64,000 nucleotides of DNA from Bacteroidota bacterium (GTDB taxonomy: Bacteria > Bacteroidota > Bacteroidia > Bacteroidales > JACABE01). The notes beneath the pieces were generated by a model, which saw nothing but the letters and a program-made list of their open reading frames with translations, made no database searches and was not told the origin of the DNA. Position numbers and translations under genes: made by a program. Location: NCBI GenBank assembly GCA_013377005.1, contig JACABE010000015.1, positions 1-64,000 on the forward strand. The letters run 5' to 3'. Positions within the stretch are counted from its first letter, which is position 1; each line of letters starts with the position of its first letter. Positions 1-64,000 of the stretch are shown here, piece after piece.

Positions 1-23
1 CTCTTTTAGAAAGACTAATGATA

Positions 24-44
24 CCCCGTCCGCTTGCGGCGGGG
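24..44. repeat. REP-like GC-rich palindrome
   Basis: A GC-rich imperfect palindrome in otherwise AT-rich DNA: CCCCG at 24-28 pairs with CGGGG at 40-44 and the middle can pair further (CCGC with GCGG). It lies just upstream of the barrel gene. It looks like a dispersed palindrome or the end of a terminator whose gene lies before the window. No T-run follows. Confidence 0.45.
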
Positions 45-77
45 AGATTCATTTCAATAATTATAAATACTCAAAAA

Positions 78-806
78 ATGAAAAGGAGAATATTTTTAAG
101 TTTTTGTGTAATGCTGATATCAGCACAGATTTATGCTCAATTTACCCTTAAACCTGAGCAATTATCAAATATTAGTAAAAACAATAATACAATAAATCAA
201 GAAAATTCACTTCAATCAAATAATGCAAGCATTACTCAAAAACATAAATTTTATTTAGGAATAGAAACTTCATTAGATTATTGTCATTTTAAATTCGATG
301 ACCCATATAATACTTTGATTTCAACTGAAGAAAGTCATGGTTATCATTTTGGTTTAAAGGTTCAATATAATTTTAACGAAAAACTATCAATAAGAAGCGG
401 TTTATCCTATTCAATATATTATTATAATTCAACCTATCAAAACAATGGATTAGATACTAATGATTTCCCATCCACTTACCATAAAGGACCTTATATTGGA
501 CATGATTTTTCTAGATATAAATTTTGGAATCTTCCCTTAATGATAGGATATACATTGTTTACGAAAGAACACTTTAAAATATCGCCTTCGATAGGTTTGA
601 TCTTAAGTATCAATCCTTCATTGGGTAGTCTGAAGACCTATTCTCAACTTAATTTAGGGTGCGAATATTTTATTAACAACAAGATATTTCTAACGATTGA
701 ACCTTATGTAAATTATTATTTGAATATCGAAGCGATAGATTATTTCACAAGAGATGATTCTAAATTTGGGCTTGGAGGTATAGTTAGCATTAACTGTAAT
801 TTGTAA
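78..806 (+). CDS. Outer-membrane beta-barrel protein (porin-like), function unknown
   Basis: A 242-residue secreted protein. I start it at the ATG at 78, because a clean signal peptide follows directly (KRR, hydrophobic stretch, cut near IYAQ). The in-frame ATG at 18 would add 20 residues encoded by the GC-rich palindrome. After a low-complexity Asn/Ser/Gln linker (about 25-55) the protein alternates polar and aromatic residues in strands and ends in a short hydrophobic strand with terminal NCNL. This fits the small outer-membrane barrels (OMP_b-brl type) common in Bacteroidota. No ligand can be inferred. It faces aroA convergently with only 22 nt between the stops and no hairpin visible there. 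Confidence 0.7.
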   Translation: MKRRIFLSFCVMLISAQIYAQFTLKPEQLSNISKNNNTINQENSLQSNNASITQKHKFYLGIETSLDYCHFKFDDPYNTLISTEESHGYHFGLKVQYNFNEKLSIRSGLSYSIYYYNSTYQNNGLDTNDFPSTYHKGPYIGHDFSRYKFWNLPLMIGYTLFTKEHFKISPSIGLILSINPSLGSLKTYSQLNLGCEYFINNKIFLTIEPYVNYYLNIEAIDYFTRDDSKFGLGGIVSINCNL

Positions 807-828
807 GCTTCAATATTTTTCTTTGACT

Positions 829-2070
829 TTAATCAATCCTAAAACCCACCCTTTGAAAATCATTCCAAAAGCCAGGATATGATTTCTTTACGACATGGAT
901 ATTATCTAAATTGAGTTTTCCAAGAACGATTGCCAAGGGAGCAAAACTCATTGCCATACGGTGGTCGTTGTAGGTATGAATAATTTCCTGAGGGTTTATT
1001 ACTGAAGATTCAATAAGCAATGTATTGTCATTGAAGATATTTGCATTACATCCAATTTTTTTGAGTTCAGTTTCAAGTGCATGTAAGCGATCACATTCTT
1101 TTATTATAAGGCCTCCTAAACCTTTTAATTCGGCATTAATACCTAAACCTGCACAACAAACAGCTATGGTAGGGGCTATATCAGGATAATCAGTAAAATC
1201 AAATGAAAATGATTTGATTCGTGATTTAGTTTTGCTTAAGCAAACTCCATCGTTCAAAAATTCAGTATTTACACCAAATTCCTTAAATATATCTGCAATA
1301 ATTGCATCGCCTTGCCAGCCGGAATTGGATAAACCATTTAATTTTATTTCAACATTTTCTGATAAGGCCGCCATTTCGTACCAATAACTTGCCGCACTCC
1401 AATCCGATTCGATAAAGATATCTTTGGGATGAAATACTTGTTTCTTTATGGCTATATAATTGTTGATAAAAGAATATTTAATGCCAAAATAATCCAGCAT
1501 ATTCAATGTCATAGTAATATAAGGTTTTGATACGATTTTGTCTTTAAAACTTAAAGACAAGCCGTTTTCTAAAAAAGCTGCAATTAATATAACTGAAGTA
1601 ATAAACTGACTGCTTGTATTGGCTTCAATTGATGCATTACCACCTTTAACAAAATCTCCTTTTATAAGTAATGGCGGAAAACCAATATTATCTTGGTAAG
1701 AAATCTGTGCTCCCAATTGATTTAACGTATCCACCAATCCAGCAATAGGTCGTTCTTTCATTCTTTCGGAACCTGTTAATGACCAATTTCCTTTAGTGAT
1801 AGAAAGTAAAGCTGTAAGAAAGCGCATTGCAGTACCAGCATTGTCAATAAAAATTTCGTTTGTCAACTTATTTTCTGACAATAACTGCAATTTTTTTAAA
1901 GTATTATCGAGCAAAATACTATCATCTGCCAGAGATTGATTTAAAATTGAAAAACTATTTTTGGCAAGATACTTAAGTATTAAAGCTCTGTTGGTAATAC
2001 TTTTGGAAGAAGGCAGATTAATTTCGCCACTTAATACTTTATTTGAATTATTAAAATGAAGTGTTGTCAA
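829..2070 (-). CDS. aroA: 3-phosphoshikimate 1-carboxyvinyltransferase (EPSP synthase)
   Basis: Joins shikimate 3-phosphate and phosphoenolpyruvate to give EPSP, the sixth step of the shikimate pathway, in the cytosol. The 413 residues show the family marks: LPSSKSITNRAL near residue 20, GTAMRFLTALLS near 80, a DYPD segment near 290, CDRLHALETEL near 325 and NDHRMAMSFAPLA near 368. Length is slightly short of the usual 425-430 but both inverse alpha/beta domains are present. It follows aroB by 3 nt on the same strand, so the two are almost certainly cotranscribed. Confidence 0.96.
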   Translation of the reverse strand: MTTLHFNNSNKVLSGEINLPSSKSITNRALILKYLAKNSFSILNQSLADDSILLDNTLKKLQLLSENKLTNEIFIDNAGTAMRFLTALLSITKGNWSLTGSERMKERPIAGLVDTLNQLGAQISYQDNIGFPPLLIKGDFVKGGNASIEANTSSQFITSVILIAAFLENGLSLSFKDKIVSKPYITMTLNMLDYFGIKYSFINNYIAIKKQVFHPKDIFIESDWSAASYWYEMAALSENVEIKLNGLSNSGWQGDAIIADIFKEFGVNTEFLNDGVCLSKTKSRIKSFSFDFTDYPDIAPTIAVCCAGLGINAELKGLGGLIIKECDRLHALETELKKIGCNANIFNDNTLLIESSVINPQEIIHTYNDHRMAMSFAPLAIVLGKLNLDNIHVVKKSYPGFWNDFQRVGFRID

Positions 2071-2073
2071 AAC

Positions 2074-3153
2074 TTAGTACATATTAGAATAAAACAGAAT
2101 ACTTTCTTCTATTAGTTTTTCGTCACAATCATTGTCGATGAGCGATTTGCCAATTTCAGTGATAAGAGTAAAATTAAGTTTTTTATTTTTATTTTTTTTA
2201 TCTTGCTTAATAATTACTAATAACGCAGGAATATTTTGAGGATTAATTATATATGGGGTAAATAAAGAGCGAATATAATTATAAATGATAACAGCTTTAT
2301 TTTCGTCAAAACCATTTATTTTGACAGAAATATAGGTTTCGCAAATTAAACCAATAGCAACAGCTTCGCCATGTAATAATGGGTTTTCGTCATTTGCTAA
2401 CGAAAAACTTTCAATTGCATGAGCAATAGTATGCCCATAATTTAAAATTTTACGGATATCTTTTTCAAAAGGATCTGTATTTACTATATTGCTCTTGATA
2501 TACACAGCTCTTTTGATAATTTCTGAATTTTCTAAAATATTTTGTGGTTTGATTTTTAATAACATATCCCATAAAATAGGATCCATGATAAGAGCATATT
2601 TTATTATTTCAGCAAATCCTGCAATCAGTTCGCGTTTAGGTAAGGTTTCTAAAAATACAGTATCAATAAATACTACTTCAGGGTCAGAAAATATACCCAG
2701 TTGATTTTTATATCCTTTTAAATTTACGCCAGTTTTACCTCCTATAGAAGCGTCTATCATTGCAAGTAAAGTTGTAGGAATATTAATATAATGCAATCCT
2801 CGTTTAAAAATAGATGCTACAAACCCTCCTAAATCGCTGATTACGCCACCACCTAAATTTACTATTAATGAATTTCTATCTAAATTAAAATCTGTAAATG
2901 TTTCCAAGATTTCAATTGCAGTTTGAATACTTTTGCTTGCTTCTCCACTCTTGATTTCTAGAATTTTAGCACGTCTAAACGATCGAATACTTATTAATTT
3001 AGGTAAACAATGCAATTTTGTATGTTCATCTACTATAATTACAATTTGAGAAAATGTTTTAATAATATGTAGAAATTGTTCAAAATCAAATTCGTTAATT
3101 TCTCCAATGTAAATAGGGTAAGGGTTTTCTGTTATTTTTTTTATTTTCTCCAT
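2074..3153 (-). CDS. aroB: 3-dehydroquinate synthase
   Basis: Converts DAHP to 3-dehydroquinate, the second shikimate-pathway step, using NAD and a divalent metal. The 359 residues carry the NAD-binding GGGVISDLGGFVAS (near 100), the IPTTLLAMIDASIGGKTGVN block (near 125), the metal ligands in GFAEIIKYAL (near 180), NYGHTIAHAIE (near 238) and LHGEAVAIG (near 258). First gene of an aroB-aroA operon. A minus-strand box matching TAAATTTG lies 8 nt upstream of the start. Confidence 0.96.
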   Translation of the reverse strand: MEKIKKITENPYPIYIGEINEFDFEQFLHIIKTFSQIVIIVDEHTKLHCLPKLISIRSFRRAKILEIKSGEASKSIQTAIEILETFTDFNLDRNSLIVNLGGGVISDLGGFVASIFKRGLHYINIPTTLLAMIDASIGGKTGVNLKGYKNQLGIFSDPEVVFIDTVFLETLPKRELIAGFAEIIKYALIMDPILWDMLLKIKPQNILENSEIIKRAVYIKSNIVNTDPFEKDIRKILNYGHTIAHAIESFSLANDENPLLHGEAVAIGLICETYISVKINGFDENKAVIIYNYIRSLFTPYIINPQNIPALLVIIKQDKKNKNKKLNFTLITEIGKSLIDNDCDEKLIEESILFYSNMY

Positions 3154-3160
3154 ACAACTG

Positions 3161-3168
3161 CAAATTTA
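3161..3168 (-). promoter_or_regulatory. Candidate -7 box of the aroB-aroA promoter
   Basis: Read on the minus strand this is TAAATTTG, an exact match to the Bacteroidota -7 consensus TAnnTTTG, 8 nt before the aroB start. No clear -33 TTTG is seen. The leader would be very short or absent. Confidence 0.5.
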
Positions 3169-3203
3169 ACGTAGTTTTAAGGAATAAACTATAAAAAATC
3201 AAT

Positions 3204-3211
3204 TATTTTTG
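3204..3211 (+). promoter_or_regulatory. Candidate -7 box of the proline dehydrogenase promoter
   Basis: TATTTTTG matches TAnnTTTG exactly, 26 nt before the proline dehydrogenase start. It is divergent from the aroB box 35 nt away, so the two promoters would share a short control region. No -33 element is evident. Confidence 0.55.
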
Positions 3212-3237
3212 TAAATTATCTACTTTTTCTCATTCAA

Positions 3238-4395
3238 ATGTTTAATAATACAGAAATTGCGTTCCTTTCTAAATCGGAAAAAGAGCTATTAAGAGCTTAT
3301 TACTTATTTAAAACGATAGAAAAACCCTGGATTGTAAATTGGGGAAATAAACTGCTTTCTTTTGCCATTTTTGTGCGATTTCCAGTTAAATGGATTTTAA
3401 AACCTACTATCTTTAGTCATTTCTGTGGTGGTGAAACCATTGAAGAATGTAAAAAAACCATATCAAATTTAGCTGAAAGTAATATTGGTTCTATCCTTGA
3501 TTATTCTGCAGAGGGAAATCAGAAAGAATCAGATTTTGATTTTGTTATGAATGAAATATTGCAAGTAATTGAAATATCAAAAATAAATACATTCATTCCT
3601 TTCGCAGTTTTTAAAGTTACCGGAGTTGCTCGCTTTGAACTATTAGAAAAAGTAAATTCAAAAATGGAACTAACAGCTGAAGAAAAAATTGAATATAATA
3701 AATTATACGGTCGAGTTGATACAATTTGCAAAGCAGCTTTTCAAGCCGAATTACCAATACTTATTGATGCTGAAGAAAGTTGGATACAAGATGTTATTGA
3801 TAAAATGACAATTGAAATGATGCAAAAATATAATCATACTAAAGCTATAGTTTACAATACTTTGCAGTTATATCGTCATGATAGAATAGCTTTTTTAAAC
3901 AACTCTATAGAACATGCTAAAGAAAAGCAATATTTTCTTGGTTTAAAATTAGTTAGAGGTGCTTATATAGAAAAAGAAAGAGAAAGAGCATTGGTTAAGG
4001 GTTATTTATCTCCTGTCCATATAAATAAAGAATCTACTGATAAGGATTATGATAAAGCTATTGAGATTTGTCTAACTCATTCTGATATTGTGTCTATTTG
4101 TGCTGGAAGTCATAATGAAAATAGTAATGCATTACTTGCAAAGCTTATTGTTGCAAAGCAATTTAAAAAAGAGGATAAAAGATTTTATTTTGCACAGCTT
4201 TTAGGAATGAGTGATCATATTAGTTATAATCTGGTTCACAATGGTTATAATGTGGCTAAATATGTTCCCTTTGGTCCAGTAAAGTCTGTTATGCCTTATT
4301 TAATTAGACGCGCTCAGGAAAATACATCAATTTCAGGACAAACTGGAAGAGAATTGAAGCTCATAAAATATGAGTTAAAAAGAAGAAATCATTAA
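3238..4395 (+). CDS. Proline dehydrogenase (PRODH, FAD-dependent TIM barrel)
   Basis: Oxidises L-proline to pyrroline-5-carboxylate, passing electrons to the quinone pool through FAD. At 385 residues this is a stand-alone PRODH; the aldehyde dehydrogenase half found in PutA is absent here. Diagnostic segments: DAEESW (near 178), YNTLQLYRHDR (near 206), KLVRGAYIEKERERA (near 237), PFGPVKSVMPYLIRRAQENTS (near 343) and the C-terminal GQTGREL. The partner P5C dehydrogenase is not in the window. Confidence 0.93.
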   Translation: MFNNTEIAFLSKSEKELLRAYYLFKTIEKPWIVNWGNKLLSFAIFVRFPVKWILKPTIFSHFCGGETIEECKKTISNLAESNIGSILDYSAEGNQKESDFDFVMNEILQVIEISKINTFIPFAVFKVTGVARFELLEKVNSKMELTAEEKIEYNKLYGRVDTICKAAFQAELPILIDAEESWIQDVIDKMTIEMMQKYNHTKAIVYNTLQLYRHDRIAFLNNSIEHAKEKQYFLGLKLVRGAYIEKERERALVKGYLSPVHINKESTDKDYDKAIEICLTHSDIVSICAGSHNENSNALLAKLIVAKQFKKEDKRFYFAQLLGMSDHISYNLVHNGYNVAKYVPFGPVKSVMPYLIRRAQENTSISGQTGRELKLIKYELKRRNH

Positions 4396-4437
4396 TTAAT
4401 TTAGAAATTTCATAACAATATTCCTGTAATTTTATTG

Positions 4438-4445
4438 TATTTTTG
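4438..4445 (+). promoter_or_regulatory. Candidate -7 box for the lipoprotein gene
   Basis: TATTTTTG, an exact TAnnTTTG match 31 nt before the ATG at 4477. It overlaps an upstream in-frame ATG at 4435, one more reason to use the later start. Confidence 0.5.
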
Positions 4446-4476
4446 CAACTTAAAATTAAATATAATATTATTTTTT

Positions 4477-5031
4477 ATGAAAAATAAATCAGTAATTATT
4501 TTATTATCAGTATTTATAACAGTATCATTGTTTTCATGTAAATCTCATAAAAACGGAGAGCAGCATGTAAATCAAAAATTAAGCAATTCGCAACCAGTAA
4601 AGCAAAGCTTAGCTGCAGCTCAAGGGGTTGTAAAAATAACAGCTCCTGTAATAATATATAAAACTAATGCAGATTATTACAATAATGTTTCTGTTATTTT
4701 GTCCGATGACAGAAAAGACATAGTTTCTTATCCAGATATTAAAGATGTTTATTATAATGGACAATTGGCTTATCCTACTCGTTTAGAAAATGGTTATCTA
4801 CTCGACAATAGAGGTATTGGCAAAAATGTAGCCTTCTTAAGTTACACTTATGATGAATATAGTAAGTTAGTTAAAACTCCTTCTAAAGAAGAATTGATAA
4901 CAAAGATTATTTCTAAAGAACCTTTATCGGAGCTTTATATATGTAATAAACTTCCTAAAAAAGATATAAAAGTACTTAATGAAGCCATAAAGAATGGCTT
5001 ATCAAATGTGTGCGAAAATTTAATGAAGTAA
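4477..5031 (+). CDS. Putative lipoprotein of unknown function
   Basis: A 184-residue protein that begins with a lipoprotein signal peptide: MKNKS, a hydrophobic core and a lipobox ending LFSC at residue 20. I chose the ATG at 4477 because the in-frame ATG at 4435 falls inside the likely promoter. The mature part starts with a Lys/Asn/Gln-rich linker, followed by a compact domain with YPDIKDVYYNGQLAYPTRL and LLDNRGIGKNVAFLSYTYDEY. I do not recognise the domain. It sits 34 nt before the C10 protease gene and may be cotranscribed with it. Confidence 0.65.
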   Translation: MKNKSVIILLSVFITVSLFSCKSHKNGEQHVNQKLSNSQPVKQSLAAAQGVVKITAPVIIYKTNADYYNNVSVILSDDRKDIVSYPDIKDVYYNGQLAYPTRLENGYLLDNRGIGKNVAFLSYTYDEYSKLVKTPSKEELITKIISKEPLSELYICNKLPKKDIKVLNEAIKNGLSNVCENLMK

Positions 5032-5065
5032 AAATCAAACATAATTAATTAAATAAATATTAAAA

Positions 5066-6526
5066 ATGAGAAAAAATCTATTTATTATTATTTTACTTTT
5101 CATTGGTATTAATTCTTTTGCTGGAATTGTACCTATTGAAACAGCCAGAAAAGTAGCTGTTAATTTCTATTATGAAAGAGCAAATGCTGTAAAGCCAATT
5201 TCTCTTGAGTCTGTTAGAATTACGCAGGAATTTACTGAAATGCAAAGTGTTACCCCTGCGTATTATGTTTTTAATATTGGGCTTGATAAAGGTTACATCA
5301 TTGTATCGGCTGAAAGTAATACAATTCCTGTTTTAGCATATTCTTTTGAAAAGAATTATTATGCTGAAAATATTTCACCGTCTTTTAACTGGATTGTAAG
5401 ATCTTATAAAAACGAAATAATTGAAACACGTGAAAAGAACATGGAAGCTACTGACGAAATAAACGGATTATGGGAAACTTATAGCAATTCTGCTTTTAAA
5501 AGTACATCATCAATTGCAACGGTATCTCCGTTATTAGCAAGTATCACTTGGGATCAAGGTTGTTATTATAATGCTTTGGTTCCTGCTAATACAGATGCTA
5601 CGTATTGTAATCATAACCCTACAGGATGTGTAGCTACTGCCATGGCTATGATTATGAAATACAATGCTTGGCCAGCTCAAGGACAAGGCTCTTACTCATA
5701 CAATCATTCAGGTAATGGTTTTACTAATAATTACGGAGTTTTAAGTGCAAATTTTGGAAGTTCTACTTATAATTGGGCTTCAATGCCAGAAAATGTAATT
5801 TCTGCAAATGCGGAAGTTGCTAAAATAATGTATCACTGTGGAATTGCAGTTGAAATGAGTTATGATGTGAATGGATCTGGTGCCCCTGTTGGTCCAGCAA
5901 ATGCTTCATGGCCTACAGCACAAAAAGCTTTTGTAAATTATTTTAAATATCCTACTGCATCTTATTTTGCAAAATCAAGTTTTACGGATGCTAATTGGAA
6001 AACAAAAATTAAAACAGATATAGATGCTTCTCATCCAATTTTATATGCCGGAGATGATGGATCTGCAGGACATGCTTTTGTTTTGGATGGTTATCAAGGT
6101 ACTAGCAATGATTATTATCATTTTAACTTTGGATGGAGTGGTTATGCAAACGGCTATTTTTATTTAACAGCCATTACACCAAACCCCGGAGGAATAGGTG
6201 GTGGCACATATAATTTTTCTTCAAACCAAGAAGGTATTTTTGGCATTGTTAAATCAACATCTGGTATTGAAACAATAGATGCTCATGCAAGTGTTGATGT
6301 ATATCCTAATCCATCTAATGGCTTATTTAATATAAATCTTTCAAATTTTAAAGATTCAAAAGTAAAAATTGAAGTTTATAATCTGATAGGAGAAAAAGTA
6401 TGGGAAAATAACTTAAATAAAGAAAATACAATGATAAATTTAACACAACTTACTAAAGGTGTTTATTATTTATCTTTAAAATCTTCTAATATTACTTTAA
6501 CTAAAAAGATTACAATTGTGAAGTAA
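5066..6526 (+). CDS. Secreted C10 (streptopain-like) cysteine protease with T9SS type A sorting domain
   Basis: A 486-residue exported protease. Signal peptide 1-19; Spi-type inhibitory prodomain about 20-140 (contains PAYYVFNIG and GYIIVSAES); catalytic C10 domain about 150-410, with the nucleophile in TGCVATAMAMIMKY (Cys188) and the catalytic His in GHAFVLDGYQG near 335, followed by the HFNFGWSGYANGYF block. The last 75 residues (VDVYPNPSNGLFNINLSN to ITIVK) are a T9SS type A sorting domain, so the protein should cross the outer membrane and may be anchored on the surface. It ends just before a strong bidirectional terminator. Confidence 0.92.
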   Translation: MRKNLFIIILLFIGINSFAGIVPIETARKVAVNFYYERANAVKPISLESVRITQEFTEMQSVTPAYYVFNIGLDKGYIIVSAESNTIPVLAYSFEKNYYAENISPSFNWIVRSYKNEIIETREKNMEATDEINGLWETYSNSAFKSTSSIATVSPLLASITWDQGCYYNALVPANTDATYCNHNPTGCVATAMAMIMKYNAWPAQGQGSYSYNHSGNGFTNNYGVLSANFGSSTYNWASMPENVISANAEVAKIMYHCGIAVEMSYDVNGSGAPVGPANASWPTAQKAFVNYFKYPTASYFAKSSFTDANWKTKIKTDIDASHPILYAGDDGSAGHAFVLDGYQGTSNDYYHFNFGWSGYANGYFYLTAITPNPGGIGGGTYNFSSNQEGIFGIVKSTSGIETIDAHASVDVYPNPSNGLFNINLSNFKDSKVKIEVYNLIGEKVWENNLNKENTMINLTQLTKGVYYLSLKSSNITLTKKITIVK

Positions 6527-6546
6527 TAATTCAATTTTGAAATAAT

Positions 6547-6584
6547 AAAACCCCCTTTATCAATAAAATGATAAAGGGGGTTTT
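6547..6584. terminator. Bidirectional intrinsic terminator
   Basis: A perfect 15-bp stem (6547-6561 with 6570-6584) containing CCCCC/GGGGG, an 8-nt loop, and A-runs and T-runs on both flanks. It lies between the convergent C10 protease and ald genes and can end transcription from both sides. Confidence 0.9.
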
Positions 6585-6595
6585 GTTGTTTTAAA

Positions 6596-7813
6596 TTATC
6601 TTAATGCAAGCATTAATAATTCAATATCTTGAAATGGTAACTGGTAAGTTTCAGCAATATATTTGCTAGTTATGGTGCCGTTAAAAATATAAACGCCTTG
6701 TCGCACACCATAGTCAGACTTTAACATATTTTCAATACCCCCTGCTTCGCTAATACTTAGAATAATTGGAGCAAAGCAATTACTTAAAGCATATGAAGCT
6801 GTTTGAGGAACTTTTGATGAAATATTGGGGACACAATAATGCGTAACCCCATGTTTTACAAAAACTGGATTGCAATGTGAAGTAACCTCAGAGGTTTCAA
6901 AACAACCACCTTGATCTATACTAACATCAATAATTACAGAACCTTGTTTCATTTGTTTTACCATTTCTTCTGTTACAACACAAGGTGTTCTTCCATTATT
7001 TGAATGAATTGCCCCAACAACTACATGTGCTGTTTTTAATGCTTTCAATAAAACCTTCGGCTGTATAATTGATGTACATATTCTTTCGTTAATGTTATTT
7101 TGTAATCTTCGGAGTTTGTAAATTGAATTGTCAAATATTTTTACATAAGCACCTAAACCTATTGCTGCTCTTGCAGCATATTCCCCTACGGTACCTGCTC
7201 CTATTATCACAACTTCAGTAGGGGTGATACCGGAAACACCACCTAACATAATTCCTTTTCCGTATTTTAAATCGCTGAGATAATCCGCAGCAAGTAAAAT
7301 GGCAGTATTCCCTGCAATTTCGCTAATTGAACGTGTAACAGGATAAGTCTTGGTTTTATCTTTTATATATTCAAAAGCTAAGGCCGTAACTCGTTTTGAA
7401 GATAATTCTCTGAAATAGTCTTTGTTTCTGTTGGCAATATTTAAAGCTGAAATAATTGTTTGGCGGGTTTTAAGCAGGCAGATTTCAGAAGCATCTAAAG
7501 GTGCTACTTTTAAAATAATGTCGGATTTAAAGACTTCTTCGTGGCTATAAACAATGGTAGCACCGGCTTCCGCATATTCTGAATTTTCGAAATGAGCTGC
7601 AATACCGGTTTCATTTTCAATAATTACTTTATGACCATTTTCAATAAGTAATCCTACAGCTTCGGGTACTAAAGCTACTCGATTTTCATTATTGAAATTT
7701 TCTTTAGGAATGCCAATTGTTAATGATGTTTGTTGTTTTTTTACTTCAAGTATTTCTTCCTGAGGCAATAATCCTTCTGAATATTTTACAAATACACCTT
7801 GTTTAGTGTCCAT
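6596..7813 (-). CDS. ald: Alanine dehydrogenase (AlaDH/PNT family)
   Basis: Reversible NAD-dependent conversion of alanine to pyruvate and ammonia. The 405 residues show IGIPKENFNNENRVALVP (near 33), the Rossmann motif VIIGAGTVGEYAARAA (near 203), VVGAIHSNNGRTPCVVTEEMV (near 262), VIIDVSIDQGGCFETS (near 293) and VPNISSKVPQTAS. The N-terminus carries about 30 residues before the family start, as is usual for the Bacteroidota subgroup. It is the last gene of porX-tsaE-ald, 3 nt after tsaE. Confidence 0.9.
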   Translation of the reverse strand: MDTKQGVFVKYSEGLLPQEEILEVKKQQTSLTIGIPKENFNNENRVALVPEAVGLLIENGHKVIIENETGIAAHFENSEYAEAGATIVYSHEEVFKSDIILKVAPLDASEICLLKTRQTIISALNIANRNKDYFRELSSKRVTALAFEYIKDKTKTYPVTRSISEIAGNTAILLAADYLSDLKYGKGIMLGGVSGITPTEVVIIGAGTVGEYAARAAIGLGAYVKIFDNSIYKLRRLQNNINERICTSIIQPKVLLKALKTAHVVVGAIHSNNGRTPCVVTEEMVKQMKQGSVIIDVSIDQGGCFETSEVTSHCNPVFVKHGVTHYCVPNISSKVPQTASYALSNCFAPIILSISEAGGIENMLKSDYGVRQGVYIFNGTITSKYIAETYQLPFQDIELLMLALR

Positions 7814-7816
7814 GTT

Positions 7817-8245
7817 TTAAAAATTTTCGCAAATTATAGTCCGACTTCCATCAGATTCATTTTCATTTATCTGTATTTTTACGAAGTTTTGTGGTAAAAG
7901 TTCTATAATTTTTTCTGACCATTCAATTAAACAATAATAACCGCTATAGAAGTAATCTTCATAACCTATGTCATAGGCTTCTTTTATGTTTTTTAAACGA
8001 TAAAAATCGAAATGAAAAATACTTTCATCTTCTACAGTATGGTATTCATTAACAATTGAAAATGTTGGACTACAAACAATATCTTCAACATTTAGATAGC
8101 TGCATATTTCTTTAATGAGTGTAGTTTTTCCGACTCCCATTTTTCCGAAAAAAGCAAAAATTCTTTCATCTTTAAATAATTCAATAATTTCCTTTGCTAT
8201 TTGTGGAAGCTTTTCTTGTGTAATTTGTTGAAAAGTATGATTCAT
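7817..8245 (-). CDS. tsaE: tRNA threonylcarbamoyladenosine biosynthesis ATPase TsaE
   Basis: ATPase partner of TsaB/TsaD in making t6A37 on ANN-decoding tRNAs. The 142 residues carry the Walker A loop FGKMGVGKTTLIKE (near 34), the SPTFSIVNEY switch segment (near 60), HFDFYRL (near 78) and the terminal CLIEWSEKI block (near 106). Located between porX and ald with 21 and 3 nt spacers. Its grouping with porX is probably a matter of operon position, not shared function. Confidence 0.94.
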   Translation of the reverse strand: MNHTFQQITQEKLPQIAKEIIELFKDERIFAFFGKMGVGKTTLIKEICSYLNVEDIVCSPTFSIVNEYHTVEDESIFHFDFYRLKNIKEAYDIGYEDYFYSGYYCLIEWSEKIIELLPQNFVKIQINENESDGSRTIICENF

Positions 8246-8266
8246 AATTTCTTCTTCAAATAAGCA

Positions 8267-9823
8267 TTATTTATTTTTTAAAGTAATGATGGGTATCAGC
8301 ATTTCTTCCATAGAAATACCACCATGCTGAAAGGTATTAATATAATAGCTAACATAATAATTGTAGTTATTAGGATATGCAAAAAAGTCATTGCTACGAG
8401 TAAAGATATAGGAGGAACTTACATTTAGTTTTGGTAAATACGCGTCTTGAGGTTTTTTAATTTCAAAAACATCTTTTGGGTTATAATCTAACATTTTACC
8501 AATTTTAAAACGCAAATTGGTATTGGTAGTTTTATCGCCTTTTACCTTAACTGGATTACTTACTCTAATAGAACCATGATCAGTTGTAATTACTACATTT
8601 ACATTTTTTTCACCCAAAAACTTTATGATATCAAATAACGGAGAATGTTCAAACCAAGATAGGGTTAAAGATCGGTATGCAGGTTCATCATCAGCAAGTT
8701 CACGAATGATATCCATTTCGGTACGTGCATGTGAAAGCATATCCACAAAATTATATACAATCACATTTAATTTATTTGCCATCAAATTAGGTAAGTTATC
8801 AACTAATTTTCTGCCAAAATTCAAATTTAGGACTTTATGATAGGAAGTTTTTATATCTATACCAAATCTTCGTAAATATTCATTTATTAAATCCGGTTCA
8901 AATTGATTTTTTGTTCCTTCTTCATCTTCATTGAGCCACAATTGGGGATATTTCTTTTCAATTTCAGAAGGTAAAAGTCCTGCAAACAATGAATTTCGAG
9001 CGTATTGTGTTACAGAAGGAAGGATGCTGTAATAAATTTCGTCGTTTTCAACGCGCAAATACTCTTCAATTTTAGGTTGTAGTGTTTTCCATTGGTCGTA
9101 TCTCAAGTTATCAACGACTAATAAAAAGGTAGGTTTATCTTCTTTTAATAGTGGAAAAACTTTCTCTTTCAGTATAGTATGTGATTGAATAGGTTTCTCG
9201 TTGGTAGAAGGTTTTAGCCAATCTACATAATTTCGTTCAATGTATTTGCAAAATTGGTGATTGGCTTCATTTTTTTGCATTTTAAGAATTTCAATAATAC
9301 CAGGGTCTTCTGATTTTCCTAATTCTAATTCCCAGTAAACGAGTTTTTTATAAATGTCAATCCATTCGTTAAAATTTAATCTGCCCGAAACATCCATGCT
9401 GATTTTACGAAACTCCTGTTGGTAGGAGTGTGTAGCTTTTTCGCTTTGTAATCGTTTGGTGTCTAAATTCTTTTTTAAACAAAGTAAAATTTGATTTGGA
9501 TTAACAGGTTTTATTAAATAATCAGATATTTTTGAACCAATAGCATCTTCCATAATAGATTCTTCTTCGCTCTTTGTAATCATTACTACTGGAATATTTG
9601 GGACGATATTTTTCATTTGAATTAGCGTCTCAATACCTGATAAACCTGGCATTTGTTCGTCTAAAAAGATGATATCAACGTTGTTTGATTTTACTAAATC
9701 TAAGGCTTCTCCTCCACTATTTGAAGTAATTACGTTGTAACCTTTTGCTGTTAGAAACATTACATGAGGTTTTAACAAATCAATTTCGTCATCAGCCCAA
9801 AGTATCGTTATTTTATCTGTCAT
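8267..9823 (-). CDS. porX: PorX-type response regulator with PglZ domain (T9SS regulator)
   Basis: A two-component regulator that in Porphyromonas and Flavobacterium controls type IX secretion together with the kinase PorY and the sigma factor SigP. The 518 residues have a receiver domain (about 1-122: ILWADDEIDLLKPHV, phosphoacceptor in IIFLDEQMPG, switch VVMITKSEEE, Lys in YLIKPVNP), a helical linker, and an alkaline-phosphatase-fold PglZ domain (LVVDNLRYDQW near 235, NFVDMLSHARTEMD near 362, VITTDHGSIRV near 418). There is no DNA-binding domain, as expected for PorX. First gene of an operon with tsaE and ald. Confidence 0.94.
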   Translation of the reverse strand: MTDKITILWADDEIDLLKPHVMFLTAKGYNVITSNSGGEALDLVKSNNVDIIFLDEQMPGLSGIETLIQMKNIVPNIPVVMITKSEEESIMEDAIGSKISDYLIKPVNPNQILLCLKKNLDTKRLQSEKATHSYQQEFRKISMDVSGRLNFNEWIDIYKKLVYWELELGKSEDPGIIEILKMQKNEANHQFCKYIERNYVDWLKPSTNEKPIQSHTILKEKVFPLLKEDKPTFLLVVDNLRYDQWKTLQPKIEEYLRVENDEIYYSILPSVTQYARNSLFAGLLPSEIEKKYPQLWLNEDEEGTKNQFEPDLINEYLRRFGIDIKTSYHKVLNLNFGRKLVDNLPNLMANKLNVIVYNFVDMLSHARTEMDIIRELADDEPAYRSLTLSWFEHSPLFDIIKFLGEKNVNVVITTDHGSIRVSNPVKVKGDKTTNTNLRFKIGKMLDYNPKDVFEIKKPQDAYLPKLNVSSSYIFTRSNDFFAYPNNYNYYVSYYINTFQHGGISMEEMLIPIITLKNK

Positions 9824-9887
9824 ATTAAAAATATTGTTGTTTTATAGTGAACGTGTAATTGCGGAAATTGTTATAAGCAATTATTCA

Positions 9888-9895
9888 CAAAATTA
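9888..9895 (-). promoter_or_regulatory. Candidate -7 box of the porX operon
   Basis: Minus-strand TAATTTTG, an exact TAnnTTTG match about 65 nt upstream of the porX start. No convincing -33 element was found. Confidence 0.4.
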
Positions 9896-10000
9896 CTTAA
9901 ATTAATCAAGCTAATATAATTTACTTAAAATTTACATTGACGATTTTTTTCAGAAACTTCATTGTAAATTTTCGTTATTTTGCAAAAAAATAATACAAAA

Positions 10001-11281
10001 ATGAATATTCTACTTTTAGGTTCCGGAGGCAGAGAACATGCATTAGCATGGAAAATAAAACAAAGTAAAAAACTAAATAAGCTTTATATAGCTCCCGGCA
10101 ATGCTGGTACAGCATTGTGTGGTACTAATGTTAGTATTGATTTGAATGATTTTGAAAAGATTAAATCATTTGTATTAGAAGAAAATATTTCGATGCTTAT
10201 AGTCGGACCTGAAACACCTTTGGTAGAAGGAATTCATGATTTTTTTCTTGCCGATAAAACAATTCAACATATTCCTGTAATCGGACCACAAAAAGCAGGT
10301 GCAATGCTTGAAGGCAGCAAAGATTTTTCAAAGAAATTTATGCTTAAACATGGTATTCCTACTGCGGCTTATAAAACTTTCACCAAAAGTCAATTGCGAG
10401 ATGGAGTTGTTTTTATTAATTCTTTAGAACCACCTTATGTATTGAAAGCAGATGGGTTGGCTGCAGGAAAAGGTGTTATTATTACCGAAAATCAAGGGGA
10501 AGCTGTGCAAATATTAAATTATATGCTGGCTGATGCTATGTTTGGAGAAGCTTCGTCAAAAGTAGTAATTGAAGAATATTTAAATGGAATAGAGCTTTCT
10601 GTTTTTGTGGCTACTGATGGGAATTCATATAAAATATTACCTGTTGCTAAAGATTACAAACGAATAGGAGAGGGGGATTCTGGTCCAAATACAGGTGGTA
10701 TGGGTTCTGTAAGTCATGTTCCTTTTGCCGATAAGGCTTTTATGCAAAAAGTGGAACAAAAAATTGTAATTCCTACCATTAATGGATTAAAAAATGATGG
10801 TATTCCTTACAAAGGATTTATTTTTATTGGATTGATGAATGTTAAAGGGGAACCTTATGTGATAGAATACAATGCTCGTTTGGGAGATCCTGAAACAGAA
10901 ACGGTAATACCTCGCATCAAAAGTGATATTATTGATTTATTTGAAGGAATTGCTAATGGAAATCTTGCCGAAAAAGAAATTGTTTTTGATGAACGTACTG
11001 CCGTTTGTGTAATGTTGGTTGCCAATGGTTATCCTGAGGCTTATGAAAAAGGAAAACTTATTAAAAATCTTGATAATGTAACTGATAGTATCGTGTTTCA
11101 TGCAGGTACAAAAACTGATACAAATGGAAATATTATAACAAATGGAGGCAGGGTAATTGCTATTACTTCTTTTGGCAATACTATTGAAGAAGCAAAAACA
11201 ATCTCTTTGAAAAATGCTGAAATTATCGATTTTGAAGGAAAATATTACCGTAAGGATATTGGGAAAGATTTGGTGATATAG
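10001..11281 (+). CDS. purD: Phosphoribosylamine--glycine ligase
   Basis: ATP-grasp enzyme that joins 5-phosphoribosylamine and glycine to GAR in purine synthesis. Start set at the ATG at 10001, where the canonical [19 protein letters not shown] begins; an upstream in-frame TTG adds nothing conserved. Other marks: [16 protein letters not shown] (near 62), [11 protein letters not shown] (near 145), [13 protein letters not shown] (near 228), [13 protein letters not shown] (near 288). 426 residues, normal length. TATTTTG at 9976-9982 is a one-base-short -7 box 18 nt before the start. Confidence 0.96.
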
Positions 11282-11339
11282 GGATTTGATGATTTGATGA
11301 TTCGTAAAGTAGAAAGTTACTTTAATAAATATATAATAA

Positions 11340-12197
11340 ATGCTTTATCTAACTCTTGCCATACTCACTTCTACAGCTATTTTGGTTTTATTTAAAATAT
11401 TCCCGAAATACGATATTCATATTTTACAAGCAATTGTAGTTAATTATATAACGGCTACTGCTCTTGGCTTTGCGATTCAATGGGATTCGTTTAGTGTTAA
11501 TACTGTTGTGCACGAAAACTGGTTCTTGTATGCTATTGTTATTGGTTGTGTCTTTATTATGACATTTCAGGTTTTTGCCTATTCTTCGCAAACTGTTGGT
11601 GTAGCAATTACAGCTATTTCGAGCAAAATATCGGTTGTAATTCCTGTTTTTGTTGGTGCTTTGTTGTATGCAAATGAAAGCTTGAGTCTGTTGAAAATAC
11701 TGGGCTTGGGGTTTGCAATTGTTTCTTTCTTATTGGTTTTTAATAACAATGCCAATTTTAAGATTAACCCTAGGTTTATTTTTCTGCCCATTATTTTGTT
11801 TCTTGTAAATGGGATGAATGATACCATAATGACTTATGCTCAACGAAAGTTTAATGGTTTTAATACCATGTTGTTTATTAGTTGTGTTTTTTTCTCTTCA
11901 TTAGTTGTAGGCGTAATTTGGCTAATTGTTAATTACTTTGCCCTTAAACAGAAGCTGTTGTTCAGAAATATTATTGCAGGTATATTGTTGGGAATTTTTA
12001 ATTTTTTGTCAACCTATTATTTTTTCAAAGGAGTAGCTGTTGTTGAAAGTGCTGTTTTCTTTCCGATTCTGAATGTTGGTATTGTAAGTTTATCAGCTTT
12101 ATGTGGCTATTTTGTATTTAAAGAAAAACTAAATCTGATTAATTGGATTGGGATATTGGTTGCTTTAGGAACCATTGTGTTTATTGCTAATGTATAA
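11340..12197 (+). CDS. DMT-superfamily (EamA-like) membrane permease
   Basis: A 285-residue protein made of about ten hydrophobic helices in two similar halves, the layout of EamA/DMT exporters. In the first half, QVFAYSSQTVGVAITAISSKISVVIPVFVGALLY matches the conserved EamA segment, and in the second half YYFFKGVAVVESAVFFPILNVGIVSLSALCGYFVFKEKL matches it again. The substrate cannot be deduced. It ends 11 nt before the IMPACT gene, so the two are likely cotranscribed. Confidence 0.85.
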   Translation: MLYLTLAILTSTAILVLFKIFPKYDIHILQAIVVNYITATALGFAIQWDSFSVNTVVHENWFLYAIVIGCVFIMTFQVFAYSSQTVGVAITAISSKISVVIPVFVGALLYANESLSLLKILGLGFAIVSFLLVFNNNANFKINPRFIFLPIILFLVNGMNDTIMTYAQRKFNGFNTMLFISCVFFSSLVVGVIWLIVNYFALKQKLLFRNIIAGILLGIFNFLSTYYFFKGVAVVESAVFFPILNVGIVSLSALCGYFVFKEKLNLINWIGILVALGTIVFIANV

Positions 12198-12208
12198 ATT
12201 TGCTTATT

Positions 12209-12823
12209 ATGTTGTTTGAAGATACGTATAAAACTATAAAAACCCGTTCTGAAGGTATTTACAAAGAAAAGGGAAGCAAATTTATAGCAGTTGCTTTGCC
12301 TGTAACTACCGAAAATGAGGTAAAAGAAGCATTGGCATTACTCAGAAAGGAATATTACGATGCCCGCCACCATTGTTATGCCTATATATTAGGCTTTGAT
12401 AAATCGGCATATCGTATCAATGATGACGGAGAGCCGTCGGGTACTGCGGGTCGCCCTATTCACGGACAATTGATGTCGAAAGATTTGACAAATACATTGG
12501 TTGTGGTTATTCGCTACTTTGGCGGAACAAAACTAGGTGTAAGCGGCTTAATTAATGCTTATAAAACTGCAACCAAAGAAGCGTTGGAAGAAGCTGAAAT
12601 CCTTGAGAAAATTGTAAACGATGTATATGAAATTAGCTTTGATTATTTGCAGATGAATGATGTGATGAAGCTCTTGAAGGATGAGAATCTACATCAATTC
12701 AATCAACAGTTTGAAACCACTTGCAGCTTGCAATTTTCGGTACGCAAAAACGATTCATCACGTTTATATGAAAGCTTCAGAAAGATTGAAAATCTAAATA
12801 TTAAGTTTGTAAGGACGGAATAA
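12209..12823 (+). CDS. IMPACT/YigZ family protein
   Basis: A 204-residue protein of the YigZ/IMPACT family, whose eukaryotic members affect GCN2 signalling and whose bacterial role is unsettled. ATG at 12209 is chosen over a TTG nine bases earlier. The signature block is present: ARHHCYAYILG (near 53), YRINDDGEPSGTAGRPI (near 70) and VVVIRYFGGTKLGVSGLINAY (near 97), followed by a ferredoxin-like C-terminal domain (about 135-200). Confidence 0.92.
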   Translation: MLFEDTYKTIKTRSEGIYKEKGSKFIAVALPVTTENEVKEALALLRKEYYDARHHCYAYILGFDKSAYRINDDGEPSGTAGRPIHGQLMSKDLTNTLVVVIRYFGGTKLGVSGLINAYKTATKEALEEAEILEKIVNDVYEISFDYLQMNDVMKLLKDENLHQFNQQFETTCSLQFSVRKNDSSRLYESFRKIENLNIKFVRTE

Positions 12824-13037
12824 ACATATCTTACAAAAGTATCTTTCTTAATTAATGTTTGTTTAATATAATGGTATTGGAGTTTTTGCAAAATGATACT
12901 ATAAATTATTGAATAGTTTTATAGATATTTTATCTCTCTATTTCAATAGTTTGTATTTTTTTTGTTTTGTTGTTGTAACTTTATACTAAACCTGTTCGTC
13001 TGATAATAAAATTGCGAGAAAATAATTACGTATTTGA

Positions 13038-13523
13038 ATGACAACTACTGAATATAACTGTTGTGTAGATGATTTTGCTGACGGCGTTTATCGCTTTATC
13101 CTCAAAAATATAAAAGATGAAGATAAAGCTAAGGACGTGGTGCAGGATTCTTTTATCAAAATGTGGGATAAAGTAGCTGATATTTCTAACGAAAAAGCAC
13201 GTTCTTATTTATTCACTACTGCTTACCATACCATGATTGACCAAATCAGAAGAGAGAAAAAGCAAACTACTTTAGATGATGCTTTTTTGAAAAGTCTGAC
13301 AATAGAAAACCATTATTCTGATTTAAAAGAAGTGCTGGATGCTGCATTGGAACAACTTCCTGAGATTCAGAAATCAGTAATTTTGCTGAGAGATTACGAA
13401 GGATATAGTTATGATGAAATAGGAGAAATTACCAATCTCAACGAGTCGCAGGTAAAAGTATATATTTACAGGGCACGATTATTTTTAAAAAATTACATAG
13501 GAGAGCTTGAAAGGGTTTTATAA
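13038..13523 (+). CDS. ECF-type RNA polymerase sigma-70 factor
   Basis: A 161-residue group 4 sigma factor. Region 2 spans about 12-75 (DKAKDVVQDSFIKMWDK, then ARSYLFTTAYHTMIDQIRREKK) and region 4 about 103-155 (LPEIQKSVILLRDYEGYSYDEIGEITNLNESQVKVYIYRARLFLK has the helix-turn-helix). No region 3. It is followed after 3 nt by a membrane protein that probably serves as its anti-sigma partner, then by a GIN/barrel protein. The 214 nt before the gene hold no confident promoter. Confidence 0.93.
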   Translation: MTTTEYNCCVDDFADGVYRFILKNIKDEDKAKDVVQDSFIKMWDKVADISNEKARSYLFTTAYHTMIDQIRREKKQTTLDDAFLKSLTIENHYSDLKEVLDAALEQLPEIQKSVILLRDYEGYSYDEIGEITNLNESQVKVYIYRARLFLKNYIGELERVL

Positions 13524-13526
13524 TAT

Positions 13527-14588
13527 ATGAACATCAGCAAAGATAATTACGAAATCTATATTCTCGATTATTACGAGGGAAAGCTTAACGAAAGCCAATC
13601 GCAAGAATTGTTGGCGTTTGTTGATGCTCATCCTGATGTAAAAGCCGAATTTGATGCTTTCGAAAACATAAGCCTTACCGAAGATACTTCTATACGATTT
13701 GAGTTTAAGGAATGTTTGAAAAAAGAAGCCATTTCATCGAGCCGTATGATTAATGTAAGCAATTATCAGGAGTTTTTTATTGCTGATTCGGAAGGCGATT
13801 TAAGCATTTTGCAAAAAAATCAATTAGAAAAATTCCGTTTGCTACATCCTAATTTAAACAACGAATATCATTTATTTCAATTAACAAAGCTCTCAGCCGA
13901 TAAAACTATTGTGTTTGAAAACAAACATCAATTAAAGAAATTCTCTATTTTTAATATACCTATTAATAAAAAAATATTTTATCAAACGGCTTCCATTGCA
14001 GCTTCTTTATTATTAATGGCTAGCGTTGCTACTTATTATTTTAGCAACAATACTAAAACAATACAATCAACCACCATCACTACTGCCGAAAACAATAAAA
14101 CAAAAACTATTGTCAAGTCTGTAATAAAACCATCTGAGCCTATTGCCAATGTCAAGCAAAATAAAAAACAGGTATTAACTACCAAAAACAAAAGACAAGA
14201 TTTATTGAAAGAGCCCATTCAAAATACAAAGCAATCTGAGGATTATAAAAATGATATTCCATTCTTAGCATCTATTCATTTGCAAAAAATAGATTTCGAA
14301 AGCCCTGTTTTAATTAACGATGAACACAGAAATTATTACACTTCCATCAATGATTTATTGGCTTTTGCCGACGATCAGATAGATAATAATACAGCCGAAA
14401 AAATTATTGACAACAAAAAAAATCGTCGTTTCGATTTTGATACTGATTTGCTAAAAAATCAACCCATTGCTGAAGCCGGAAGTTTCCTTAAAAATGCAGC
14501 CATTATTGGGTTTAGTAAAATAGAAGCAATAGGTTCGGATATCAAAAATACCTATGTGGCTTTAGAAAAAAAAGTTGGAAATAAGTAA
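13527..14588 (+). CDS. Single-pass membrane protein, probable anti-sigma factor
   Basis: 353 residues. The cytoplasmic N-terminus holds two copies of a roughly 60-residue module: NYEIYILDYYEGKLNESQSQEL (4-25) with a following PDVKAEFDAF, and NYQEFFIADSEGDLSILQKNQ (about 79-99) with PNLNNEYHLF. This acidic module is typical of Bacteroidota genes placed next to ECF sigma factors. One transmembrane helix follows at about 151-171 (ASIAASLLLMASVATYYF), then a Lys/Asn/Thr-rich periplasmic region with no recognised fold. Its position 3 nt after the sigma gene supports an anti-sigma role; the classical zinc motif (HxxxCxxC) is absent. Confidence 0.65.
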   Translation: MNISKDNYEIYILDYYEGKLNESQSQELLAFVDAHPDVKAEFDAFENISLTEDTSIRFEFKECLKKEAISSSRMINVSNYQEFFIADSEGDLSILQKNQLEKFRLLHPNLNNEYHLFQLTKLSADKTIVFENKHQLKKFSIFNIPINKKIFYQTASIAASLLLMASVATYYFSNNTKTIQSTTITTAENNKTKTIVKSVIKPSEPIANVKQNKKQVLTTKNKRQDLLKEPIQNTKQSEDYKNDIPFLASIHLQKIDFESPVLINDEHRNYYTSINDLLAFADDQIDNNTAEKIIDNKKNRRFDFDTDLLKNQPIAEAGSFLKNAAIIGFSKIEAIGSDIKNTYVALEKKVGNK

Positions 14589-14663
14589 TTAGCTTGTAAC
14601 AAAACCGACAAGTTTATCGTCACATTTTAAAATCAAATTTCATTCAATAAAAAAATCAATAAG

Positions 14664-16148
14664 ATGAAAAAATTAGTATCATTAATTACCGTATTCGTAT
14701 TATTATCAATCATACTTAAAGCTCAGAATTCAGATAGCGAATACAAAACCTATAATTTGCCTGTATTTACAGGAATTGAAGCCGGAGATCTTGCCAATGT
14801 GGTAATTTCTAATGGAAGTCAGCAAAGTGTGAAAGTGGAAAAAGACAACGATGGAGAAGCATCTTTAGAAGTGAAAGATAATATTTTAAAGATATCTTCA
14901 GGTACTATGACCAATTTTAGCAACGTAAAAATTATAATTGTTTGCACAGATTTAAAATATATTAAAGCATCGGGTGTTTCCAAAATAAAATCAAGCAATA
15001 CGATAAAATCAAACGAATTAAAAATTAAAGCCATGGGGGCTTCTAAAATAGATTTAGATATTGATGTTCAAAGTTTAACTACAGATATTTCTGGTGCTGC
15101 AAAACTTGTTTTAAAAGGAAATGCGATACAACATATTTCAGAAATCAGTGGTGCTTCCAATTTGAATGCAAAAGAACTTGATGTTGTAAAAATGGATGTT
15201 CAAGGCAGTGGTGTTGCCAAAGCCAATGTAAATGTAAAAACAGAACTATCGGGTGAATTATCAGGTGTAAGTTCTGTAAAATATGATCAGAAGCCTATTA
15301 TTGATAATTTAGGAGATAACGATGTAAAAACTGCTAAGAAAAATCGTGTAAATACAAGTGCCGATGATACAACCAAAGTTTCTCTGTTAGGAAGCAATAT
15401 TGAAGTAATTGATGGCAAAGAAACAAAAATATCGATTGGAAATACTGAGATGATTGTTGGTGATGATGGAAAAGTAAAAATTGAAAAGAAAGATAAAAAC
15501 AAGCCTTATGTACATCATTTCAAAGGACATTGGTCGGGTTTTGAATTAGGATTTAATGGTTATGTAAACAAAGATTTTGGAACAGCCCTTCCTGCCAAGT
15601 ATGACTTTTTGAAATTAAATGATGTTAAATCAATAGGCGTTAATTTGAATGTTTTTGAACTCAATGCAAATATAATTAATAACCGCTTTGGAGTAGTTTC
15701 AGGTATAGGTTTGCAGTGGAATAATTATCGATTCGACGATAATGTTGTGCTTGTTCCTGATTCGAGTACAATATATGGTTATCATAATACAGCTATAAAC
15801 AGTTATATAAAAAGTAAATTGGTTGAAAGCTGGGTAAGAGTGCCACTTTTCCTCGAATACCAAACTGCCAAAAAAAGAAGCAAACAATTTTATATTGCAG
15901 TAGGTGGTGTATTTGCATACAAAATAGGATCACACTCCAAACAAGTTAATTTTGAAGGTGGCGACAGAAATAAACCTAAGGTTTACAACGATTTTTATCT
16001 GAATCCTATTAAATTAGATGCTGAAGTCAGAGTAGGGTGGGGACCTGTTAAATTGTTTGCAAGTTATTCACTTACTCAAATGTTTAAAGAAAATAAAGGA
16101 CCGGAATTATATCCATACACAGTGGGTGTTACCCTTGTAAGCTGGTAG
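14664..16148 (+). CDS. Secreted protein with GIN domain (DUF2807) and C-terminal beta-barrel
   Basis: 494 residues with a signal peptide (1-20, ending LKAQ). Residues about 25-215 are a GIN-type repetitive beta structure (FTGIEAGDLANVVISNGS, KIIIVCTDLKYIKASGVSKIKS, repeated ISGAS/LSGVS turns), the so-called putative autotransporter adhesin head domain. A charged linker (about 215-285) leads to a porin-like barrel (WSGFELGFNGYVN to the terminal YTVGVTLVSW). The barrel should lie in the outer membrane with the GIN head attached. Likely the third gene of the ECF sigma unit (75 nt after the anti-sigma-like gene). Confidence 0.8.
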   Translation: MKKLVSLITVFVLLSIILKAQNSDSEYKTYNLPVFTGIEAGDLANVVISNGSQQSVKVEKDNDGEASLEVKDNILKISSGTMTNFSNVKIIIVCTDLKYIKASGVSKIKSSNTIKSNELKIKAMGASKIDLDIDVQSLTTDISGAAKLVLKGNAIQHISEISGASNLNAKELDVVKMDVQGSGVAKANVNVKTELSGELSGVSSVKYDQKPIIDNLGDNDVKTAKKNRVNTSADDTTKVSLLGSNIEVIDGKETKISIGNTEMIVGDDGKVKIEKKDKNKPYVHHFKGHWSGFELGFNGYVNKDFGTALPAKYDFLKLNDVKSIGVNLNVFELNANIINNRFGVVSGIGLQWNNYRFDDNVVLVPDSSTIYGYHNTAINSYIKSKLVESWVRVPLFLEYQTAKKRSKQFYIAVGGVFAYKIGSHSKQVNFEGGDRNKPKVYNDFYLNPIKLDAEVRVGWGPVKLFASYSLTQMFKENKGPELYPYTVGVTLVSW

Positions 16149-16155
16149 TAACGAC

Positions 16156-16182
16156 ATAGCTTTTCTTTAAAAGCTATTTTTT
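16156..16182 (+). terminator. Intrinsic terminator after the GIN/barrel gene
   Basis: Stem ATAGCTTTT (16156-16164) with AAAAGCTAT (16169-16177), 4-nt loop, then a T-run. It lies 8 nt after the stop codon. Confidence 0.8.
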
Positions 16183-16203
16183 CTCACAATTAGTTAAGTT
16201 TCG

Positions 16204-16235
16204 AAAAGTGTCAATTATGTTGGCACTTTTTTTTT
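16204..16235 (+). terminator. Second intrinsic terminator in tandem
   Basis: Stem 16204-16214 with 16220-16230 (one G-U pair), 5-nt loop, then eight or more T. Together with the hairpin at 16156 it isolates the ECF locus from the accessory patch. From here to 16471 I see only AT-rich sequence with no gene and no confident promoter. Confidence 0.75.
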
Positions 16236-16471
16236 AACGCGAATATTTACGTTTACAGAATATATCCTTTTCATTCGTGTTCTAAATTTTTATTATTTAT
16301 TGCAAATTATAAACTACAAATAAATTAATTAGAAACCAGATTTTGGTATAAAAACAAAAAATAAGCAGTCGTTTTTAATAATATTATTATTTGTTGAACG
16401 TTATTAATTCCGAATTAAAAGCAAATGCCGAAATGCTTTAAAAAAGTAGGCAAAATTAAAAATCAAGTATT

Positions 16472-16951
16472 ATGATAAACAACGAAGTTTCGGGTGTAAT
16501 AAATCAAACTACGCTCGATAAAATTTTACAAAATTTGGATGATGCTTATGCTCAAATTCCAGTATTAGTTACACTTTCGGTTCAGCAGCGCAAAGAACAC
16601 TATAAAATGGGCGATGCCAGTATTCCATTTGTGCAAAAAGCCCACGAAGAAGGCAAAAGTAACCCCGACTTAGTTCCTCCTTTTGTTGATTTGCCCGAAT
16701 TTAAAAAGGATATAGATTATGATGCGGCATTGATGCAAATAGAAATTCGTTTAACAAAACTAAGCGAAAGAGTTTCGGATACCCGTATGGTAGTGGGTTC
16801 GGAAGCTATGAATGCAGCTTTGGCTATTTACAATTATGTAAAACAAGCCGTAAAGCAAAATATTCCGGGTGCAAAATCGGCACACGAAAATCTAAAGGCA
16901 CGTTTTATGCACAAAAAACATGACGACGTTGCTCCTCCCACTACAGTGTAA
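16472..16951 (+). CDS. Conserved Bacteroidota hypothetical protein, all-helical
   Basis: A 159-residue protein without signal peptide or membrane segment, predicted almost wholly helical. Landmarks: QQRKEHYKMGDASIPFVQKAHE (about 38-59), PDLVPPFVDLPEFKKDI, then VGSEAMNAALAIYNYVKQAVK (about 107-127) and a Pro-rich tail APPTTV. From memory, proteins with the plan 'MGDxSxxFVxKA ... P(E/D)LVPP ... GSEAxxxALxxYNxVKxAxK' recur in many Bacteroidota as uncharacterised genes; that should be confirmed by search. It ends before a strong terminator, and just beyond lies a 21-nt-period array, which may be its functional partner. Confidence 0.8.
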   Translation: MINNEVSGVINQTTLDKILQNLDDAYAQIPVLVTLSVQQRKEHYKMGDASIPFVQKAHEEGKSNPDLVPPFVDLPEFKKDIDYDAALMQIEIRLTKLSERVSDTRMVVGSEAMNAALAIYNYVKQAVKQNIPGAKSAHENLKARFMHKKHDDVAPPTTV

Positions 16952-16975
16952 TTATTGTCTTTTTAACTGCAAAAC

Positions 16976-17016
16976 AAGAGCCTTGTAATTGATTGATTAC
17001 AAGGCTCTTTAGTTTT
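16976..17016 (+). terminator. Intrinsic terminator between the hypothetical gene and the 21-nt array
   Basis: Perfect 14-bp stem (16976-16989 with 16996-17009), 6-nt loop, followed by TTAGTTTTT. It ends transcription of the 159-residue gene, so the array that follows would need its own promoter or antisense transcription. Confidence 0.9.
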
Positions 17017-17061
17017 TGTGCTGTTGACATTCAATATTTTACAATAGGGGGTAAAACCACC

Positions 17062-17313
17062 GACGTCGATACTTTTTACCTCGATGTTGGTGGTTTTTAT
17101 ATCGAGCTCGGTGCTTTTTATATCAACTTCCACTCTTTTTTACTCGGGCTTTATATTTTTTGTATCATCATTCATTCTTTATGAATCAATATCCATTATT
17201 TTTATATCGAGCTCGATACTTTTTATATAAACGTCCATACTTTTTATATCAATACCCACTCTTTTTGTCTGGGCATTGAGTATTTTTACCTCGAGCTTGA
17301 GTGTTTGGCTGGG
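17062..17313. repeat. Twelve-unit tandem array with exact 21-nt period
   Basis: Twelve consecutive 21-nt units with no indels. On the plus strand they approximate GAGCTCGATACTTTTTATATC; the T5 run, the following A and the unit-end TC are the best conserved positions, while the hexamer varies (GACGTC, GAGCTC twice, AACGTC and others). The core TATCGAGCTCGATA at 17207-17218 and its neighbours is self-complementary. A decayed unit may precede it (17026-17046). The minus strand reads as heptads such as DIKSIEL, DIKSMDV and EVKSIDV, but stops occur in units 4 and 6. No other feature explains the array. Confidence 0.85.
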
Positions 17314-17338
17314 TATTGGGTTTAAAATAAAATCACCA

Positions 17339-17372
17339 TTTGATGATTTATAAATAAAAATTATTACATTTG
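17339..17372 (+). promoter_or_regulatory. Candidate promoter for the DUF6994-like pair
   Basis: TTTG at 17339-17342, 22 nt, then TACATTTG at 17365-17372 (exact TAnnTTTG). Spacing is close to the 19-21 nt usual for Bacteroidota. It points away from the 21-nt array and towards the gene at 17459. Confidence 0.5.
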
Positions 17373-17458
17373 TCGGGAATAAATATGACATTTATCATAC
17401 ATATATACAAGCTAGTGGCAAGCATAACACCGCTCTACAGTCAAAGAACGTATCAAGA

Positions 17459-18157
17459 ATGAATAAAATTGACATTAATTTTGATTTTCGAGAAGAATCT
17501 AAAGATAGAGACCCAGATAGATGGAGTCCTACTTTACAGGAATATCAACGAATTGTATGGAGTAAACCTTTACCGAACGGAAAAGTGTTTACTCTAAATA
17601 AGATAAGTCAGAATAGGCTTTGTCATAAATCAGAATTAGGTGAATTTTATTTATCAAGTGATATGGCTTTCTATGGGTTTATACGCAAATGTCATAGAAC
17701 CGATTTTATTGTTTCTCAAATATCAGAAACAGACATCAAAAAATTTGAACAGTTAACGCTAAATACAATTGGTGGAACGATGATTTGGCCAAGTATAAGA
17801 ATCGAAAATAAAATGACTATTAATGGTGCAAGGGGATTTAATAGACTAATTGCTGATAGACTTGATTTGACAATCGAATGTGCAAGACGATATTATTTAG
17901 ATGAGGATAGTCCACTTTACGAAGTATTTAAGAGATATTCAAGTTTCTTTTCCTTATTTAATAATTTTCGAGGATATATAGATTTTTTTCTTCTTCAAGA
18001 TTTTATAGACGAAAAAGAGGAAGTAAATTTTTCTATACCTTTTGACAATTTTGAACAACCAGCACTACCAAAAACAATAGATGAATATTTACAATATAAG
18101 ACACACACAATGGCTTCAGTTAATAATAGAAACAAAAGAATTTTAGAAAGTATATAA
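17459..18157 (+). CDS. DUF6994-like protein, copy 1
   Basis: A 232-residue soluble protein that I assign from memory to the DUF6994 type. Landmarks: NFDFREESKDRDPDRWSPTL at the N-terminus, WSKPLPNGKVF (about 33-43), HKSELGEFYLSSD, GARGFNRLIADRLDLTIEC (near 128) and FFSLFNNFRGYIDFFLLQDFID (near 162). It is clearly paralogous to the next gene (same landmarks in the same order). Function unknown. The AT-rich codon use resembles the chromosome more than copy 2 does. It follows a candidate promoter at 17339-17372. Confidence 0.75.
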   Translation: MNKIDINFDFREESKDRDPDRWSPTLQEYQRIVWSKPLPNGKVFTLNKISQNRLCHKSELGEFYLSSDMAFYGFIRKCHRTDFIVSQISETDIKKFEQLTLNTIGGTMIWPSIRIENKMTINGARGFNRLIADRLDLTIECARRYYLDEDSPLYEVFKRYSSFFSLFNNFRGYIDFFLLQDFIDEKEEVNFSIPFDNFEQPALPKTIDEYLQYKTHTMASVNNRNKRILESI

Positions 18158-18227
18158 GATGTCAGCCATTAACATCGTATTGGCAAACATTGGAAAACCA
18201 CCACGAAAAGAGTAACACGACAAAAAA

Positions 18228-18923
18228 ATGAAAATTGATATAACGTTTAATGTTTACACTGACGCAAATGGAGGCGACCCGGACAGCGCAAGCCCGACAC
18301 TTCGTTCATATCATAAAGTATTATGGAGTAAAACATTGCCAAACGGAGAAAACTTTGACTTGGACAACAAAAAAAGTGGAACGTATTTATATCACAAATC
18401 CAAACTTGGAGAATTTAACTTGGGGAGCGATGCTATAACTCACTCGTATAGAAATCAGACAAGAAAACAATGGTTGATAAAACAAATCCCAAACGAAGTA
18501 AACGAACTTTTTGACATAGGTTCGACAATTGGTGCTTACACACTTTTTCCGAAAAATAAAATTGACAATAAGTTTACAATCAATCAAGCCCGTGGAGTTA
18601 ACAGCTTAATTGACGACAGATTTGACCTGACTTTGGAATGTATAAAACTTTTTTATTCTGGACTACTAAGTCCACTTTACGATACATTTTTAAGATATAA
18701 AGACTTCTTCGACTTATTTGAGAATTTTAAAGGTTACATTAACTTCTTTTTGCTTAACGACCTTATTGATGAAAATGAAAATATTAAATTTTACTTGCCG
18801 TTTGACAGTTTCAAAACAAGACCAACATTTACGGACATTGAAGACTATTTGATTTACAAAAAAGGTGTAATGGATTTCATTAAAGCACGAAATAAACGAA
18901 TAGACGATTATACAAACAAATGA
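18228..18923 (+). CDS. DUF6994-like protein, copy 2
   Basis: 231 residues, paralogue of the preceding gene: DPDSASPTLRSYHKVLWSKT, HKSKLGEFNLGSD, NQARGVNSLIDDRFDLTLEC and FFDLFENFKGYINFFLLNDLID match copy 1 segment by segment. Codon use differs: it uses GAC, AAC and ACA much more than copy 1 and the neighbouring core genes, which suggests that the two copies arrived separately rather than by a recent duplication in place. 70 nt separate them, with no terminator. Function unknown. Confidence 0.75.
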   Translation: MKIDITFNVYTDANGGDPDSASPTLRSYHKVLWSKTLPNGENFDLDNKKSGTYLYHKSKLGEFNLGSDAITHSYRNQTRKQWLIKQIPNEVNELFDIGSTIGAYTLFPKNKIDNKFTINQARGVNSLIDDRFDLTLECIKLFYSGLLSPLYDTFLRYKDFFDLFENFKGYINFFLLNDLIDENENIKFYLPFDSFKTRPTFTDIEDYLIYKKGVMDFIKARNKRIDDYTNK

Positions 18924-19131
18924 AAAAACAAAATGCCAGCCACTAGCACATGGCATAGTGCATGCGGGTTTTAGCGGGTTTCGAAGGTTTGTGGCTCGTA
19001 AAAAAGGTCGGTGTAAACTGATAGGAAAGCGCTACGTAATCACGCACGACACCATACCATCAACCGTTAAAATGATAATTTAACAGCTCATCAGATTTCT
19101 GCAAATAAACGTAATAAATTTGCTTTTTTTT
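18924..19131. other. Non-coding linker of foreign composition
   Basis: About 200 nt without a gene. It contains GCCACTAGC, a partial hairpin (GCAC ... GTGC at 18945-18960), a doubled GCGGGTTT (18965-18972 and 18975-18982) and several GC-rich stretches up to 19060, then returns to AT-rich host DNA. It resembles the spacer DNA around accessory genes in Bacteroidota, but I cannot identify a recombination site in it. Confidence 0.4.
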
Positions 19132-19170
19132 AAAACTGTCAAAAAAAACATTGACAGTTTTTTTATTTTT
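19132..19170 (+). terminator. Intrinsic terminator upstream of yebC
   Basis: Stem AAAACTGTCAA (19132-19142) with TTGACAGTTTT (19151-19161), 8-nt A-rich loop, followed by a T-rich tract. It closes the accessory patch. Its T-tract overlaps the -7 box of yebC, so termination and initiation sites are back to back. Confidence 0.75.
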
Positions 19171-19171
19171 G
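19164..19171 (+). promoter_or_regulatory. Candidate -7 box of yebC
   Basis: TATTTTTG, exact TAnnTTTG, 52 nt before the yebC ATG. TTGACA at 19151 is part of the terminator stem and too close to act as a -33 element. Confidence 0.5.
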
Positions 19172-19223
19172 CAAAAATTATTACTTTTACCAAAACTTTA
19201 AAAAATCATAAAAACACTATAAT

Positions 19224-19970
19224 ATGTCAGGACATAATAAATGGTCAACCATCAAGCGTAAAAAAGGAGCGTTAGATTCCAAACGTTCTAAAATATTTTC
19301 AAGAATTATTAAGGAAATAGCTGTTGCTGTTAGAGAAGGCGGCGCCGATCCTGACGGCAATCCACGTTTACGTTTGGCTATTTCCAATGCAAAAGGGGCC
19401 AATATGCCTAAAGAAAATCTGCTACGTGCCATTAATAAGGCTTCTGATAAAGACTCTGCCAGCTTCTCCGAAACTACTTTCGAATGCTATGCTCCTCATG
19501 GTATTGCCATTTTTATAGAATGCACTACCGATAATGAAAAAAGAACGATAAGCAATATACGGTCTTATTTTAATAAATACAATGGTTCATTAGGTACCAA
19601 TGGTTCATTGCTTTTCTTATTCGACAGAAAAGGTATTTTCACCATACCGCAAGCCGACTTAAATCTTGATGAAGTAGAACTGGATTTAATAGATGCCGGA
19701 GCCGAAGATATTTCGCTGGAAGATGAATATTATACTGTTACAACAGCCATGGAAGATTTTGGGGCAATGATTAAAAAATTAGAAGAATTAAAAATAGTTG
19801 CAGAAAGTGCCGAATTGCAACGTATTCCTAAAAATACAGAAACCATTGATTTTGATTCTGCCAAAAAAGTAATGAAACTGATTGACGTTATTGAAGAAGA
19901 CGATGATGTGGTGAATGTATTCCATAATATGGAGATGAGCGATGAACTTATGGCTGAATTAGAAAAATAG
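19224..19970 (+). CDS. yebC: YebC/PmpR family protein
   Basis: 248-residue member of the YebC family, described as transcriptional regulators and, for YebC/TACO1-type members, as factors helping translation through proline stretches. The N-terminal signature GHNKWSTIKRKKGALDSKRSKIFS and the block GADPDGNPRLRLAI..AKGANMPKENLLRAI are intact, with the three-domain length normal for the family. It is monocistronic: a terminator and promoter lie directly upstream and a bidirectional terminator downstream. Confidence 0.95.
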   Translation: MSGHNKWSTIKRKKGALDSKRSKIFSRIIKEIAVAVREGGADPDGNPRLRLAISNAKGANMPKENLLRAINKASDKDSASFSETTFECYAPHGIAIFIECTTDNEKRTISNIRSYFNKYNGSLGTNGSLLFLFDRKGIFTIPQADLNLDEVELDLIDAGAEDISLEDEYYTVTTAMEDFGAMIKKLEELKIVAESAELQRIPKNTETIDFDSAKKVMKLIDVIEEDDDVVNVFHNMEMSDELMAELEK

Positions 19971-19990
19971 TCAGAAATTCAAAAGTTTAA

Positions 19991-20044
19991 AAAAAGTTCA
20001 GAGATTATAGTGAATTAACAAACACCATAATCTCTGAACTTTTT
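19991..20044. terminator. Bidirectional terminator between yebC and the SpoIID-like gene
   Basis: Perfect 18-bp stem (19991-20008 with 20027-20044), starting with five A and ending with five T, loop 18 nt. It serves both convergent genes. Confidence 0.9.
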
Positions 20045-20069
20045 TATTGGAAATATTTTACTAAAACTT

Positions 20070-21221
20070 TTAATCAATCTTTTTAATTACTTCATAATTA
20101 ACAATATCAACATCTTTGTAATAGAACTTTATTATTTGATTTGCCGTAAATCTATATCTTACCATTTTTATAGCACCTTCCTGGCTTAAACCTACGCCAT
20201 GGCCATAACCTTTTCCTTTTAAAATTACATAATCCCCATCTTTTTTAACTGAAAAAAATGCAGATTTTAGCTCTAAATCCTTTCTGATATTTTTTAACGG
20301 AATACTATCATGAAAATAGATTTTTCTTGTGGATTGATCAAAATCAAATGCTTTCCGATGCATCAAAGTATCTCCAACAGGATAATTATAAGTATCTTTT
20401 AAATAATTAAGCCATTCACGGGCAGGCATTTTTTTCTCCCAACTACTGTTTCGCATGCCATTTGAAAATGTATCAACTACAGCTTTCAAATAAGTAGTCG
20501 GAATCGACCAGAGTTCTTCAGAATTAATAGTTTCACCACCTGAATTTGAACAAAATGCAGCCGAAATCATACGTTTGTTTTTATCTACAATTACATCACC
20601 GGCAGTAAGTGTAGTTGCCATTAAAATTTGAAAGTTATTACATCGGCTTTTATACACCTGGCAATGAACATCGTCGCATAAATTAAAACCCTCTTTGTAA
20701 TGTTTCATCATATTGTTGATAGCATAGGTTCTCGAAATAATTGCCTGAATTTTGAAAAATTCCAACGAATCGCAGCTTCCTAATATTTCCGATTGAACTA
20801 CACCAGCTACATAATGTTCTATATCAACATTATTAATAATCTTCAAAAACCCTTTTTCAATTGAAATATCAATATCGTCATCGTAAATACGTTCGTGTAA
20901 ATCCTGATTTGAAGGTTTAATTTTAAAAATATTCTTTAATCCATCGCCTGCTATTTCTAAAGTATTGAATAAACCAAGATCTTCGTTGCCTTTTTTTATT
21001 CTTAGTTTGTTTTTTTCAATAGTGATGGTGACATTCTCACTTTTTTCAATTCCTCCAATCGAATTATCATTCCCATTTATGATATATTTACCTACAAGTG
21101 AAGTAATAATTGTAGATTTTATATTGGATTGAGAAAAAATCCGTACTTTAAAATCGGCAGCAAATAGTTTAACAGATAAACTTGAAATGATAATGAAGGA
21201 TAATATTTTGAGTTTATTCAT
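20070..21221 (-). CDS. SpoIID/LytB domain protein (peptidoglycan-active, exported)
   Basis: 383 residues with an N-terminal signal peptide (about 1-21, ending LFAADF). A SpoIID-type domain follows: NVDIEHYVAGVVQSEI (near 128), FKIQAIISRTYAI (near 156), DDVHCQVYKS (near 181), FCSNSGGETINSEELW (near 223) and the terminal GKGYGHGVGLSQEGAIKM (near 339). SpoIID of Bacillus is a lytic transglycosylase acting on denuded glycan; in this non-sporulating lineage the exact role is unknown. Last gene of a minus-strand operon with lpxB 17 nt upstream. Confidence 0.88.
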   Translation of the reverse strand: MNKLKILSFIIISSLSVKLFAADFKVRIFSQSNIKSTIITSLVGKYIINGNDNSIGGIEKSENVTITIEKNKLRIKKGNEDLGLFNTLEIAGDGLKNIFKIKPSNQDLHERIYDDDIDISIEKGFLKIINNVDIEHYVAGVVQSEILGSCDSLEFFKIQAIISRTYAINNMMKHYKEGFNLCDDVHCQVYKSRCNNFQILMATTLTAGDVIVDKNKRMISAAFCSNSGGETINSEELWSIPTTYLKAVVDTFSNGMRNSSWEKKMPAREWLNYLKDTYNYPVGDTLMHRKAFDFDQSTRKIYFHDSIPLKNIRKDLELKSAFFSVKKDGDYVILKGKGYGHGVGLSQEGAIKMVRYRFTANQIIKFYYKDVDIVNYEVIKKID

Positions 21222-21238
21222 TTGTAATCGTCTATAAA

Positions 21239-22369
21239 TCAGTTTTTATTCATGTATTCAACAATTAGTTGAGCTGTTTTTGCAGAAGCACCTTTTCCAC
21301 CTAAAATTATCTTTAACTTTTGATATTCTTCTTTGAGTTGGTTTCTGAACAAATTGTTTTGTGTTATTTCCTCAAACTCATTTTTTAAATTATGAATGTT
21401 AAATTCATTTTGTATGAGTTCGGTAATTACCAGTTTATCCATTATTAGGTTAACCAGCGAAATGTATTTTACTTTTAAAAATCTACGGGCAATGTAATAA
21501 GATATAATATTGCCTTTGTAGCAAACCACCTGAGGAACATTGAGCAAAGCGGTTTCCAGCGTGGCTGTGCCGGAAGTTACCAAAGCAGCAAAAGCATTTT
21601 TCAACAGATTATAAGTTTGTCCGTAAACAATCTCAATAGCTTCATTTTTAATGATATTCAGATATAAACTTTCTTGCAGTGTATTCACTCCTGCAATGAT
21701 AAATTTATATTGAGGATAGGCTTTGGTAAGCTCAATCATAAGCGGGAGCATGGTTTTTACTTCTTGATTGCGACTGCCCGGTAACAATGCAATAATTGGC
21801 TTTTCGGAATAATCATTTGCTTCAAAAACATTGATGTTGTTAGCATTTGCTTTTTCGATAGAATGGTTTTCAATGGCATCGAGCAAAGGATGTCCTACAA
21901 AATCTACTTCCATCGCATGCGATTTAAAAAAATCTTTTTCAAAAGGAAGAATCACAAAAAGGTGATCAATCACTTTTTTCATTTTCTTCACTCTCGATTG
22001 ATGCCAGGCCCAAACTTGTGGCGAAATATAGTAAAATACTTTAATGCCGTTTTCGTGAGCCCATTCAGCAATGCGAAGATTAAAACCGGGGTAATCAATA
22101 AGAATGATAGCATCCGGCTGAAAGGCAGCAATGTCTTTTTTGCAAAAACTAATGTTGTTAAGTATGGTTTTTAAATTAGCAATTACCTCAACAAAGCCCA
22201 TAAAAGCCAAACTACGGTAATGTTTAACAAGTTCCACACCCTGTTCTTTCATCAAATCACCACCCCAGCATCTAAATATTGATGTATTGTCAATATTCTT
22301 CAACTCTTTGATAAGGTTTGATGCATGTAAATCTCCTGAGGCTTCCCCTGCTATAACGTAATACTTCAT
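21239..22369 (-). CDS. lpxB: Lipid-A-disaccharide synthase
   Basis: Condenses UDP-diacylglucosamine with lipid X to the lipid A disaccharide at the inner face of the cytoplasmic membrane. The 376 residues begin with KYYVIAGEASGDLHASNLIKEL and include DYPGFNLRIAEWAHENG (near 92), YYISPQVWAWHQSRVKKMKK (near 113), LLPGSRNQEV (near 195) and VTSGTATLETALLNVPQV (near 260). Its start overlaps the stop of the 94-residue membrane gene by 4 nt, which implies translational coupling. Confidence 0.96.
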   Translation of the reverse strand: MKYYVIAGEASGDLHASNLIKELKNIDNTSIFRCWGGDLMKEQGVELVKHYRSLAFMGFVEVIANLKTILNNISFCKKDIAAFQPDAIILIDYPGFNLRIAEWAHENGIKVFYYISPQVWAWHQSRVKKMKKVIDHLFVILPFEKDFFKSHAMEVDFVGHPLLDAIENHSIEKANANNINVFEANDYSEKPIIALLPGSRNQEVKTMLPLMIELTKAYPQYKFIIAGVNTLQESLYLNIIKNEAIEIVYGQTYNLLKNAFAALVTSGTATLETALLNVPQVVCYKGNIISYYIARRFLKVKYISLVNLIMDKLVITELIQNEFNIHNLKNEFEEITQNNLFRNQLKEEYQKLKIILGGKGASAKTAQLIVEYMNKN

Positions 22370-22650
22370 CGTTTAAAAAAGTAAATGAAAAAAGCTATGA
22401 GGAAGACGAAAGTAACAAATAATATTGCCTTTCCTGTTTTCTCATATTTTAATGTTTGTAGATAATAACGCATCAGGAAGATATTAATTACTACTGACAA
22501 TAAATATATTTTTATGTATTGTTGAATGTCAGTATACCCTAAGATTTGTAATATTATATAAATAACAAAAGCTGAAATTACAGGAAAAACAATTCCTATG
22601 ATAGAACCCAATACATAATCGTCTTTTTTAAATCTTCCAATCATACTCAC
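22366..22650 (-). CDS. Small three-helix membrane protein of unknown function
   Basis: 94 residues with three hydrophobic helices (about 12-37, 45-65 and 74-92) and a basic C-terminus FFKR. No family motif recognised. It is wedged between surE and lpxB, overlapping surE by 23 nt and lpxB by 4 nt. This fixed position in an envelope operon suggests a role in the envelope, but nothing in the sequence proves one. Confidence 0.7.
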   Translation of the reverse strand: MSMIGRFKKDDYVLGSIIGIVFPVISAFVIYIILQILGYTDIQQYIKIYLLSVVINIFLMRYYLQTLKYEKTGKAILFVTFVFLIAFFIYFFKR

Positions 22651-23398
22651 TAAGGGTTTTAAGGTTATGATGTGCTGTTAAATCAAAATGCAAGGGAACA
22701 ATAGCTATAAAATTATTTTTCAACGCCCATTGATCGGTATCTTCGGCTAAATCGTCGCTATGAAAAACACCGGTAAGCCAGTAATAATCTCTGTCATGCG
22801 GATCTTTGCGGGCTTCAAAAGCTTCATCCCAGCATGCTTTGGCTTGTCGGCAAACCATAATACCTTTTATTGGACTTTTGTTTAAAGCAGGAATATTTAC
22901 GTTTAAACAAGTATCTTTAGGCAAGCCCTTATCTAAAACTTCCAGTGTAATCTTCTTTATATATTCATCCACATGGCTAAAGTCAGCATCCCAGGAATAA
23001 TCATCCAAAGAAAAGCCAATGGAATTAACACCTTCGATACACCCTTCGATAGCCGCAGCAATAGTACCCGAATAAATAACATTCACCGATGCGTTAGAAC
23101 CATGATTGATACCGGAAACTATTAAATCGGGTTTGCCATGAAGTACTGCTTTTTCGGCAATTTTCACACAATCTACCGGTGTACCGTTGCAACTATATTC
23201 TTCGTATCCGATTTCTTTAGCAATTTGTTTAATTCTTAATGGAGTTGCTACCGTAATGGCATGTCCCATTCCTGATTGCGGACTATCGGGTGCCATAACA
23301 ATTACATCCCCTATTTGTCGCATAATAGAAATTAGTTTTCTAATGCCGGGTGCATGTATACTGTCATCATTGGTAATAAGTATTTTAGGCTTCTTCAT
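22628..23398 (-). CDS. surE: 5'/3'-nucleotidase SurE
   Basis: Nucleoside monophosphate phosphatase of the SurE family. Start set at the ATG at 23398, giving KKPKILITNDDSIHAPGI at the N-terminus; another ATG lies two codons upstream. Metal ligands in TNDD, plus DSPQSGMGHAITV (near 45), NGTPVDCVKIAE (near 74) and SGINHGSNASVNVIYSGTI (near 94). 257 residues, normal length. The start lies inside the end of the DUF502 gene (14-nt overlap). Confidence 0.94.
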   Translation of the reverse strand: MKKPKILITNDDSIHAPGIRKLISIMRQIGDVIVMAPDSPQSGMGHAITVATPLRIKQIAKEIGYEEYSCNGTPVDCVKIAEKAVLHGKPDLIVSGINHGSNASVNVIYSGTIAAAIEGCIEGVNSIGFSLDDYSWDADFSHVDEYIKKITLEVLDKGLPKDTCLNVNIPALNKSPIKGIMVCRQAKACWDEAFEARKDPHDRDYYWLTGVFHSDDLAEDTDQWALKNNFIAIVPLHFDLTAHHNLKTLSEYDWKI

Positions 23399-24005
23399 TC
23401 TCATGTGTTTTGTTAATTTCAGTAATTCCTCCCGAAACAATGAATTTCATTATTTCAGTGGATGAAGCATTTATATGAGTTACATTTCCGGCAGGAACAA
23501 TAAATAAATTTCCGGAAAAGTTGTAAGAATGTGGTAGATAAACGGCAATCAAGTCTTCTTTTATACCAAGCATAGTTAAATCTTTTTGAGTAATGAAACC
23601 TAGCTTATAAATCTCTGCATCTTTATTCATTTGAACCAAAACAGCTTCAGTAAATTTCTTTTTTTGTCCAACAAAAGCCGACATGAAATCTTTAGTAGAA
23701 GTGTAAATGATTTTAATAAAAGGAACTTTTTCCATTATAGCATCAACCAACGAAACCAATGGTTTTGCCAATATTGATTTTCCGAAATAACCAATGATGG
23801 TAATTATAGTGAGTGTTAATAAAACGCCTAAGCCGGGTATGCGAATGGAGAGAATACTATCAAGTAAATCATTGGCTCGGGTATCGATATAATTAAAAGT
23901 CAAATAAATTATTAATACAGTTGCACCCAGAGGTGTAATATACAAAAGCCCTTGTAAAAAATAATTAAGCAGCTTTTTCGAATAATCGCTAAATTTAGGT
24001 TGCAT
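23385..24005 (-). CDS. DUF502 family membrane protein
   Basis: 206 residues with two transmembrane helices (about 13-33 and 52-76) joined by NYIDTRANDLLDS, then a soluble C-terminal domain. IPGLGVLLTLTIITIIGYFG and PFIKIIYTSTKDFMSAF are the family marks of DUF502. Function unknown; the family is also found in plants (COV1). First gene of the minus-strand run DUF502-surE-membrane protein-lpxB-SpoIID-like, all overlapping or within 17 nt. Confidence 0.88.
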   Translation of the reverse strand: MQPKFSDYSKKLLNYFLQGLLYITPLGATVLIIYLTFNYIDTRANDLLDSILSIRIPGLGVLLTLTIITIIGYFGKSILAKPLVSLVDAIMEKVPFIKIIYTSTKDFMSAFVGQKKKFTEAVLVQMNKDAEIYKLGFITQKDLTMLGIKEDLIAVYLPHSYNFSGNLFIVPAGNVTHINASSTEIMKFIVSGGITEINKTHENEEA

Positions 24006-24024
24006 ATCGTTTGTATTTTGTTTT

Positions 24025-24032
24025 CAAAGATA
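24025..24032 (-). promoter_or_regulatory. Candidate -7 box of the DUF502-surE-lpxB operon
   Basis: Minus-strand TATCTTTG, exact TAnnTTTG, 19 nt before the DUF502 start. No clear -33 box. Confidence 0.5.
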
Positions 24033-24107
24033 GAATTATTTTCTGAAAATGGCTTGTTAATTTAATTTAAAAACAATTTCAAAGATTGCTATATTCAACA
24101 TAAATAA

Positions 24108-25058
24108 TTATTTAGCAAGTAATCGTTTCTCAGTTTCAATAATAGTATTGATAGTTTTTATCATATCAGGTAAATTGTCAACATGAATAATTTGATTAAT
24201 TACTGATAGGCGTTCATCAAAACCATAACTAAACAAGCTCCAGAGGTCTTTCATCTTATTTACAGTTTGCGCTTCTGATTTATAAAGCCTCAATTCATGA
24301 ATTAAATCATTTATGAATAAAGAAAATCGTTCGCTATCTCTTACATTTATTTCTACCCTAGCCTCTTTTAGTTGCTGCGGTAAAAGCGGATTGTAAAATA
24401 CCCCCCTGCCTATCATCCATTTTTTAATACTTGGATAACGTTGTCGTATATTATTAAAATCATCAAGAGTGTTAATATCGCCATTGTAAATGATTTCATG
24501 CTTAAAATCGCCAATAATAGCCTGCAATATTTCATGTTGTATTTTACCTTCGTACATTTGTATGCCTATTCGTGGATGGATACAAATGTTTTGAAGCGGA
24601 TAATCATTGAAAACAGGTATGAGTTGATGGATTTCATCTGTACTGTAATAGCCCAAGCGAATTTTCACTGAAAGTCGAGAACCAATAGCAGGAATTATTT
24701 TATCCAGGATGGAACGCAGTAATTCAGGATGAGGAAGCATGCCCGAACCTCTTTTGTTATTGGCAATACTTTTGACAGGACAACCCAAATTCCAGTTGAG
24801 CTCATCATAGCCCAAGTCTTGTAAAAAATGAGCCATTTGAATAAATAATTCGGGCTCCTTGCCTAATATTTGTGGTATTACGGGCATGGAGGAATTATTG
24901 GCAGGCAATACATCTTTGGCTTTGCGTGGATTTATCTTTTCGCATTGAGTAAGCGAAATAAACGGACTTACCGCCACATCAATACCTTCATAATGTCGGC
25001 TGTAAACATTGCGGAAAATAAAATCGGTGAAACCATGCAAAGGGGCAAGTATAATCAT
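24108..25058 (-). CDS. dus: tRNA-dihydrouridine synthase
   Basis: FMN enzyme that reduces uridines in the tRNA D-loop. I begin it at the ATG at 25058, where the family start IILAPLHGFTDFIFRN lies; an in-frame ATG at 25127 would add 23 residues with no family match. The active-site block LNWNLGCPVKSIANNKRGSGML (near 90) contains the catalytic Cys, and IYNGDINTLDDF (near 190) and WMIGRGVFYNP (near 217) form the FMN phosphate site. About 316 residues. The Dus subfamily (A, B or C) cannot be settled by eye. Confidence 0.9.
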   Translation of the reverse strand: MIILAPLHGFTDFIFRNVYSRHYEGIDVAVSPFISLTQCEKINPRKAKDVLPANNSSMPVIPQILGKEPELFIQMAHFLQDLGYDELNWNLGCPVKSIANNKRGSGMLPHPELLRSILDKIIPAIGSRLSVKIRLGYYSTDEIHQLIPVFNDYPLQNICIHPRIGIQMYEGKIQHEILQAIIGDFKHEIIYNGDINTLDDFNNIRQRYPSIKKWMIGRGVFYNPLLPQQLKEARVEINVRDSERFSLFINDLIHELRLYKSEAQTVNKMKDLWSLFSYGFDERLSVINQIIHVDNLPDMIKTINTIIETEKRLLAK

Positions 25059-25287
25059 GCAGGCAAAATTAATGATTATTTTGGATGGGTTTAAATCTTT
25101 TTTGAGAGGCAGTTTGTTAATTAGCATTTCTGTTTTGGGTTATTGTTGGAAATAATTATACTCGTGTAAAAATTCTTTCAACAAATCTATTGAATATGAA
25201 ATAACAGAAATCTAACTTAGTAAATAATTTAAAAATTGAAGCGACAAACAGAACCGTTTATTTCTCCAAGTCTTTAATTCCCAAATA

Positions 25288-25319
25288 AAAAGCTTACTCG
25301 TTGATTTGAGTAAGCTTTT
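25288..25319. terminator. Terminator downstream of glyA
   Basis: 12-bp stem AAAAGCTTACTC (25288-25299) with GAGTAAGCTTTT (25308-25319), 8-nt loop, A-rich and T-rich flanks. On the minus strand it follows the glyA stop by 27 nt. Confidence 0.85.
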
Positions 25320-25345
25320 ATTATATATCTTATTGTTTTCACTTA

Positions 25346-26626
25346 CTAATAAGCAAACAATGGGAAAGGTTTCATTAGTTCGTTAACACGGTTTCTTACA
25401 GAAAGAATAACATCTTCGTTGTTGATGTTTGAAATTACTTCATCCACCAGTTCCACAATAATGCCCATGTGTTCTTCTTTTAAACCACGGGTAGTAATAG
25501 CAGGTGTTCCTACTCTTAAACCTGAAGTTTGGAAAGGAGAACGGCTATCGAATGGAACCATATTTTTATTGATAGTAATATCGGCTTTTACCAATGTGTT
25601 TTCAACAACTTTACCGGTAATATCAGGAAACTTACTTCTGAGGTCAATCAACATCAAGTGATTATCAGTACCACCCGAAATAACTTTGTAACCCTTTGCC
25701 ATAAATACCTCTGCCATTTTAGCAGCATTCTTTTTCACTTGTTTGATGTATTCCAGATAACTGTCGGATAAAGCTTCGCCAAAAGCCACTGCTTTAGCTG
25801 CAATTACATGTTCCAGCGGACCACCTTGTATGCCAGGGAACACAGCAGAATCTAATAATGCTGACATCATTTTGGTTTCACCTTTTGGAGTTTTTAATCC
25901 CCATGGGTTTTCAAAATCTTTGCCAATAATAATTAAACCACCACGAGGACCTCTCAAGGTTTTGTGAGTAGTAGTAGTAATAATATGACAATGAGGAACA
26001 GGATTGTTCAACAAACCTTTTGCAATTAAACCTGATGGATGCGAAATATCAGCCATCAATATTGCTCCGATTTTATCGGCAATAGCACGCATACGAGCAA
26101 AATCCCAATCTCTTGAATAAGCAGAAGCACCAGCAATAATTAATTTTGGTCTTTCTCTCAATGCAGTTTCTTCCATGGTATCGTAATTGATAAGACCGGT
26201 TTCTTCTTCCACACTATAATCAATTGCTTTGTATAGAATACCTGATGAATTTACAGGAGAACCATGCGAAAGATGACCACCATGCGATAAATTCAACCCC
26301 ATAAAAGTATCACCAGGTTTTAAACAAGCCAACATCACAGCCATATTTGCCTGAGCACCTGAATGCGGCTGAACATTTGCCCATTCGGCACCAAAAAGTG
26401 CTTTAGCTCTGTCAATTGCTAATTGTTCTGTTTGGTCAACAATTTGGCAACCGCCATAATAACGTTTACCAGGGTATCCTTCGGCATACTTATTGGTTAA
26501 TACTGATCCCATTGCTTCGAGTACTTGTTGGCTAACAAAATTTTCGGAGGCAATAAGTTCTAATCCATGCATCTGACGCAGACGTTCTTGTTCAATCAGG
26601 TCAAAAATTTGATTATCTCTTTGCAT
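25346..26626 (-). CDS. glyA: Serine hydroxymethyltransferase
   Basis: PLP enzyme interconverting serine and glycine while charging tetrahydrofolate. The 426 residues hold [18 protein letters not shown] (near 22), [13 protein letters not shown] (near 48), [12 protein letters not shown] (near 86), the PLP lysine in [14 protein letters not shown] (near 226), [11 protein letters not shown] (near 263) and [11 protein letters not shown] (near 373). Single gene with its own candidate promoter and terminator. Confidence 0.97.
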
Positions 26627-26664
26627 AACTATACTATAATTAATTTATTTAAAATTAGATGCTG

Positions 26665-26672
26665 CAAAATTA
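26665..26672 (-). promoter_or_regulatory. Candidate -7 box of glyA
   Basis: Minus-strand TAATTTTG, exact TAnnTTTG, 38 nt before the glyA start. Confidence 0.5.
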
Positions 26673-26783
26673 TAAATTTAATTGTCATTAGCATTAATCT
26701 TAACTATTTTTTGCTATAAAAAAAGTGCTTCAGTCGATTCAAAACTTTGTTGCGAAAATATTCTTCGGCGAACATAAAATCCT

Positions 26784-26791
26784 TATTTTTG
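26784..26791 (+). promoter_or_regulatory. Candidate -7 box of the M16 protease gene
   Basis: TATTTTTG, exact TAnnTTTG, 26 nt before the ATG at 26818. No clear -33 box. Confidence 0.5.
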
Positions 26792-26817
26792 TAAAAAACT
26801 AATATACATAAATACTA

Positions 26818-28056
26818 ATGATAGCTTTTGAAAAATTTACGTTGGAAAACGGATTAAAAGTACTGGTTCACAAAGATGAATCTACCCCTATAACTGCCGT
26901 AAATATATTATATAATGTAGGTGCCCGAGATGAACATCCTGATAAAACAGGATTTGCCCATTTATTTGAACATCTCATGTTTGGTGGTTCTAAAAATATT
27001 CCGGTTTTCGACGAACCACTCGAAAGAGTTGGAGGAGAAAATAATGCCTTTACCAATAACGACATCACAAATTATTATTTAACAATTCCTCAGCAAAATT
27101 TAGAAACCGCATTTTGGCTTGAATCAGACCGTATGAACGAATTGGCTTTTTCAGAAAAGAGCCTTGAAGTGCAGCGTAATGTTGTGGTTGAGGAATTCAA
27201 GCAACGCTATTTGAATCAACCTTATGGCGATGTATGGTTATTGCTTCGCCCATTGGCATACAAAAAACATCCTTATCAATGGTCAACAATCGGGAAAGAA
27301 ATATCGCATATCGAAAATGCTGTAATGGAAGATGTGAAGTCTTTCTTTTATCGCTTTTATCGTCCTAATAATGCCATCATGGTAATTGCCGGAAATGTGG
27401 AAGTAGAACAAATTAAAGAAATGAGTAAAAAATGGTTTGGAACTATTCCTGCCGGCGAACAACTGCAACGTAATATTCCTGCAGAACCATTGCAAACAGA
27501 AGAGAGAATGCTGACCGTTGAACGCAATGTTCCTTATGATGCTATTTACAAAACCTATCATATCTGTAAAAGAACAGAAAAAGACTACTATACTTTTGAT
27601 TTGATTTCTGATATTCTATCCAATGGAAAATCATCAAGATTCAACAACGAACTGGTGAAAAAACAAAAGCTATTTAGTGAAGTTAATGCATATCTTTCGG
27701 GAGATATTGATAATGGTCTTTTTATTATATCAGGAAAGTTGAACAATGATATTACAATGGAAGTTGCCGAACAAGCAATAGACAACGAAATAGATAAACT
27801 TAAAAATAATTTTGTTGAAGTTGACGAATTGCAAAAAGTAAAGAATAAAGCAGAATCGTTAATGATATTTTCGCAAATGAAAACCAATGATAAAGCAATG
27901 AATTTAGCATATTTTGAATTACTGGGAGATGCAAATATGATAAATACAGAAATTGAGAATTATAGAAATGTAACACAGGAGAATATTAAATCATTGGTTA
28001 CTAAAACGTTTATTAAAAGCAACTGCTCTAAATTATATTATCTTGCAAAAAAATAA
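26818..28056 (+). CDS. M16 family zinc metallopeptidase, catalytic subunit
   Basis: 412 residues of the pitrilysin/processing-peptidase family. The zinc motif HLFEH is at 48-52, the distal Glu lies in NVVVEEFKQR (about 121-130), and the second clan domain is present (PYDAIYKTYHIC, SNGKSSRFNNELVKKQKLFSE). No signal peptide is evident, which is common for this subgroup. Its usual partner, an M16 protein without the zinc motif, is found at 29724, but separated by two genes of an ECF sigma locus. The pair normally forms a heterodimer. Confidence 0.92.
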   Translation: MIAFEKFTLENGLKVLVHKDESTPITAVNILYNVGARDEHPDKTGFAHLFEHLMFGGSKNIPVFDEPLERVGGENNAFTNNDITNYYLTIPQQNLETAFWLESDRMNELAFSEKSLEVQRNVVVEEFKQRYLNQPYGDVWLLLRPLAYKKHPYQWSTIGKEISHIENAVMEDVKSFFYRFYRPNNAIMVIAGNVEVEQIKEMSKKWFGTIPAGEQLQRNIPAEPLQTEERMLTVERNVPYDAIYKTYHICKRTEKDYYTFDLISDILSNGKSSRFNNELVKKQKLFSEVNAYLSGDIDNGLFIISGKLNNDITMEVAEQAIDNEIDKLKNNFVEVDELQKVKNKAESLMIFSQMKTNDKAMNLAYFELLGDANMINTEIENYRNVTQENIKSLVTKTFIKSNCSKLYYLAKK

Positions 28057-28103
28057 CAGCATCAGACACCAAAACTAAGTTTAATATTGTCTATAAAATG
28101 TAA

Positions 28104-28637
28104 ATGATATCTGAAGCAGAAATAATAAGCGGATGCGTAAAAGGAGATAAAAGGGCTCAAAAAGCCCTATATGACAAATACTCAGCTAAAATGTTTGGGG
28201 TTTGCATAAGATATTTCAGAAGTAGAGATGAAGCTGAAGATGCATTACAAGAAGGATTTATTAAAGTTTTTAATAATATTGATAAATTTAGAAATGAAGG
28301 TAGTTTTGATGGATGGATTCGAAGAATAATAGTAAATACTGCGCTTAATTATTACAAAAGCAATTTAAAGCATTATTATTCGGTAGATTATCAAGAAATT
28401 GAAGAAAATGTTGAAGATACAAAACTAAATTTTGATAATTTTTCAGTAGAATTTCTTTTAAGTATTATTCAATCATTACCTGAAGGTTATCGACTGATTT
28501 TCAATTTATATGAAATAGAAGGATATAATCACAAAGAAATAGGAGAAATGCTTGGGATTTCGATAAATACATCGAAATCACAATTGATGAAGTCAAAAAT
28601 ACATTTACAAAAAAAACTGAATAAAAAAATTATATAG
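28104..28637 (+). CDS. ECF-type RNA polymerase sigma-70 factor
   Basis: 177 residues. Region 2: VKGDKRAQKALYDKYSAKMF, then DEAEDALQEGFIKVFNNIDKF and GSFDGWIRRIIVNTALNYYKS; region 4: LPEGYRLIFNLYEIEGYNHKEIGEMLGISINTSKSQLMKSKIHLQK, containing the helix-turn-helix. It belongs to the Bacteroidota ECF type that includes SigP-like factors. It starts 47 nt after the M16 protease gene and is followed 6 nt later by a membrane protein with a T9SS domain, its probable regulator. Confidence 0.93.
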   Translation: MISEAEIISGCVKGDKRAQKALYDKYSAKMFGVCIRYFRSRDEAEDALQEGFIKVFNNIDKFRNEGSFDGWIRRIIVNTALNYYKSNLKHYYSVDYQEIEENVEDTKLNFDNFSVEFLLSIIQSLPEGYRLIFNLYEIEGYNHKEIGEMLGISINTSKSQLMKSKIHLQKKLNKKII

Positions 28638-28643
28638 CACCAA

Positions 28644-29720
28644 ATGGAACAAGGAAAAGACATGGGAGATTTATTCAGAGAGGCTTTCAAAGATTTTGAA
28701 AGAAAGCCCTCCCCAAAGGTGTGGAATAACATTGAAAATACCATAAAAACACCTTTATATAGGAAATTTAATTTTTCAAAACCAATGAATTTAATCATTG
28801 GAAGTGCCATAATTGTTTCAATTATGGAAATCTTATATTTAGTTCAACCAAATAAACAACAAGTAAATACTCAGCTTCAAATAAAAAACACAGAAGTTGC
28901 TGAAAACAAAAAACAAAACATAATTACTAATGAAGAAAATACTGTTGTTTCTTCTCCAAAAATTATAAACAAGTCTCAAAAAGCAGCCAATATTAATACG
29001 AATAATGATTTAAAAATTAATATACCCAAGGAAAATACTACAAAAAGACAGAATATTAAAGATTTGATTGCTCAAGCAGATAACGATCAAATTATTTATG
29101 AAAATCAAAAGAAGCAAAACTCAGCAAATACTGCTGCTTTAGCTAAAACAAATACTGCAATAATTAATAAAAGCAATAATGATAACCAAAATACAATAAA
29201 AAACAATACTGTTATTTCAAAAAATAATCCTGTTACTGAAATTAGTTTTTCACCTGACCAAACTATTTGTAAAGGCGATAAAATAAAATTAAGTGTAAAT
29301 GGTGGCGTTTCTTATTTGTGGAGTACCGGTGAAAAAACGCAATACATTTTAGTAAATCCAACTTCATCTATTGATTACAGTGTAATTGCAACTGATGAAA
29401 ATGGCAACCGAAAAACAGGCTTGATTTCCGTTACTGTTTCTAATTGCAATGCTCCTTATATTCCAAATGCTTTCTCACCTAATAGTGATGGACAATCAGA
29501 TATTTTTAAAGTTTATGCAAATGATATTTCAAAGTTTGAAATGGTAATTGTATCACGTTCGGGCCAAGTTGTTTATACTTCTAAAAATATTAATGAAGGA
29601 TGGGATGGAAACATGAAAGGCAAACAAGCTCCCGAAGGAGTTTATCTATATACTATTAAATACACTAACGAACTTAATAAAGAACAAATCATTACAGGAC
29701 ATGTAACTCTTATCAGATAA
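28644..29720 (+). CDS. Membrane protein with N-terminal sigma-binding-type segment, PKD-like domain and T9SS type B sorting domain
   Basis: 358 residues. The N-terminal cytoplasmic segment (GDLFREAFKDFERKPSPKVWNNIE, about 8-31) is the type found in Bacteroidota proteins encoded after ECF sigma genes. One hydrophobic helix follows (about 50-67, MNLIIGSAIIVSIMEILYL), then an Asn/Lys-rich linker (about 70-190), a PKD-like beta domain (ISFSPDQTICKGDKIKL to VTVSNC, about 198-270), and a gliding-motility/type B C-terminal domain starting IPNAFSPNSDGQSD. An inner-membrane anchor together with a T9SS tail is contradictory if both work as usual. It may be an anti-sigma factor that senses export, or a relic fusion. 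Confidence 0.75.
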   Translation: MEQGKDMGDLFREAFKDFERKPSPKVWNNIENTIKTPLYRKFNFSKPMNLIIGSAIIVSIMEILYLVQPNKQQVNTQLQIKNTEVAENKKQNIITNEENTVVSSPKIINKSQKAANINTNNDLKINIPKENTTKRQNIKDLIAQADNDQIIYENQKKQNSANTAALAKTNTAIINKSNNDNQNTIKNNTVISKNNPVTEISFSPDQTICKGDKIKLSVNGGVSYLWSTGEKTQYILVNPTSSIDYSVIATDENGNRKTGLISVTVSNCNAPYIPNAFSPNSDGQSDIFKVYANDISKFEMVIVSRSGQVVYTSKNINEGWDGNMKGKQAPEGVYLYTIKYTNELNKEQIITGHVTLIR

Positions 29721-29723
29721 TTA

Positions 29724-31031
29724 ATGAATCAAAATATAAATCGAAGTTTTTCACCCGAAATACTAACTATCAATCCCGATTCATTCGGGATTGATAGTTT
29801 AGTGCCATTAAAAAATAATTTTCTTAATGGAATACCTTATTATCAAATTAATAAGGGAACTCAAGATGTTTTAAAAATAGAATTCCTTTTTAAAGCAGGA
29901 ACATCTTATCAGGAAATACCTTTTTCTGCTTTTTCTACCATTCAATTATTAACAGAAGGAACTGCAAATTATTCTGCTGAAAAAATTGCAGACTCCTTTG
30001 ATTATTTTGGAGCTTATATCGAGAAAGAAATTGATAGAGATTTTGCATCTGTTACAATTTACTGTTTAAATAAGTATTTAGAAAATATTATCCCGTTTGT
30101 TGAAGAAATAATAAAATGTCCTGTTTTTCCTGAACATGAAATTTCTATTTTTAAAGAAAAGCAAAAAACGCAACTAACCATTAACAATCAAAAAGTTAAT
30201 TTCGTTGCTAGAACTAAGTTTACAGAATTAATTTTTGGATCAAAGCATCCTTATGGACAAAAAGCAGAAATTGAAGATATTGAAAAAATCGAAAACAAAC
30301 ATTTAGCTGACTTCCATAAAAAACATTTCCATTCTAATAATTGTAATATTTTGATTTCTGGTAGAATAAAAGAAGATACTGTTATTTTACTTGAAAAGTA
30401 TTTTGGAAATACAAAATGGGGAAATGTTTCAGAAAATATTATATTAAAAGACCTTTCAACAACAATAGATAATCAACAGCACAAATTATTTATTCAAAAA
30501 AATGATGCTGTACAAACAGCAATAAGAATAGGTCGCGTAATGTTTACAATTAATGATCCCGATTTTCATAAATTTGAAGTTCTAAATACCATATTGGGTG
30601 GTTATTTTGGATCGAGACTCATGAAGAATATTAGAGAAGATAAAGGGTTTACTTATGGTATTGGCTCAGGATTATTGCCTCTTAAACATTCCGGATATTT
30701 TTTTATAACAACAGAAGTTGGTCAAGAATATACAAAGCAAACCATTGATGAAATTTATAAAGAGTTGAAAAAACTCAGAGAAGAGCTTGTTACTGATGAA
30801 GAATTATCGTTGGTAAAAACATATAAAATGGGCGAATTTATGCGAAGTATTGATGGGCCATTTGCTATTGCTGATATAGTTAAAACAATGATTCAGTTTG
30901 ACTTGACAATTGATAATTATAAAAATTATATAAAAACTCTTCAAATAATAAATTCTGAAGATATTCAAATTATAGCAAATAAGTATTTACAAGATAATAA
31001 ATTATATGAATTATGCGTTGGTAAGGAATAA
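29724..31031 (+). CDS. M16 family peptidase-like protein, non-catalytic subunit
   Basis: 435 residues with the M16 fold but no HxxEH: the site that should hold it reads AFSTIQLLTEGTANYSAEKI (about 73-92). The substrate-binding C-terminal motif is kept (NIREDKGFTYGIGSGLLPL, near 306). It is therefore the inactive partner of the M16 enzyme at 26818. It starts 3 nt after the T9SS-tailed membrane protein, so expression is tied to the sigma locus. A perfect 15-bp palindrome lies in its first 76 nt of coding sequence (29765-29799), encoding part of TINPDSFGIDSL. Confidence 0.88.
   Translation: MNQNINRSFSPEILTINPDSFGIDSLVPLKNNFLNGIPYYQINKGTQDVLKIEFLFKAGTSYQEIPFSAFSTIQLLTEGTANYSAEKIADSFDYFGAYIEKEIDRDFASVTIYCLNKYLENIIPFVEEIIKCPVFPEHEISIFKEKQKTQLTINNQKVNFVARTKFTELIFGSKHPYGQKAEIEDIEKIENKHLADFHKKHFHSNNCNILISGRIKEDTVILLEKYFGNTKWGNVSENIILKDLSTTIDNQQHKLFIQKNDAVQTAIRIGRVMFTINDPDFHKFEVLNTILGGYFGSRLMKNIREDKGFTYGIGSGLLPLKHSGYFFITTEVGQEYTKQTIDEIYKELKKLREELVTDEELSLVKTYKMGEFMRSIDGPFAIADIVKTMIQFDLTIDNYKNYIKTLQIINSEDIQIIANKYLQDNKLYELCVGKE
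29765..29799. repeat. Perfect palindrome inside a coding sequence (REP-like)
   Basis: Left arm 29765-29779 and right arm 29785-29799 are perfectly complementary (15 bp) around a 5-nt loop; the core is AATCCCGA/TCGGGATT. It sits at codons 15-25 of the inactive M16 gene and keeps the reading frame. Palindromes with a CCCGA...TCGGG core are typical dispersed repeats in Bacteroidota. Confidence 0.8.
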
Positions 31032-31084
31032 TTTTTTTTATTTCTATACAACCTTTTTGTAAATTTATGGTCTTTATCTATTAA

Positions 31085-33118
31085 ATGAATAAGAACTTAA
31101 TAGCCATATTATTATTTTTTATTGTTACACAAAGTTTTGCTGTGTTACCTCCTTCTTTGCGTTGTATTTCCGTTTCAAGTAATGGAAATATTAGTTTGAA
31201 TTGGGTTATTCCTACTAATATTGCAAGTTTTGATAGTTATCATATTTACAGAAGTAATTCTTTAACAGGATTATATACTAAAATAGACACTATATTTAAT
31301 GTAAATCAAACAACATATTTAGATGTTGGAGTAAATGCTAATAATCAATCATTTTTCTATTATATTCAATGCAGATCCACAGCTAATATATATACTTCTT
31401 CATCAGATACTATACAAAGTATTCGTTTAATGGTAATAAATTCAGGAACTGGACTAGCCAATTTAACTTGGAATTCAATTCATTCGCCGACATTTCCAGT
31501 AACTTCTTCATTTTACAAAATTTATAAAAATAATTCGGTTTTAGCTTCGTGGACAAGAGTCGATTCTACACAAAATTTGTATTATAATGATACTGTTAAG
31601 ATATGTCATGATACCGTTTCTTATAAAATTGAAGTAAGAGATGCTTCGAATTGTTATTCAATATCTTCAATTGATGGTAAATTATTTGAAGACTATACAG
31701 CTCCAATTACTAATGGAATAGATACTGTGAGCGTTGACCGTATTAACGGTAAAACAATCATTGGATGGAAACCGAGTCCATCATTGGATACCTGGGGCTA
31801 TATTATTTGTCATGGTTCACCCTGCATCGCTCTGGATACAGTGTATGGAAGATTAAATTCAAGTTACATTGATTTGCTAAATAATCCTTGTTTAATGACT
31901 CAAACCTATAGAATTGCTGCTTTTGATAGTTGTTTTAATACTAGTTTATTCAGTAATAATCATACTACCATTAAGTTGAGTGGTGATTTAGATATTTGTG
32001 CTAATAAAATTTCGTTAAATTGGACTTCTTACATTAACATGAATCCTACTCTTCAAGGCTATAAAATTTTTATGAGTAAAAATGGAGGAAGTTTTAATGT
32101 TATTTCTACAAATAATGCTACAACTCTTAATTACACTTTTCTTAATATTGAAGATAGTACAACTTATTGTTTTTATGTTCAGGCATTCGAAAACACAGGA
32201 CAAAAAACGTCCAGTTCTTGTGAAAAATGTTTCTATGTTAAAAAGCCATTAAATCCGAAATATTTATATATTAGATCAGTATCTGTTGTCTCAGATAATC
32301 AGATAGATGTAAAAGTTTTTACAGATCCTTCCGTTGCTACTTCTGGGTATAAGATTTTTAAATCAAAATCTCCGATTGGTTTGTTTACTTATCTTACTAC
32401 AATTCCTTATACTGCGAGTGCAAATTATACTTACAATGATTATGCTGTAACTGCTAAAAATACAGCGTATTATTATAAAGTAAGTAATACTGATAGTTGT
32501 GGGAATATTGGAATGTCTTCCAATATAGCCCATACAATGTTGTTAACAGTAACATTTGTAGATGGTTATGTTAATAAATTAGAATGGACAGATTACGGAG
32601 ATTGGGTTGGAAATGTATCTTCTTATTCTGTTTTTAGAACAATAAATGATGGAGTAAATTTATTAAAGTTAGCTGATGTTTCACCATTAATACCTGGAAG
32701 TTTATACCAATATTTAGATGATATTCAGAATTTAACAGAAAGCAAGGGTAAATTTATATATTATATACAAGCAAATGAAAATCCAAATGCTACCTATAAT
32801 TTTGTTGAGAAAAGCAATTCAAATGAAATAGAAATTATTCAAATGCCTGAAATGTATATTCCAAATGCATTTGCTCCGGATGGCGTAAACAAGGAGTTTA
32901 AACCAGTTATGTCTTTTGTAAATAGTGAGAATTATTTTATGCAAATTTATAATAGATTCGGGCAATTAATATTTGAAAATAACAATCCAGATGTAGGGTG
33001 GAATGGGACATTCAAAGGTGAAATTGTTGCTTCGGGTGTATATGTTTATTTGATAAGATATAGCAAACCCAATCATGATGTTATACAGAAAAAGGGTATT
33101 ATCACCATTGTTAATTAA
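31085..33118 (+). CDS. Secreted fibronectin-III-like protein with T9SS type B (gliding-motility) C-terminal domain
   Basis: 677 residues. Signal peptide 1-19 (ending SFAVLPPS). The body is a series of fibronectin-III-like modules recognisable by repeats of the type 'GYKIFKSKSPIGLFTYL ... YTYNDYAV ... YYYKVSNTDSCGN' and 'SYHIYRSNSLTGLYTKI ... TYLDVGVN'. The last 90 residues (MYIPNAFAPDGVNKEFKP to the terminal KKGIITIVN) form the type B sorting domain for T9SS export. Probably a surface or extracellular protein; ligand unknown. It follows the M16 gene by 53 nt, without a terminator. Confidence 0.88.
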   Translation: MNKNLIAILLFFIVTQSFAVLPPSLRCISVSSNGNISLNWVIPTNIASFDSYHIYRSNSLTGLYTKIDTIFNVNQTTYLDVGVNANNQSFFYYIQCRSTANIYTSSSDTIQSIRLMVINSGTGLANLTWNSIHSPTFPVTSSFYKIYKNNSVLASWTRVDSTQNLYYNDTVKICHDTVSYKIEVRDASNCYSISSIDGKLFEDYTAPITNGIDTVSVDRINGKTIIGWKPSPSLDTWGYIICHGSPCIALDTVYGRLNSSYIDLLNNPCLMTQTYRIAAFDSCFNTSLFSNNHTTIKLSGDLDICANKISLNWTSYINMNPTLQGYKIFMSKNGGSFNVISTNNATTLNYTFLNIEDSTTYCFYVQAFENTGQKTSSSCEKCFYVKKPLNPKYLYIRSVSVVSDNQIDVKVFTDPSVATSGYKIFKSKSPIGLFTYLTTIPYTASANYTYNDYAVTAKNTAYYYKVSNTDSCGNIGMSSNIAHTMLLTVTFVDGYVNKLEWTDYGDWVGNVSSYSVFRTINDGVNLLKLADVSPLIPGSLYQYLDDIQNLTESKGKFIYYIQANENPNATYNFVEKSNSNEIEIIQMPEMYIPNAFAPDGVNKEFKPVMSFVNSENYFMQIYNRFGQLIFENNNPDVGWNGTFKGEIVASGVYVYLIRYSKPNHDVIQKKGIITIVN

Positions 33119-33199
33119 TAGGGGATATTGGGTTTTGTAAAAAATACGTTAATTTTCTCGTTTTTTTTCATTTAAATACTATGAGGTTATTATTTTAAT

Positions 33200-33207
33200 T
33201 ATCTTTG
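33200..33207 (+). promoter_or_regulatory. Candidate -7 box of the giant surface protein gene
   Basis: TATCTTTG, exact TAnnTTTG, 82 nt before the ATG at 33290, leaving a leader of about 75 nt. Confidence 0.45.
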
Positions 33208-33289
33208 TAAGTTGAAATATTCTAAGCAAATTTATTACTAAATATAGAATCTTTATATATTATTATTCATCATTAATTTTTAACTCGTT

Positions 33290-36200
33290 ATGAAAAAAGT
33301 CTTATTTTTTGTAGTTGCATTAATTATGACATTCTTCGTTTCTGCTCAAACGATTGTTTTTCAGGAAAATTTTGAATCTCCATCTATTAACCTTACAACT
33401 ACGGCTGATTCTTTAGGTATTCCTATAACCAATTTTAAAGCATGGGCAACTACAACAAACCTTCATAATTCCGGATCTAAAGCAGATTCAAATGTCCTGC
33501 AAACTGCGTTAAGGACAATTTACTTAACTTCACCCTCGTTTGCAACGACAGGAAATAATTATGTTCTTCTTGAGTTTGCTCAAATCTGTAAATTGTATCT
33601 TTCAGATGGAGGAACTGTTGATGTTTCTGTTGATGGTGGGATAACCTGGACTCCTTTGGGTGCTGCAAATTACCAAGGAGTGGGTAGTATGACTTTACAA
33701 GCAGGAACCCCTAAATTTTGGGATAATTCATATACCGATTGGTCATCTGGTACCAATACAATTCCTACCAATTCTTGGTGGAAAAATGAAAAATTTGATA
33801 TTTCATCGATTGCTGCTAATAAAGCCAGTGTTAAAATCAGATTTAGATATACTTCTAGTGGTGGTATTGATATTGCTCATGGTTTGGGTAGATATGGCTG
33901 GTTATTAGATGATATAAAAGTAACAGCAGGTCTTTCTGAACTCAATCCTCCTATTGTTACTATGATAAATTATCCTATCGATACAGTTTATTATGGCGGT
34001 TCTTTTAACGTGTCTGCTTATGTAAAAGATGTTTCTGGTGTTGACTCAGTATTTGTCAATTATAAAGTTGGAAGCGGATCATTTATTCAACTAGCTATGA
34101 CTAAATCAACAGTTGTAGATAGTTTATATTCAGTTGATATTCCTTATGTTGGATATGGAAAATCTGTTTCTTATAATGTAGTAGCAAGAGACGCATCTGT
34201 TTCACACAATTTAGCTTACATGCCTAGTTCTACCAGTTACTATACTTTTTATACAAAATATATGATTGGAAGTGACGTAATTGTTGGAACGGGTACAGGT
34301 GCTCAAAATTATCCTTTCAAATCAAATGCAGATTATACTAAAAGTGCTTCTATCTATTTAGCAAGTAGTATTAATAGATTTGGATTAATAACCCAGTTGC
34401 AATGGAAAGTATCTACTGCACAACCATCTATAAATATCCCTGTAAAAATATACATTAAGCAAATACCTACAGCCACAACTACTATGACTGCAGATACTTG
34501 GGCTAATTTAAAAAATGGTGCTCTCTTAGTATACGATGGAACTCAAACATTTGGTGCCACTGGATGGGCCGCAATTGCGTTGACAACTCCTTTTAACTAT
34601 AATTCCGGTAATTTAATGGTTTTATGTGAGGCTAATAATGTTACAGCTGCTTCTGCTACTCCGTCTTTCAATTCTACAACCGGAGTATCAGGCGTACATC
34701 AATTTTTTGCTTCAAGTGCTTCTGCAACAGGAACTTTAAATACTTCTCTTCCCAATATTACTATTAACTTTTATATGCCACCACCACCTACTCAAGATGC
34801 TGGAATTTCTGAAATTACTAATCCAACAGGAAGTGTAAATGCAGGAACTTCATTTAATTTAAATCTTAAGATTAAGAATTTTGGAACTACAGCATTGTCA
34901 AAAGCTACAGTTCTCTATTCTGTTGATGGTGATATTCCAGTAACTATTACATGGAATGGACAAGGTAGTTTAGCTAAAGATTCTACTAAAATTTTTACAG
35001 CTGCTAACTTGAATTTATCTGCAGGAATACATACAATATCTGCTTGGACAATATTGCCTAATGATAGCCTTGACCAAGATATCTCAAATGATACGAGTTC
35101 TATAAGATTTTATGCCTGCCCGGGTGCTTTAAGTGGATTTTACACTGTAGGTGGAGCTACTGCTGATTTTCCAACATTTAAAGATGTTTCTGTAGGTTTA
35201 TCACAATGCGGTGTTGGTGGTCCAGTTGTTTTTTATATTTCACCCGGAATTTATTCCGATCAGATTACATTTCATGAGATTCCAGGAGCTTCAGCTATTA
35301 ATACTATTACTTTTAGACCTGCTCTCAATTATGATAGTACTTCTGTAATTTTGAACCATTTATCTACCTCCGCAGCTAACTGGATTGTAAAATTTGATAG
35401 TGCTGATTATATTACTTTTAAGAATATTAAATTTGCACCTGCCGACTCTGTTAATTCTGTAGCAGTTATTTTTACTAATGGTGCTACCAATAATAAAATG
35501 CTTGGTTGTTTAGTGGTTGGTTATCAAGGAAGTGTTGCTAATCAATCTCTGATAAATATTGAAGCTTCAACATTGGCAAACGGTAACAACTTAATTCAAG
35601 GTAATTATATTAAAAATGGTTCTTATGCAATATTAATTAAAGGTACTTCAGCTTCAAAATTAAAAAATACGATTATTAAAAATAATAATATTTATGATCC
35701 TAAAGTTTATGGTATTTTTACTCAATATGTTGACTCTACTTTAATTGACTCAAATACTGTGTATTCTCAAGTTGCAAATACATCAAGTAAATATGGTATT
35801 TATCTGAAGTATGGCAATAATTCAAATATTATTACCAAAAATACAGTAAGTCTTACAGGTGGAACCAATATGTACGGTATTTTAACTGACAGCTGTACTT
35901 CAACAGATGCTACTAAGGGATTAATTGCCAATAATTTTGTTAGCGTATTAAATGGAACTACTTTTGCTTATGGAATTCGATTGAATGTTACAACCAAGTA
36001 TAGAGTCTATTATAACTCCGTGGTTACCAATGGTGCTAGTGCAACAGATACCAGAGCAATTAACGTTGTTGGTACAAGTTCTGGTATGGATTTGAAAAAT
36101 AATAACTTGTTAAGTAATAAATATCCTATTTATGTTGAAGGCTCTAATTCTGTTGCTTCCAGTAATTATAATAATTATTTTTCAACAGGAACTACTTTTG

Positions 36201-39200
36201 CTTATTGGAATGCCACTGCTTATGCAAATTTAGCGACATTAACAGCTGCCAGTTTAAAAGATATTAATTCAATCTCTGTGAATCCTTTTTTCGTTAGTTT
36301 AATGAATTTACACACTTCTAATGGTTTATTAAGAGCTGTAGGTACTCAACTAACTGATGTTACAAATGATATTGATGGTGTCACTCGTCCAAATCCTCCG
36401 TGTATTGGTGCTGATGAGTTTTTACCTGCAACAAAAGATATTGCATTTGTTTCATTTTTGAAACCAACTGGAGGTTGCGGGATGACTTCAGCTGAAGATG
36501 TTAAAATTGTAATCAAAAATGTAGGCATAACTACTATTTTACCTAATACTGTTATTGCTCGCTATAAAATTGATAATTTAAGTCCTATTTCAGAAACTGT
36601 AAATCGCACCATTAATCCAGGTGATACTGTTCATTTTATATTTGCTACAAAAGCAAATCTGATAGCTTCTTCAAGTGATGTTACATTTAATTTTAGAGCA
36701 TGGACTGATTTATATGGCGACTTAATACAAGTAAATGATTCAAGTGCAGTGTTTCCTGTGGTTTCAATGTACACTCCACCTGCACCTACTGTTGCTATTG
36801 CTACTACCTCTTATGCAACAAGTATTACTTTAAATGCAGTTTCTGCTAACTCTGTTGTATGGTATAGCTCTCCAACATCTCCAACTGTTTTGTTTTCAGG
36901 TTCATCTTTTACAACCCCAATTTTATATGCTACAACTACTTACTACGTTGCTGCAAATGCAACCAATTGTTCTAGTCCAAGAGCTCCAGTGGTTGTTACT
37001 GTAATTGTTCCTTCTAGTGATGCTGGAATTTCTCAAATTATTACTCCTTCAGGATGTTCTTTAAATCAAGTAGCTATTTCTGTGAAAATATTTAACCATG
37101 GTAGTGATACGCTTAAAAGCTCAAATACCACTGTTAAATACAAACTTGACGATGACGTTTTTATTACACCTGAACCATTAAATATTAATATTCTGCCTCA
37201 TGATACGGCACAATTTACATTTTCAACGCTGGCTGATTTTTCTGCACCAACTGCAGATAGATATATTAAAGTTACTGCTGTTGTTACTAAATTAAATGAT
37301 ACACAAAATAACAATGATATTCTTGTAAAGGATTCTATAATATCTCGCCTTTCGCCTAATATGCCTGTTACAAATAACGTATCTGTATTTGTTGGAAACA
37401 GCACTACTCTTACTGCAACTTCAAATGGTAATATATCCTGGTTTCACCAGCTAACAGGAGGAAGCAGCATTGCACAAGGAAATTCTTATACTACACCTAA
37501 CTTATTTGTAACTGATACATTTTATGTTTCGGCAAGTAATTCAAGCTCTTTTAATGCACAGGTTGGAACAGGTACGTCTACTCAAACATATCCTTTTTAT
37601 TGCAATTGGGGTTATACCCGAAGTGCATCGTTATATCAGGCAAATGAAATAGGAGGATATGGGCTTATGAATCAAATAGAATGGAATGTTTCGACTGCTG
37701 TTTCGACTGCAATCCCAATTAAAATTTATCTAAAAGAAACTTCTTCTACAAGTATGACTTCTGATACTTGGGCTAATTTGATAAGCGGTGCTACTTTAGT
37801 TTATGATGGAACTAAATCGTTTAATGCAGCAGGTTGGTATCCAATACCATTAGCTTCTTCTTTCAACTATTTGAGCGGAAATTTAATGGTGCTATGTGAA
37901 GCAAATTATGGAGGATCTGGAATATCTACCTATCCATCTTTTTACTATACTGTTGCTGCAACAGGTAGTCATCAGTATCAATATGCTGATATTACACCTT
38001 CAACATCAGCACTTACTCTTAATACTTCTAGACCAAATATTAGGTTAAGTGGAAACGTTACCGGTTGTACTACCTCTCCAAGAGTTCCTGCTATTGTTAA
38101 GATATTACCTACACCTCAAAATGATGCCGGTGTTACGGCTTTAGTAAATCCTAATGGCACCACAACATCTACTGTTCCAATTCCGATTAGAGTAAAAATC
38201 AAAAACTATGGACTAGCTCATTTAACATCAGCTAAAGTTTCCTGGAAATTGAATAATGTTATAAAACCTGATTATTTATTTACAGGAAATGTTTTATCAG
38301 GTGCTGATACTACTATTACAATTGCTAACGAAACCTTTGCTGGTGGCTTATATTGTATTAAAGCATGGACTAAAAATCCTAACGGTGCATTAATAGATAG
38401 CATTCCTTCAAATGATACATTGCAAAATGTATGTTTTACAGCTTGTTTGAATGGTAGTTACACCATTGGTGATACTACTGGTGGTAATTTTCATAATTTC
38501 CCAACTTTTAATTCTGCTGTAAATACATTAAAAATGGTTGGTGTTTGTGGAAATGTTACTTTCTTAGTTGACACAGGTACCTATAATGAACAAATAAGAA
38601 TATCTGAAATACAAGGAGCTTCGGCCTCAAATACAATTACTTTCCGTTCTGCCAGCAATGATAGTACCAAAGTAATATTGAAATACGCTGCCACTTCAGC
38701 TACCGATAACTATACATTAAGGTTAGATAGCGCTGACTATATTACTTTTAAGGCAATGACAATTAAAGCAGCAGGAACTACTTATGGAAAAGCTGTAGAA
38801 CTTATTAATAGTGCAACTTATAATACACTATCAAATAATATTATTGAAATGCCTCTTAACTCGAGTTCTGATTTTTATGGAATTTATGATTCAACAGCTA
38901 TTTCTGCTTATAATAAATATCAGAATAATAGAATTTTGAATGGTTATTGTGGTATTTTTAGCTATGGTGCCAGTTCTTCAAGTTTGAAAAAGAAAATTGA
39001 AATTACAGGGAATAAAATATTGAATTTCTATTCTTATGGTATTTATTCTTACTATCAGGATTCTATTAAGATTATTGGAAATCAAATAAGTTCAAATTTA
39101 GCAACTGCAAGTGTTTATGGTATCTATGCAATGTATAATAATAATGCAATTCAGATATTAAAGAATAATATTGTTCTTTCTACTTCAGGTTCGCAATGGG

Positions 39201-42200
39201 GTATTTATATTAATAATTGTATTGCTACTATTGCTGCTCGTGGTTTAATTGCTAACAATATGATTGCTCTTTCTGGTGGATCAACTACAACAAATAATTA
39301 TGGCTTGAATCCAGCTAATTCAAACTATCTTGATTTTTATTATAATTCTGTTAGAGTAAATGTTCCATCACTGGCTGGCGGAAGAGCCTTAAATATAGGT
39401 AATAATGGTACTAATTTAAGATTGCTTAATAATAGTTTTGTTAATACTGGTGGTGGTTTTGCTTATTATGTTCTAACTACAGGAGCTGTAAACAGATCTA
39501 ATTATAATAATATTTATACTACTGGTAACATATTGGCTTATTGGGGTATTAATAGAAATACCTTAGCTAATTTACAAACAGCAAGTAATAAAGATACCAA
39601 TTCAGTATCACTGAATCCTTCTTATAATTCTGTAACAGATTTACACTTATTTTCAATAGATTTGAGTTTGTTAGGAACTCCAATTGCTGGTATAACTGAT
39701 GATTTTGATGGAACAGTAAGGGATGTTTTAAAACCTACTATTGGAGCTGACGAATTTCCTTTGTTCCCTAATGATGCTGGAGTTACTATAATCAGACGTC
39801 CTAATGCAGTTGAAACCGAAGCTGCTACATTCCCTGTTATTGTTACAGTTAAAAACTGTGGTATTAATCCTATTACAACAATGACAGTTAGCTATAAACT
39901 GAATAATGGAGCTCCTGTTAATTATACTTACAATGGAAATCTTTTATCACTGGATACTGTTTCAATAACTTTCCCTACTAATATGACAGTTCCTGCAGGC
40001 AATGATACTATTTGTGCTTATACTACATTAACAAGCGATGCCAATCCATTTAACAATCAAATTTGTAAAAGTTTTTGGGGTACACCTCTATATGATGCTC
40101 AGGCTAGTATTTCTCCCTTTACTGAAGGATGTGGTTTGGCGAATGACACGGTGAAAGTATTAATTGCTAATCAAGGTATTATGCCTATTAATGGTAATTT
40201 ATTAGTAAGTTATCAAAAAATAGGGAGTCCTACTATTACTACAGATATTGTTGCAGTTCCTATTGCTGTTGGAGCCAATTATCTTCATAAATTTAATACA
40301 CTTGTAAATTTAGGAGTAACAACTTCTGATGTTACTTATAAAATAAAAGCTTGGGCTACTTTAACCAACGATAATTACCATGCTAATGACACAAATTTAA
40401 CAACTGTTGTTTCTTTGCATACACCGGCAACACCTTTAGCTTCTGCTGTTCTTCCTATTCCTTATGCCACAACAACTACTTTGTCCGCTACATGTACTAC
40501 TAATGATTCTATCAAATGGTTTAATGTTCCTACTGCTGGTAATGCATTATATACAGGAAGTCCTTTTGTAACGCCTATATTATTTACACCTACTACTTAT
40601 TATGTTGAAGCAACTACAAATTTTGCTACTACTGCTACTGTAGGTCCTGTATCTCCAACTGCTCAAGGAGGGGTTGTTGGTACTCAAACAGTTCCTTGGA
40701 ATGTTAATTTCACAACATTTAATCCTACTTCTATTAAATCAGTTGATATTTATCCGATTACATCTGGTCAGACCGGTGTGATTCAAGTTAGACAAGGATC
40801 TACAACTACGGGAACTTTATTAGCAACAATAAATTATACAACTACTGTATCTGGTGGAAATATACCTCAAACTATACCTATAAATTATGAACTTCCTGTA
40901 TCTGGTAGTTATAACTTATATGCAAGCACACTTCCTGCTTCCGGTATAACTTGGGATACATCAGGGTCTGTATATCCTTATACATCTTCTTATGCTAAAA
41001 TTACCGGCAATGGTTATAATCAGAATTGTTTTGTAGGTTTGTATAATTGGAAATTTGGTACAGGTTGTTCAAGTCCGAGAATACCAGTTGTAGTTAATGT
41101 TGGTGCTCAACCACAAAAAGACGCAAGCGCTGTTTCATTGATTACTCCTGTTACTGCTGCAAATTTAACTTCGTATGATACAGTAAAAGTAATAGTTAAA
41201 AACTATGGTTCTACCTCTTTTAGCAATTTTTATATGCGTTATAAATTGGATAATAATTCTACTGTTACAGAAACTGTGAACTTAGCAACTCCTTTAGCAA
41301 CAGATAGTTCAATTAAATACACATTTGTTAATACTGTTGATTTAAGTTCAAATAATTTGCCTCAAACATTTAATATAATGGTATGGGTTGATTTAGCTTC
41401 AGATCCTACACATCAGAATGATACTGTTAAAAGAACTTTTATTAATCTATTCCCAACTTATTGCATATCAACTGCAACAGATACAAGTGATGATGATATA
41501 GGTAATGTTACATTTGCTGGTATTAATAATGGAAATCCATTGCCTGTATTGAATAATCCTACTGCAAATCATATGTATAGTGATTTTACTTCACTTACCC
41601 CTGGGCAAATACAACCAAGTTTGAATTTTCCTATTTCAGTAAGTGCTATTTATAAAGCCAGTTCCTGGAGTGGTTATTGCAATGTTTTCATTGACTACAA
41701 TAGAAATGGTGGATTTGAACCGGCTACTGAATTAGCTTTTGGCGGAGATATTAATGGAACTAATTTATCAACCATTACAGGTGTTGTTTCTGTTCCTTAT
41801 ACTGCTTCTGCCGGTTTAACAAGAATGCGTGTTGTTTTGAGAGAAAATGGTTCAGCAGCTTCAACATTGCCTTGTGGTACTTATAGTTTTGGTGAAACAG
41901 AGGATTACACAATTAATATTCTTCCTCCAATTCCTCATGATGGAGGTATTTATAAACTTGTGTTAAATGGATTTTACCCATATTCATCTCCTAATCCTGT
42001 ACCTTCTCAGTTCCATCTTATTAATTATGGCTCAAATAATTTGACAACTGCTAATATTAATTATACTGTAAACGGAGTTGTTGGATCAAATAGTCCTACA
42101 CCTTGGTCAAAACCTAGTGGCTTGCCTTCGCTTCAAAAAGATACTATTTATTCAATTCCTATTTTACTTAATCCTGGTATGAATAATATTGTTTCTTACA

Positions 42201-44032
42201 CTAGTAATATTGCCGGTGATGTTAATACTCAAAATGATACTGCAAAAGTGAAAGTGTTTAAGGAGTATTTTACAGTTCCACCTTATTTAGATAACTTTGA
42301 TGTAAATAACTATTGGTATACACCTGATACTGCAAATGCTCGTCCTATATTAAATCTTTGGCAACAGGGAGTACCTTCATCTGCATTTCCATCTCTCAAT
42401 GCGGTTCATTCTCCAACAAAAGCCTGGGTGACAAATTTGAGTGGTAATTATCCAATAAAAGATACAAGTATTTTATATTCACCAGTGTTTGATATTTCTT
42501 TGCTTGTACCTGATTCCTTGAAATTCTGGCAATGGCGTCAATTTGGTACTGGTGTAAATGGACAATTACAATACAGAGGTTCAACTGGTGCTTGGTTGCC
42601 TTTGGGTATTCAAAATGATCCAAATGCAATCAATTGGTTTAATACTTCTACTAAAACATGGTCTGGTATCGATACTACTTGGAAGCTTTCTAAATACTAT
42701 ATTAAAAATTTAATGACATCTCTGACATCTCTTGGCTCAACCATAGTTCAATTTAGATTTGTATTTACATCCAGCGCAACCTCTACTCTAAAGAAAGGAT
42801 GGGCAATTGATGATTTTGAATTGACATTGCCTCCTATTCCTCAGGATGGTGGTGTGATAACTATTACTTCGCCTTCTACTACTTCTCAAATTGGAGATAT
42901 TCAAACGGTAAGTATAATTGTTAAAAATTATGGTACTGATCCTTTAGTTGATTTCCCAGTAACATATCAGGTTAATGGTGTTTCAATTGCAACTGAGGTT
43001 ATACATTCAACATTACAGCCAGGACTAACAATGCCATATACTTTTGCTCAACCGTTTACTGTTGGTAGTCAGAATTATGATATATGTGCTTTTACTGGAA
43101 TATTGAATGATATTTATACTCAAAATGATCCAAAATGCAATACTATTATTGTAGTGGCTGCTTCAAATGATGTTGGTGTAATTTCTATAGAACAACCTGA
43201 TGTTTTTGTAAGTACTGGTTCTTCAGTTTCTATAAAAGTTACAATTAAAAACTTTGGTTCTGTAACGCAAACTAATATACCATTATATTATCAACGTGGT
43301 AATCAGCCTGTAGTTAGAGACACTTGCTTTGTTAGTATACCTGCCGGTGCTACTCAACCATTTATTTTTACAATACCATTGGTTATCCCTAATGGTAATG
43401 GATTTAATTTTTATGCTAAAACTAATCTTCCAACTGATGTATTTACTCCTAATGATAGTACTTTTATGACGGTTAATATTTGTCCTGTTTATACTGCAGG
43501 TATTATTATGGGACCTAATAATGTAAGTCCGGGATCCACAGGTGTTACATATTCTATTACTGCATTAACAAATGCTACTTCTTATAATTGGGTTTACACT
43601 CCTTCTGCTGGTGTAACAATTCACGGTCAAGGTACGCCTTCAATAACCATTGATTTTGGATCAGGAGCTACTAATGGTGTGTTGACTGTTTATGGTGAAT
43701 CTGCCACTTGTTGGGGTAGTCCTTCTCCTGATTTTAGTATACAAGGACTTGGAATTGATGATATTGATGGAGAAAATTTTTGGTTAGGACAAAATATGCC
43801 TAATCCAACTACCGGTTTAACGAATGTTGAATATTGTTTGCCTAAAGCAGGTGATGTTAAATTTAATATTATGAACTTGTATGGTCAAAAAGTATATACA
43901 TTTAACGAAAAAATGGATGCAGGTAAGCATTATATTGATTTAAATGTTAATGATTTATCAGCAGGTATTTACTATTATACTATTGAATTTAAAGGCAAAC
44001 GCCTTGTAAAGAAAATGGTTGTTACTAAATAA
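33290..44032 (+). CDS. Giant multi-domain surface protein with T9SS type A sorting domain
   Basis: 3580 residues, signal peptide 1-19. Approximate order: a MAM/jelly-roll-like domain (about 20-230, ending YGWLLDDIKV); a 130-residue module starting GTGAQNYPFKSNADYTKSAS (about 334) that recurs at about 1425; CARDB-like repeats marked by 'DAGI..I..P' and 'VKIKNYG'; two right-handed beta-helix regions (about 610-1040 and 1720-2157); Ig-like 'TTPILYATTTYYVAA' segments; a GEVED domain (about 2780-2875, VFIDYNRNGGFEPATE to FGETEDYTINI); a second MAM-like domain (about 2990-3180); further CARDB repeats; and the type A sorting domain (about 3493-3580, NMPNPTTGLTNVEYCLPKAG to KKMVVTK). Likely a surface adhesin or extended scaffold. 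Confidence 0.9.
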   Translation: MKKVLFFVVALIMTFFVSAQTIVFQENFESPSINLTTTADSLGIPITNFKAWATTTNLHNSGSKADSNVLQTALRTIYLTSPSFATTGNNYVLLEFAQICKLYLSDGGTVDVSVDGGITWTPLGAANYQGVGSMTLQAGTPKFWDNSYTDWSSGTNTIPTNSWWKNEKFDISSIAANKASVKIRFRYTSSGGIDIAHGLGRYGWLLDDIKVTAGLSELNPPIVTMINYPIDTVYYGGSFNVSAYVKDVSGVDSVFVNYKVGSGSFIQLAMTKSTVVDSLYSVDIPYVGYGKSVSYNVVARDASVSHNLAYMPSSTSYYTFYTKYMIGSDVIVGTGTGAQNYPFKSNADYTKSASIYLASSINRFGLITQLQWKVSTAQPSINIPVKIYIKQIPTATTTMTADTWANLKNGALLVYDGTQTFGATGWAAIALTTPFNYNSGNLMVLCEANNVTAASATPSFNSTTGVSGVHQFFASSASATGTLNTSLPNITINFYMPPPPTQDAGISEITNPTGSVNAGTSFNLNLKIKNFGTTALSKATVLYSVDGDIPVTITWNGQGSLAKDSTKIFTAANLNLSAGIHTISAWTILPNDSLDQDISNDTSSIRFYACPGALSGFYTVGGATADFPTFKDVSVGLSQCGVGGPVVFYISPGIYSDQITFHEIPGASAINTITFRPALNYDSTSVILNHLSTSAANWIVKFDSADYITFKNIKFAPADSVNSVAVIFTNGATNNKMLGCLVVGYQGSVANQSLINIEASTLANGNNLIQGNYIKNGSYAILIKGTSASKLKNTIIKNNNIYDPKVYGIFTQYVDSTLIDSNTVYSQVANTSSKYGIYLKYGNNSNIITKNTVSLTGGTNMYGILTDSCTSTDATKGLIANNFVSVLNGTTFAYGIRLNVTTKYRVYYNSVVTNGASATDTRAINVVGTSSGMDLKNNNLLSNKYPIYVEGSNSVASSNYNNYFSTGTTFAYWNATAYANLATLTAASLKDINSISVNPFFVSLMNLHTSNGLLRAVGTQLTDVTNDIDGVTRPNPPCIGADEFLPATKDIAFVSFLKPTGGCGMTSAEDVKIVIKNVGITTILPNTVIARYKIDNLSPISETVNRTINPGDTVHFIFATKANLIASSSDVTFNFRAWTDLYGDLIQVNDSSAVFPVVSMYTPPAPTVAIATTSYATSITLNAVSANSVVWYSSPTSPTVLFSGSSFTTPILYATTTYYVAANATNCSSPRAPVVVTVIVPSSDAGISQIITPSGCSLNQVAISVKIFNHGSDTLKSSNTTVKYKLDDDVFITPEPLNINILPHDTAQFTFSTLADFSAPTADRYIKVTAVVTKLNDTQNNNDILVKDSIISRLSPNMPVTNNVSVFVGNSTTLTATSNGNISWFHQLTGGSSIAQGNSYTTPNLFVTDTFYVSASNSSSFNAQVGTGTSTQTYPFYCNWGYTRSASLYQANEIGGYGLMNQIEWNVSTAVSTAIPIKIYLKETSSTSMTSDTWANLISGATLVYDGTKSFNAAGWYPIPLASSFNYLSGNLMVLCEANYGGSGISTYPSFYYTVAATGSHQYQYADITPSTSALTLNTSRPNIRLSGNVTGCTTSPRVPAIVKILPTPQNDAGVTALVNPNGTTTSTVPIPIRVKIKNYGLAHLTSAKVSWKLNNVIKPDYLFTGNVLSGADTTITIANETFAGGLYCIKAWTKNPNGALIDSIPSNDTLQNVCFTACLNGSYTIGDTTGGNFHNFPTFNSAVNTLKMVGVCGNVTFLVDTGTYNEQIRISEIQGASASNTITFRSASNDSTKVILKYAATSATDNYTLRLDSADYITFKAMTIKAAGTTYGKAVELINSATYNTLSNNIIEMPLNSSSDFYGIYDSTAISAYNKYQNNRILNGYCGIFSYGASSSSLKKKIEITGNKILNFYSYGIYSYYQDSIKIIGNQISSNLATASVYGIYAMYNNNAIQILKNNIVLSTSGSQWGIYINNCIATIAARGLIANNMIALSGGSTTTNNYGLNPANSNYLDFYYNSVRVNVPSLAGGRALNIGNNGTNLRLLNNSFVNTGGGFAYYVLTTGAVNRSNYNNIYTTGNILAYWGINRNTLANLQTASNKDTNSVSLNPSYNSVTDLHLFSIDLSLLGTPIAGITDDFDGTVRDVLKPTIGADEFPLFPNDAGVTIIRRPNAVETEAATFPVIVTVKNCGINPITTMTVSYKLNNGAPVNYTYNGNLLSLDTVSITFPTNMTVPAGNDTICAYTTLTSDANPFNNQICKSFWGTPLYDAQASISPFTEGCGLANDTVKVLIANQGIMPINGNLLVSYQKIGSPTITTDIVAVPIAVGANYLHKFNTLVNLGVTTSDVTYKIKAWATLTNDNYHANDTNLTTVVSLHTPATPLASAVLPIPYATTTTLSATCTTNDSIKWFNVPTAGNALYTGSPFVTPILFTPTTYYVEATTNFATTATVGPVSPTAQGGVVGTQTVPWNVNFTTFNPTSIKSVDIYPITSGQTGVIQVRQGSTTTGTLLATINYTTTVSGGNIPQTIPINYELPVSGSYNLYASTLPASGITWDTSGSVYPYTSSYAKITGNGYNQNCFVGLYNWKFGTGCSSPRIPVVVNVGAQPQKDASAVSLITPVTAANLTSYDTVKVIVKNYGSTSFSNFYMRYKLDNNSTVTETVNLATPLATDSSIKYTFVNTVDLSSNNLPQTFNIMVWVDLASDPTHQNDTVKRTFINLFPTYCISTATDTSDDDIGNVTFAGINNGNPLPVLNNPTANHMYSDFTSLTPGQIQPSLNFPISVSAIYKASSWSGYCNVFIDYNRNGGFEPATELAFGGDINGTNLSTITGVVSVPYTASAGLTRMRVVLRENGSAASTLPCGTYSFGETEDYTINILPPIPHDGGIYKLVLNGFYPYSSPNPVPSQFHLINYGSNNLTTANINYTVNGVVGSNSPTPWSKPSGLPSLQKDTIYSIPILLNPGMNNIVSYTSNIAGDVNTQNDTAKVKVFKEYFTVPPYLDNFDVNNYWYTPDTANARPILNLWQQGVPSSAFPSLNAVHSPTKAWVTNLSGNYPIKDTSILYSPVFDISLLVPDSLKFWQWRQFGTGVNGQLQYRGSTGAWLPLGIQNDPNAINWFNTSTKTWSGIDTTWKLSKYYIKNLMTSLTSLGSTIVQFRFVFTSSATSTLKKGWAIDDFELTLPPIPQDGGVITITSPSTTSQIGDIQTVSIIVKNYGTDPLVDFPVTYQVNGVSIATEVIHSTLQPGLTMPYTFAQPFTVGSQNYDICAFTGILNDIYTQNDPKCNTIIVVAASNDVGVISIEQPDVFVSTGSSVSIKVTIKNFGSVTQTNIPLYYQRGNQPVVRDTCFVSIPAGATQPFIFTIPLVIPNGNGFNFYAKTNLPTDVFTPNDSTFMTVNICPVYTAGIIMGPNNVSPGSTGVTYSITALTNATSYNWVYTPSAGVTIHGQGTPSITIDFGSGATNGVLTVYGESATCWGSPSPDFSIQGLGIDDIDGENFWLGQNMPNPTTGLTNVEYCLPKAGDVKFNIMNLYGQKVYTFNEKMDAGKHYIDLNVNDLSAGIYYYTIEFKGKRLVKKMVVTK

Positions 44033-44055
44033 TAGTTTATATCATATATTATTAC

Positions 44056-44085
44056 AAAGGCAGCCTTAAAGCTGCCTTTTTTTTT
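44056..44085 (+). terminator. Terminator of the giant surface protein gene
   Basis: Stem AAAGGCAGC (44056-44064) with GCTGCCTTT (44071-44079), 6-nt loop, then a run of T. Confidence 0.9.
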
Positions 44086-44106
44086 ATAAAAATAATTAAA
44101 AAATAT

Positions 44107-44137
44107 TTTGCTGATTACAAAAAAAATACTACTTTTG
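44107..44137 (+). promoter_or_regulatory. Promoter of rpmH (-33 and -7)
   Basis: TTTG at 44107-44110, exactly 19 nt, TACTTTTG at 44130-44137. Both boxes and the spacing match the Bacteroidota sigma consensus, making this the best promoter in the window. The ATG of rpmH is 22 nt downstream of the -7 box. Confidence 0.85.
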
Positions 44138-44159
44138 CAGTCCTTTAAAATTTAGAGCA

Positions 44160-44315
44160 ATGAAAAGAACATTTCAACCATCAGTAAGAAAAAGAAAAAA
44201 CAAACACGGATTTAGAGAAAGAATGGCAACTGCCAATGGCCGTAGAGTATTATCAGCTAGAAGAGCTAAAGGAAGAAAGAAACTTACTGTTTCTGATGAA
44301 ATGTTTAAAAAATAA
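44160..44315 (+). CDS. rpmH: 50S ribosomal protein L34
   Basis: A 51-residue ribosomal protein, short enough to be overlooked. It starts [18 protein letters not shown] and continues with [20 protein letters not shown], then GRKKLTVSD; nearly every residue of the L34 core is present. It has its own strong promoter. The usual neighbour rnpA is not next to it here. Confidence 0.97.
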
Positions 44316-44729
44316 TCTATTTTCTTTATTTCCGATAATATAATAATTATAAAATTATTATATTTGGAATACTATTAAGTTTTTATTTATCATTTTAAAG
44401 TATCTTTCCACACATATTTTTTAAATAAAGGCATTACCTAAACGCAGCAATAATCATATTGCCATCAAATGTTTTTTGTATTATAACAATTAATAATTTT
44501 ATTGCATTGCTTCAAATACAAATCTGTATTTCTAATAATGTTTAATTGCTTTAAAAAGTCATATCTGATTTTTTTCATTGTTGTAATATCTGTAAATTCT
44601 TATTTCGGTTTATGCCAAAAATACTTGGTAAGAAGTAATTCTATCACTTGTCAAAATTGAATTGAGATACAAAAAGGTTATTGAGATTTTTCGTTATTGA
44701 ACTGAATGTGTGATAAAAGAATATCTTAA
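44316..44729. other. Intergenic region without a visible gene
   Basis: 414 nt of AT-rich DNA between rpmH and the LiaF-like gene. It begins with an AT-only hairpin (44338-44348 with 44353-44363) that may end rpmH transcription. Within the right arm, TATATTTG (44359-44366) matches a -7 box on the plus strand, with no gene downstream on that strand. I see no reading frame of interest and no recognised RNA. Confidence 0.5.
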
Positions 44730-45260
44730 CTATGCTTCAAAGTATTCAATTTGCCCAAAAATAACGCTACTTTTAATTGTGAGACAAGGAAGATTGCTGT
44801 TGAAATCGGAAGACATAAAAATCTGAGAACCGAAACCATCTGTACTTCTGTCAATCATTTGCGTTTTACCAAATATGGTATTAGAAACAATCTTATAATT
44901 AAGGTTTTCTGATAATTTAACTTTAAAATCTCCGAATATGCAATTGATTTCAATTGTTTTATCTTCGTTTATGTTAATTGTACTTATATCTAATTTTGAT
45001 TCACCAAAGATATTGGAATAATCATTTAATTCTTCACCATAGGACAAAATATGACTCCCGAATATATTCAGATTTTCCATTTTTTTTGCATGAAAATTTC
45101 CATTTATCAACTTAATTCCGAAATAAATAAGTACACAGGAAATAAGTATTGTGAAAAAAGGAATATTAATATTAAAAAATTCTTGCACCAAAAATAAGGT
45201 ACCCAAAAGAATTAAAATAATACCCCAAAAGCTTGTGCTGAATAAAATTTTTGCTTTCAT
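44730..45260 (-). CDS. LiaF-like membrane protein (two N-terminal helices, beta-rich C-terminal domain)
   Basis: 176 residues. Two transmembrane helices (about 10-30 and 34-52: FWGIILILLGTLFLVQEFF, then FFTILISCVLIYFGIKLI) precede a soluble beta-rich domain with repeated 'FG' turns (NIFGSHIL, NIFGESKLDIST, CIFGDFKVKLSEN, TIFGKTQM, VIFGQIEYFEA). This is the layout of the LiaF/DUF2154 C-terminal domain with an N-terminal DUF5668-like part. In Firmicutes LiaF restrains an envelope-stress two-component system; no such kinase is encoded here. Confidence 0.75.
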   Translation of the reverse strand: MKAKILFSTSFWGIILILLGTLFLVQEFFNINIPFFTILISCVLIYFGIKLINGNFHAKKMENLNIFGSHILSYGEELNDYSNIFGESKLDISTININEDKTIEINCIFGDFKVKLSENLNYKIVSNTIFGKTQMIDRSTDGFGSQIFMSSDFNSNLPCLTIKSSVIFGQIEYFEA

Positions 45261-45353
45261 AATAAAAGGATTTAATGATTAATGATTCAATTGTTATATT
45301 TTTGAATCGTTCTATTATTTCTAAATCTTACAATCTAACAATTATAAGAACTT

Positions 45354-46064
45354 CTATAGTCCTCTTTGTTTTTTTATTTGTTCATAAGCAGCATTTAATT
45401 GTTGAAATTTTTCTTTAGCAGCATTTTCAACGTCAGGACCCAATTGGCTTACTTTATCAGGATGATACTTTAGTGCCATTTTACGGTATGCCTTTTTTAC
45501 TTCATCATCGGTAGCATCAGTAGTAATCTCCAATATTTTAAAAGCACTTTCAGTATCTTTAACGAACATTGCTTTAATGGAAGCAATATCATTAAATTGT
45601 ATATTCAAATAATGAGCTATTTCCTCAACTACAATAATTTCATCCGAATGAACATATCCATCGGCAGCTGCAACACCAAAAAGAAAGTGAATCAATTGCA
45701 AGCGAGCAGAATAATCCATATTTTGCTTAATTTGCAAACATACATCTCCAATAGGAATGTCTTGTTTTAAGATTTCACGAAGCATTAACATTTTTTGTTC
45801 AGTAACTTCTGTACCAAACTGTTTTAAAAAGAATTCCTTAACGTAATCAAGTTCTGATTTTAGTACTTTTTTATCGGCTTTCATAACACTAGCCGTTAAA
45901 ATAAGTAAACTGGCAATGAAATCACCAGATTGAGTTGTTTGATTAATATTTGTTACTGTAACACCATCAAGCATTGAGCCGAACGCAAAACCTAATATTC
46001 CTCCTATAGGACCACCAAAAGCCCAACCCAACGTTCCACCTATCCATTTTCCGTATTTTCCCAT
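45354..46064 (-). CDS. TerB-like and DnaJ-domain protein (DjlA-like)
   Basis: 236 residues. The N-terminus is a glycine-zipper-like stretch (GGTLGWAFGGPIGGILGFAFG), a TerB-like helical domain spans about 45-160 (LLILTASVMKADKKVLKSELDYV and HFLFGVAAADGYVHSDE), and a J domain ends the protein (FKILEITTDATDDEVKKAYRKMALKYHPDK, with the HPD motif near 210). This is the order found in DjlA co-chaperones, which stimulate DnaK at the membrane. Single gene. Confidence 0.9.
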   Translation of the reverse strand: MGKYGKWIGGTLGWAFGGPIGGILGFAFGSMLDGVTVTNINQTTQSGDFIASLLILTASVMKADKKVLKSELDYVKEFFLKQFGTEVTEQKMLMLREILKQDIPIGDVCLQIKQNMDYSARLQLIHFLFGVAAADGYVHSDEIIVVEEIAHYLNIQFNDIASIKAMFVKDTESAFKILEITTDATDDEVKKAYRKMALKYHPDKVSQLGPDVENAAKEKFQQLNAAYEQIKKQRGL

Positions 46065-46240
46065 TTTTATTTATCAATTTATTTGTTATAATAATTCTTT
46101 ATTTTAATGAGATTCGTTTTAATAACTCAAAATTTAAAAATATAATTTATTGAACATTATCCTTATTTTATGCTACTGAAGGAAGTATCTGTAATTAACT
46201 TGAGTAAAGATGCTCCTTTTGTTAGCATAAAAATATGAAT

Positions 46241-47575
46241 TTATAATTCATTTTTTTCTTCTGTAAACTTAATTCCATAAGATTCCAACTCAGCAAGAAT
46301 TGGTTCATATAACTCTGCTTTTACCGGTGTGTGAACACCAGTAACATTAATTTTACCTGTTAAAAGTAATTTAGTTGCTATTGCCAAAGGAATGCCCACG
46401 GTAATAGCCATTGCTGTATGAACGGTATCTTTACCAATTACCACTAATGAGGATGTAATTCTATATTTTTTATCAGATTTCTCGTATTCAAACTGATGTT
46501 GCATAACGATTAAATCTTTATCGTTTTCGCCTAAAACCCATTTATCAACCAAAATTTTTTGTAATACCTGAGCAGGAGTTGCATCTTTCATTTCTACTTT
46601 TGTGTTTCCGAATAATCCCAACCAATGTAAACGATGCATAATATCAGAATCCATACTGATATTAAATTTAGTTGCTATTTTTTCTTCAACACTTAGTTTT
46701 TTGTCGTAATTAAGGAAAAGATTAATAAACTGACGATAGGTCAGATTTTCTGAATTTTCAACAATGTAGGTATCATCAGTCATTCCTAATTGAACAAATA
46801 TATCCCAAGCTTTACAATAGCCCGGACGACGCATAGTTCCTCTAAACATTGTAGGAATATCATCTAAATTGTATGTTTCACGATATTTTAATGAATCTCG
46901 ATTAGGATAAACTTCAAATTCGCCTAAACCAGGTACACTTGTAGTTTCTACTCTGCTGAATAACTGATGATAAGGAAGGTATTTGTAATTCCCGTTTACT
47001 ATATATTGTGAAACGCCTTGTCCGGCAACTACAACATTGCGGGGATTCCAGGTAAATTTATAATTCCATGGGTTATTATCATATTCAGGAGCTATTAAAC
47101 CACCTGTTGATGATTTAAAAGACAGCATTTTGCCACCTTCAGCTTTAATCTTGTCAACCACTTTCATTGCTGACATATGATCAATACCGGGGTCAACGCC
47201 CAATTCATTCAACATGGCAATGCCAAGTTTTTTTGCTTCTTCATTCATAGCTTTCATTTCAGGAGAAACATAAGAAGCTGTGAGCATATGTTTTTTATGC
47301 TTAAGGCAACACTCAGCTACCAATGGGTGAAAACGAGCGGGAAGCATTGAGATAACTGCATCAGCATTTTTTATTTCTTCTTCTTTTTGAAGTTCATTAA
47401 AAATGTCAAATTCAATAGCTTTTCCATTAGGATGATTGCTGATTTTTTCCTCAGCTATAGCCAAAGAAACATCGCCTAATTTAATTTTCCAATTATTTGC
47501 TTCAGAGTGGTCTAATAGGTATTTTATTAAGCTAGATGAGGATAAACCAGCCCCCAAAATCAATATGTTTTTCAT
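46241..47575 (-). CDS. Saccharopine dehydrogenase family protein (C-terminal-domain type)
   Basis: 444 residues. N-terminal Rossmann domain (ILILGAGLSSSSLIKYLLDH), AVISMLPARFHPLVAECCLKHKKHMLTASYVSPEMKAM (about 75-112), and the saccharopine reductase middle domain (LNELGVDPGIDHMSAMKVVDKI, SSTGGLIAPEYDNNPWNYKFTWNPRNVV). It resembles the glutamate-forming half of lysine catabolism (LYS9/AASS), so it may take part in lysine degradation or a related amine dehydrogenation. No lysine-ketoglutarate reductase half lies next to it. Confidence 0.87.
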   Translation of the reverse strand: MKNILILGAGLSSSSLIKYLLDHSEANNWKIKLGDVSLAIAEEKISNHPNGKAIEFDIFNELQKEEEIKNADAVISMLPARFHPLVAECCLKHKKHMLTASYVSPEMKAMNEEAKKLGIAMLNELGVDPGIDHMSAMKVVDKIKAEGGKMLSFKSSTGGLIAPEYDNNPWNYKFTWNPRNVVVAGQGVSQYIVNGNYKYLPYHQLFSRVETTSVPGLGEFEVYPNRDSLKYRETYNLDDIPTMFRGTMRRPGYCKAWDIFVQLGMTDDTYIVENSENLTYRQFINLFLNYDKKLSVEEKIATKFNISMDSDIMHRLHWLGLFGNTKVEMKDATPAQVLQKILVDKWVLGENDKDLIVMQHQFEYEKSDKKYRITSSLVVIGKDTVHTAMAITVGIPLAIATKLLLTGKINVTGVHTPVKAELYEPILAELESYGIKFTEEKNEL

Positions 47576-47744
47576 GTGATTATGTAATTAAGAAATTATA
47601 CTGCGAAATTATAATTATTTTAAAAACAAACATATTTATTCAGCGAAAAAATGAACAAAGTAAAAAAAATGATTTTTTTACTTTGTTACTACTATCCCTA
47701 ACAATAAAAATTAATAGGATTTTATAATTACATCTTAAGTTTTT

Positions 47745-47752
47745 TAACTTTG
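47745..47752 (+). promoter_or_regulatory. Candidate -7 box of the HD protein-corA-radical SAM unit
   Basis: TAACTTTG, exact TAnnTTTG, 20 nt before the ATG at 47773. Confidence 0.5.
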
Positions 47753-47772
47753 CATCTTCATATCCAAAAAAC

Positions 47773-48327
47773 ATGACAAGAACCCAAGCTTTAGAAATAC
47801 TTCGACAATTTGTCAAACAAGACAATATGATAAAGCATAGTCTCGCTTCAGAAGCTGTTATGCGGGCTTTAGCTGTTAAATTAAACCAAGATACAGATAA
47901 ATGGGCTTTAGCAGGATTGCTCCATGATTTAGATGTAGAAATTACCAGTGCTAATGCTTTAATACACGGGCAAAAGACAGTTGAAATACTCACACAACTG
48001 GGTGTTGATATAGATGTGATAGACGCTATCAGTATGCACAACGAATGTTCTGCAAAAGCTGAACGATATACTATTTTTCATCATGCTTTAGCTGCCGGAG
48101 AAACTATTACAGGATTAATTACTGCTACTACATTGGTGTATCCTGAAAAAAAACTTGCATCAGTTAAAACGAAATCTGTAGTAAAACGTATGAAAGAGAA
48201 GAACTTTGCTGCATCAGTGAAACGTGAAAATATTATGGAGTGTGAGTTGATAGGTATTCCTATTACAGAATTTGCAGAAATAGCGATTACAGCCATGAAT
48301 TCAATCAGTGATGAATTAGGTTTATAA
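47773..48327 (+). CDS. HD-domain protein (HDIG type)
   Basis: 184 residues, soluble. Metal-binding HD motif at 51-52 (ALAGLLHDLDVE) with the upstream His in KHSLASEAVM (His22) and further ligands in HGQKT, ISMHNE and FHHALAAGE. Such small HD proteins are metal-dependent phosphohydrolases, often acting on nucleotides, but the substrate is unknown. It is followed after 11 nt by corA. Confidence 0.85.
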   Translation: MTRTQALEILRQFVKQDNMIKHSLASEAVMRALAVKLNQDTDKWALAGLLHDLDVEITSANALIHGQKTVEILTQLGVDIDVIDAISMHNECSAKAERYTIFHHALAAGETITGLITATTLVYPEKKLASVKTKSVVKRMKEKNFAASVKRENIMECELIGIPITEFAEIAITAMNSISDELGL

Positions 48328-48338
48328 ATACAAAAACA

Positions 48339-49400
48339 ATGAATCAATCAAAAAATTACAGTCATAAACAAGGCTTGCCGCCTGGTTCTTTGATACATAC
48401 AGGTGAAGTTTATGAATCTAAGGTTAGTATTGAATATATATGTTTTGATGAAAATGATTTTAGCATAACTGAAAATAATGATATTCGGGAGATATTCAAA
48501 TTATTACAACCTCAAAAAGTTAATTGGATTAAAATAACTGGTTTGCACGATGTAAATATTTTTGAACAAATAGGAAAGCATTTTAATATTCATCCTTTAA
48601 TGCTCGAAGATATTTTGAATACACATCATTTACCTAAATTTGAAGATTATGGCGAGCAGCTTTTTTTTACACTAAAAGACCTATCTATAAAGGATGAAGA
48701 TGTATATATAGCAAAAAAGCAGTTAAGTTTTATTTTAGGAAATCATTATTTAATAAGTTTCGAAGAACAAAAAAGTGATTTGTTTATTCCTATAGTTGAT
48801 CGCATTAAAACGCATAAAGGGAAATTGCGATCTATGCAGAATGATTATCTTCTGTATGCACTAACTGACATTATTACTGATAATTACTTGAAAATAATCG
48901 ACAACATGGACGATGACATGGAAGCAATTGAAGAAGAATTGCTTAATAATCGCTCCAAACTAGTACTTAATAAAATCTTAAGCAAGCGAAAACAACATTT
49001 ATCACTTAAAAAATCAGTAATTCCAATTTTAGAAGAAACTAAAAAACTACATCATTCCGAATCTCATTTGATTAATGAAAAAACTTATATTTATTTTCAA
49101 GATGTAATTGACCATTTAACGCAGGTAACACAAAATTTAGATACTTTTCGTGAAATGATTTCTAATCTTTCAGAATTGTATCTGGCAAACAATGACATCC
49201 AAATGAATGATGTAATGAAACGATTGACCGTAGTTTCAACCATTTTTATTCCACTTACTTTTATTGTAGGTTTATATGGAATGAATTTTAAGTACTTTCC
49301 AGAATTGCAATGGGAATATGGCTACCTTTATATATGGCTTTTCATGGTAGGACTAACAATAGGGATGATCATTTACTTAAAGAAAAGAGAATGGTTTTAA
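48339..49400 (+). CDS. corA: CorA-type magnesium/cobalt transporter
   Basis: 353 residues. A long cytoplasmic alpha/beta and coiled domain (about 1-285) is followed by two transmembrane helices; the pore signature YGMNF is at the end of the first helix ([12 protein letters not shown]). The acidic helix [17 protein letters not shown] (near 192) belongs to the willow-helix region. Length and topology are normal for CorA. The stop overlaps the start of the radical SAM gene by 10 nt. Confidence 0.94.
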
Positions 49401-50338
49401 ATAAGTTTCCATGGAATCATCAACGTAGATTTAATGCATATGCTAACTATTTTTGTCAACATTTTGGTGAAAGAATACAAAAACTCTCTATAGATGCAGG
49501 TTTTACCTGTCCTAACAGAGATGGCAGAATAAGTATTGGTGGTTGTACATATTGCAACAATGATGCTTTTAATCCATCTTATTGTCTTCCGGAAAAATCA
49601 GTAAACCAACAAATAGAAGAAGGCATTGAATTTCATACCAAAAGGTATCGTCGTGCAGAAAAATACCTTGCTTATTTTCAAGCATTTTCAAATACCTACG
49701 CACCGCTTTCTGACCTTAAGAAAATATATAATCAAGCTTTGCATCATCCTTCTATTGCAGGTTTAGTAATAGGTACCCGTCCCGATTGCATTGATGAAGA
49801 AAAATTAGACTATTTTGCTCAACTCTCAAAAGAGAAATATTTAATAATTGAATATGGTATCGAAAGTTGTTACGATAAAACACTACAAACTATTAATCGT
49901 GGACATAATTTTGAAACACTAAGAAAAATACTTGAGCTAACTGCAGCAAAGGAAATTAAAACAGGAGGACATATTATTTTTGGTTTACCAAGCGAAACCA
50001 AACAAGAAATGCTTGCTGAAGCCGAAATATTATCAAAACTTCCTTTAAATAATATAAAGTTTCATCAGCTACAGATTATTAAAAATACAACGATGGAACA
50101 GCAATATTTTAAATCGCCTAAAGATTTTATTTTCTTTGAACTAGATGAATATATTGAATTTATGGTTGATTTTTTGGAACGATTAAATCCTTTATTTGTA
50201 GTTGAAAGGTTTGCAGGAGAAGTTCCTCCACGTTTTCTTGTTAATCCTGGTTGGGGCTTAATACGTAACGACCAAATTCTTCAAAAAATTGAGAAAAGAT
50301 TAGAAGAAAGAGAAACCTGGCAAGGGAAAAAATACTAA
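49391..50338 (+). CDS. TIGR01212-family (YhcC-like) radical SAM protein
   Basis: 315 residues. Start set at the ATG at 49391, which opens [16 protein letters not shown]; an in-frame upstream ATG at 49310 would read through corA. The cluster-binding cysteines lie in [22 protein letters not shown] (near 42-63), followed by [25 protein letters not shown] and [12 protein letters not shown], all typical of this family. It modifies an unknown substrate. Translation is probably coupled to corA. Confidence 0.92.
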
Positions 50339-50353
50339 ATGGGTAAAAGTTGA

Positions 50354-51028
50354 TTACAAATCCTCAATTTCAAGAGTCTTAATCTCTTTGCAAAATGAAT
50401 CATCAAAACTACAAACAGCTAATTTGTATTCCTTATCAAATTGGTATTGTTTAAAATAAATATTATCAATAGGCATTTTATCAACTAAAGTAATATCTTC
50501 ATTTAATACATTTACTGTAAAACTGCTTAGCGGCTTAGTTAGACCCGTTCCAATAGCTTTTAAATAACTTTCTTTTAATGTCCACAAGTCAAAAAAGTAA
50601 TCTTTTTTTAATTCCTTATTTTCAATATTGTTAAGTTTCGTTAACTCCTCACATGAATAAAATCGTTTTGCAACTTCATAATTGGGTTCTCTAATTAATT
50701 CTATATCAATTCCAACTTCTTTGTTAGAAAAGGCACCAACAACCCATTTTCCAGAATGTGAAATATTAAAAAACATTTTCTTTGTTCTTATGTAGGGCTT
50801 TCCATTATCTCCTTTTTGAAAAATAATATCTTTACTACTTATATTTAACTTTATAGATAAAATCTGTCGCATTAAAAGTTCACCCAGTAAGGTTCTTTGC
50901 AAACTATCTGTGTGCTTATAATTATTGTATTTAGCAGCATTTTCTTGTTGTAACTTGCTGATTAACTTTATTTTATTTCTTTCAAAATTTTTCTTGTCAA
51001 CTAATTTTATTGCAAATATTTCAAGCAT
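50354..51028 (-). CDS. 4'-phosphopantetheinyl transferase (Sfp/AcpT type)
   Basis: 224 residues. Transfers the phosphopantetheine arm of CoA to carrier proteins. Diagnostic segments: NISHSGKWVVGAFSNKEVGIDIELI (near 90-115, with the magnesium ligand in GIDIE) and LWTLKESYLKAIGTGL (near 148). The two-lobe length fits the Sfp type, not the short AcpS type. It is convergent with the radical SAM gene. No biosynthetic cluster is adjacent, so it may serve fatty-acid or secondary carriers elsewhere. Confidence 0.92.
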   Translation of the reverse strand: MLEIFAIKLVDKKNFERNKIKLISKLQQENAAKYNNYKHTDSLQRTLLGELLMRQILSIKLNISSKDIIFQKGDNGKPYIRTKKMFFNISHSGKWVVGAFSNKEVGIDIELIREPNYEVAKRFYSCEELTKLNNIENKELKKDYFFDLWTLKESYLKAIGTGLTKPLSSFTVNVLNEDITLVDKMPIDNIYFKQYQFDKEYKLAVCSFDDSFCKEIKTLEIEDL

Positions 51029-51050
51029 TTTTTTGAATATTTTATAAATA

Positions 51051-51058
51051 CAAAATTA
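51051..51058 (-). promoter_or_regulatory. Candidate -7 box of the phosphopantetheinyl transferase gene
   Basis: Minus-strand TAATTTTG, exact TAnnTTTG, 22 nt before the start at 51028. Confidence 0.5.
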
Positions 51059-51095
51059 CATTATTATAATAAATAAAAAATAGTTTTGATTTATC

Positions 51096-51126
51096 GTTGT
51101 AGAAATGAGATAAATGATTAATTTTG
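51096..51126 (+). promoter_or_regulatory. Candidate promoter of thrS
   Basis: GTTG at 51096-51099, 19 nt, TAATTTTG at 51119-51126. The spacing is exact; the -33 box has one mismatch. The leader is about 45 nt, and I see no T-box or other riboswitch in it. Confidence 0.65.
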
Positions 51127-51177
51127 CACTCTTTTTGAAAATAATAAATAAAGTATTTCAATTTTAGTTTGAAAATC

Positions 51178-53112
51178 ATGATTTACATAACACTACCAGA
51201 CAATACTGTTAAACAATATACTAAAGGAACAACTGCACTTGAAATTGCAAAAAGTATCAGTGAAGGACTTGCCCGTAATGTATTAGCAGCAAAAGTGAAC
51301 GAAGAAATATGGGACGCTACACGTCCTATTAATAATGACGCTCATTTACGTTTATTTACTTGGAATGATACTGAAGGGAAAGCAGCTATGTGGCATTCTT
51401 CAGCTCATTTAATGGCAGAAGCCATTGAATTATTATACCCAGGTGTTAAATTCGGTATTGGTCCGGATATAGAAAATGGATTTTATTACGATATAGATTT
51501 TATGGATTACAGCATTTCTTCTGATGATTTCAAAAAAATAGAAGATAAAATGCAGGAACTCGCAAATCAAAAGCAAGGATTCACACGTAAAGATATAACC
51601 AAAGCAGAAGCACTGGATTATTTCAGAAGTAAAGGTGATGAATACAAACTTGAATTGATTGATGGACTTGAAGATGGAACTATTTCTTTATATCAAACAG
51701 GAGAATTTATTGATTTATGCCGCGGACCACATATCCCTGACACCAGCTTTATTAAGGCTATCAAACTACTAAATACAGCTGGAGCCTACTGGCGTGGAGA
51801 TGAAAAACGCAAACAACTTACACGTATTTACGGTATTACATTCCAAAAACAAAAAGAATTAACTGAATATCTTGTTTTATTAGAAGAAGCTAAAAAACGC
51901 GACCACCGTAAATTAGGCAAAGAACTTGAACTTTTTACTTTTTCTGCTAAAGTTGGAATGGGTTTACCAATCTGGCTACCTAAAGGTGCTGCATTACGTG
52001 AAAGACTTGAGAATTTTTTAAAGAAAATTCAAAAAAATGCAGGTTATGAACAAGTTATTTGTCCACATATTGGTAATGTTGAATTATACAAAACTTCTGG
52101 TCATTTTCAAAAATATGGAAAAGATTCATTTCAACCCATCTCAACTCCTGTTGAAGGGGAACAATTTTTCCTAAAACCGATGAACTGCCCACATCACTGT
52201 GAAATATATAATTTTAAACCACGTTCATACAAAGATTTACCAGTAAGAATTGCTGAATTTGGAACTGTTTATCGTTATGAACAAAGTGGAGAATTACATG
52301 GACTTACAAGAGTAAGAGGATTTACACAAGATGATGCGCATATATTTTGTCGTCCCGACCAGTTAAAAGAAGAATTCATCAATGTAATTGACATAGTTTT
52401 ATATATTTTTAAGACATTAGATTTTAAAAATTTCACAGCTCAGATTTCCTTGAGAGATAAAAATAATGCTGAAAAATACATTGGCAGTGACGAAAATTGG
52501 GAAAAAGCTGAAAATGCTATTATTGAAGCTACTCAAGAAAAAGGCTTAAGCACAACGATTGAATATGGTGAAGCTGCCTTTTATGGTCCTAAGTTGGATT
52601 TCATGGTGAAAGATGCTATTGGAAGGAAATGGCAATTAGGCACCATACAAGTTGATTATAACCTACCTGAACGATTTGAATTAGAATATGTTGGAAATGA
52701 TAACCAAAAGCATCGTCCGGTAATGATTCATAGAGCACCATTTGGTTCAATGGAACGTTTTGTTGCTGTATTAATTGAACATACCGCAGGTAAATTTCCG
52801 CTTTGGTTAACGCCGGAACAGTTTATTATTCTGCCGATTAGCGAAAAATACACAGAATATGCAAAAAAAGTTTTAATTTTGCTAAAAAATTACGACCTTC
52901 GCGGCAGCATTGACGATAGAAATGAGAAAACAGGAAAAAAGATCAGAGATGCTGAACTTCAGCGTATTCCGTTTATGATTATCGTTGGAGAAAAAGAAGA
53001 AAATGAAAATACTATATCAGTTAGGAAACAAAGTGAAGGAGATTTAGGTAGTTTTACAATAGAATCTTTTGCAAAAATTATCAATGATGAAATTTTTAGT
53101 TTAATTGGTTAA
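51178..53112 (+). CDS. thrS: Threonyl-tRNA synthetase
   Basis: 644 residues from the ATG at 51178 (an in-frame TTG lies three codons upstream). TGS domain about 1-62, editing domain with [16 protein letters not shown] (near 72) and the CRGPHIPDT motif (near 180), class II catalytic core with zinc ligand in [12 protein letters not shown] (near 330), [27 protein letters not shown] (near 361) and motif 3 [17 protein letters not shown] (near 520), then the anticodon-binding domain. First gene of thrS-infC-rpmI-rplT, the widely conserved order. Confidence 0.98.
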
Positions 53113-53152
53113 TATAAAATAGAGTATAAATTAAATAAGGAGGAACACAGCT

Positions 53153-53713
53153 ATAGCTACACCATTTTACAGCAGAAATAGAGGACAAAGGCCTTTAGAG
53201 AAAAAAAACGAGGATCTACACAAAATAAACAACAAAATTACATCACCTGTAGTTCGTGTTGTTGGTGAAAATATTGAACCTGGTATATATAATTTCAAAG
53301 ACGCTATAAAAATAGCATATGACCTTGAACTTGATTTGGTTGAAATATCTCCAACAGCTAATCCACCGGTTTGTAAGGTTATTGATTACAAAAAGTTTCT
53401 TTATGAACAAAAAAGAAAACAAAAAGAAATTAAAGCTAAATCGGCTAAAATTGTTGTAAAAGAGATAAGACTTGGACCACAAACCGATGATCATGATTTT
53501 CTATTCAAATTAAATCATGCAAAAAAGTTTCTACTTGATGGTGCAAAAGTAAAGGTAGATGTGTTTTTTAAAGGTCGTACTATTATATATAAAGAACAAG
53601 GTGAAACAATTCTATTAAAATTTGCCGAAGCTCTATTTGAAGTTGGTAAACCAGAAATGATGCCAAAATTAGAAGGAAAAAGAATGATGATGATTATTGC
53701 ACCTAAAAAATAA
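53153..53713 (+). CDS. infC: Translation initiation factor IF-3, starting from a rare AUA codon
   Basis: 186 residues if begun at the ATA at 53153, giving (M)ATPFYSRNRGQRPLEKKNE, then INNKITSPVVRVVGENIEPG, DLVEISPTANPPVCKVIDYKKF and KAKFVKEIRLGPQ-type C-terminal blocks through FEVGKPEMMPKLEGKRMM. Reading from the first ATG (none before residue 62 equivalents) would remove the whole N-terminal domain. A strong Shine-Dalgarno AGGAGG at 53138-53143 sits 9 nt before the ATA. Non-AUG starts are known for infC, where IF-3 represses its own synthesis by rejecting them. Confidence 0.92.
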   Translation: MATPFYSRNRGQRPLEKKNEDLHKINNKITSPVVRVVGENIEPGIYNFKDAIKIAYDLELDLVEISPTANPPVCKVIDYKKFLYEQKRKQKEIKAKSAKIVVKEIRLGPQTDDHDFLFKLNHAKKFLLDGAKVKVDVFFKGRTIIYKEQGETILLKFAEALFEVGKPEMMPKLEGKRMMMIIAPKK

Positions 53714-53744
53714 AAAAATAAACATTAATTAATATATCACAGCA

Positions 53745-53939
53745 ATGCCAAAAATGAAAAGCAAATCCAGTGCTAAAAAAAGATTCACTCTTACAGGAAC
53801 TGGAAAAATTAAAAGAAAGCATGCTTACAAAAGTCACATCTTGACTAAAAAATCTATTAAACGTAAACGTAATTTAACTTACAGTACTACAGTAGATACA
53901 GCAGATGAGAAAAGAGTAAAAGAAATGCTTTCAAAGTAA
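53745..53939 (+). CDS. rpmI: 50S ribosomal protein L35
   Basis: 64 residues, [20 protein letters not shown] and [20 protein letters not shown], full length. 31 nt after infC and 84 nt before rplT, in the conserved infC-rpmI-rplT order. Confidence 0.97.
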
Positions 53940-54023
53940 TTAAAAACAATTAGTATTAACCTTGTTTGTAGCACAAAAGAGTCCTAAAAAAACCAGGAAC
54001 GCTTAAACAAAAAAACAAAAAAA

Positions 54024-54371
54024 ATGCCAAGATCAGTAAATTCAGTTGCTTCAAGAGCAAAAAGAAAAAGACTTCTGAAATTGACTAAAGGTCAATTTGG
54101 TCGTAGAAAGAATGTATGGACAGTAGCAAAAAACTCTTTGGAAAAAGGGTTGCAATACGCATACAGAGACAGAAGAGTAAAAAAACGTAATTTCAGAAAC
54201 TTATGGATTACCCGTATTAATGCAGGTGTTAGACCTTATGGTTTATCTTACTCTGTATTTATGGGTGCTATTCACAAAAAAAATATCAGTTTAAACAGAA
54301 AAGTATTAGCAGACTTAGCAATGAATCATCCAGACGCTTTTAAAGCAGTAGTTGATTTAGTTAAAAAGTAA
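54024..54371 (+). CDS. rplT: 50S ribosomal protein L20
   Basis: 115 residues, [60 protein letters not shown]. Early 23S assembly protein; in other bacteria it also represses its own operon. No leader resembling the L20-binding pseudoknot is obvious in the short spacers here. Confidence 0.97.
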
Positions 54372-54464
54372 TTTACTGTTTAACCCAAAAGTCACCACTT
54401 TAAAAATGATGACTTTACAAAAAATATTTTTAATAATGGGTGTAGATTAATTAAAAAATTTCAG

Positions 54465-54472
54465 TAAATTTG
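54465..54472 (+). promoter_or_regulatory. Candidate -7 box of rplS
   Basis: TAAATTTG, exact TAnnTTTG, 33 nt before the rplS ATG. No clear -33 box. Confidence 0.5.
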
Positions 54473-54505
54473 CACTCCCTAAAAAACAATAAAAAAATAG
54501 CAATC

Positions 54506-54859
54506 ATGAGCAAGCCGGAATTAATGCAATATGTTGAAAGCCTAGTGGAAAGAAAAGAATTTCCTAGCTTTAAAGCAGGCGACACTATTACAGTTTCATA
54601 TAAAATCAAAGAAGGTAACAAAGAACGTATCCAACAATTTCAAGGAGTTGTTCTCCAAAGAAGTGGTAGCGGTTCTACCGAAACTTTTACAGTTAGAAAA
54701 ATATCAGGAAATACTGGCGTTGAAAGAATTTTTCCTATAGCTTCACCATTTATTGACGCAATTGAAGTTAATAAACATGGTGTTGTAAGAAGAGCACGCA
54801 TTTTCTACTTAAGAGGATTAAGAGGCAAGAAAGCAAGAATTAAAGAAAAAAGAATGTAG
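54506..54859 (+). CDS. rplS: 50S ribosomal protein L19
   Basis: 117 residues from the ATG at 54506; an in-frame ATG at 54470 overlaps the -7 box. Marks: [58 protein letters not shown] and [20 protein letters not shown]. It has its own candidate promoter and terminator. Confidence 0.97.
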
Positions 54860-54880
54860 TTTTTGTTTTTCATAAAATCT

Positions 54881-54914
54881 AAACCCCAACATATTTATTT
54901 GTTGGGGTTTTTTT
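54881..54914 (+). terminator. Terminator of rplS
   Basis: Perfect stem AAACCCCAAC (54881-54890) with GTTGGGGTTT (54901-54910), 10-nt loop, then T-run. Confidence 0.9.
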
Positions 54915-54979
54915 ATTTTAAGCTTTATTTTTAAAGAAATTATGCTTAGGTTTGCTCTTTAATTAAAATATACTCATCA

Positions 54980-56371
54980 ATGAAAAAAATTATTATTATT
55001 CTTTTAATTTCAACAACTTATTTCAACTTAATGGCTCAAAATAATAAAGGAGGCATTACACCTGAAACACTTAACGAAATTATACATTCATATAAAAATG
55101 ATGCCAATAACAAAGCTATTGAAAATGCAATATCCAATAACGAAATTAAAAAACTTGCATTAAATAGACAAAATGTCGCTACAAGTGATACGTATTTTTC
55201 TAACAGAATTAGTTCGAAAGGTATTAGCGACCAAAAATCGTCAGGAAGATGCTGGCTATTTACAGGTTTAAATGTTATCAGAGCAAAAGTTATCAGCAAA
55301 TACAATCTTTCACAATTTCAATTTTCTCAGAACTACGCTTTCTTTTGGGATCAATTAGAAAAATCAAACTTATTTTTACAGGAAATTATTGAATCAAAAG
55401 ATAAACCACTGGACGATAAAAAAGTGGAATGGTTATTCAAAAACCCAATTGGTGATGGTGGTCAATGGACTGGTGTAGTTAATATCACACAAAAATATGG
55501 CTTGGTTCCGTCGGATATAATGCCTGAAACAAAAAATGCTGATAATACAAGCGTGATGTCTTCTATGTTAAGCTATAAACTTCGTGAAAGTGGTTTGCAA
55601 CTAAGAGATATGGCAAGTAAAAATATGAAACCTGAGAACTTTGAAAATAAGAAAAAAGAAATACTATCTGAAATTTACAAAATCTTGGTTTACTGCTTAG
55701 GCGAACCACCTGCTGAATTTAACTGGCGTTATAAAACTACCGATGGAAAAGTAAGCGAACTAAAAAAATACACACCACTCTCTTTCTATAAAGATTTTGT
55801 TAGTGTAGATTTGAATAATTATGTAATGTTTATGAACGATCCGTCACGTCCATTTTATAAACTTTACGAAATAGAAAACGACCGTCATACTTATGATGGT
55901 AATAATTGGAAATACATTAATTTACCTATAGAAGATATTAAAAAAATTGCAATAGCTTCAATACTTGACACAAATGCCCTCTATTTTTCTTGTGATGTAG
56001 GCAAACAACTAAATGGAGAAAAAGGCTTGCTGGATATCAACAATTATGATTTTGAAAGTTTGTTTGGTATGAAATTCGGAATGAATAAAAAACAAAGAAT
56101 CCAAACCTTTGAAAGTGGTTCTTCGCATGGAATGACTTTAGTAGCAGTAGATTTAGCAAACGAAAAACCTATAAAATGGTTGTTGGAGAACAGTTGGGGT
56201 AGTAGTTATGGTTTTGAAGGACATTTGATTATGACCGATAAATGGTTTGAAGAATATATGTTTCGTTTGGTAGCAAACAAAAAATATGTTTCTCAGGAAA
56301 CTTTAAAAATATTAGAGCAAAAACCAACAATATTACCTCCTTGGGATCCAATGTTTGCCAATGAAGAATAA
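54980..56371 (+). CDS. Exported C1 family cysteine aminopeptidase (bleomycin hydrolase/PepC type)
   Basis: 463 residues with a signal peptide (about 1-19, ending NLMAQ). Papain-fold bleomycin hydrolase: oxyanion Gln and nucleophile in DQKSSGRCWLF (Gln85, Cys91), FSQNYAFFWDQLEKSN following, catalytic His in GSSHGMTLVAVD and Asn in LLENSWGSSYGFEGHLIMTD. The C-terminal residues reach near the active site in this family and set aminopeptidase activity. Family members are usually cytosolic; Bacteroidota have exported versions such as this. Confidence 0.92.
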   Translation: MKKIIIILLISTTYFNLMAQNNKGGITPETLNEIIHSYKNDANNKAIENAISNNEIKKLALNRQNVATSDTYFSNRISSKGISDQKSSGRCWLFTGLNVIRAKVISKYNLSQFQFSQNYAFFWDQLEKSNLFLQEIIESKDKPLDDKKVEWLFKNPIGDGGQWTGVVNITQKYGLVPSDIMPETKNADNTSVMSSMLSYKLRESGLQLRDMASKNMKPENFENKKKEILSEIYKILVYCLGEPPAEFNWRYKTTDGKVSELKKYTPLSFYKDFVSVDLNNYVMFMNDPSRPFYKLYEIENDRHTYDGNNWKYINLPIEDIKKIAIASILDTNALYFSCDVGKQLNGEKGLLDINNYDFESLFGMKFGMNKKQRIQTFESGSSHGMTLVAVDLANEKPIKWLLENSWGSSYGFEGHLIMTDKWFEEYMFRLVANKKYVSQETLKILEQKPTILPPWDPMFANEE

Positions 56372-56407
56372 ACTGAATTAATATTTTTAAAATTATACTA
56401 TAAAATT

Positions 56408-57712
56408 ATGCCAGATTTCCAACAGAGAATGGACACATTCAGAGAAACAAGAAATACGCTTGGGGTAACAATTCACGATTGGCTTGTTAATATTGGATTT
56501 GAAGAAAATAGTGCCATAATTCTTAAGGGTGCTATTATTGTTCTTGGTTTATTTATTTTGAGCTACATTGTTTTATTTATTGCCAAAAAAATAATCGTAA
56601 AAGTTCTACATGAAATTGCTAAGCGTACCGAAAATACTTGGGATGATATAATGGTGGAACGTGGTGTTTTTCATCGCTTAGCGTATGTTGCTCCTGCAAT
56701 ATTAATTCATGAGTTAATGCCTAATATGCTAAAGGATTATAGTACATGGATAGTGATTTTACAGGCTGCCTTAGAAATATATATGGTGTTGATAGTAATT
56801 ATGGTGTTGGACGCTTTCTTTAATGCGTTGATAGACATTTATCAAAACTATGAAATTTCTAAGTTTAAACCTATTAAAGGCTATATTCAGATTATGAAAA
56901 TTATCATTTATCTGATCAGTGGCATTATCATTATTTCTATACTTATCAATAAATCACCTATATATTTATTAACAGGTTTAGGTGCCATTTCTGCTGTATT
57001 AATGTTGATTTTTAAAGATACTTTATTGGGTTTTGTGGCAAGTATTCAACTTTCGAGCAATGACATGCTTCGTCCGGGCGATTGGATTACTATTAATAAA
57101 TTTGGTGCCGACGGAACGGTTATGGATATTAACCTTACAACTGTAAAAATAGAAAATTTTGATAAAACAATTACAACAGTTCCCACTTATTCGTTGATTT
57201 CTGATGCTTTCCAAAACTGGCGAGGTATGCAGGAATCGGGTGTTAGAAGGATTAAACGTTCAATCATAATTAATATGAACAGTGTAAAATTTTGCACCCC
57301 CGAAATGTTAGACAGTTTTAGTAAAATTACACTCATAAGCAATTATATTAAAGAAACTCAGCTTTCGCTGAAAGAATTTAATGAATCGAATAATGTTGAT
57401 CATGATACAATTATAAATGGGAAACGTCAGACCAATCTTGGTATTTTCAGGGCTTATTTTCAGGCTTATTTGAACAATAATGAGTATCTATCAAAAGAAA
57501 ACACATTAATTGTCCGTCAATTACAGCCTACCGAAAGAGGCTTGCCAATTGAAATTTATGCATTTAGCACCATTTTGGAATGGGAAAAATATGAAGATTT
57601 GATATCTGATATTTTCGATCATATATTAGCGGTTATTCCTCATTTCGAGCTACAGATTTTTCAGAATCCAAGTGGATCTGATTTTAAAAGCTTGGTAAAT
57701 GTTCAGATATAG
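56408..57712 (+). CDS. Mechanosensitive ion channel of the YbdG/MscS type
   Basis: 434 residues. Several transmembrane helices in the first 215 residues, then the MscS beta domain: SSNDMLRPGDWITINKFGADGTVMDINLTTVKIENFDKT (about 216-254) and TYSLISDAFQNWRGMQESGVRRIKRSI (about 260-286). The phrase NWRGMxESGxRRIKRSI is characteristic of YbdG-type miniconductance channels. It would release solutes under hypo-osmotic shock. It follows the C1 peptidase by 36 nt. Confidence 0.9.
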   Translation: MPDFQQRMDTFRETRNTLGVTIHDWLVNIGFEENSAIILKGAIIVLGLFILSYIVLFIAKKIIVKVLHEIAKRTENTWDDIMVERGVFHRLAYVAPAILIHELMPNMLKDYSTWIVILQAALEIYMVLIVIMVLDAFFNALIDIYQNYEISKFKPIKGYIQIMKIIIYLISGIIIISILINKSPIYLLTGLGAISAVLMLIFKDTLLGFVASIQLSSNDMLRPGDWITINKFGADGTVMDINLTTVKIENFDKTITTVPTYSLISDAFQNWRGMQESGVRRIKRSIIINMNSVKFCTPEMLDSFSKITLISNYIKETQLSLKEFNESNNVDHDTIINGKRQTNLGIFRAYFQAYLNNNEYLSKENTLIVRQLQPTERGLPIEIYAFSTILEWEKYEDLISDIFDHILAVIPHFELQIFQNPSGSDFKSLVNVQI

Positions 57713-57844
57713 CAATTTTAGTTGAATGCTCAATGACATATTATCAATATTTCCGCTATAAATAGATTACATCAAAAGGCTTCAATTGATTATTTCAATT
57801 ACTCTTTTACAATTTTATCCGCAGTCATCCGATTAATAATTATT

Positions 57845-57883
57845 AAGTCGGGGTGCGACTCTAAGTCGCACCCCGACTTTTTT
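57845..57883. terminator. Large GC-rich hairpin, terminator or REP element
   Basis: Perfect 16-bp stem AAGTCGGGGTGCGACT (57845-57860) with its complement (57864-57879), 3-nt loop, followed by T4. It lies 132 nt after the YbdG-like gene, so it may end that transcript, but its GC-rich self-complementary form also fits a dispersed palindrome. The rest of 57713-58059 has no gene. Confidence 0.7.
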
Positions 57884-57905
57884 GGCAATTAGCTGTTTTC
57901 TCCTA

Positions 57906-58049
57906 TTGTTAGTCGTAGCGTCTCGCTTCGACTATAATAACAAGATTCACTTGATGATATCTTTGTTTTTACAAAAGATATATTATTGTATTATTTCGGC
58001 AAGATGCCGCATATATAGCATCGTAGCGGGACGCTACGATGAACAGGGA
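57906..58049. repeat. 144-bp direct repeat, copy A
   Basis: Matches 58708-58851 with ten mismatches, all in the first 49 positions; the last 95 bp are identical. It consists of four successive hairpins: an imperfect CGTAGCG...CGCTTCG stem, an AT-rich ATATCTTTG...CAAAAGATAT stem, CGGCA-AGA-TGCCG, and CATCGTAGCG-GGA-CGCTACGATG. It ends 11 nt before the stop of the DUF2442 gene. Confidence 0.9.
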
Positions 58050-58059
58050 TGAACAGGGT

Positions 58060-58302
58060 TTATATTTCCCCTTTGTGTAAATCCCAAACAGGGAAACACA
58101 ATTCGTAGTTATTCCAAACAATGTCTCCATAATCGAGTGTGAAGGCTTTAAATAATTCCTTATTGAGATATTTGTTTGTCATTGGATTTTTCGATTTTCT
58201 TAAAAACTCTTCAAAATCAACCGTTCTTTCAACTCCATCTGAAAACTGGAAATTAATTTTATAATCGCCTTTATAGCTAACTTCTTGTATTGAAATAATC
58301 AT
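58060..58302 (-). CDS. DUF2442 domain protein
   Basis: 80 residues, one DUF2442 domain: INFQFSDGVERTVDFEEFL, AFTLDYGDIVWNNYELCFPV, W-LH-GEI end. DUF2442 proteins are commonly encoded with DUF4160 proteins, and the pair is often listed as toxin-antitoxin-like, though a mechanism is not established as far as I know. It starts 3 nt after the DUF4160 gene, so the two are one operon. The pair is enclosed by a 144-bp direct repeat. Confidence 0.88.
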   Translation of the reverse strand: MIISIQEVSYKGDYKINFQFSDGVERTVDFEEFLRKSKNPMTNKYLNKELFKAFTLDYGDIVWNNYELCFPVWDLHKGEI

Positions 58303-58305
58303 GGC

Positions 58306-58608
58306 TTATAGTTTTTTTGTTATTGTTTCAGAAGCTATCGGTATATTGTAAACGAAAAAGTCTATCCATTTTCTTACAATATCTTCTCTGTATGCTTCTA
58401 CAAGTCTTTTGAATTTTCTTTGGTTTTGTAAATCGATAGGTTCTTTGCCCATAACCTCTGAAATTATTATTTCAACAAATTTCCCATCTTTATAAATAAT
58501 CTCCGCTTTACTCTCTTTGCCCTGATATTTGCAGTGTACATGAATAGGTTCATGTTCATTAGAATAAAACAGTATTATCAAACCAAAATACTCATATAAT
58601 TTCGGCAT
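58306..58608 (-). CDS. DUF4160 domain protein
   Basis: 100 residues with the DUF4160 signature YFGLIILFYSNEHEPIHVH at the N-terminus and KYQGKESKAEIIYKDGKFVEI after it. The C-terminal 45 residues are helical (LQNQRKFKRLVEAYREDIVRKW) and extend beyond the usual DUF4160 core. Upstream member of the DUF4160-DUF2442 pair. Whether it is a toxin cannot be seen from the sequence. Confidence 0.88.
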   Translation of the reverse strand: MPKLYEYFGLIILFYSNEHEPIHVHCKYQGKESKAEIIYKDGKFVEIIISEVMGKEPIDLQNQRKFKRLVEAYREDIVRKWIDFFVYNIPIASETITKKL

Positions 58609-58707
58609 TTCCTTTTTTTTCTACAAAAATACAAAATTAATAGGCAATATTTATTAATTCCTGATTTTTGCCCAAAATTTACATCATGTTTAAACGAAAT
58701 GCTTGCT

Positions 58708-58851
58708 TTGTTAGTCGTAGCGAGACGCTACGACTATAATAACAAGGAGCAACTGTTGATATCTTTGTTTTTACAAAAGATATATTATTGTATTATTTCG
58801 GCAAGATGCCGCATATATAGCATCGTAGCGGGACGCTACGATGAACAGGGA
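58708..58851. repeat. 144-bp direct repeat, copy B
   Basis: Same element as 57906-58049, in the same orientation, 802 bp downstream. Its first hairpin is perfect here (AGTCGTAGCG-AGA-CGCTACGACT), whereas in copy A it has a mismatch. Any reading frame across it is incidental. Confidence 0.9.
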
Positions 58852-58874
58852 AGAAATGCAATATTTGTTTTGAT

Positions 58875-59024
58875 AAAACCTTATTTTAGTTTTCTCCAAC
58901 CTTAGTAGCAACAGATAATCCCCCTGTAATTATTACCTTATTAAAATTATAAATAAGCTAATAAGGTTTGATTTGTGGTTGATTTTATTTTTCTACTAAG
59001 GTTAATTTTTGCGAATAAGGTTTT
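58875..59024. repeat. 150-bp element of three nested inverted repeats
   Basis: Three pairs of complementary blocks share the core ACCTTA: 58875-58885 with 59014-59024 (11 bp, perfect), 58898-58908 with 58993-59003 (11 bp, perfect) and 58935-58943 with 58959-58967 (9 bp, perfect). Spacing is nearly symmetric (12 and 10 nt, then 26 and 25 nt). The sequence between the blocks is not complementary. It holds no gene and lies between the repeat-flanked DUF4160 pair and the end of the restriction-modification gene. Confidence 0.85.
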
Positions 59025-59060
59025 AATATTCCCATTCCCTTATTTTTTTAAACATATTAT

Positions 59061-59089
59061 AGTCTAGCGTCTCGATACGATGAACATGG
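59061..59089. repeat. Degenerate third copy of the REP tail
   Basis: The stretch with TAGCGTCTCGATACGATGAACATGG resembles the last hairpin and tail of the 144-bp repeat (TAGCGGGACGCTACGATGAACAGGG). It touches the stop codon of the restriction-modification gene. Confidence 0.6.
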
Positions 59090-62000
59090 TTAAGAAAAAA
59101 GCAACGAACGATATATACTAATTGCATTGGCTTTGCTGCGATGCGATTTTAAAAGTGACTTCATTTGCTCAAAATTAGCATCAAAATCTTCTTTTAGGGT
59201 TTTTAATGTTTCAATACAAACGTTATCGTCTTCTGGTAAGTTTATTTTTTGTCCTTTTATATCTATTGTTTCATTTAGGAAACGAAACAAGTTTAATTGA
59301 ATTTTACTTGTAAAACTTAATTTCTGTTGGTTATTTCCTTGTTTAAAATAAACATCGTAGTGCCCAAATAAATTATCCATTCCTATATTAGCTTTGGCAT
59401 ATTTGGCATCCCAATCGGGAATGCTTATGCTTCGTGTTTTTTCTCTTTCTATGAGCGATGCATAACTTCTGATTTCCGAAAAACGTTCACTTATCAATTG
59501 AATAGCATCTTCATCGGACAGTTTTCCTTTTGATTTCTTTGTAATAACAGAACTTGATTTCTCTTTTCTATCTTGAATGTACTTACATGCTTCAAAATAC
59601 AACTCATCTACATCTTTTGCTGTTAAACCAAGTGCTTCAAAAATTAAAATATCTAATTTTCGTCTATCTTGTTGATGAATTTCTTCAAAAATAGTACTTT
59701 GTTCTCGTGATTTTAATGATTGCATTATTTCGGCTAATTCCTTTTCTTTTCCTCTCAATAATGAAGGGTTTAAAAGCAAAGTGTTTTTAATAACATTTAC
59801 ATCAACATCACTCAGTGTTTGCGAACCTGTGAGCTGGCGAGCAAATAAATCGAAAAGAAAACGAAACGAAATACTATTCATTAAAAGAAACAAAGTATCT
59901 GAATATTCTTTATACTCCTCAATTACTGTCATTGCATAACTTACCTTATCGCAAAATACTTTTGTATCTCTGTTGTCAATAAGTCTAAATTTTTCTCCAA
60001 CTTTTGAAGGAAAAATAAAATCTCCAACCACAGCATTAGGTAAAAGGTCATACCATATTTTTTTATCTTTTAATGATTCTCTTTTATAAATGTCTTTTTC
60101 TTCTGCATCTTCAATGTATTTTAAAATTTTATTTTTGAATTTACTTAGTTTATTTTTATTATCATTACAAATAATAACGCTGAATTTTAGTTGCGATAAA
60201 TCAACATCAAGGTTATGTGCTTCCTTTTGAGATTTGAAAATTGGTTGTGTGTAAAAGCGTTCAATAATATAATGCTGTTGGTTCATTTCGCTGTAATACC
60301 AACCGAATTTATCCCACATTCTTTTATGGTTGGCAATATCAGCATCTTGCTTTATACCAAATTGCAGTTTGTATAAATTATCCGATAGATTAAGAACACT
60401 TTCGGTTTCGTCTAATAAATAAAAAAACTCATTAGCACCCGAAGTAAATCCTCTTTTAACATCAATGAATTTTTTTGCCGAAAAAAGTTTTCCTTTACTG
60501 GCACTTATTATTTTATGATAAATGGCTGGCGAACGGAAATAGCGTGCTCCCCAATTGCCATTTTCGTATTTTCCTTCGCTTGTGCTGTATTCTTCTAATT
60601 CTTGCTGGTTTACAATAGTAATGGAGTAATCGGCATTAATGGTGTTTTGTTTAAGGTTTTCAATTTCATCTGCCCATTTTTCAACTTGTTTAACCCTGTT
60701 GTTATCGTTATAATTGCCCAAAAGTTTTTCATAATCAGCAGTAACTTTAACAAAACGGATATTGTTTGCAAAGCGTTCGTTGGCATCACTGCATTTTTCA
60801 AGTATAAGAATAACTGTATTAATTGAAGCAGTATCAAAACTTCTTTTGGATTGATGGTCAATAATGGCAATTATTTTAAAATGTTCGAGCAAGAACTTTT
60901 GCAAACCTGTACCAAAAGAAACATCTAACCAACTACTACTAATAACATAACCCAATCTGCCGCCTTCACGCAAAAAAGCAGCGGTGTGCATAAGATAATA
61001 TACATAAAGGTCGCTTTGTTGGTTTATTTTTTTAAGCCCAAATTCTTTTAAAGCAAGCTCATTCCATTGTTGTTTATGCTGTATTAACTCTTGCCTTATA
61101 TATGGCGGGTTGCCCACACAAGCATCAAAAACAGGAATGGCAACATCTTTGCGCTTTCCATCTAAGTTTTTAACTTTAAAACTTTTGTTGGCATTTAAAA
61201 ACATTAAATTAAAATGCGAGTTGCTTTCTACTTTGCTAAAATCGCTTTGGATAATAGTTGGGTAATTATCAAGAGTCTTTACACTTTGCAACGAAAGGTT
61301 CATGGTAGCCAAAAAAGCAGGGAAAGCAGCAATTTCGACACCCCATAGCCGTTCTAATAATTGTTCGTGCGTAATTTTCGGATTGTAAAATTTAAGGAAG
61401 TGGTAAGCACGTACTAAAAAAGTACCTGCACCGCAACCACTATCTAATATCAGTTTTGTATCGAGCTTAATACAGAAAGCATTTACAATATCTACTTCGT
61501 TGGTATTGGTAAAATGTTGTCCACGGTCGTGTTGTTCTTGGTTATCTATTAAAGTATTGTAAATAGCTCCAATTATATCAGCATTTAAGTCGTTAAAATT
61601 AAGATGACTAATTTGTTCTACATTTTGGCGAAGTACAGGCAAATAACGTTCTTCAAATTCAAATTCATCAAGAATATTTTCGCTAAAAATTTTCTCAAAG
61701 TCGTGTTGCAATACATCATCAAAATATTTGCGTAAGGTTTTGTTAAGAAGTTTTTTATCATTTGGAATTATGATAGGTTTTAATTTTAATTCCGGTACAT
61801 CGCGTTGCAAATAAGTATAGAAAATAAGCTTTAAGAAAAGCAAATAATTTGACAGTTGACAAATGTTGTAAACATCGCTATTGTCAAACTTGAAAGTTAC
61901 GTTAAAAATATCCTGTTCGGTTAAATACTCACGCAATCGTTTTTGTAATTTCTTTTCTTTAGATAAACGTAAATACATTGGCTCAATCATAGCCGCAGAA

Positions 62001-62545
62001 GCTTCGAGAATGTAGTTAGATAAGCGGTTTACAAAGAATTTATCAATTGTATCCCAAGTAACTTCTTTTATTCCATGAACAATATCAGAAAGTTCCTGAA
62101 GAAAGATTTTAAGTTTTGGGATTATATCACGTTCATAAGATGGTAGAAGTATATCATCATCTTTTTTTACATTACTTAATGTGTAAATCTTGAGTTTTCG
62201 TTCCTGTAAAGTAGTATTGGGTTTAAAAGTTTGAAAAATAATAAGCTGACGAGGTGTTCCTGTAATAAAATACTCAGCACCATTCATATTGGCTTTATTG
62301 GCTGCATCCATTACCAATTCATCATCAGAAGCATCCCAACTTGCATTTTTTAGCTCAATATAAACTTTTTTGCTTGCATCAATATTTGAATAAATAATAC
62401 CATCAGAAAATTTTGCAGTAGTAGTTCCTGTATTTTCTTCCTGAGTAATTTTATGAAAGCCTATATTTTTATTCTCGTCGAGTATTCTTTCGGCAATAAT
62501 AAAAAGTCTTCCCTGAAAAGTTCGTTCGTTAGCTGATTTCTTCAT
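59090..62545 (-). CDS. Type IIG restriction-modification enzyme (nuclease and N6-adenine methylase in one chain)
   Basis: 1151 residues. N-terminal PD-(D/E)xK-type nuclease: DGIIY (Asp48) and VYIELKN (Glu64, Lys66), followed by a helical linker. The methylase core has motif I LDSGCGAGTFLVRAY (near 368) and motif IV VGNPPYIRQ (near 478), then RLGYVISSSWLDVSFGTGLQKFLLEHFKI (near 530). Residues from about 650 on form the target-recognition part (FRSPAIYHKII, SLKDKKIWYDLLP). Length and order fit Eco57I-like type IIG enzymes, which need no separate methylase or specificity gene; none is nearby. Target sequence unknown. Confidence 0.88.
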   Translation of the reverse strand: MKKSANERTFQGRLFIIAERILDENKNIGFHKITQEENTGTTTAKFSDGIIYSNIDASKKVYIELKNASWDASDDELVMDAANKANMNGAEYFITGTPRQLIIFQTFKPNTTLQERKLKIYTLSNVKKDDDILLPSYERDIIPKLKIFLQELSDIVHGIKEVTWDTIDKFFVNRLSNYILEASAAMIEPMYLRLSKEKKLQKRLREYLTEQDIFNVTFKFDNSDVYNICQLSNYLLFLKLIFYTYLQRDVPELKLKPIIIPNDKKLLNKTLRKYFDDVLQHDFEKIFSENILDEFEFEERYLPVLRQNVEQISHLNFNDLNADIIGAIYNTLIDNQEQHDRGQHFTNTNEVDIVNAFCIKLDTKLILDSGCGAGTFLVRAYHFLKFYNPKITHEQLLERLWGVEIAAFPAFLATMNLSLQSVKTLDNYPTIIQSDFSKVESNSHFNLMFLNANKSFKVKNLDGKRKDVAIPVFDACVGNPPYIRQELIQHKQQWNELALKEFGLKKINQQSDLYVYYLMHTAAFLREGGRLGYVISSSWLDVSFGTGLQKFLLEHFKIIAIIDHQSKRSFDTASINTVILILEKCSDANERFANNIRFVKVTADYEKLLGNYNDNNRVKQVEKWADEIENLKQNTINADYSITIVNQQELEEYSTSEGKYENGNWGARYFRSPAIYHKIISASKGKLFSAKKFIDVKRGFTSGANEFFYLLDETESVLNLSDNLYKLQFGIKQDADIANHKRMWDKFGWYYSEMNQQHYIIERFYTQPIFKSQKEAHNLDVDLSQLKFSVIICNDNKNKLSKFKNKILKYIEDAEEKDIYKRESLKDKKIWYDLLPNAVVGDFIFPSKVGEKFRLIDNRDTKVFCDKVSYAMTVIEEYKEYSDTLFLLMNSISFRFLFDLFARQLTGSQTLSDVDVNVIKNTLLLNPSLLRGKEKELAEIMQSLKSREQSTIFEEIHQQDRRKLDILIFEALGLTAKDVDELYFEACKYIQDRKEKSSSVITKKSKGKLSDEDAIQLISERFSEIRSYASLIEREKTRSISIPDWDAKYAKANIGMDNLFGHYDVYFKQGNNQQKLSFTSKIQLNLFRFLNETIDIKGQKINLPEDDNVCIETLKTLKEDFDANFEQMKSLLKSHRSKANAISIYRSLLFS

Positions 62546-62811
62546 AGATAATGCAAGTAAATAATTAGGTATAGTGTGTTTTATTACACCTTAATCTTAA
62601 TTCCTCAAAATTATAAAATATTCCTTACTTACAAACCTAAACAACTGAAATTATTTATACTGTCAATATAAGTAACTATTCCGAGAAATGTAAAGTAAAA
62701 AATATAACTAAAAAATAAATGTTTACACAAAATATTTCACACTCTCCAATTTGCAATAAAAACATTCGATTTACGATTATACTTGCGACACCTGTTTATT
62801 ATTCTCTTTAC

Positions 62812-62853
62812 AAAACCCCATCCTTTCACTCAGAAAGGGTGGGGTTTTGTTTT
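62812..62853. terminator. GC-rich hairpin with T-run
   Basis: 16-bp stem (62812-62827 with 62833-62848, one G-T pair), 5-nt loop, followed by GTTTTT. No gene on the plus strand ends near it. It may instead act on the minus strand as a second stop behind the 228-residue gene. Confidence 0.75.
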
Positions 62854-62875
62854 TCTATCTATTCGCACCCGTTAA

Positions 62876-62921
62876 GCGTAGCCTCTTCGCTACACTTGCT
62901 TTAACAAGGCGTCCCGCCTCG
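62876..62921. repeat. Two REP-like palindromes
   Basis: GTAGC (62878-62882) with GCTAC (62889-62893), and AGGCG (62907-62911) with CGCCT (62915-62919) around TCC. They use the same CGTAGC and GGGACGC words as the 144-bp repeats 4 kb away. Confidence 0.55.
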
Positions 62922-62954
62922 TTTATTCTTTCATCATCGTAACTCTTATCTCTA

Positions 62955-62993
62955 AAACAAACAGCCTCACAAAATAGATGAGGCTGTTTGTTT
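62955..62993 (-). terminator. Terminator of the 228-residue gene
   Basis: Perfect 15-bp stem (62955-62969 with 62979-62993), 9-nt loop, A-rich on the left and T-rich on the right. On the minus strand it follows the stop of the 228-residue gene by 17 nt. Confidence 0.88.
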
Positions 62994-63010
62994 CGTAATT
63001 CGCAATTGTT

Positions 63011-63697
63011 TTACACAATCGGTGGTGTTGGAGGAGTAGGTGGCACAACTTTCTTTTTCCTTCCGCCTATAAAACGTTTGTCATAGTATTCGGTAACAAA
63101 GTCGGGTGCTGCATCTTGGTAGCCGTTCACCAGTTTATCGAGCCGTCTTTTTAAATGAGTATCCACAACTTTAAATTCCGCATTCATTTCTTTATTGGTA
63201 CTTTTACCTGTAGTTACTATTTCTTTTCCTTTTGGTGAAGCCAACTCAAAAGCGTCAACAGTTGCCGATTGTACGGCAAGATATTCTGTAGGCAATCCCC
63301 AATCTTTTAAACCTAAGGCAACAGGTATTGCGTCTGTTGCAATTTGTCGGCATCTGGCAATTACTATTTCAACATTGCCTTCTTCCAAATCTTTGGGCGA
63401 AAAATCAAATTTGCCTCTCAATTCGGCATCATCAATACTGTCGGCATAAGCTACACCGGCATCGCAAATTTTAGAGGTAGCTTTAATCATTGCATCACGC
63501 TTCTGTTTTTTGCCTTGTGTAGCATCATTAGATTTTTTGTTTATTCTGTCTTTTTCTTTAATCTGAATGATACCCGCTTTGAGAGCGTTAACTTCGGCAT
63601 TAAAAATTGTGGATGCTGTCCAGATTGCGTTTTTTAATTCCAGATATACAAGAACAGCTTCATACATCTGTAATTTTCTTACATGTGGTTTGTCCAT
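63011..63697 (-). CDS. Conserved hypothetical protein, helical, with Pro-rich tail
   Basis: 228 residues, soluble, predicted helical throughout. Landmarks: VRKLQMYEAVLVYLELKNAIW at the N-terminus, a basic segment NDATQGKKQKRDAMIK, PVALGLKDWGLPTEYLA (about 120-136), HLKRRLDKLVNGYQ (about 180) and the tail PPTPPTPPIV. A strong Shine-Dalgarno (AGGAGA about 7 nt before the ATG) is unusual for this genome. I do not recognise a domain. It parallels the 159-residue gene at 16472: helical, no signal peptide, Pro-rich C-terminus, and a 21-nt array nearby. Confidence 0.75.
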   Translation of the reverse strand: MDKPHVRKLQMYEAVLVYLELKNAIWTASTIFNAEVNALKAGIIQIKEKDRINKKSNDATQGKKQKRDAMIKATSKICDAGVAYADSIDDAELRGKFDFSPKDLEEGNVEIVIARCRQIATDAIPVALGLKDWGLPTEYLAVQSATVDAFELASPKGKEIVTTGKSTNKEMNAEFKVVDTHLKRRLDKLVNGYQDAAPDFVTEYYDKRFIGGRKKKVVPPTPPTPPIV

Positions 63698-63813
63698 TTT
63701 GTTTCTCCTTTCTTTTTAATAAATAAATTGTTTTTAAGCAATTGATACGTTTATAAAAAATTTAAAAATTGCGTTAAAATTACAATAAATTATTTAACAA
63801 ATCCAAACAAAAA

Positions 63814-63821
63814 CAAAAATA
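63814..63821 (-). promoter_or_regulatory. Candidate -7 box of the 228-residue gene
   Basis: Minus-strand TATTTTTG, exact TAnnTTTG, about 117 nt before the ATG at 63697. The DNA between has no other candidate of this quality. Confidence 0.4.
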
Positions 63822-63875
63822 TTTTTAATTTGCTAAATAATTATTATGGTAAGAAATTTAAACTATTGTTTTCAA

Positions 63876-64000
63876 TGTCAGGAAACCTGTGCACGATAAC
63901 TAAAAGCCTGTGCACGATGACCAAAAACCTATGCACGATAACTAAAAACCTATGTATGATGTGCAGAATCCTGTGCACGATGTGCAGAAACCTGTGCACA
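63876..64000. repeat. Tandem array with exact 21-nt period, cut by the window end
   Basis: From about 63884 the sequence repeats every 21 nt: CCTGTGCACGATAACTAAAA-type units, at least five complete and a sixth begun when the window ends. The GTGCAC palindrome is conserved in four of the five complete units and again in the one that is cut off. The plus-strand frame from the ATG at 63876 is open to the edge and reads as heptads LCTITKS, LCTMTKN, LCTITKN, LCMMCRI, LCTMCRN. It may be the start of a small Cys-rich repeat protein, a repeat RNA, or a DNA-binding array. Confidence 0.8.

Follow-up and report, generated by a model that had tools for sequence, protein, structure and literature searches.

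In regulation of the FecI-FecR type, an anti-sigma factor of the inner membrane reports an event at the outer membrane through its periplasmic extension, a layout that would also apply to the protein described here. The Dma anti-sigma factors of Bacteroides are described as having an N-terminal anti-sigma domain, a transmembrane helix, a long disordered tether and a barrel, with an ECF21 sigma factor as neighbour (PMC13088901). As for the T9SS, type B domains are reported to bind PorP-like barrels (PMC9143113); a porP/sprF-like gene is described as a common direct 3' neighbour of type B genes, and orphans as relying on shared shuttles (PMC12618676). The side of the membrane on which SprB meets SprF is left open in the published account, which favours the surface (PMC9143113). 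How bacteria with a T9SS sense the state of their secretion system or of their surface is the question addressed here.

The window, i.e., the whole stretch of 64,000 nucleotides that was analysed, carries on its + strand five ORFs in the order M16 peptidase a, ECF sigma factor, a protein of 358 residues, M16 peptidase b and T9SS cargo (Table 1). The initial annotation had placed a sigma factor coupled to a T9SS-tailed membrane protein at 28104-29720; both ORFs are present there, but the unit extends further, with the M16 peptidases on either side and then the cargo. PorX, which had been brought in as a link to the T9SS, is indeed encoded in the window (8267-9823, PglZ plus receiver) but lies about 18 kb away and gives no specific support.

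Table 1. Features of the sigma/anti-sigma locus, in positions of the window.
Feature	Position	Strand	Basis
M16 peptidase a	26818..28056	+	Pfam M16 8e-21, M16_C 1.1e-32; HxxEH zinc motif (HLFEH) read from sequence
Putative autoregulatory ECF promoter, variant CACC-N18-GTCTA	28067..28093	+	Family motif; ends ~11 nt 5' of the sigma start
ECF sigma factor, 177 aa	28104..28637	+	Sigma70_r2, Sigma70_r4_2, TIGR02937; family adjoining Dma-like anti-sigmas
T9SS-tailed anti-sigma-type protein, 358 aa	28644..29720	+	Pfam, NCBIfam, hydropathy, AlphaFold2, loci of relatives
N-terminal cytoplasmic anti-sigma-type segment, residues 1-46	28644..28781	+	Alignment; AlphaFold2 of read-through chain; two helices
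Transmembrane helix, residues 47-67	28782..28844	+	Hydropathy; helix in AlphaFold2 model
Disordered tether, residues 68-197 (130 residues)	28845..29234	+	pLDDT; gapped alignment of genus-mates at low identity
PKD/Ig-like beta domain, residues 198-267	29235..29444	+	Ig-like repeats of adhesins as structural matches; AlphaFold2 model
T9SS type B sorting domain (CHU_C), residues 268-358	29445..29717	+	PF13585, TIGR04131, identity to L019-L021
M16 peptidase b	29724..31031	+	Pfam M16_C 7.6e-32; HxxEH motif not seen in sequence
T9SS type B cargo, 677 aa	31085..33118	+	CHU_C 1.2e-12, fn3 1.4e-7, TIGR04131 39.3 bits; signal-peptide-like start

The 358-residue protein had been read as an anti-sigma-type N-terminus, one transmembrane helix, a PKD-like domain and a full type B sorting domain, and all four parts were recovered. 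PF13585 (CHU_C) matches residues 273-354 with an E-value of 8.2e-18, and TIGR04131 ("T9SS type B sorting domain") scores 59.4 bits against a cut-off of 35 over residues 273-358 (profile positions 3-85 of 85), that is, to the last residue. The single helix is supported by hydropathy (mean Kyte-Doolittle 2.12 for the hydrophobic segment 49-67) and by a model helix at 47-67. For the PKD-like domain, there was no Pfam match in the window protein itself; its presence is backed by the AlphaFold2 model (residues ~200-267), by cargo ends of the same genome and by Pfam PKD matches in relatives. The N-terminus holds as a family type, its profile being common to barrel-tailed anti-sigma-type proteins; in a 29-row alignment of this part, W27 is invariant and P22 nearly so. 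The AlphaFold2 model, made from an alignment with 25 T9SS-tailed rows, revealed two N-terminal helices, the transmembrane helix 47-67 and two confident beta domains from ~200 to 358, with pLDDT below 50 at residues 71-137 and 146-193. In structure, the C-terminal part is similar to Ig-like repeats in GhpA, the grappling-hook protein of Aureispira, and in other adhesins (Foldseek E 8e-8), Z being ~8 across the two domains together and as high as 10 for the last, and its PKD-like plus CHU_C part shows 33-41% identity to the best-matching cargo ends of the same genome. A sequence search of the PDB with the latter part returned designed proteins only, at E 0.005 or worse, which we took as chance. 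Neither PF04773, the FecR domain, at E up to 1 nor our barrel HMM matched the window protein, and tblastn against plasmids gave C-terminal matches only, nowhere reaching at least 80% query coverage.

Comparison with three genus-mates (L019-L021) revealed an uneven conservation along the chain: the sorting domain shares 67-71% identity and the PKD/Ig-like domain 61-79%, residues 1-46 share 52-61%, and the linker 19-31%, with gaps. A fourth, more distant relative displayed 54% in the sorting domain, 50% in residues 1-46 and 26% in the linker. Judged by these identities, the tail is kept under purifying selection and is conserved more than the anti-sigma segment.

The neighbouring gene had been called an ECF sigma factor, a claim that stands: Sigma70_r2 (1.9e-16) and Sigma70_r4_2 (3e-13) of Pfam match its product, so regions 2 and 4 are present, as does TIGR02937 of NCBIfam (4.9e-28); the score against the nearest NCBIfam subfamily, TIGR02985, is 96.3 bits and thus below the cut-off of 126.4. 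As the two genes are in frame, the sigma factor and the first 79 residues of the anti-sigma-type protein were folded as one read-through chain, with an alignment of 9 paired rows plus 17 rows of the anti-sigma and 11 of the sigma, and the AlphaFold2 model reached a pLDDT of 85 and a pTM of 0.74. Anti-sigma residues 21-30 have a pLDDT of 97 in this chain versus 81 alone, the alignments differing between the two models. The modelled sigma is closest to SigW bound to its anti-sigma factor (Z 14.4, 155 residues, rmsd 4.4 A), followed by CnrH (Z 12.5, 151 residues, rmsd 5.4 A) and RpoE-NepR (Z 12.4, 151 residues, rmsd 4.9); ECF sigmas bound to RNAP, when aligned over their length, give an rmsd of ~26 A. 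In the model, the sigma is thus compact as in anti-sigma-bound sigmas and unlike RNAP-bound ones, which favours a holding of the sigma as support, not proof, the model being a read-through fusion with only 9 paired rows.

The coupling of the two genes is a family trait. The first 80 residues of the window protein were matched in 52 of 148 related genomes, and in 30 of the 30 loci that were fetched the gene in front encodes a sigma homologous to that of the window, with 41-82% identity in the 29 others; at 1e-4, the N-terminal profile matches 90 of 395 genomes of the phylum. By reverse seeding with the sigma, we fetched 80 named loci, 77 of them with a downstream ORF; the remaining three (L049, L064, L068) were left out, so that 107 loci (30 relatives and 77 named ones) were compared. 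The initial annotation had asked for a search of this architecture in other Bacteroidota, and it turned out to recur widely: by in-house barrel and T9SS HMMs, which were built partly from the same loci, 34 of the 107 loci (15 + 19) have a T9SS type B domain as their far module and 43 (14 + 29) an outer-membrane barrel, while Pfam CHU_C was found in 15 of the 30 relatives and in 19/19 named T9SS-tailed proteins, TIGR04131 in 17/19, and the less sensitive Pfam barrel models (OMP_b-brl_2) in 6 of the 30 relatives versus 14 called in-house. Far modules of 26 loci (0 + 26) were not recognised, among them L080, which is not an anti-sigma, and L111 and L123, which look like missed barrels; four (1 + 3) are cut by contig ends. 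One locus, L054, belongs to a carrier that is in culture, Crocinitomix catalasitica ATCC 23190. The start of the transmembrane helix has its median at residue 50 in the 34 T9SS-tailed and at 51 in the 43 barrel-tailed relatives.

On the sigma tree, the T9SS label takes seven changes, at least three of them forced by starred branches, versus a mean of 29 after shuffling. One starred group contains both kinds of tail, barrel and T9SS, in alternation, and the window itself sits in a starred clade of 10 rows that is T9SS-tailed throughout. According to this tree, the tails have been swapped several times among family members. The window's own genome holds two T9SS-tailed systems (contigs C7 and C89) and a barrel-tailed one (C23). 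Forty stretches with N-terminal matches from the search of 395 genomes were fetched and classified as well; two of them (L146, L162) are T9SS-tailed, both in SprA-positive genomes. Two far ends of other kinds were seen, namely a type A sorting domain in L165 and a TonB C-terminal domain in L158.

The order M16a, sigma, anti-sigma, M16b is conserved within the 10-row clade of the window: M16a is kept 5' of the sigma in seven loci and M16b 3' of the anti-sigma in nine, every one of them inside this clade, and M16 genes were absent from all examined loci outside it, unnamed relatives having been searched with a flank of 1.5 kb only. In L173, L174, L175, L177 and L178, the gene after M16b is an orthologue of the T9SS cargo in full length, which in L048 is found at a greater distance; L172 ends too early for the cargo, L176 shows none, and L179 is without both M16 genes. 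M16 heterodimers with a single active subunit exist, and the M16a/M16b pair recalls them; M16b is probably the non-catalytic partner, because its HxxEH motif was not seen. Reading of the sequences revealed no evident signal peptide in M16a or M16b, so any role of theirs in clearing anti-sigma fragments, which is speculation, would be cytoplasmic.

Upstream regions of the sigma genes share a bipartite motif. Among the many pairs tried, CAAC-N18-GTCT performed best, with exact copies in 27 of 109 such regions versus none in eight shuffled sets. With a weight matrix trained on the same 109 regions and made up of TGCAACCTTT, 13 bases under less constraint and TGTCTW, 75 of these regions lie above the 99th percentile of shuffles. 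The copy of the window scores 7.2, below the threshold of 12.4; it is the only exact CACC-N17-TGTCTA match in the genome, and the CACC variant is kept in the genus-mates L019-L021. The bipartite form fits ECF promoters, which makes autoregulation of the sigma likely. The motif searches of the genome showed neither an enriched regulon nor a link to T9SS component genes: the CACC variant with one mismatch gave 43 + 64 matches, not above the 68 + 62 of a reversed-pattern control, and GCAAC-N18-GTCTW gave six versus seven for its control. Two of these six matches lie 43-44 nt 5' of exported-looking ORFs, one of them with a type A sorting-domain end, and a further near match lies 20 nt 5' of a type B cargo; these cases are suggestive only.

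The translocon itself is encoded in the window's genome (SprA, TIGR04189, 2681.6 bits). Co-occurrence with SprA does not discriminate between the tails, as it was found for 15/15 T9SS-tailed and 14/14 barrel-tailed genomes in a set of 29; among the 395 genomes, two with an N-terminal match and no SprA match were noted, G496 (barrel-tailed, L132) and G149 (tail-less, L163). In four relatives (L056, L073, L087, L106), the next gene 3' of the T9SS-tailed anti-sigma, on the same strand and at a distance of 156-293 bp, is PorP/SprF-like (PF11751, 4e-57 to 8e-67). Searched for with three PorP-like proteins of the window's genome (out of four) as queries, such a next gene is present in 4/19 T9SS-tailed versus 0/55 barrel-tailed or tail-less named loci (Fisher 0.003, a value that overstates independence, since the four loci represent one lineage). 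Because the genes that follow look alike and the loci group together on the sigma tree, the four are best counted as one event, which seems to have been kept over time. The window locus itself is not adjoined by a PorP/SprF-like gene; all four such genes of its genome are located on other contigs. One of them adjoins ORFs which, on reading, look like gldK, gldL and gldM. Because a PorP/SprF-like gene follows the T9SS-tailed anti-sigma in the four relatives, the T9SS-tailed variant seems to be a Dma with its barrel supplied in trans.

We lean, though not strongly, towards the window protein being a Dma-like anti-sigma factor of the inner membrane in which a T9SS type B domain has taken the place of the barrel, with the tether between the cytosol and the outer membrane or surface setting the hold on the sigma. 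The N-terminal helices would keep the sigma inactive; the tail would be recognised by the T9SS and then either be handed to a PorP/SprF-like barrel or be bound by it from the periplasm, whereby one chain would span from the cytosol to the outer membrane or the surface. The outer end could change because export fails or succeeds, because the barrel partner is lost, because the chain is pulled, or because the tether is cut; any such change would alter the hold at the N-terminus and free the sigma, which would then drive the operon it belongs to, with the M16 pair and the T9SS cargo among the genes expressed. More tentatively, and with somewhat less confidence than we would need to prefer it, the single chain could run from the surface itself to the sigma, its outer end being brought there by the T9SS and then held at a PorP/SprF-like barrel, a fused barrel and a T9SS tail with a barrel in trans then being interchangeable. 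A chain fixed in the inner membrane poses a difficulty, as its tether would stay behind in the SprA channel if there were no sideways exit, a difficulty which docking from the periplasmic side would avoid; in the literature consulted, no T9SS substrate was seen to be reported as leaving the channel in this way.

The initial annotation had suggested that the protein could report T9SS activity, through engagement or cleavage of its tail. Taken further, the tail would be a decoy substrate, engaged or cleaved by a working system and left alone by a blocked or saturated one, and the difference would set the activity of the sigma and feed the secretion load back on cargo expression. The full type B signal, a tail more conserved than the N-terminus, and an operon that ends in a type B cargo, with the same type of cargo end across the genome, are in line with such a role, as are two published accounts, in which several T9SS genes of F. 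psychrophilum and an ECF sigma/anti-sigma pair are described as having an ECF-type promoter in common (PMC9723704) and the CTD protein PorA of P. gingivalis as acting upstream of SigP (PMC7712824). Yet the motif searches found no regulon link to T9SS component genes, and the barrel-tailed sibling L132 sits in a genome with no SprA match, so the status of the T9SS need not be the signal of the family; we consider an activity reporter rather unlikely, and the sensed state could, on a simpler reading, be that of the outer membrane or surface and not of the secretion machine. Less probable still, and in our opinion improbable, is a tail that never leaves the periplasm and whose Ig-like module binds a ligand, peptidoglycan or a periplasmic part of the T9SS. 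A single transmembrane anchor and a generic Ig-like fold would suit such a sensor, and the 26 of 107 relatives with unrecognised far modules probably do sense in the periplasm or the membrane, but the curated type B model matches to the very last residue, PorP/SprF genes follow the tail in four relatives, and the tail alternates with barrels on the sigma tree.

That the protein is ordinary T9SS cargo with a long signal anchor, placed beside the sigma by chance, would agree with the resemblance of its PKD-like plus CHU_C part to the cargo ends of the same genome, but it would neither account for the sigma in front of the gene in 30 of 30 loci, for which reason a chance neighbourhood was rejected, nor for an N-terminus in common with barrel-tailed anti-sigma-type proteins. 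The position of the helix speaks against it as well. As a control, the start of the strongest hydrophobic stretch was read in 14 CHU_C ORFs of the same genome, those that were readable: it falls at residues 3-15 in 11 of them and at 28 in another, whose own start is doubtful, and only the window protein and its paralogue on contig C89 have it at 50 and 57. A typical signal peptide was thus rejected for the window helix, whose hydrophobic stretch starts at residue 50 of the protein, after a conserved segment of 46 residues; a cleaved signal peptide, which the initial annotation had seen as fatal to its proposal, does not fit this atypical position, and the helix is still best read as an anchor on sequence grounds. 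Altogether, we regard ordinary cargo as highly improbable. If, as we prefer, the sigma is held by the T9SS-tailed protein as an anchored, Dma-like anti-sigma factor, this would be a direct wire from the surface to a gene; it would mean that a T9SS signal can anchor an inner-membrane protein instead of exporting a free one, and the Dma class would no longer be confined to barrel-fused proteins but would become a modular family whose outer ends can be exchanged.

Compared with type B cargo that uses a shuttle, as described for SprB/SprF and PG1035/PorP (PMC9143113, PMC12618676), the window protein has the complete type B sorting domain in common, and its genome has the translocon SprA. It differs in its cytoplasmic anti-sigma-type segment of 46 residues and in its internal transmembrane helix, with no cleavable-looking signal peptide, and its locus is without the adjacent PorP-like gene that is common, though not universal, for such cargo. 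The nearest published link from a T9SS tail to a sigma factor that we found is the PorA-PorXY-SigP circuit of P. gingivalis, in which, according to the published description, a CTD-bearing protein and an ECF sigma likewise belong to one regulatory circuit; PorA, however, is described as secreted, with a signal sequence of 27 residues, and as acting via a sensor kinase and not as an anti-sigma factor (PMC7712824). Measured against FecR, the window protein lacks the FecR domain and its far end is a secretion signal. No description of an anti-sigma factor with a T9SS tail was found in the literature searched, which comprised papers outside subscription and no preprints, whereas the barrel-tailed Dma form has already been published (PMC13088901). 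With Dma, compared by its published description, the window protein shares the N-terminal anti-sigma-type domain, the single transmembrane helix, the long disordered tether and the adjacent sigma, and its N-terminal profile also recovers barrel-tailed loci; in place of the fused barrel, it has a PKD-like and a T9SS type B domain. Because the barrel is missing while every other feature of the description is present, we do not file the protein as a Dma, but, by analogy, as a variant that should work like one.

The anti-sigma family, to which the T9SS-tailed protein of the window's sigma pair belongs, also carries other C-terminal ends. At locus L165, an anti-sigma-like protein adjoined by a gene of the same sigma family combines TonB-plug-like and VWA domains with a T9SS type A sorting domain, and this predicted domain is a second kind of T9SS tail within the family. 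At L158, a protein of the same family ends in a TonB C-terminal domain, scoring 27.7 bits against a cut-off of 24.6. At L152, two sigma and anti-sigma pairs of this family stand in tandem.

A strong bipartite promoter-like element, CAAC-N18-GTCT, lies 5' of most sigma genes of the window sigma's family (loci L018-L127). Inverted CAAC-N17-TGTCTA copies were also seen at L227, between two divergent genes, one of which encodes a lipoprotein-like protein and the other a small, barrel-like one. The window carries another ECF sigma gene besides that of the pair, more distantly related, and in two relatives (L172 and L173) a 161-aa sigma adjoins glyA on the border of the cluster of M16 and sigma genes.

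Regarding other T9SS-related genes, roughly 18 kb separate the PorX-like gene of the window from the genes of the sigma pair. A 129-residue lipoprotein-like protein (L016), in which the CHU_C domain (T9SS type B) covers nearly the whole length, is encoded on the same contig as SprA, the T9SS translocon. Immediately 3' of the operon that holds the sigma pair, a gene encodes a 3580-residue protein, which, as read from its sequence, appears to begin with a signal-peptide-like segment and to end in a stretch resembling a T9SS type A tail.

Coordinates of the features
Feature	Location	Strand	Remark
L165 anti-sigma-like ORF	G477:C1:1112000-1116900	minus	Por_Secre_tail 5e-10
L158 anti-sigma-like protein	G481:C60:187200-190400, 1020-1901		
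L152 tandem pairs	G235:C1:325700-329000		
L227 inverted copies	G000:C17:26500-31000, about 1874-1904		overlapping
L016 CHU_C protein	G000:C25:6000-9500		
PorX-like response regulator	window 8267-9823	minus	PglZ domain
Second ECF sigma gene	window 13038-13523		
3580-residue protein	window 33290-44032
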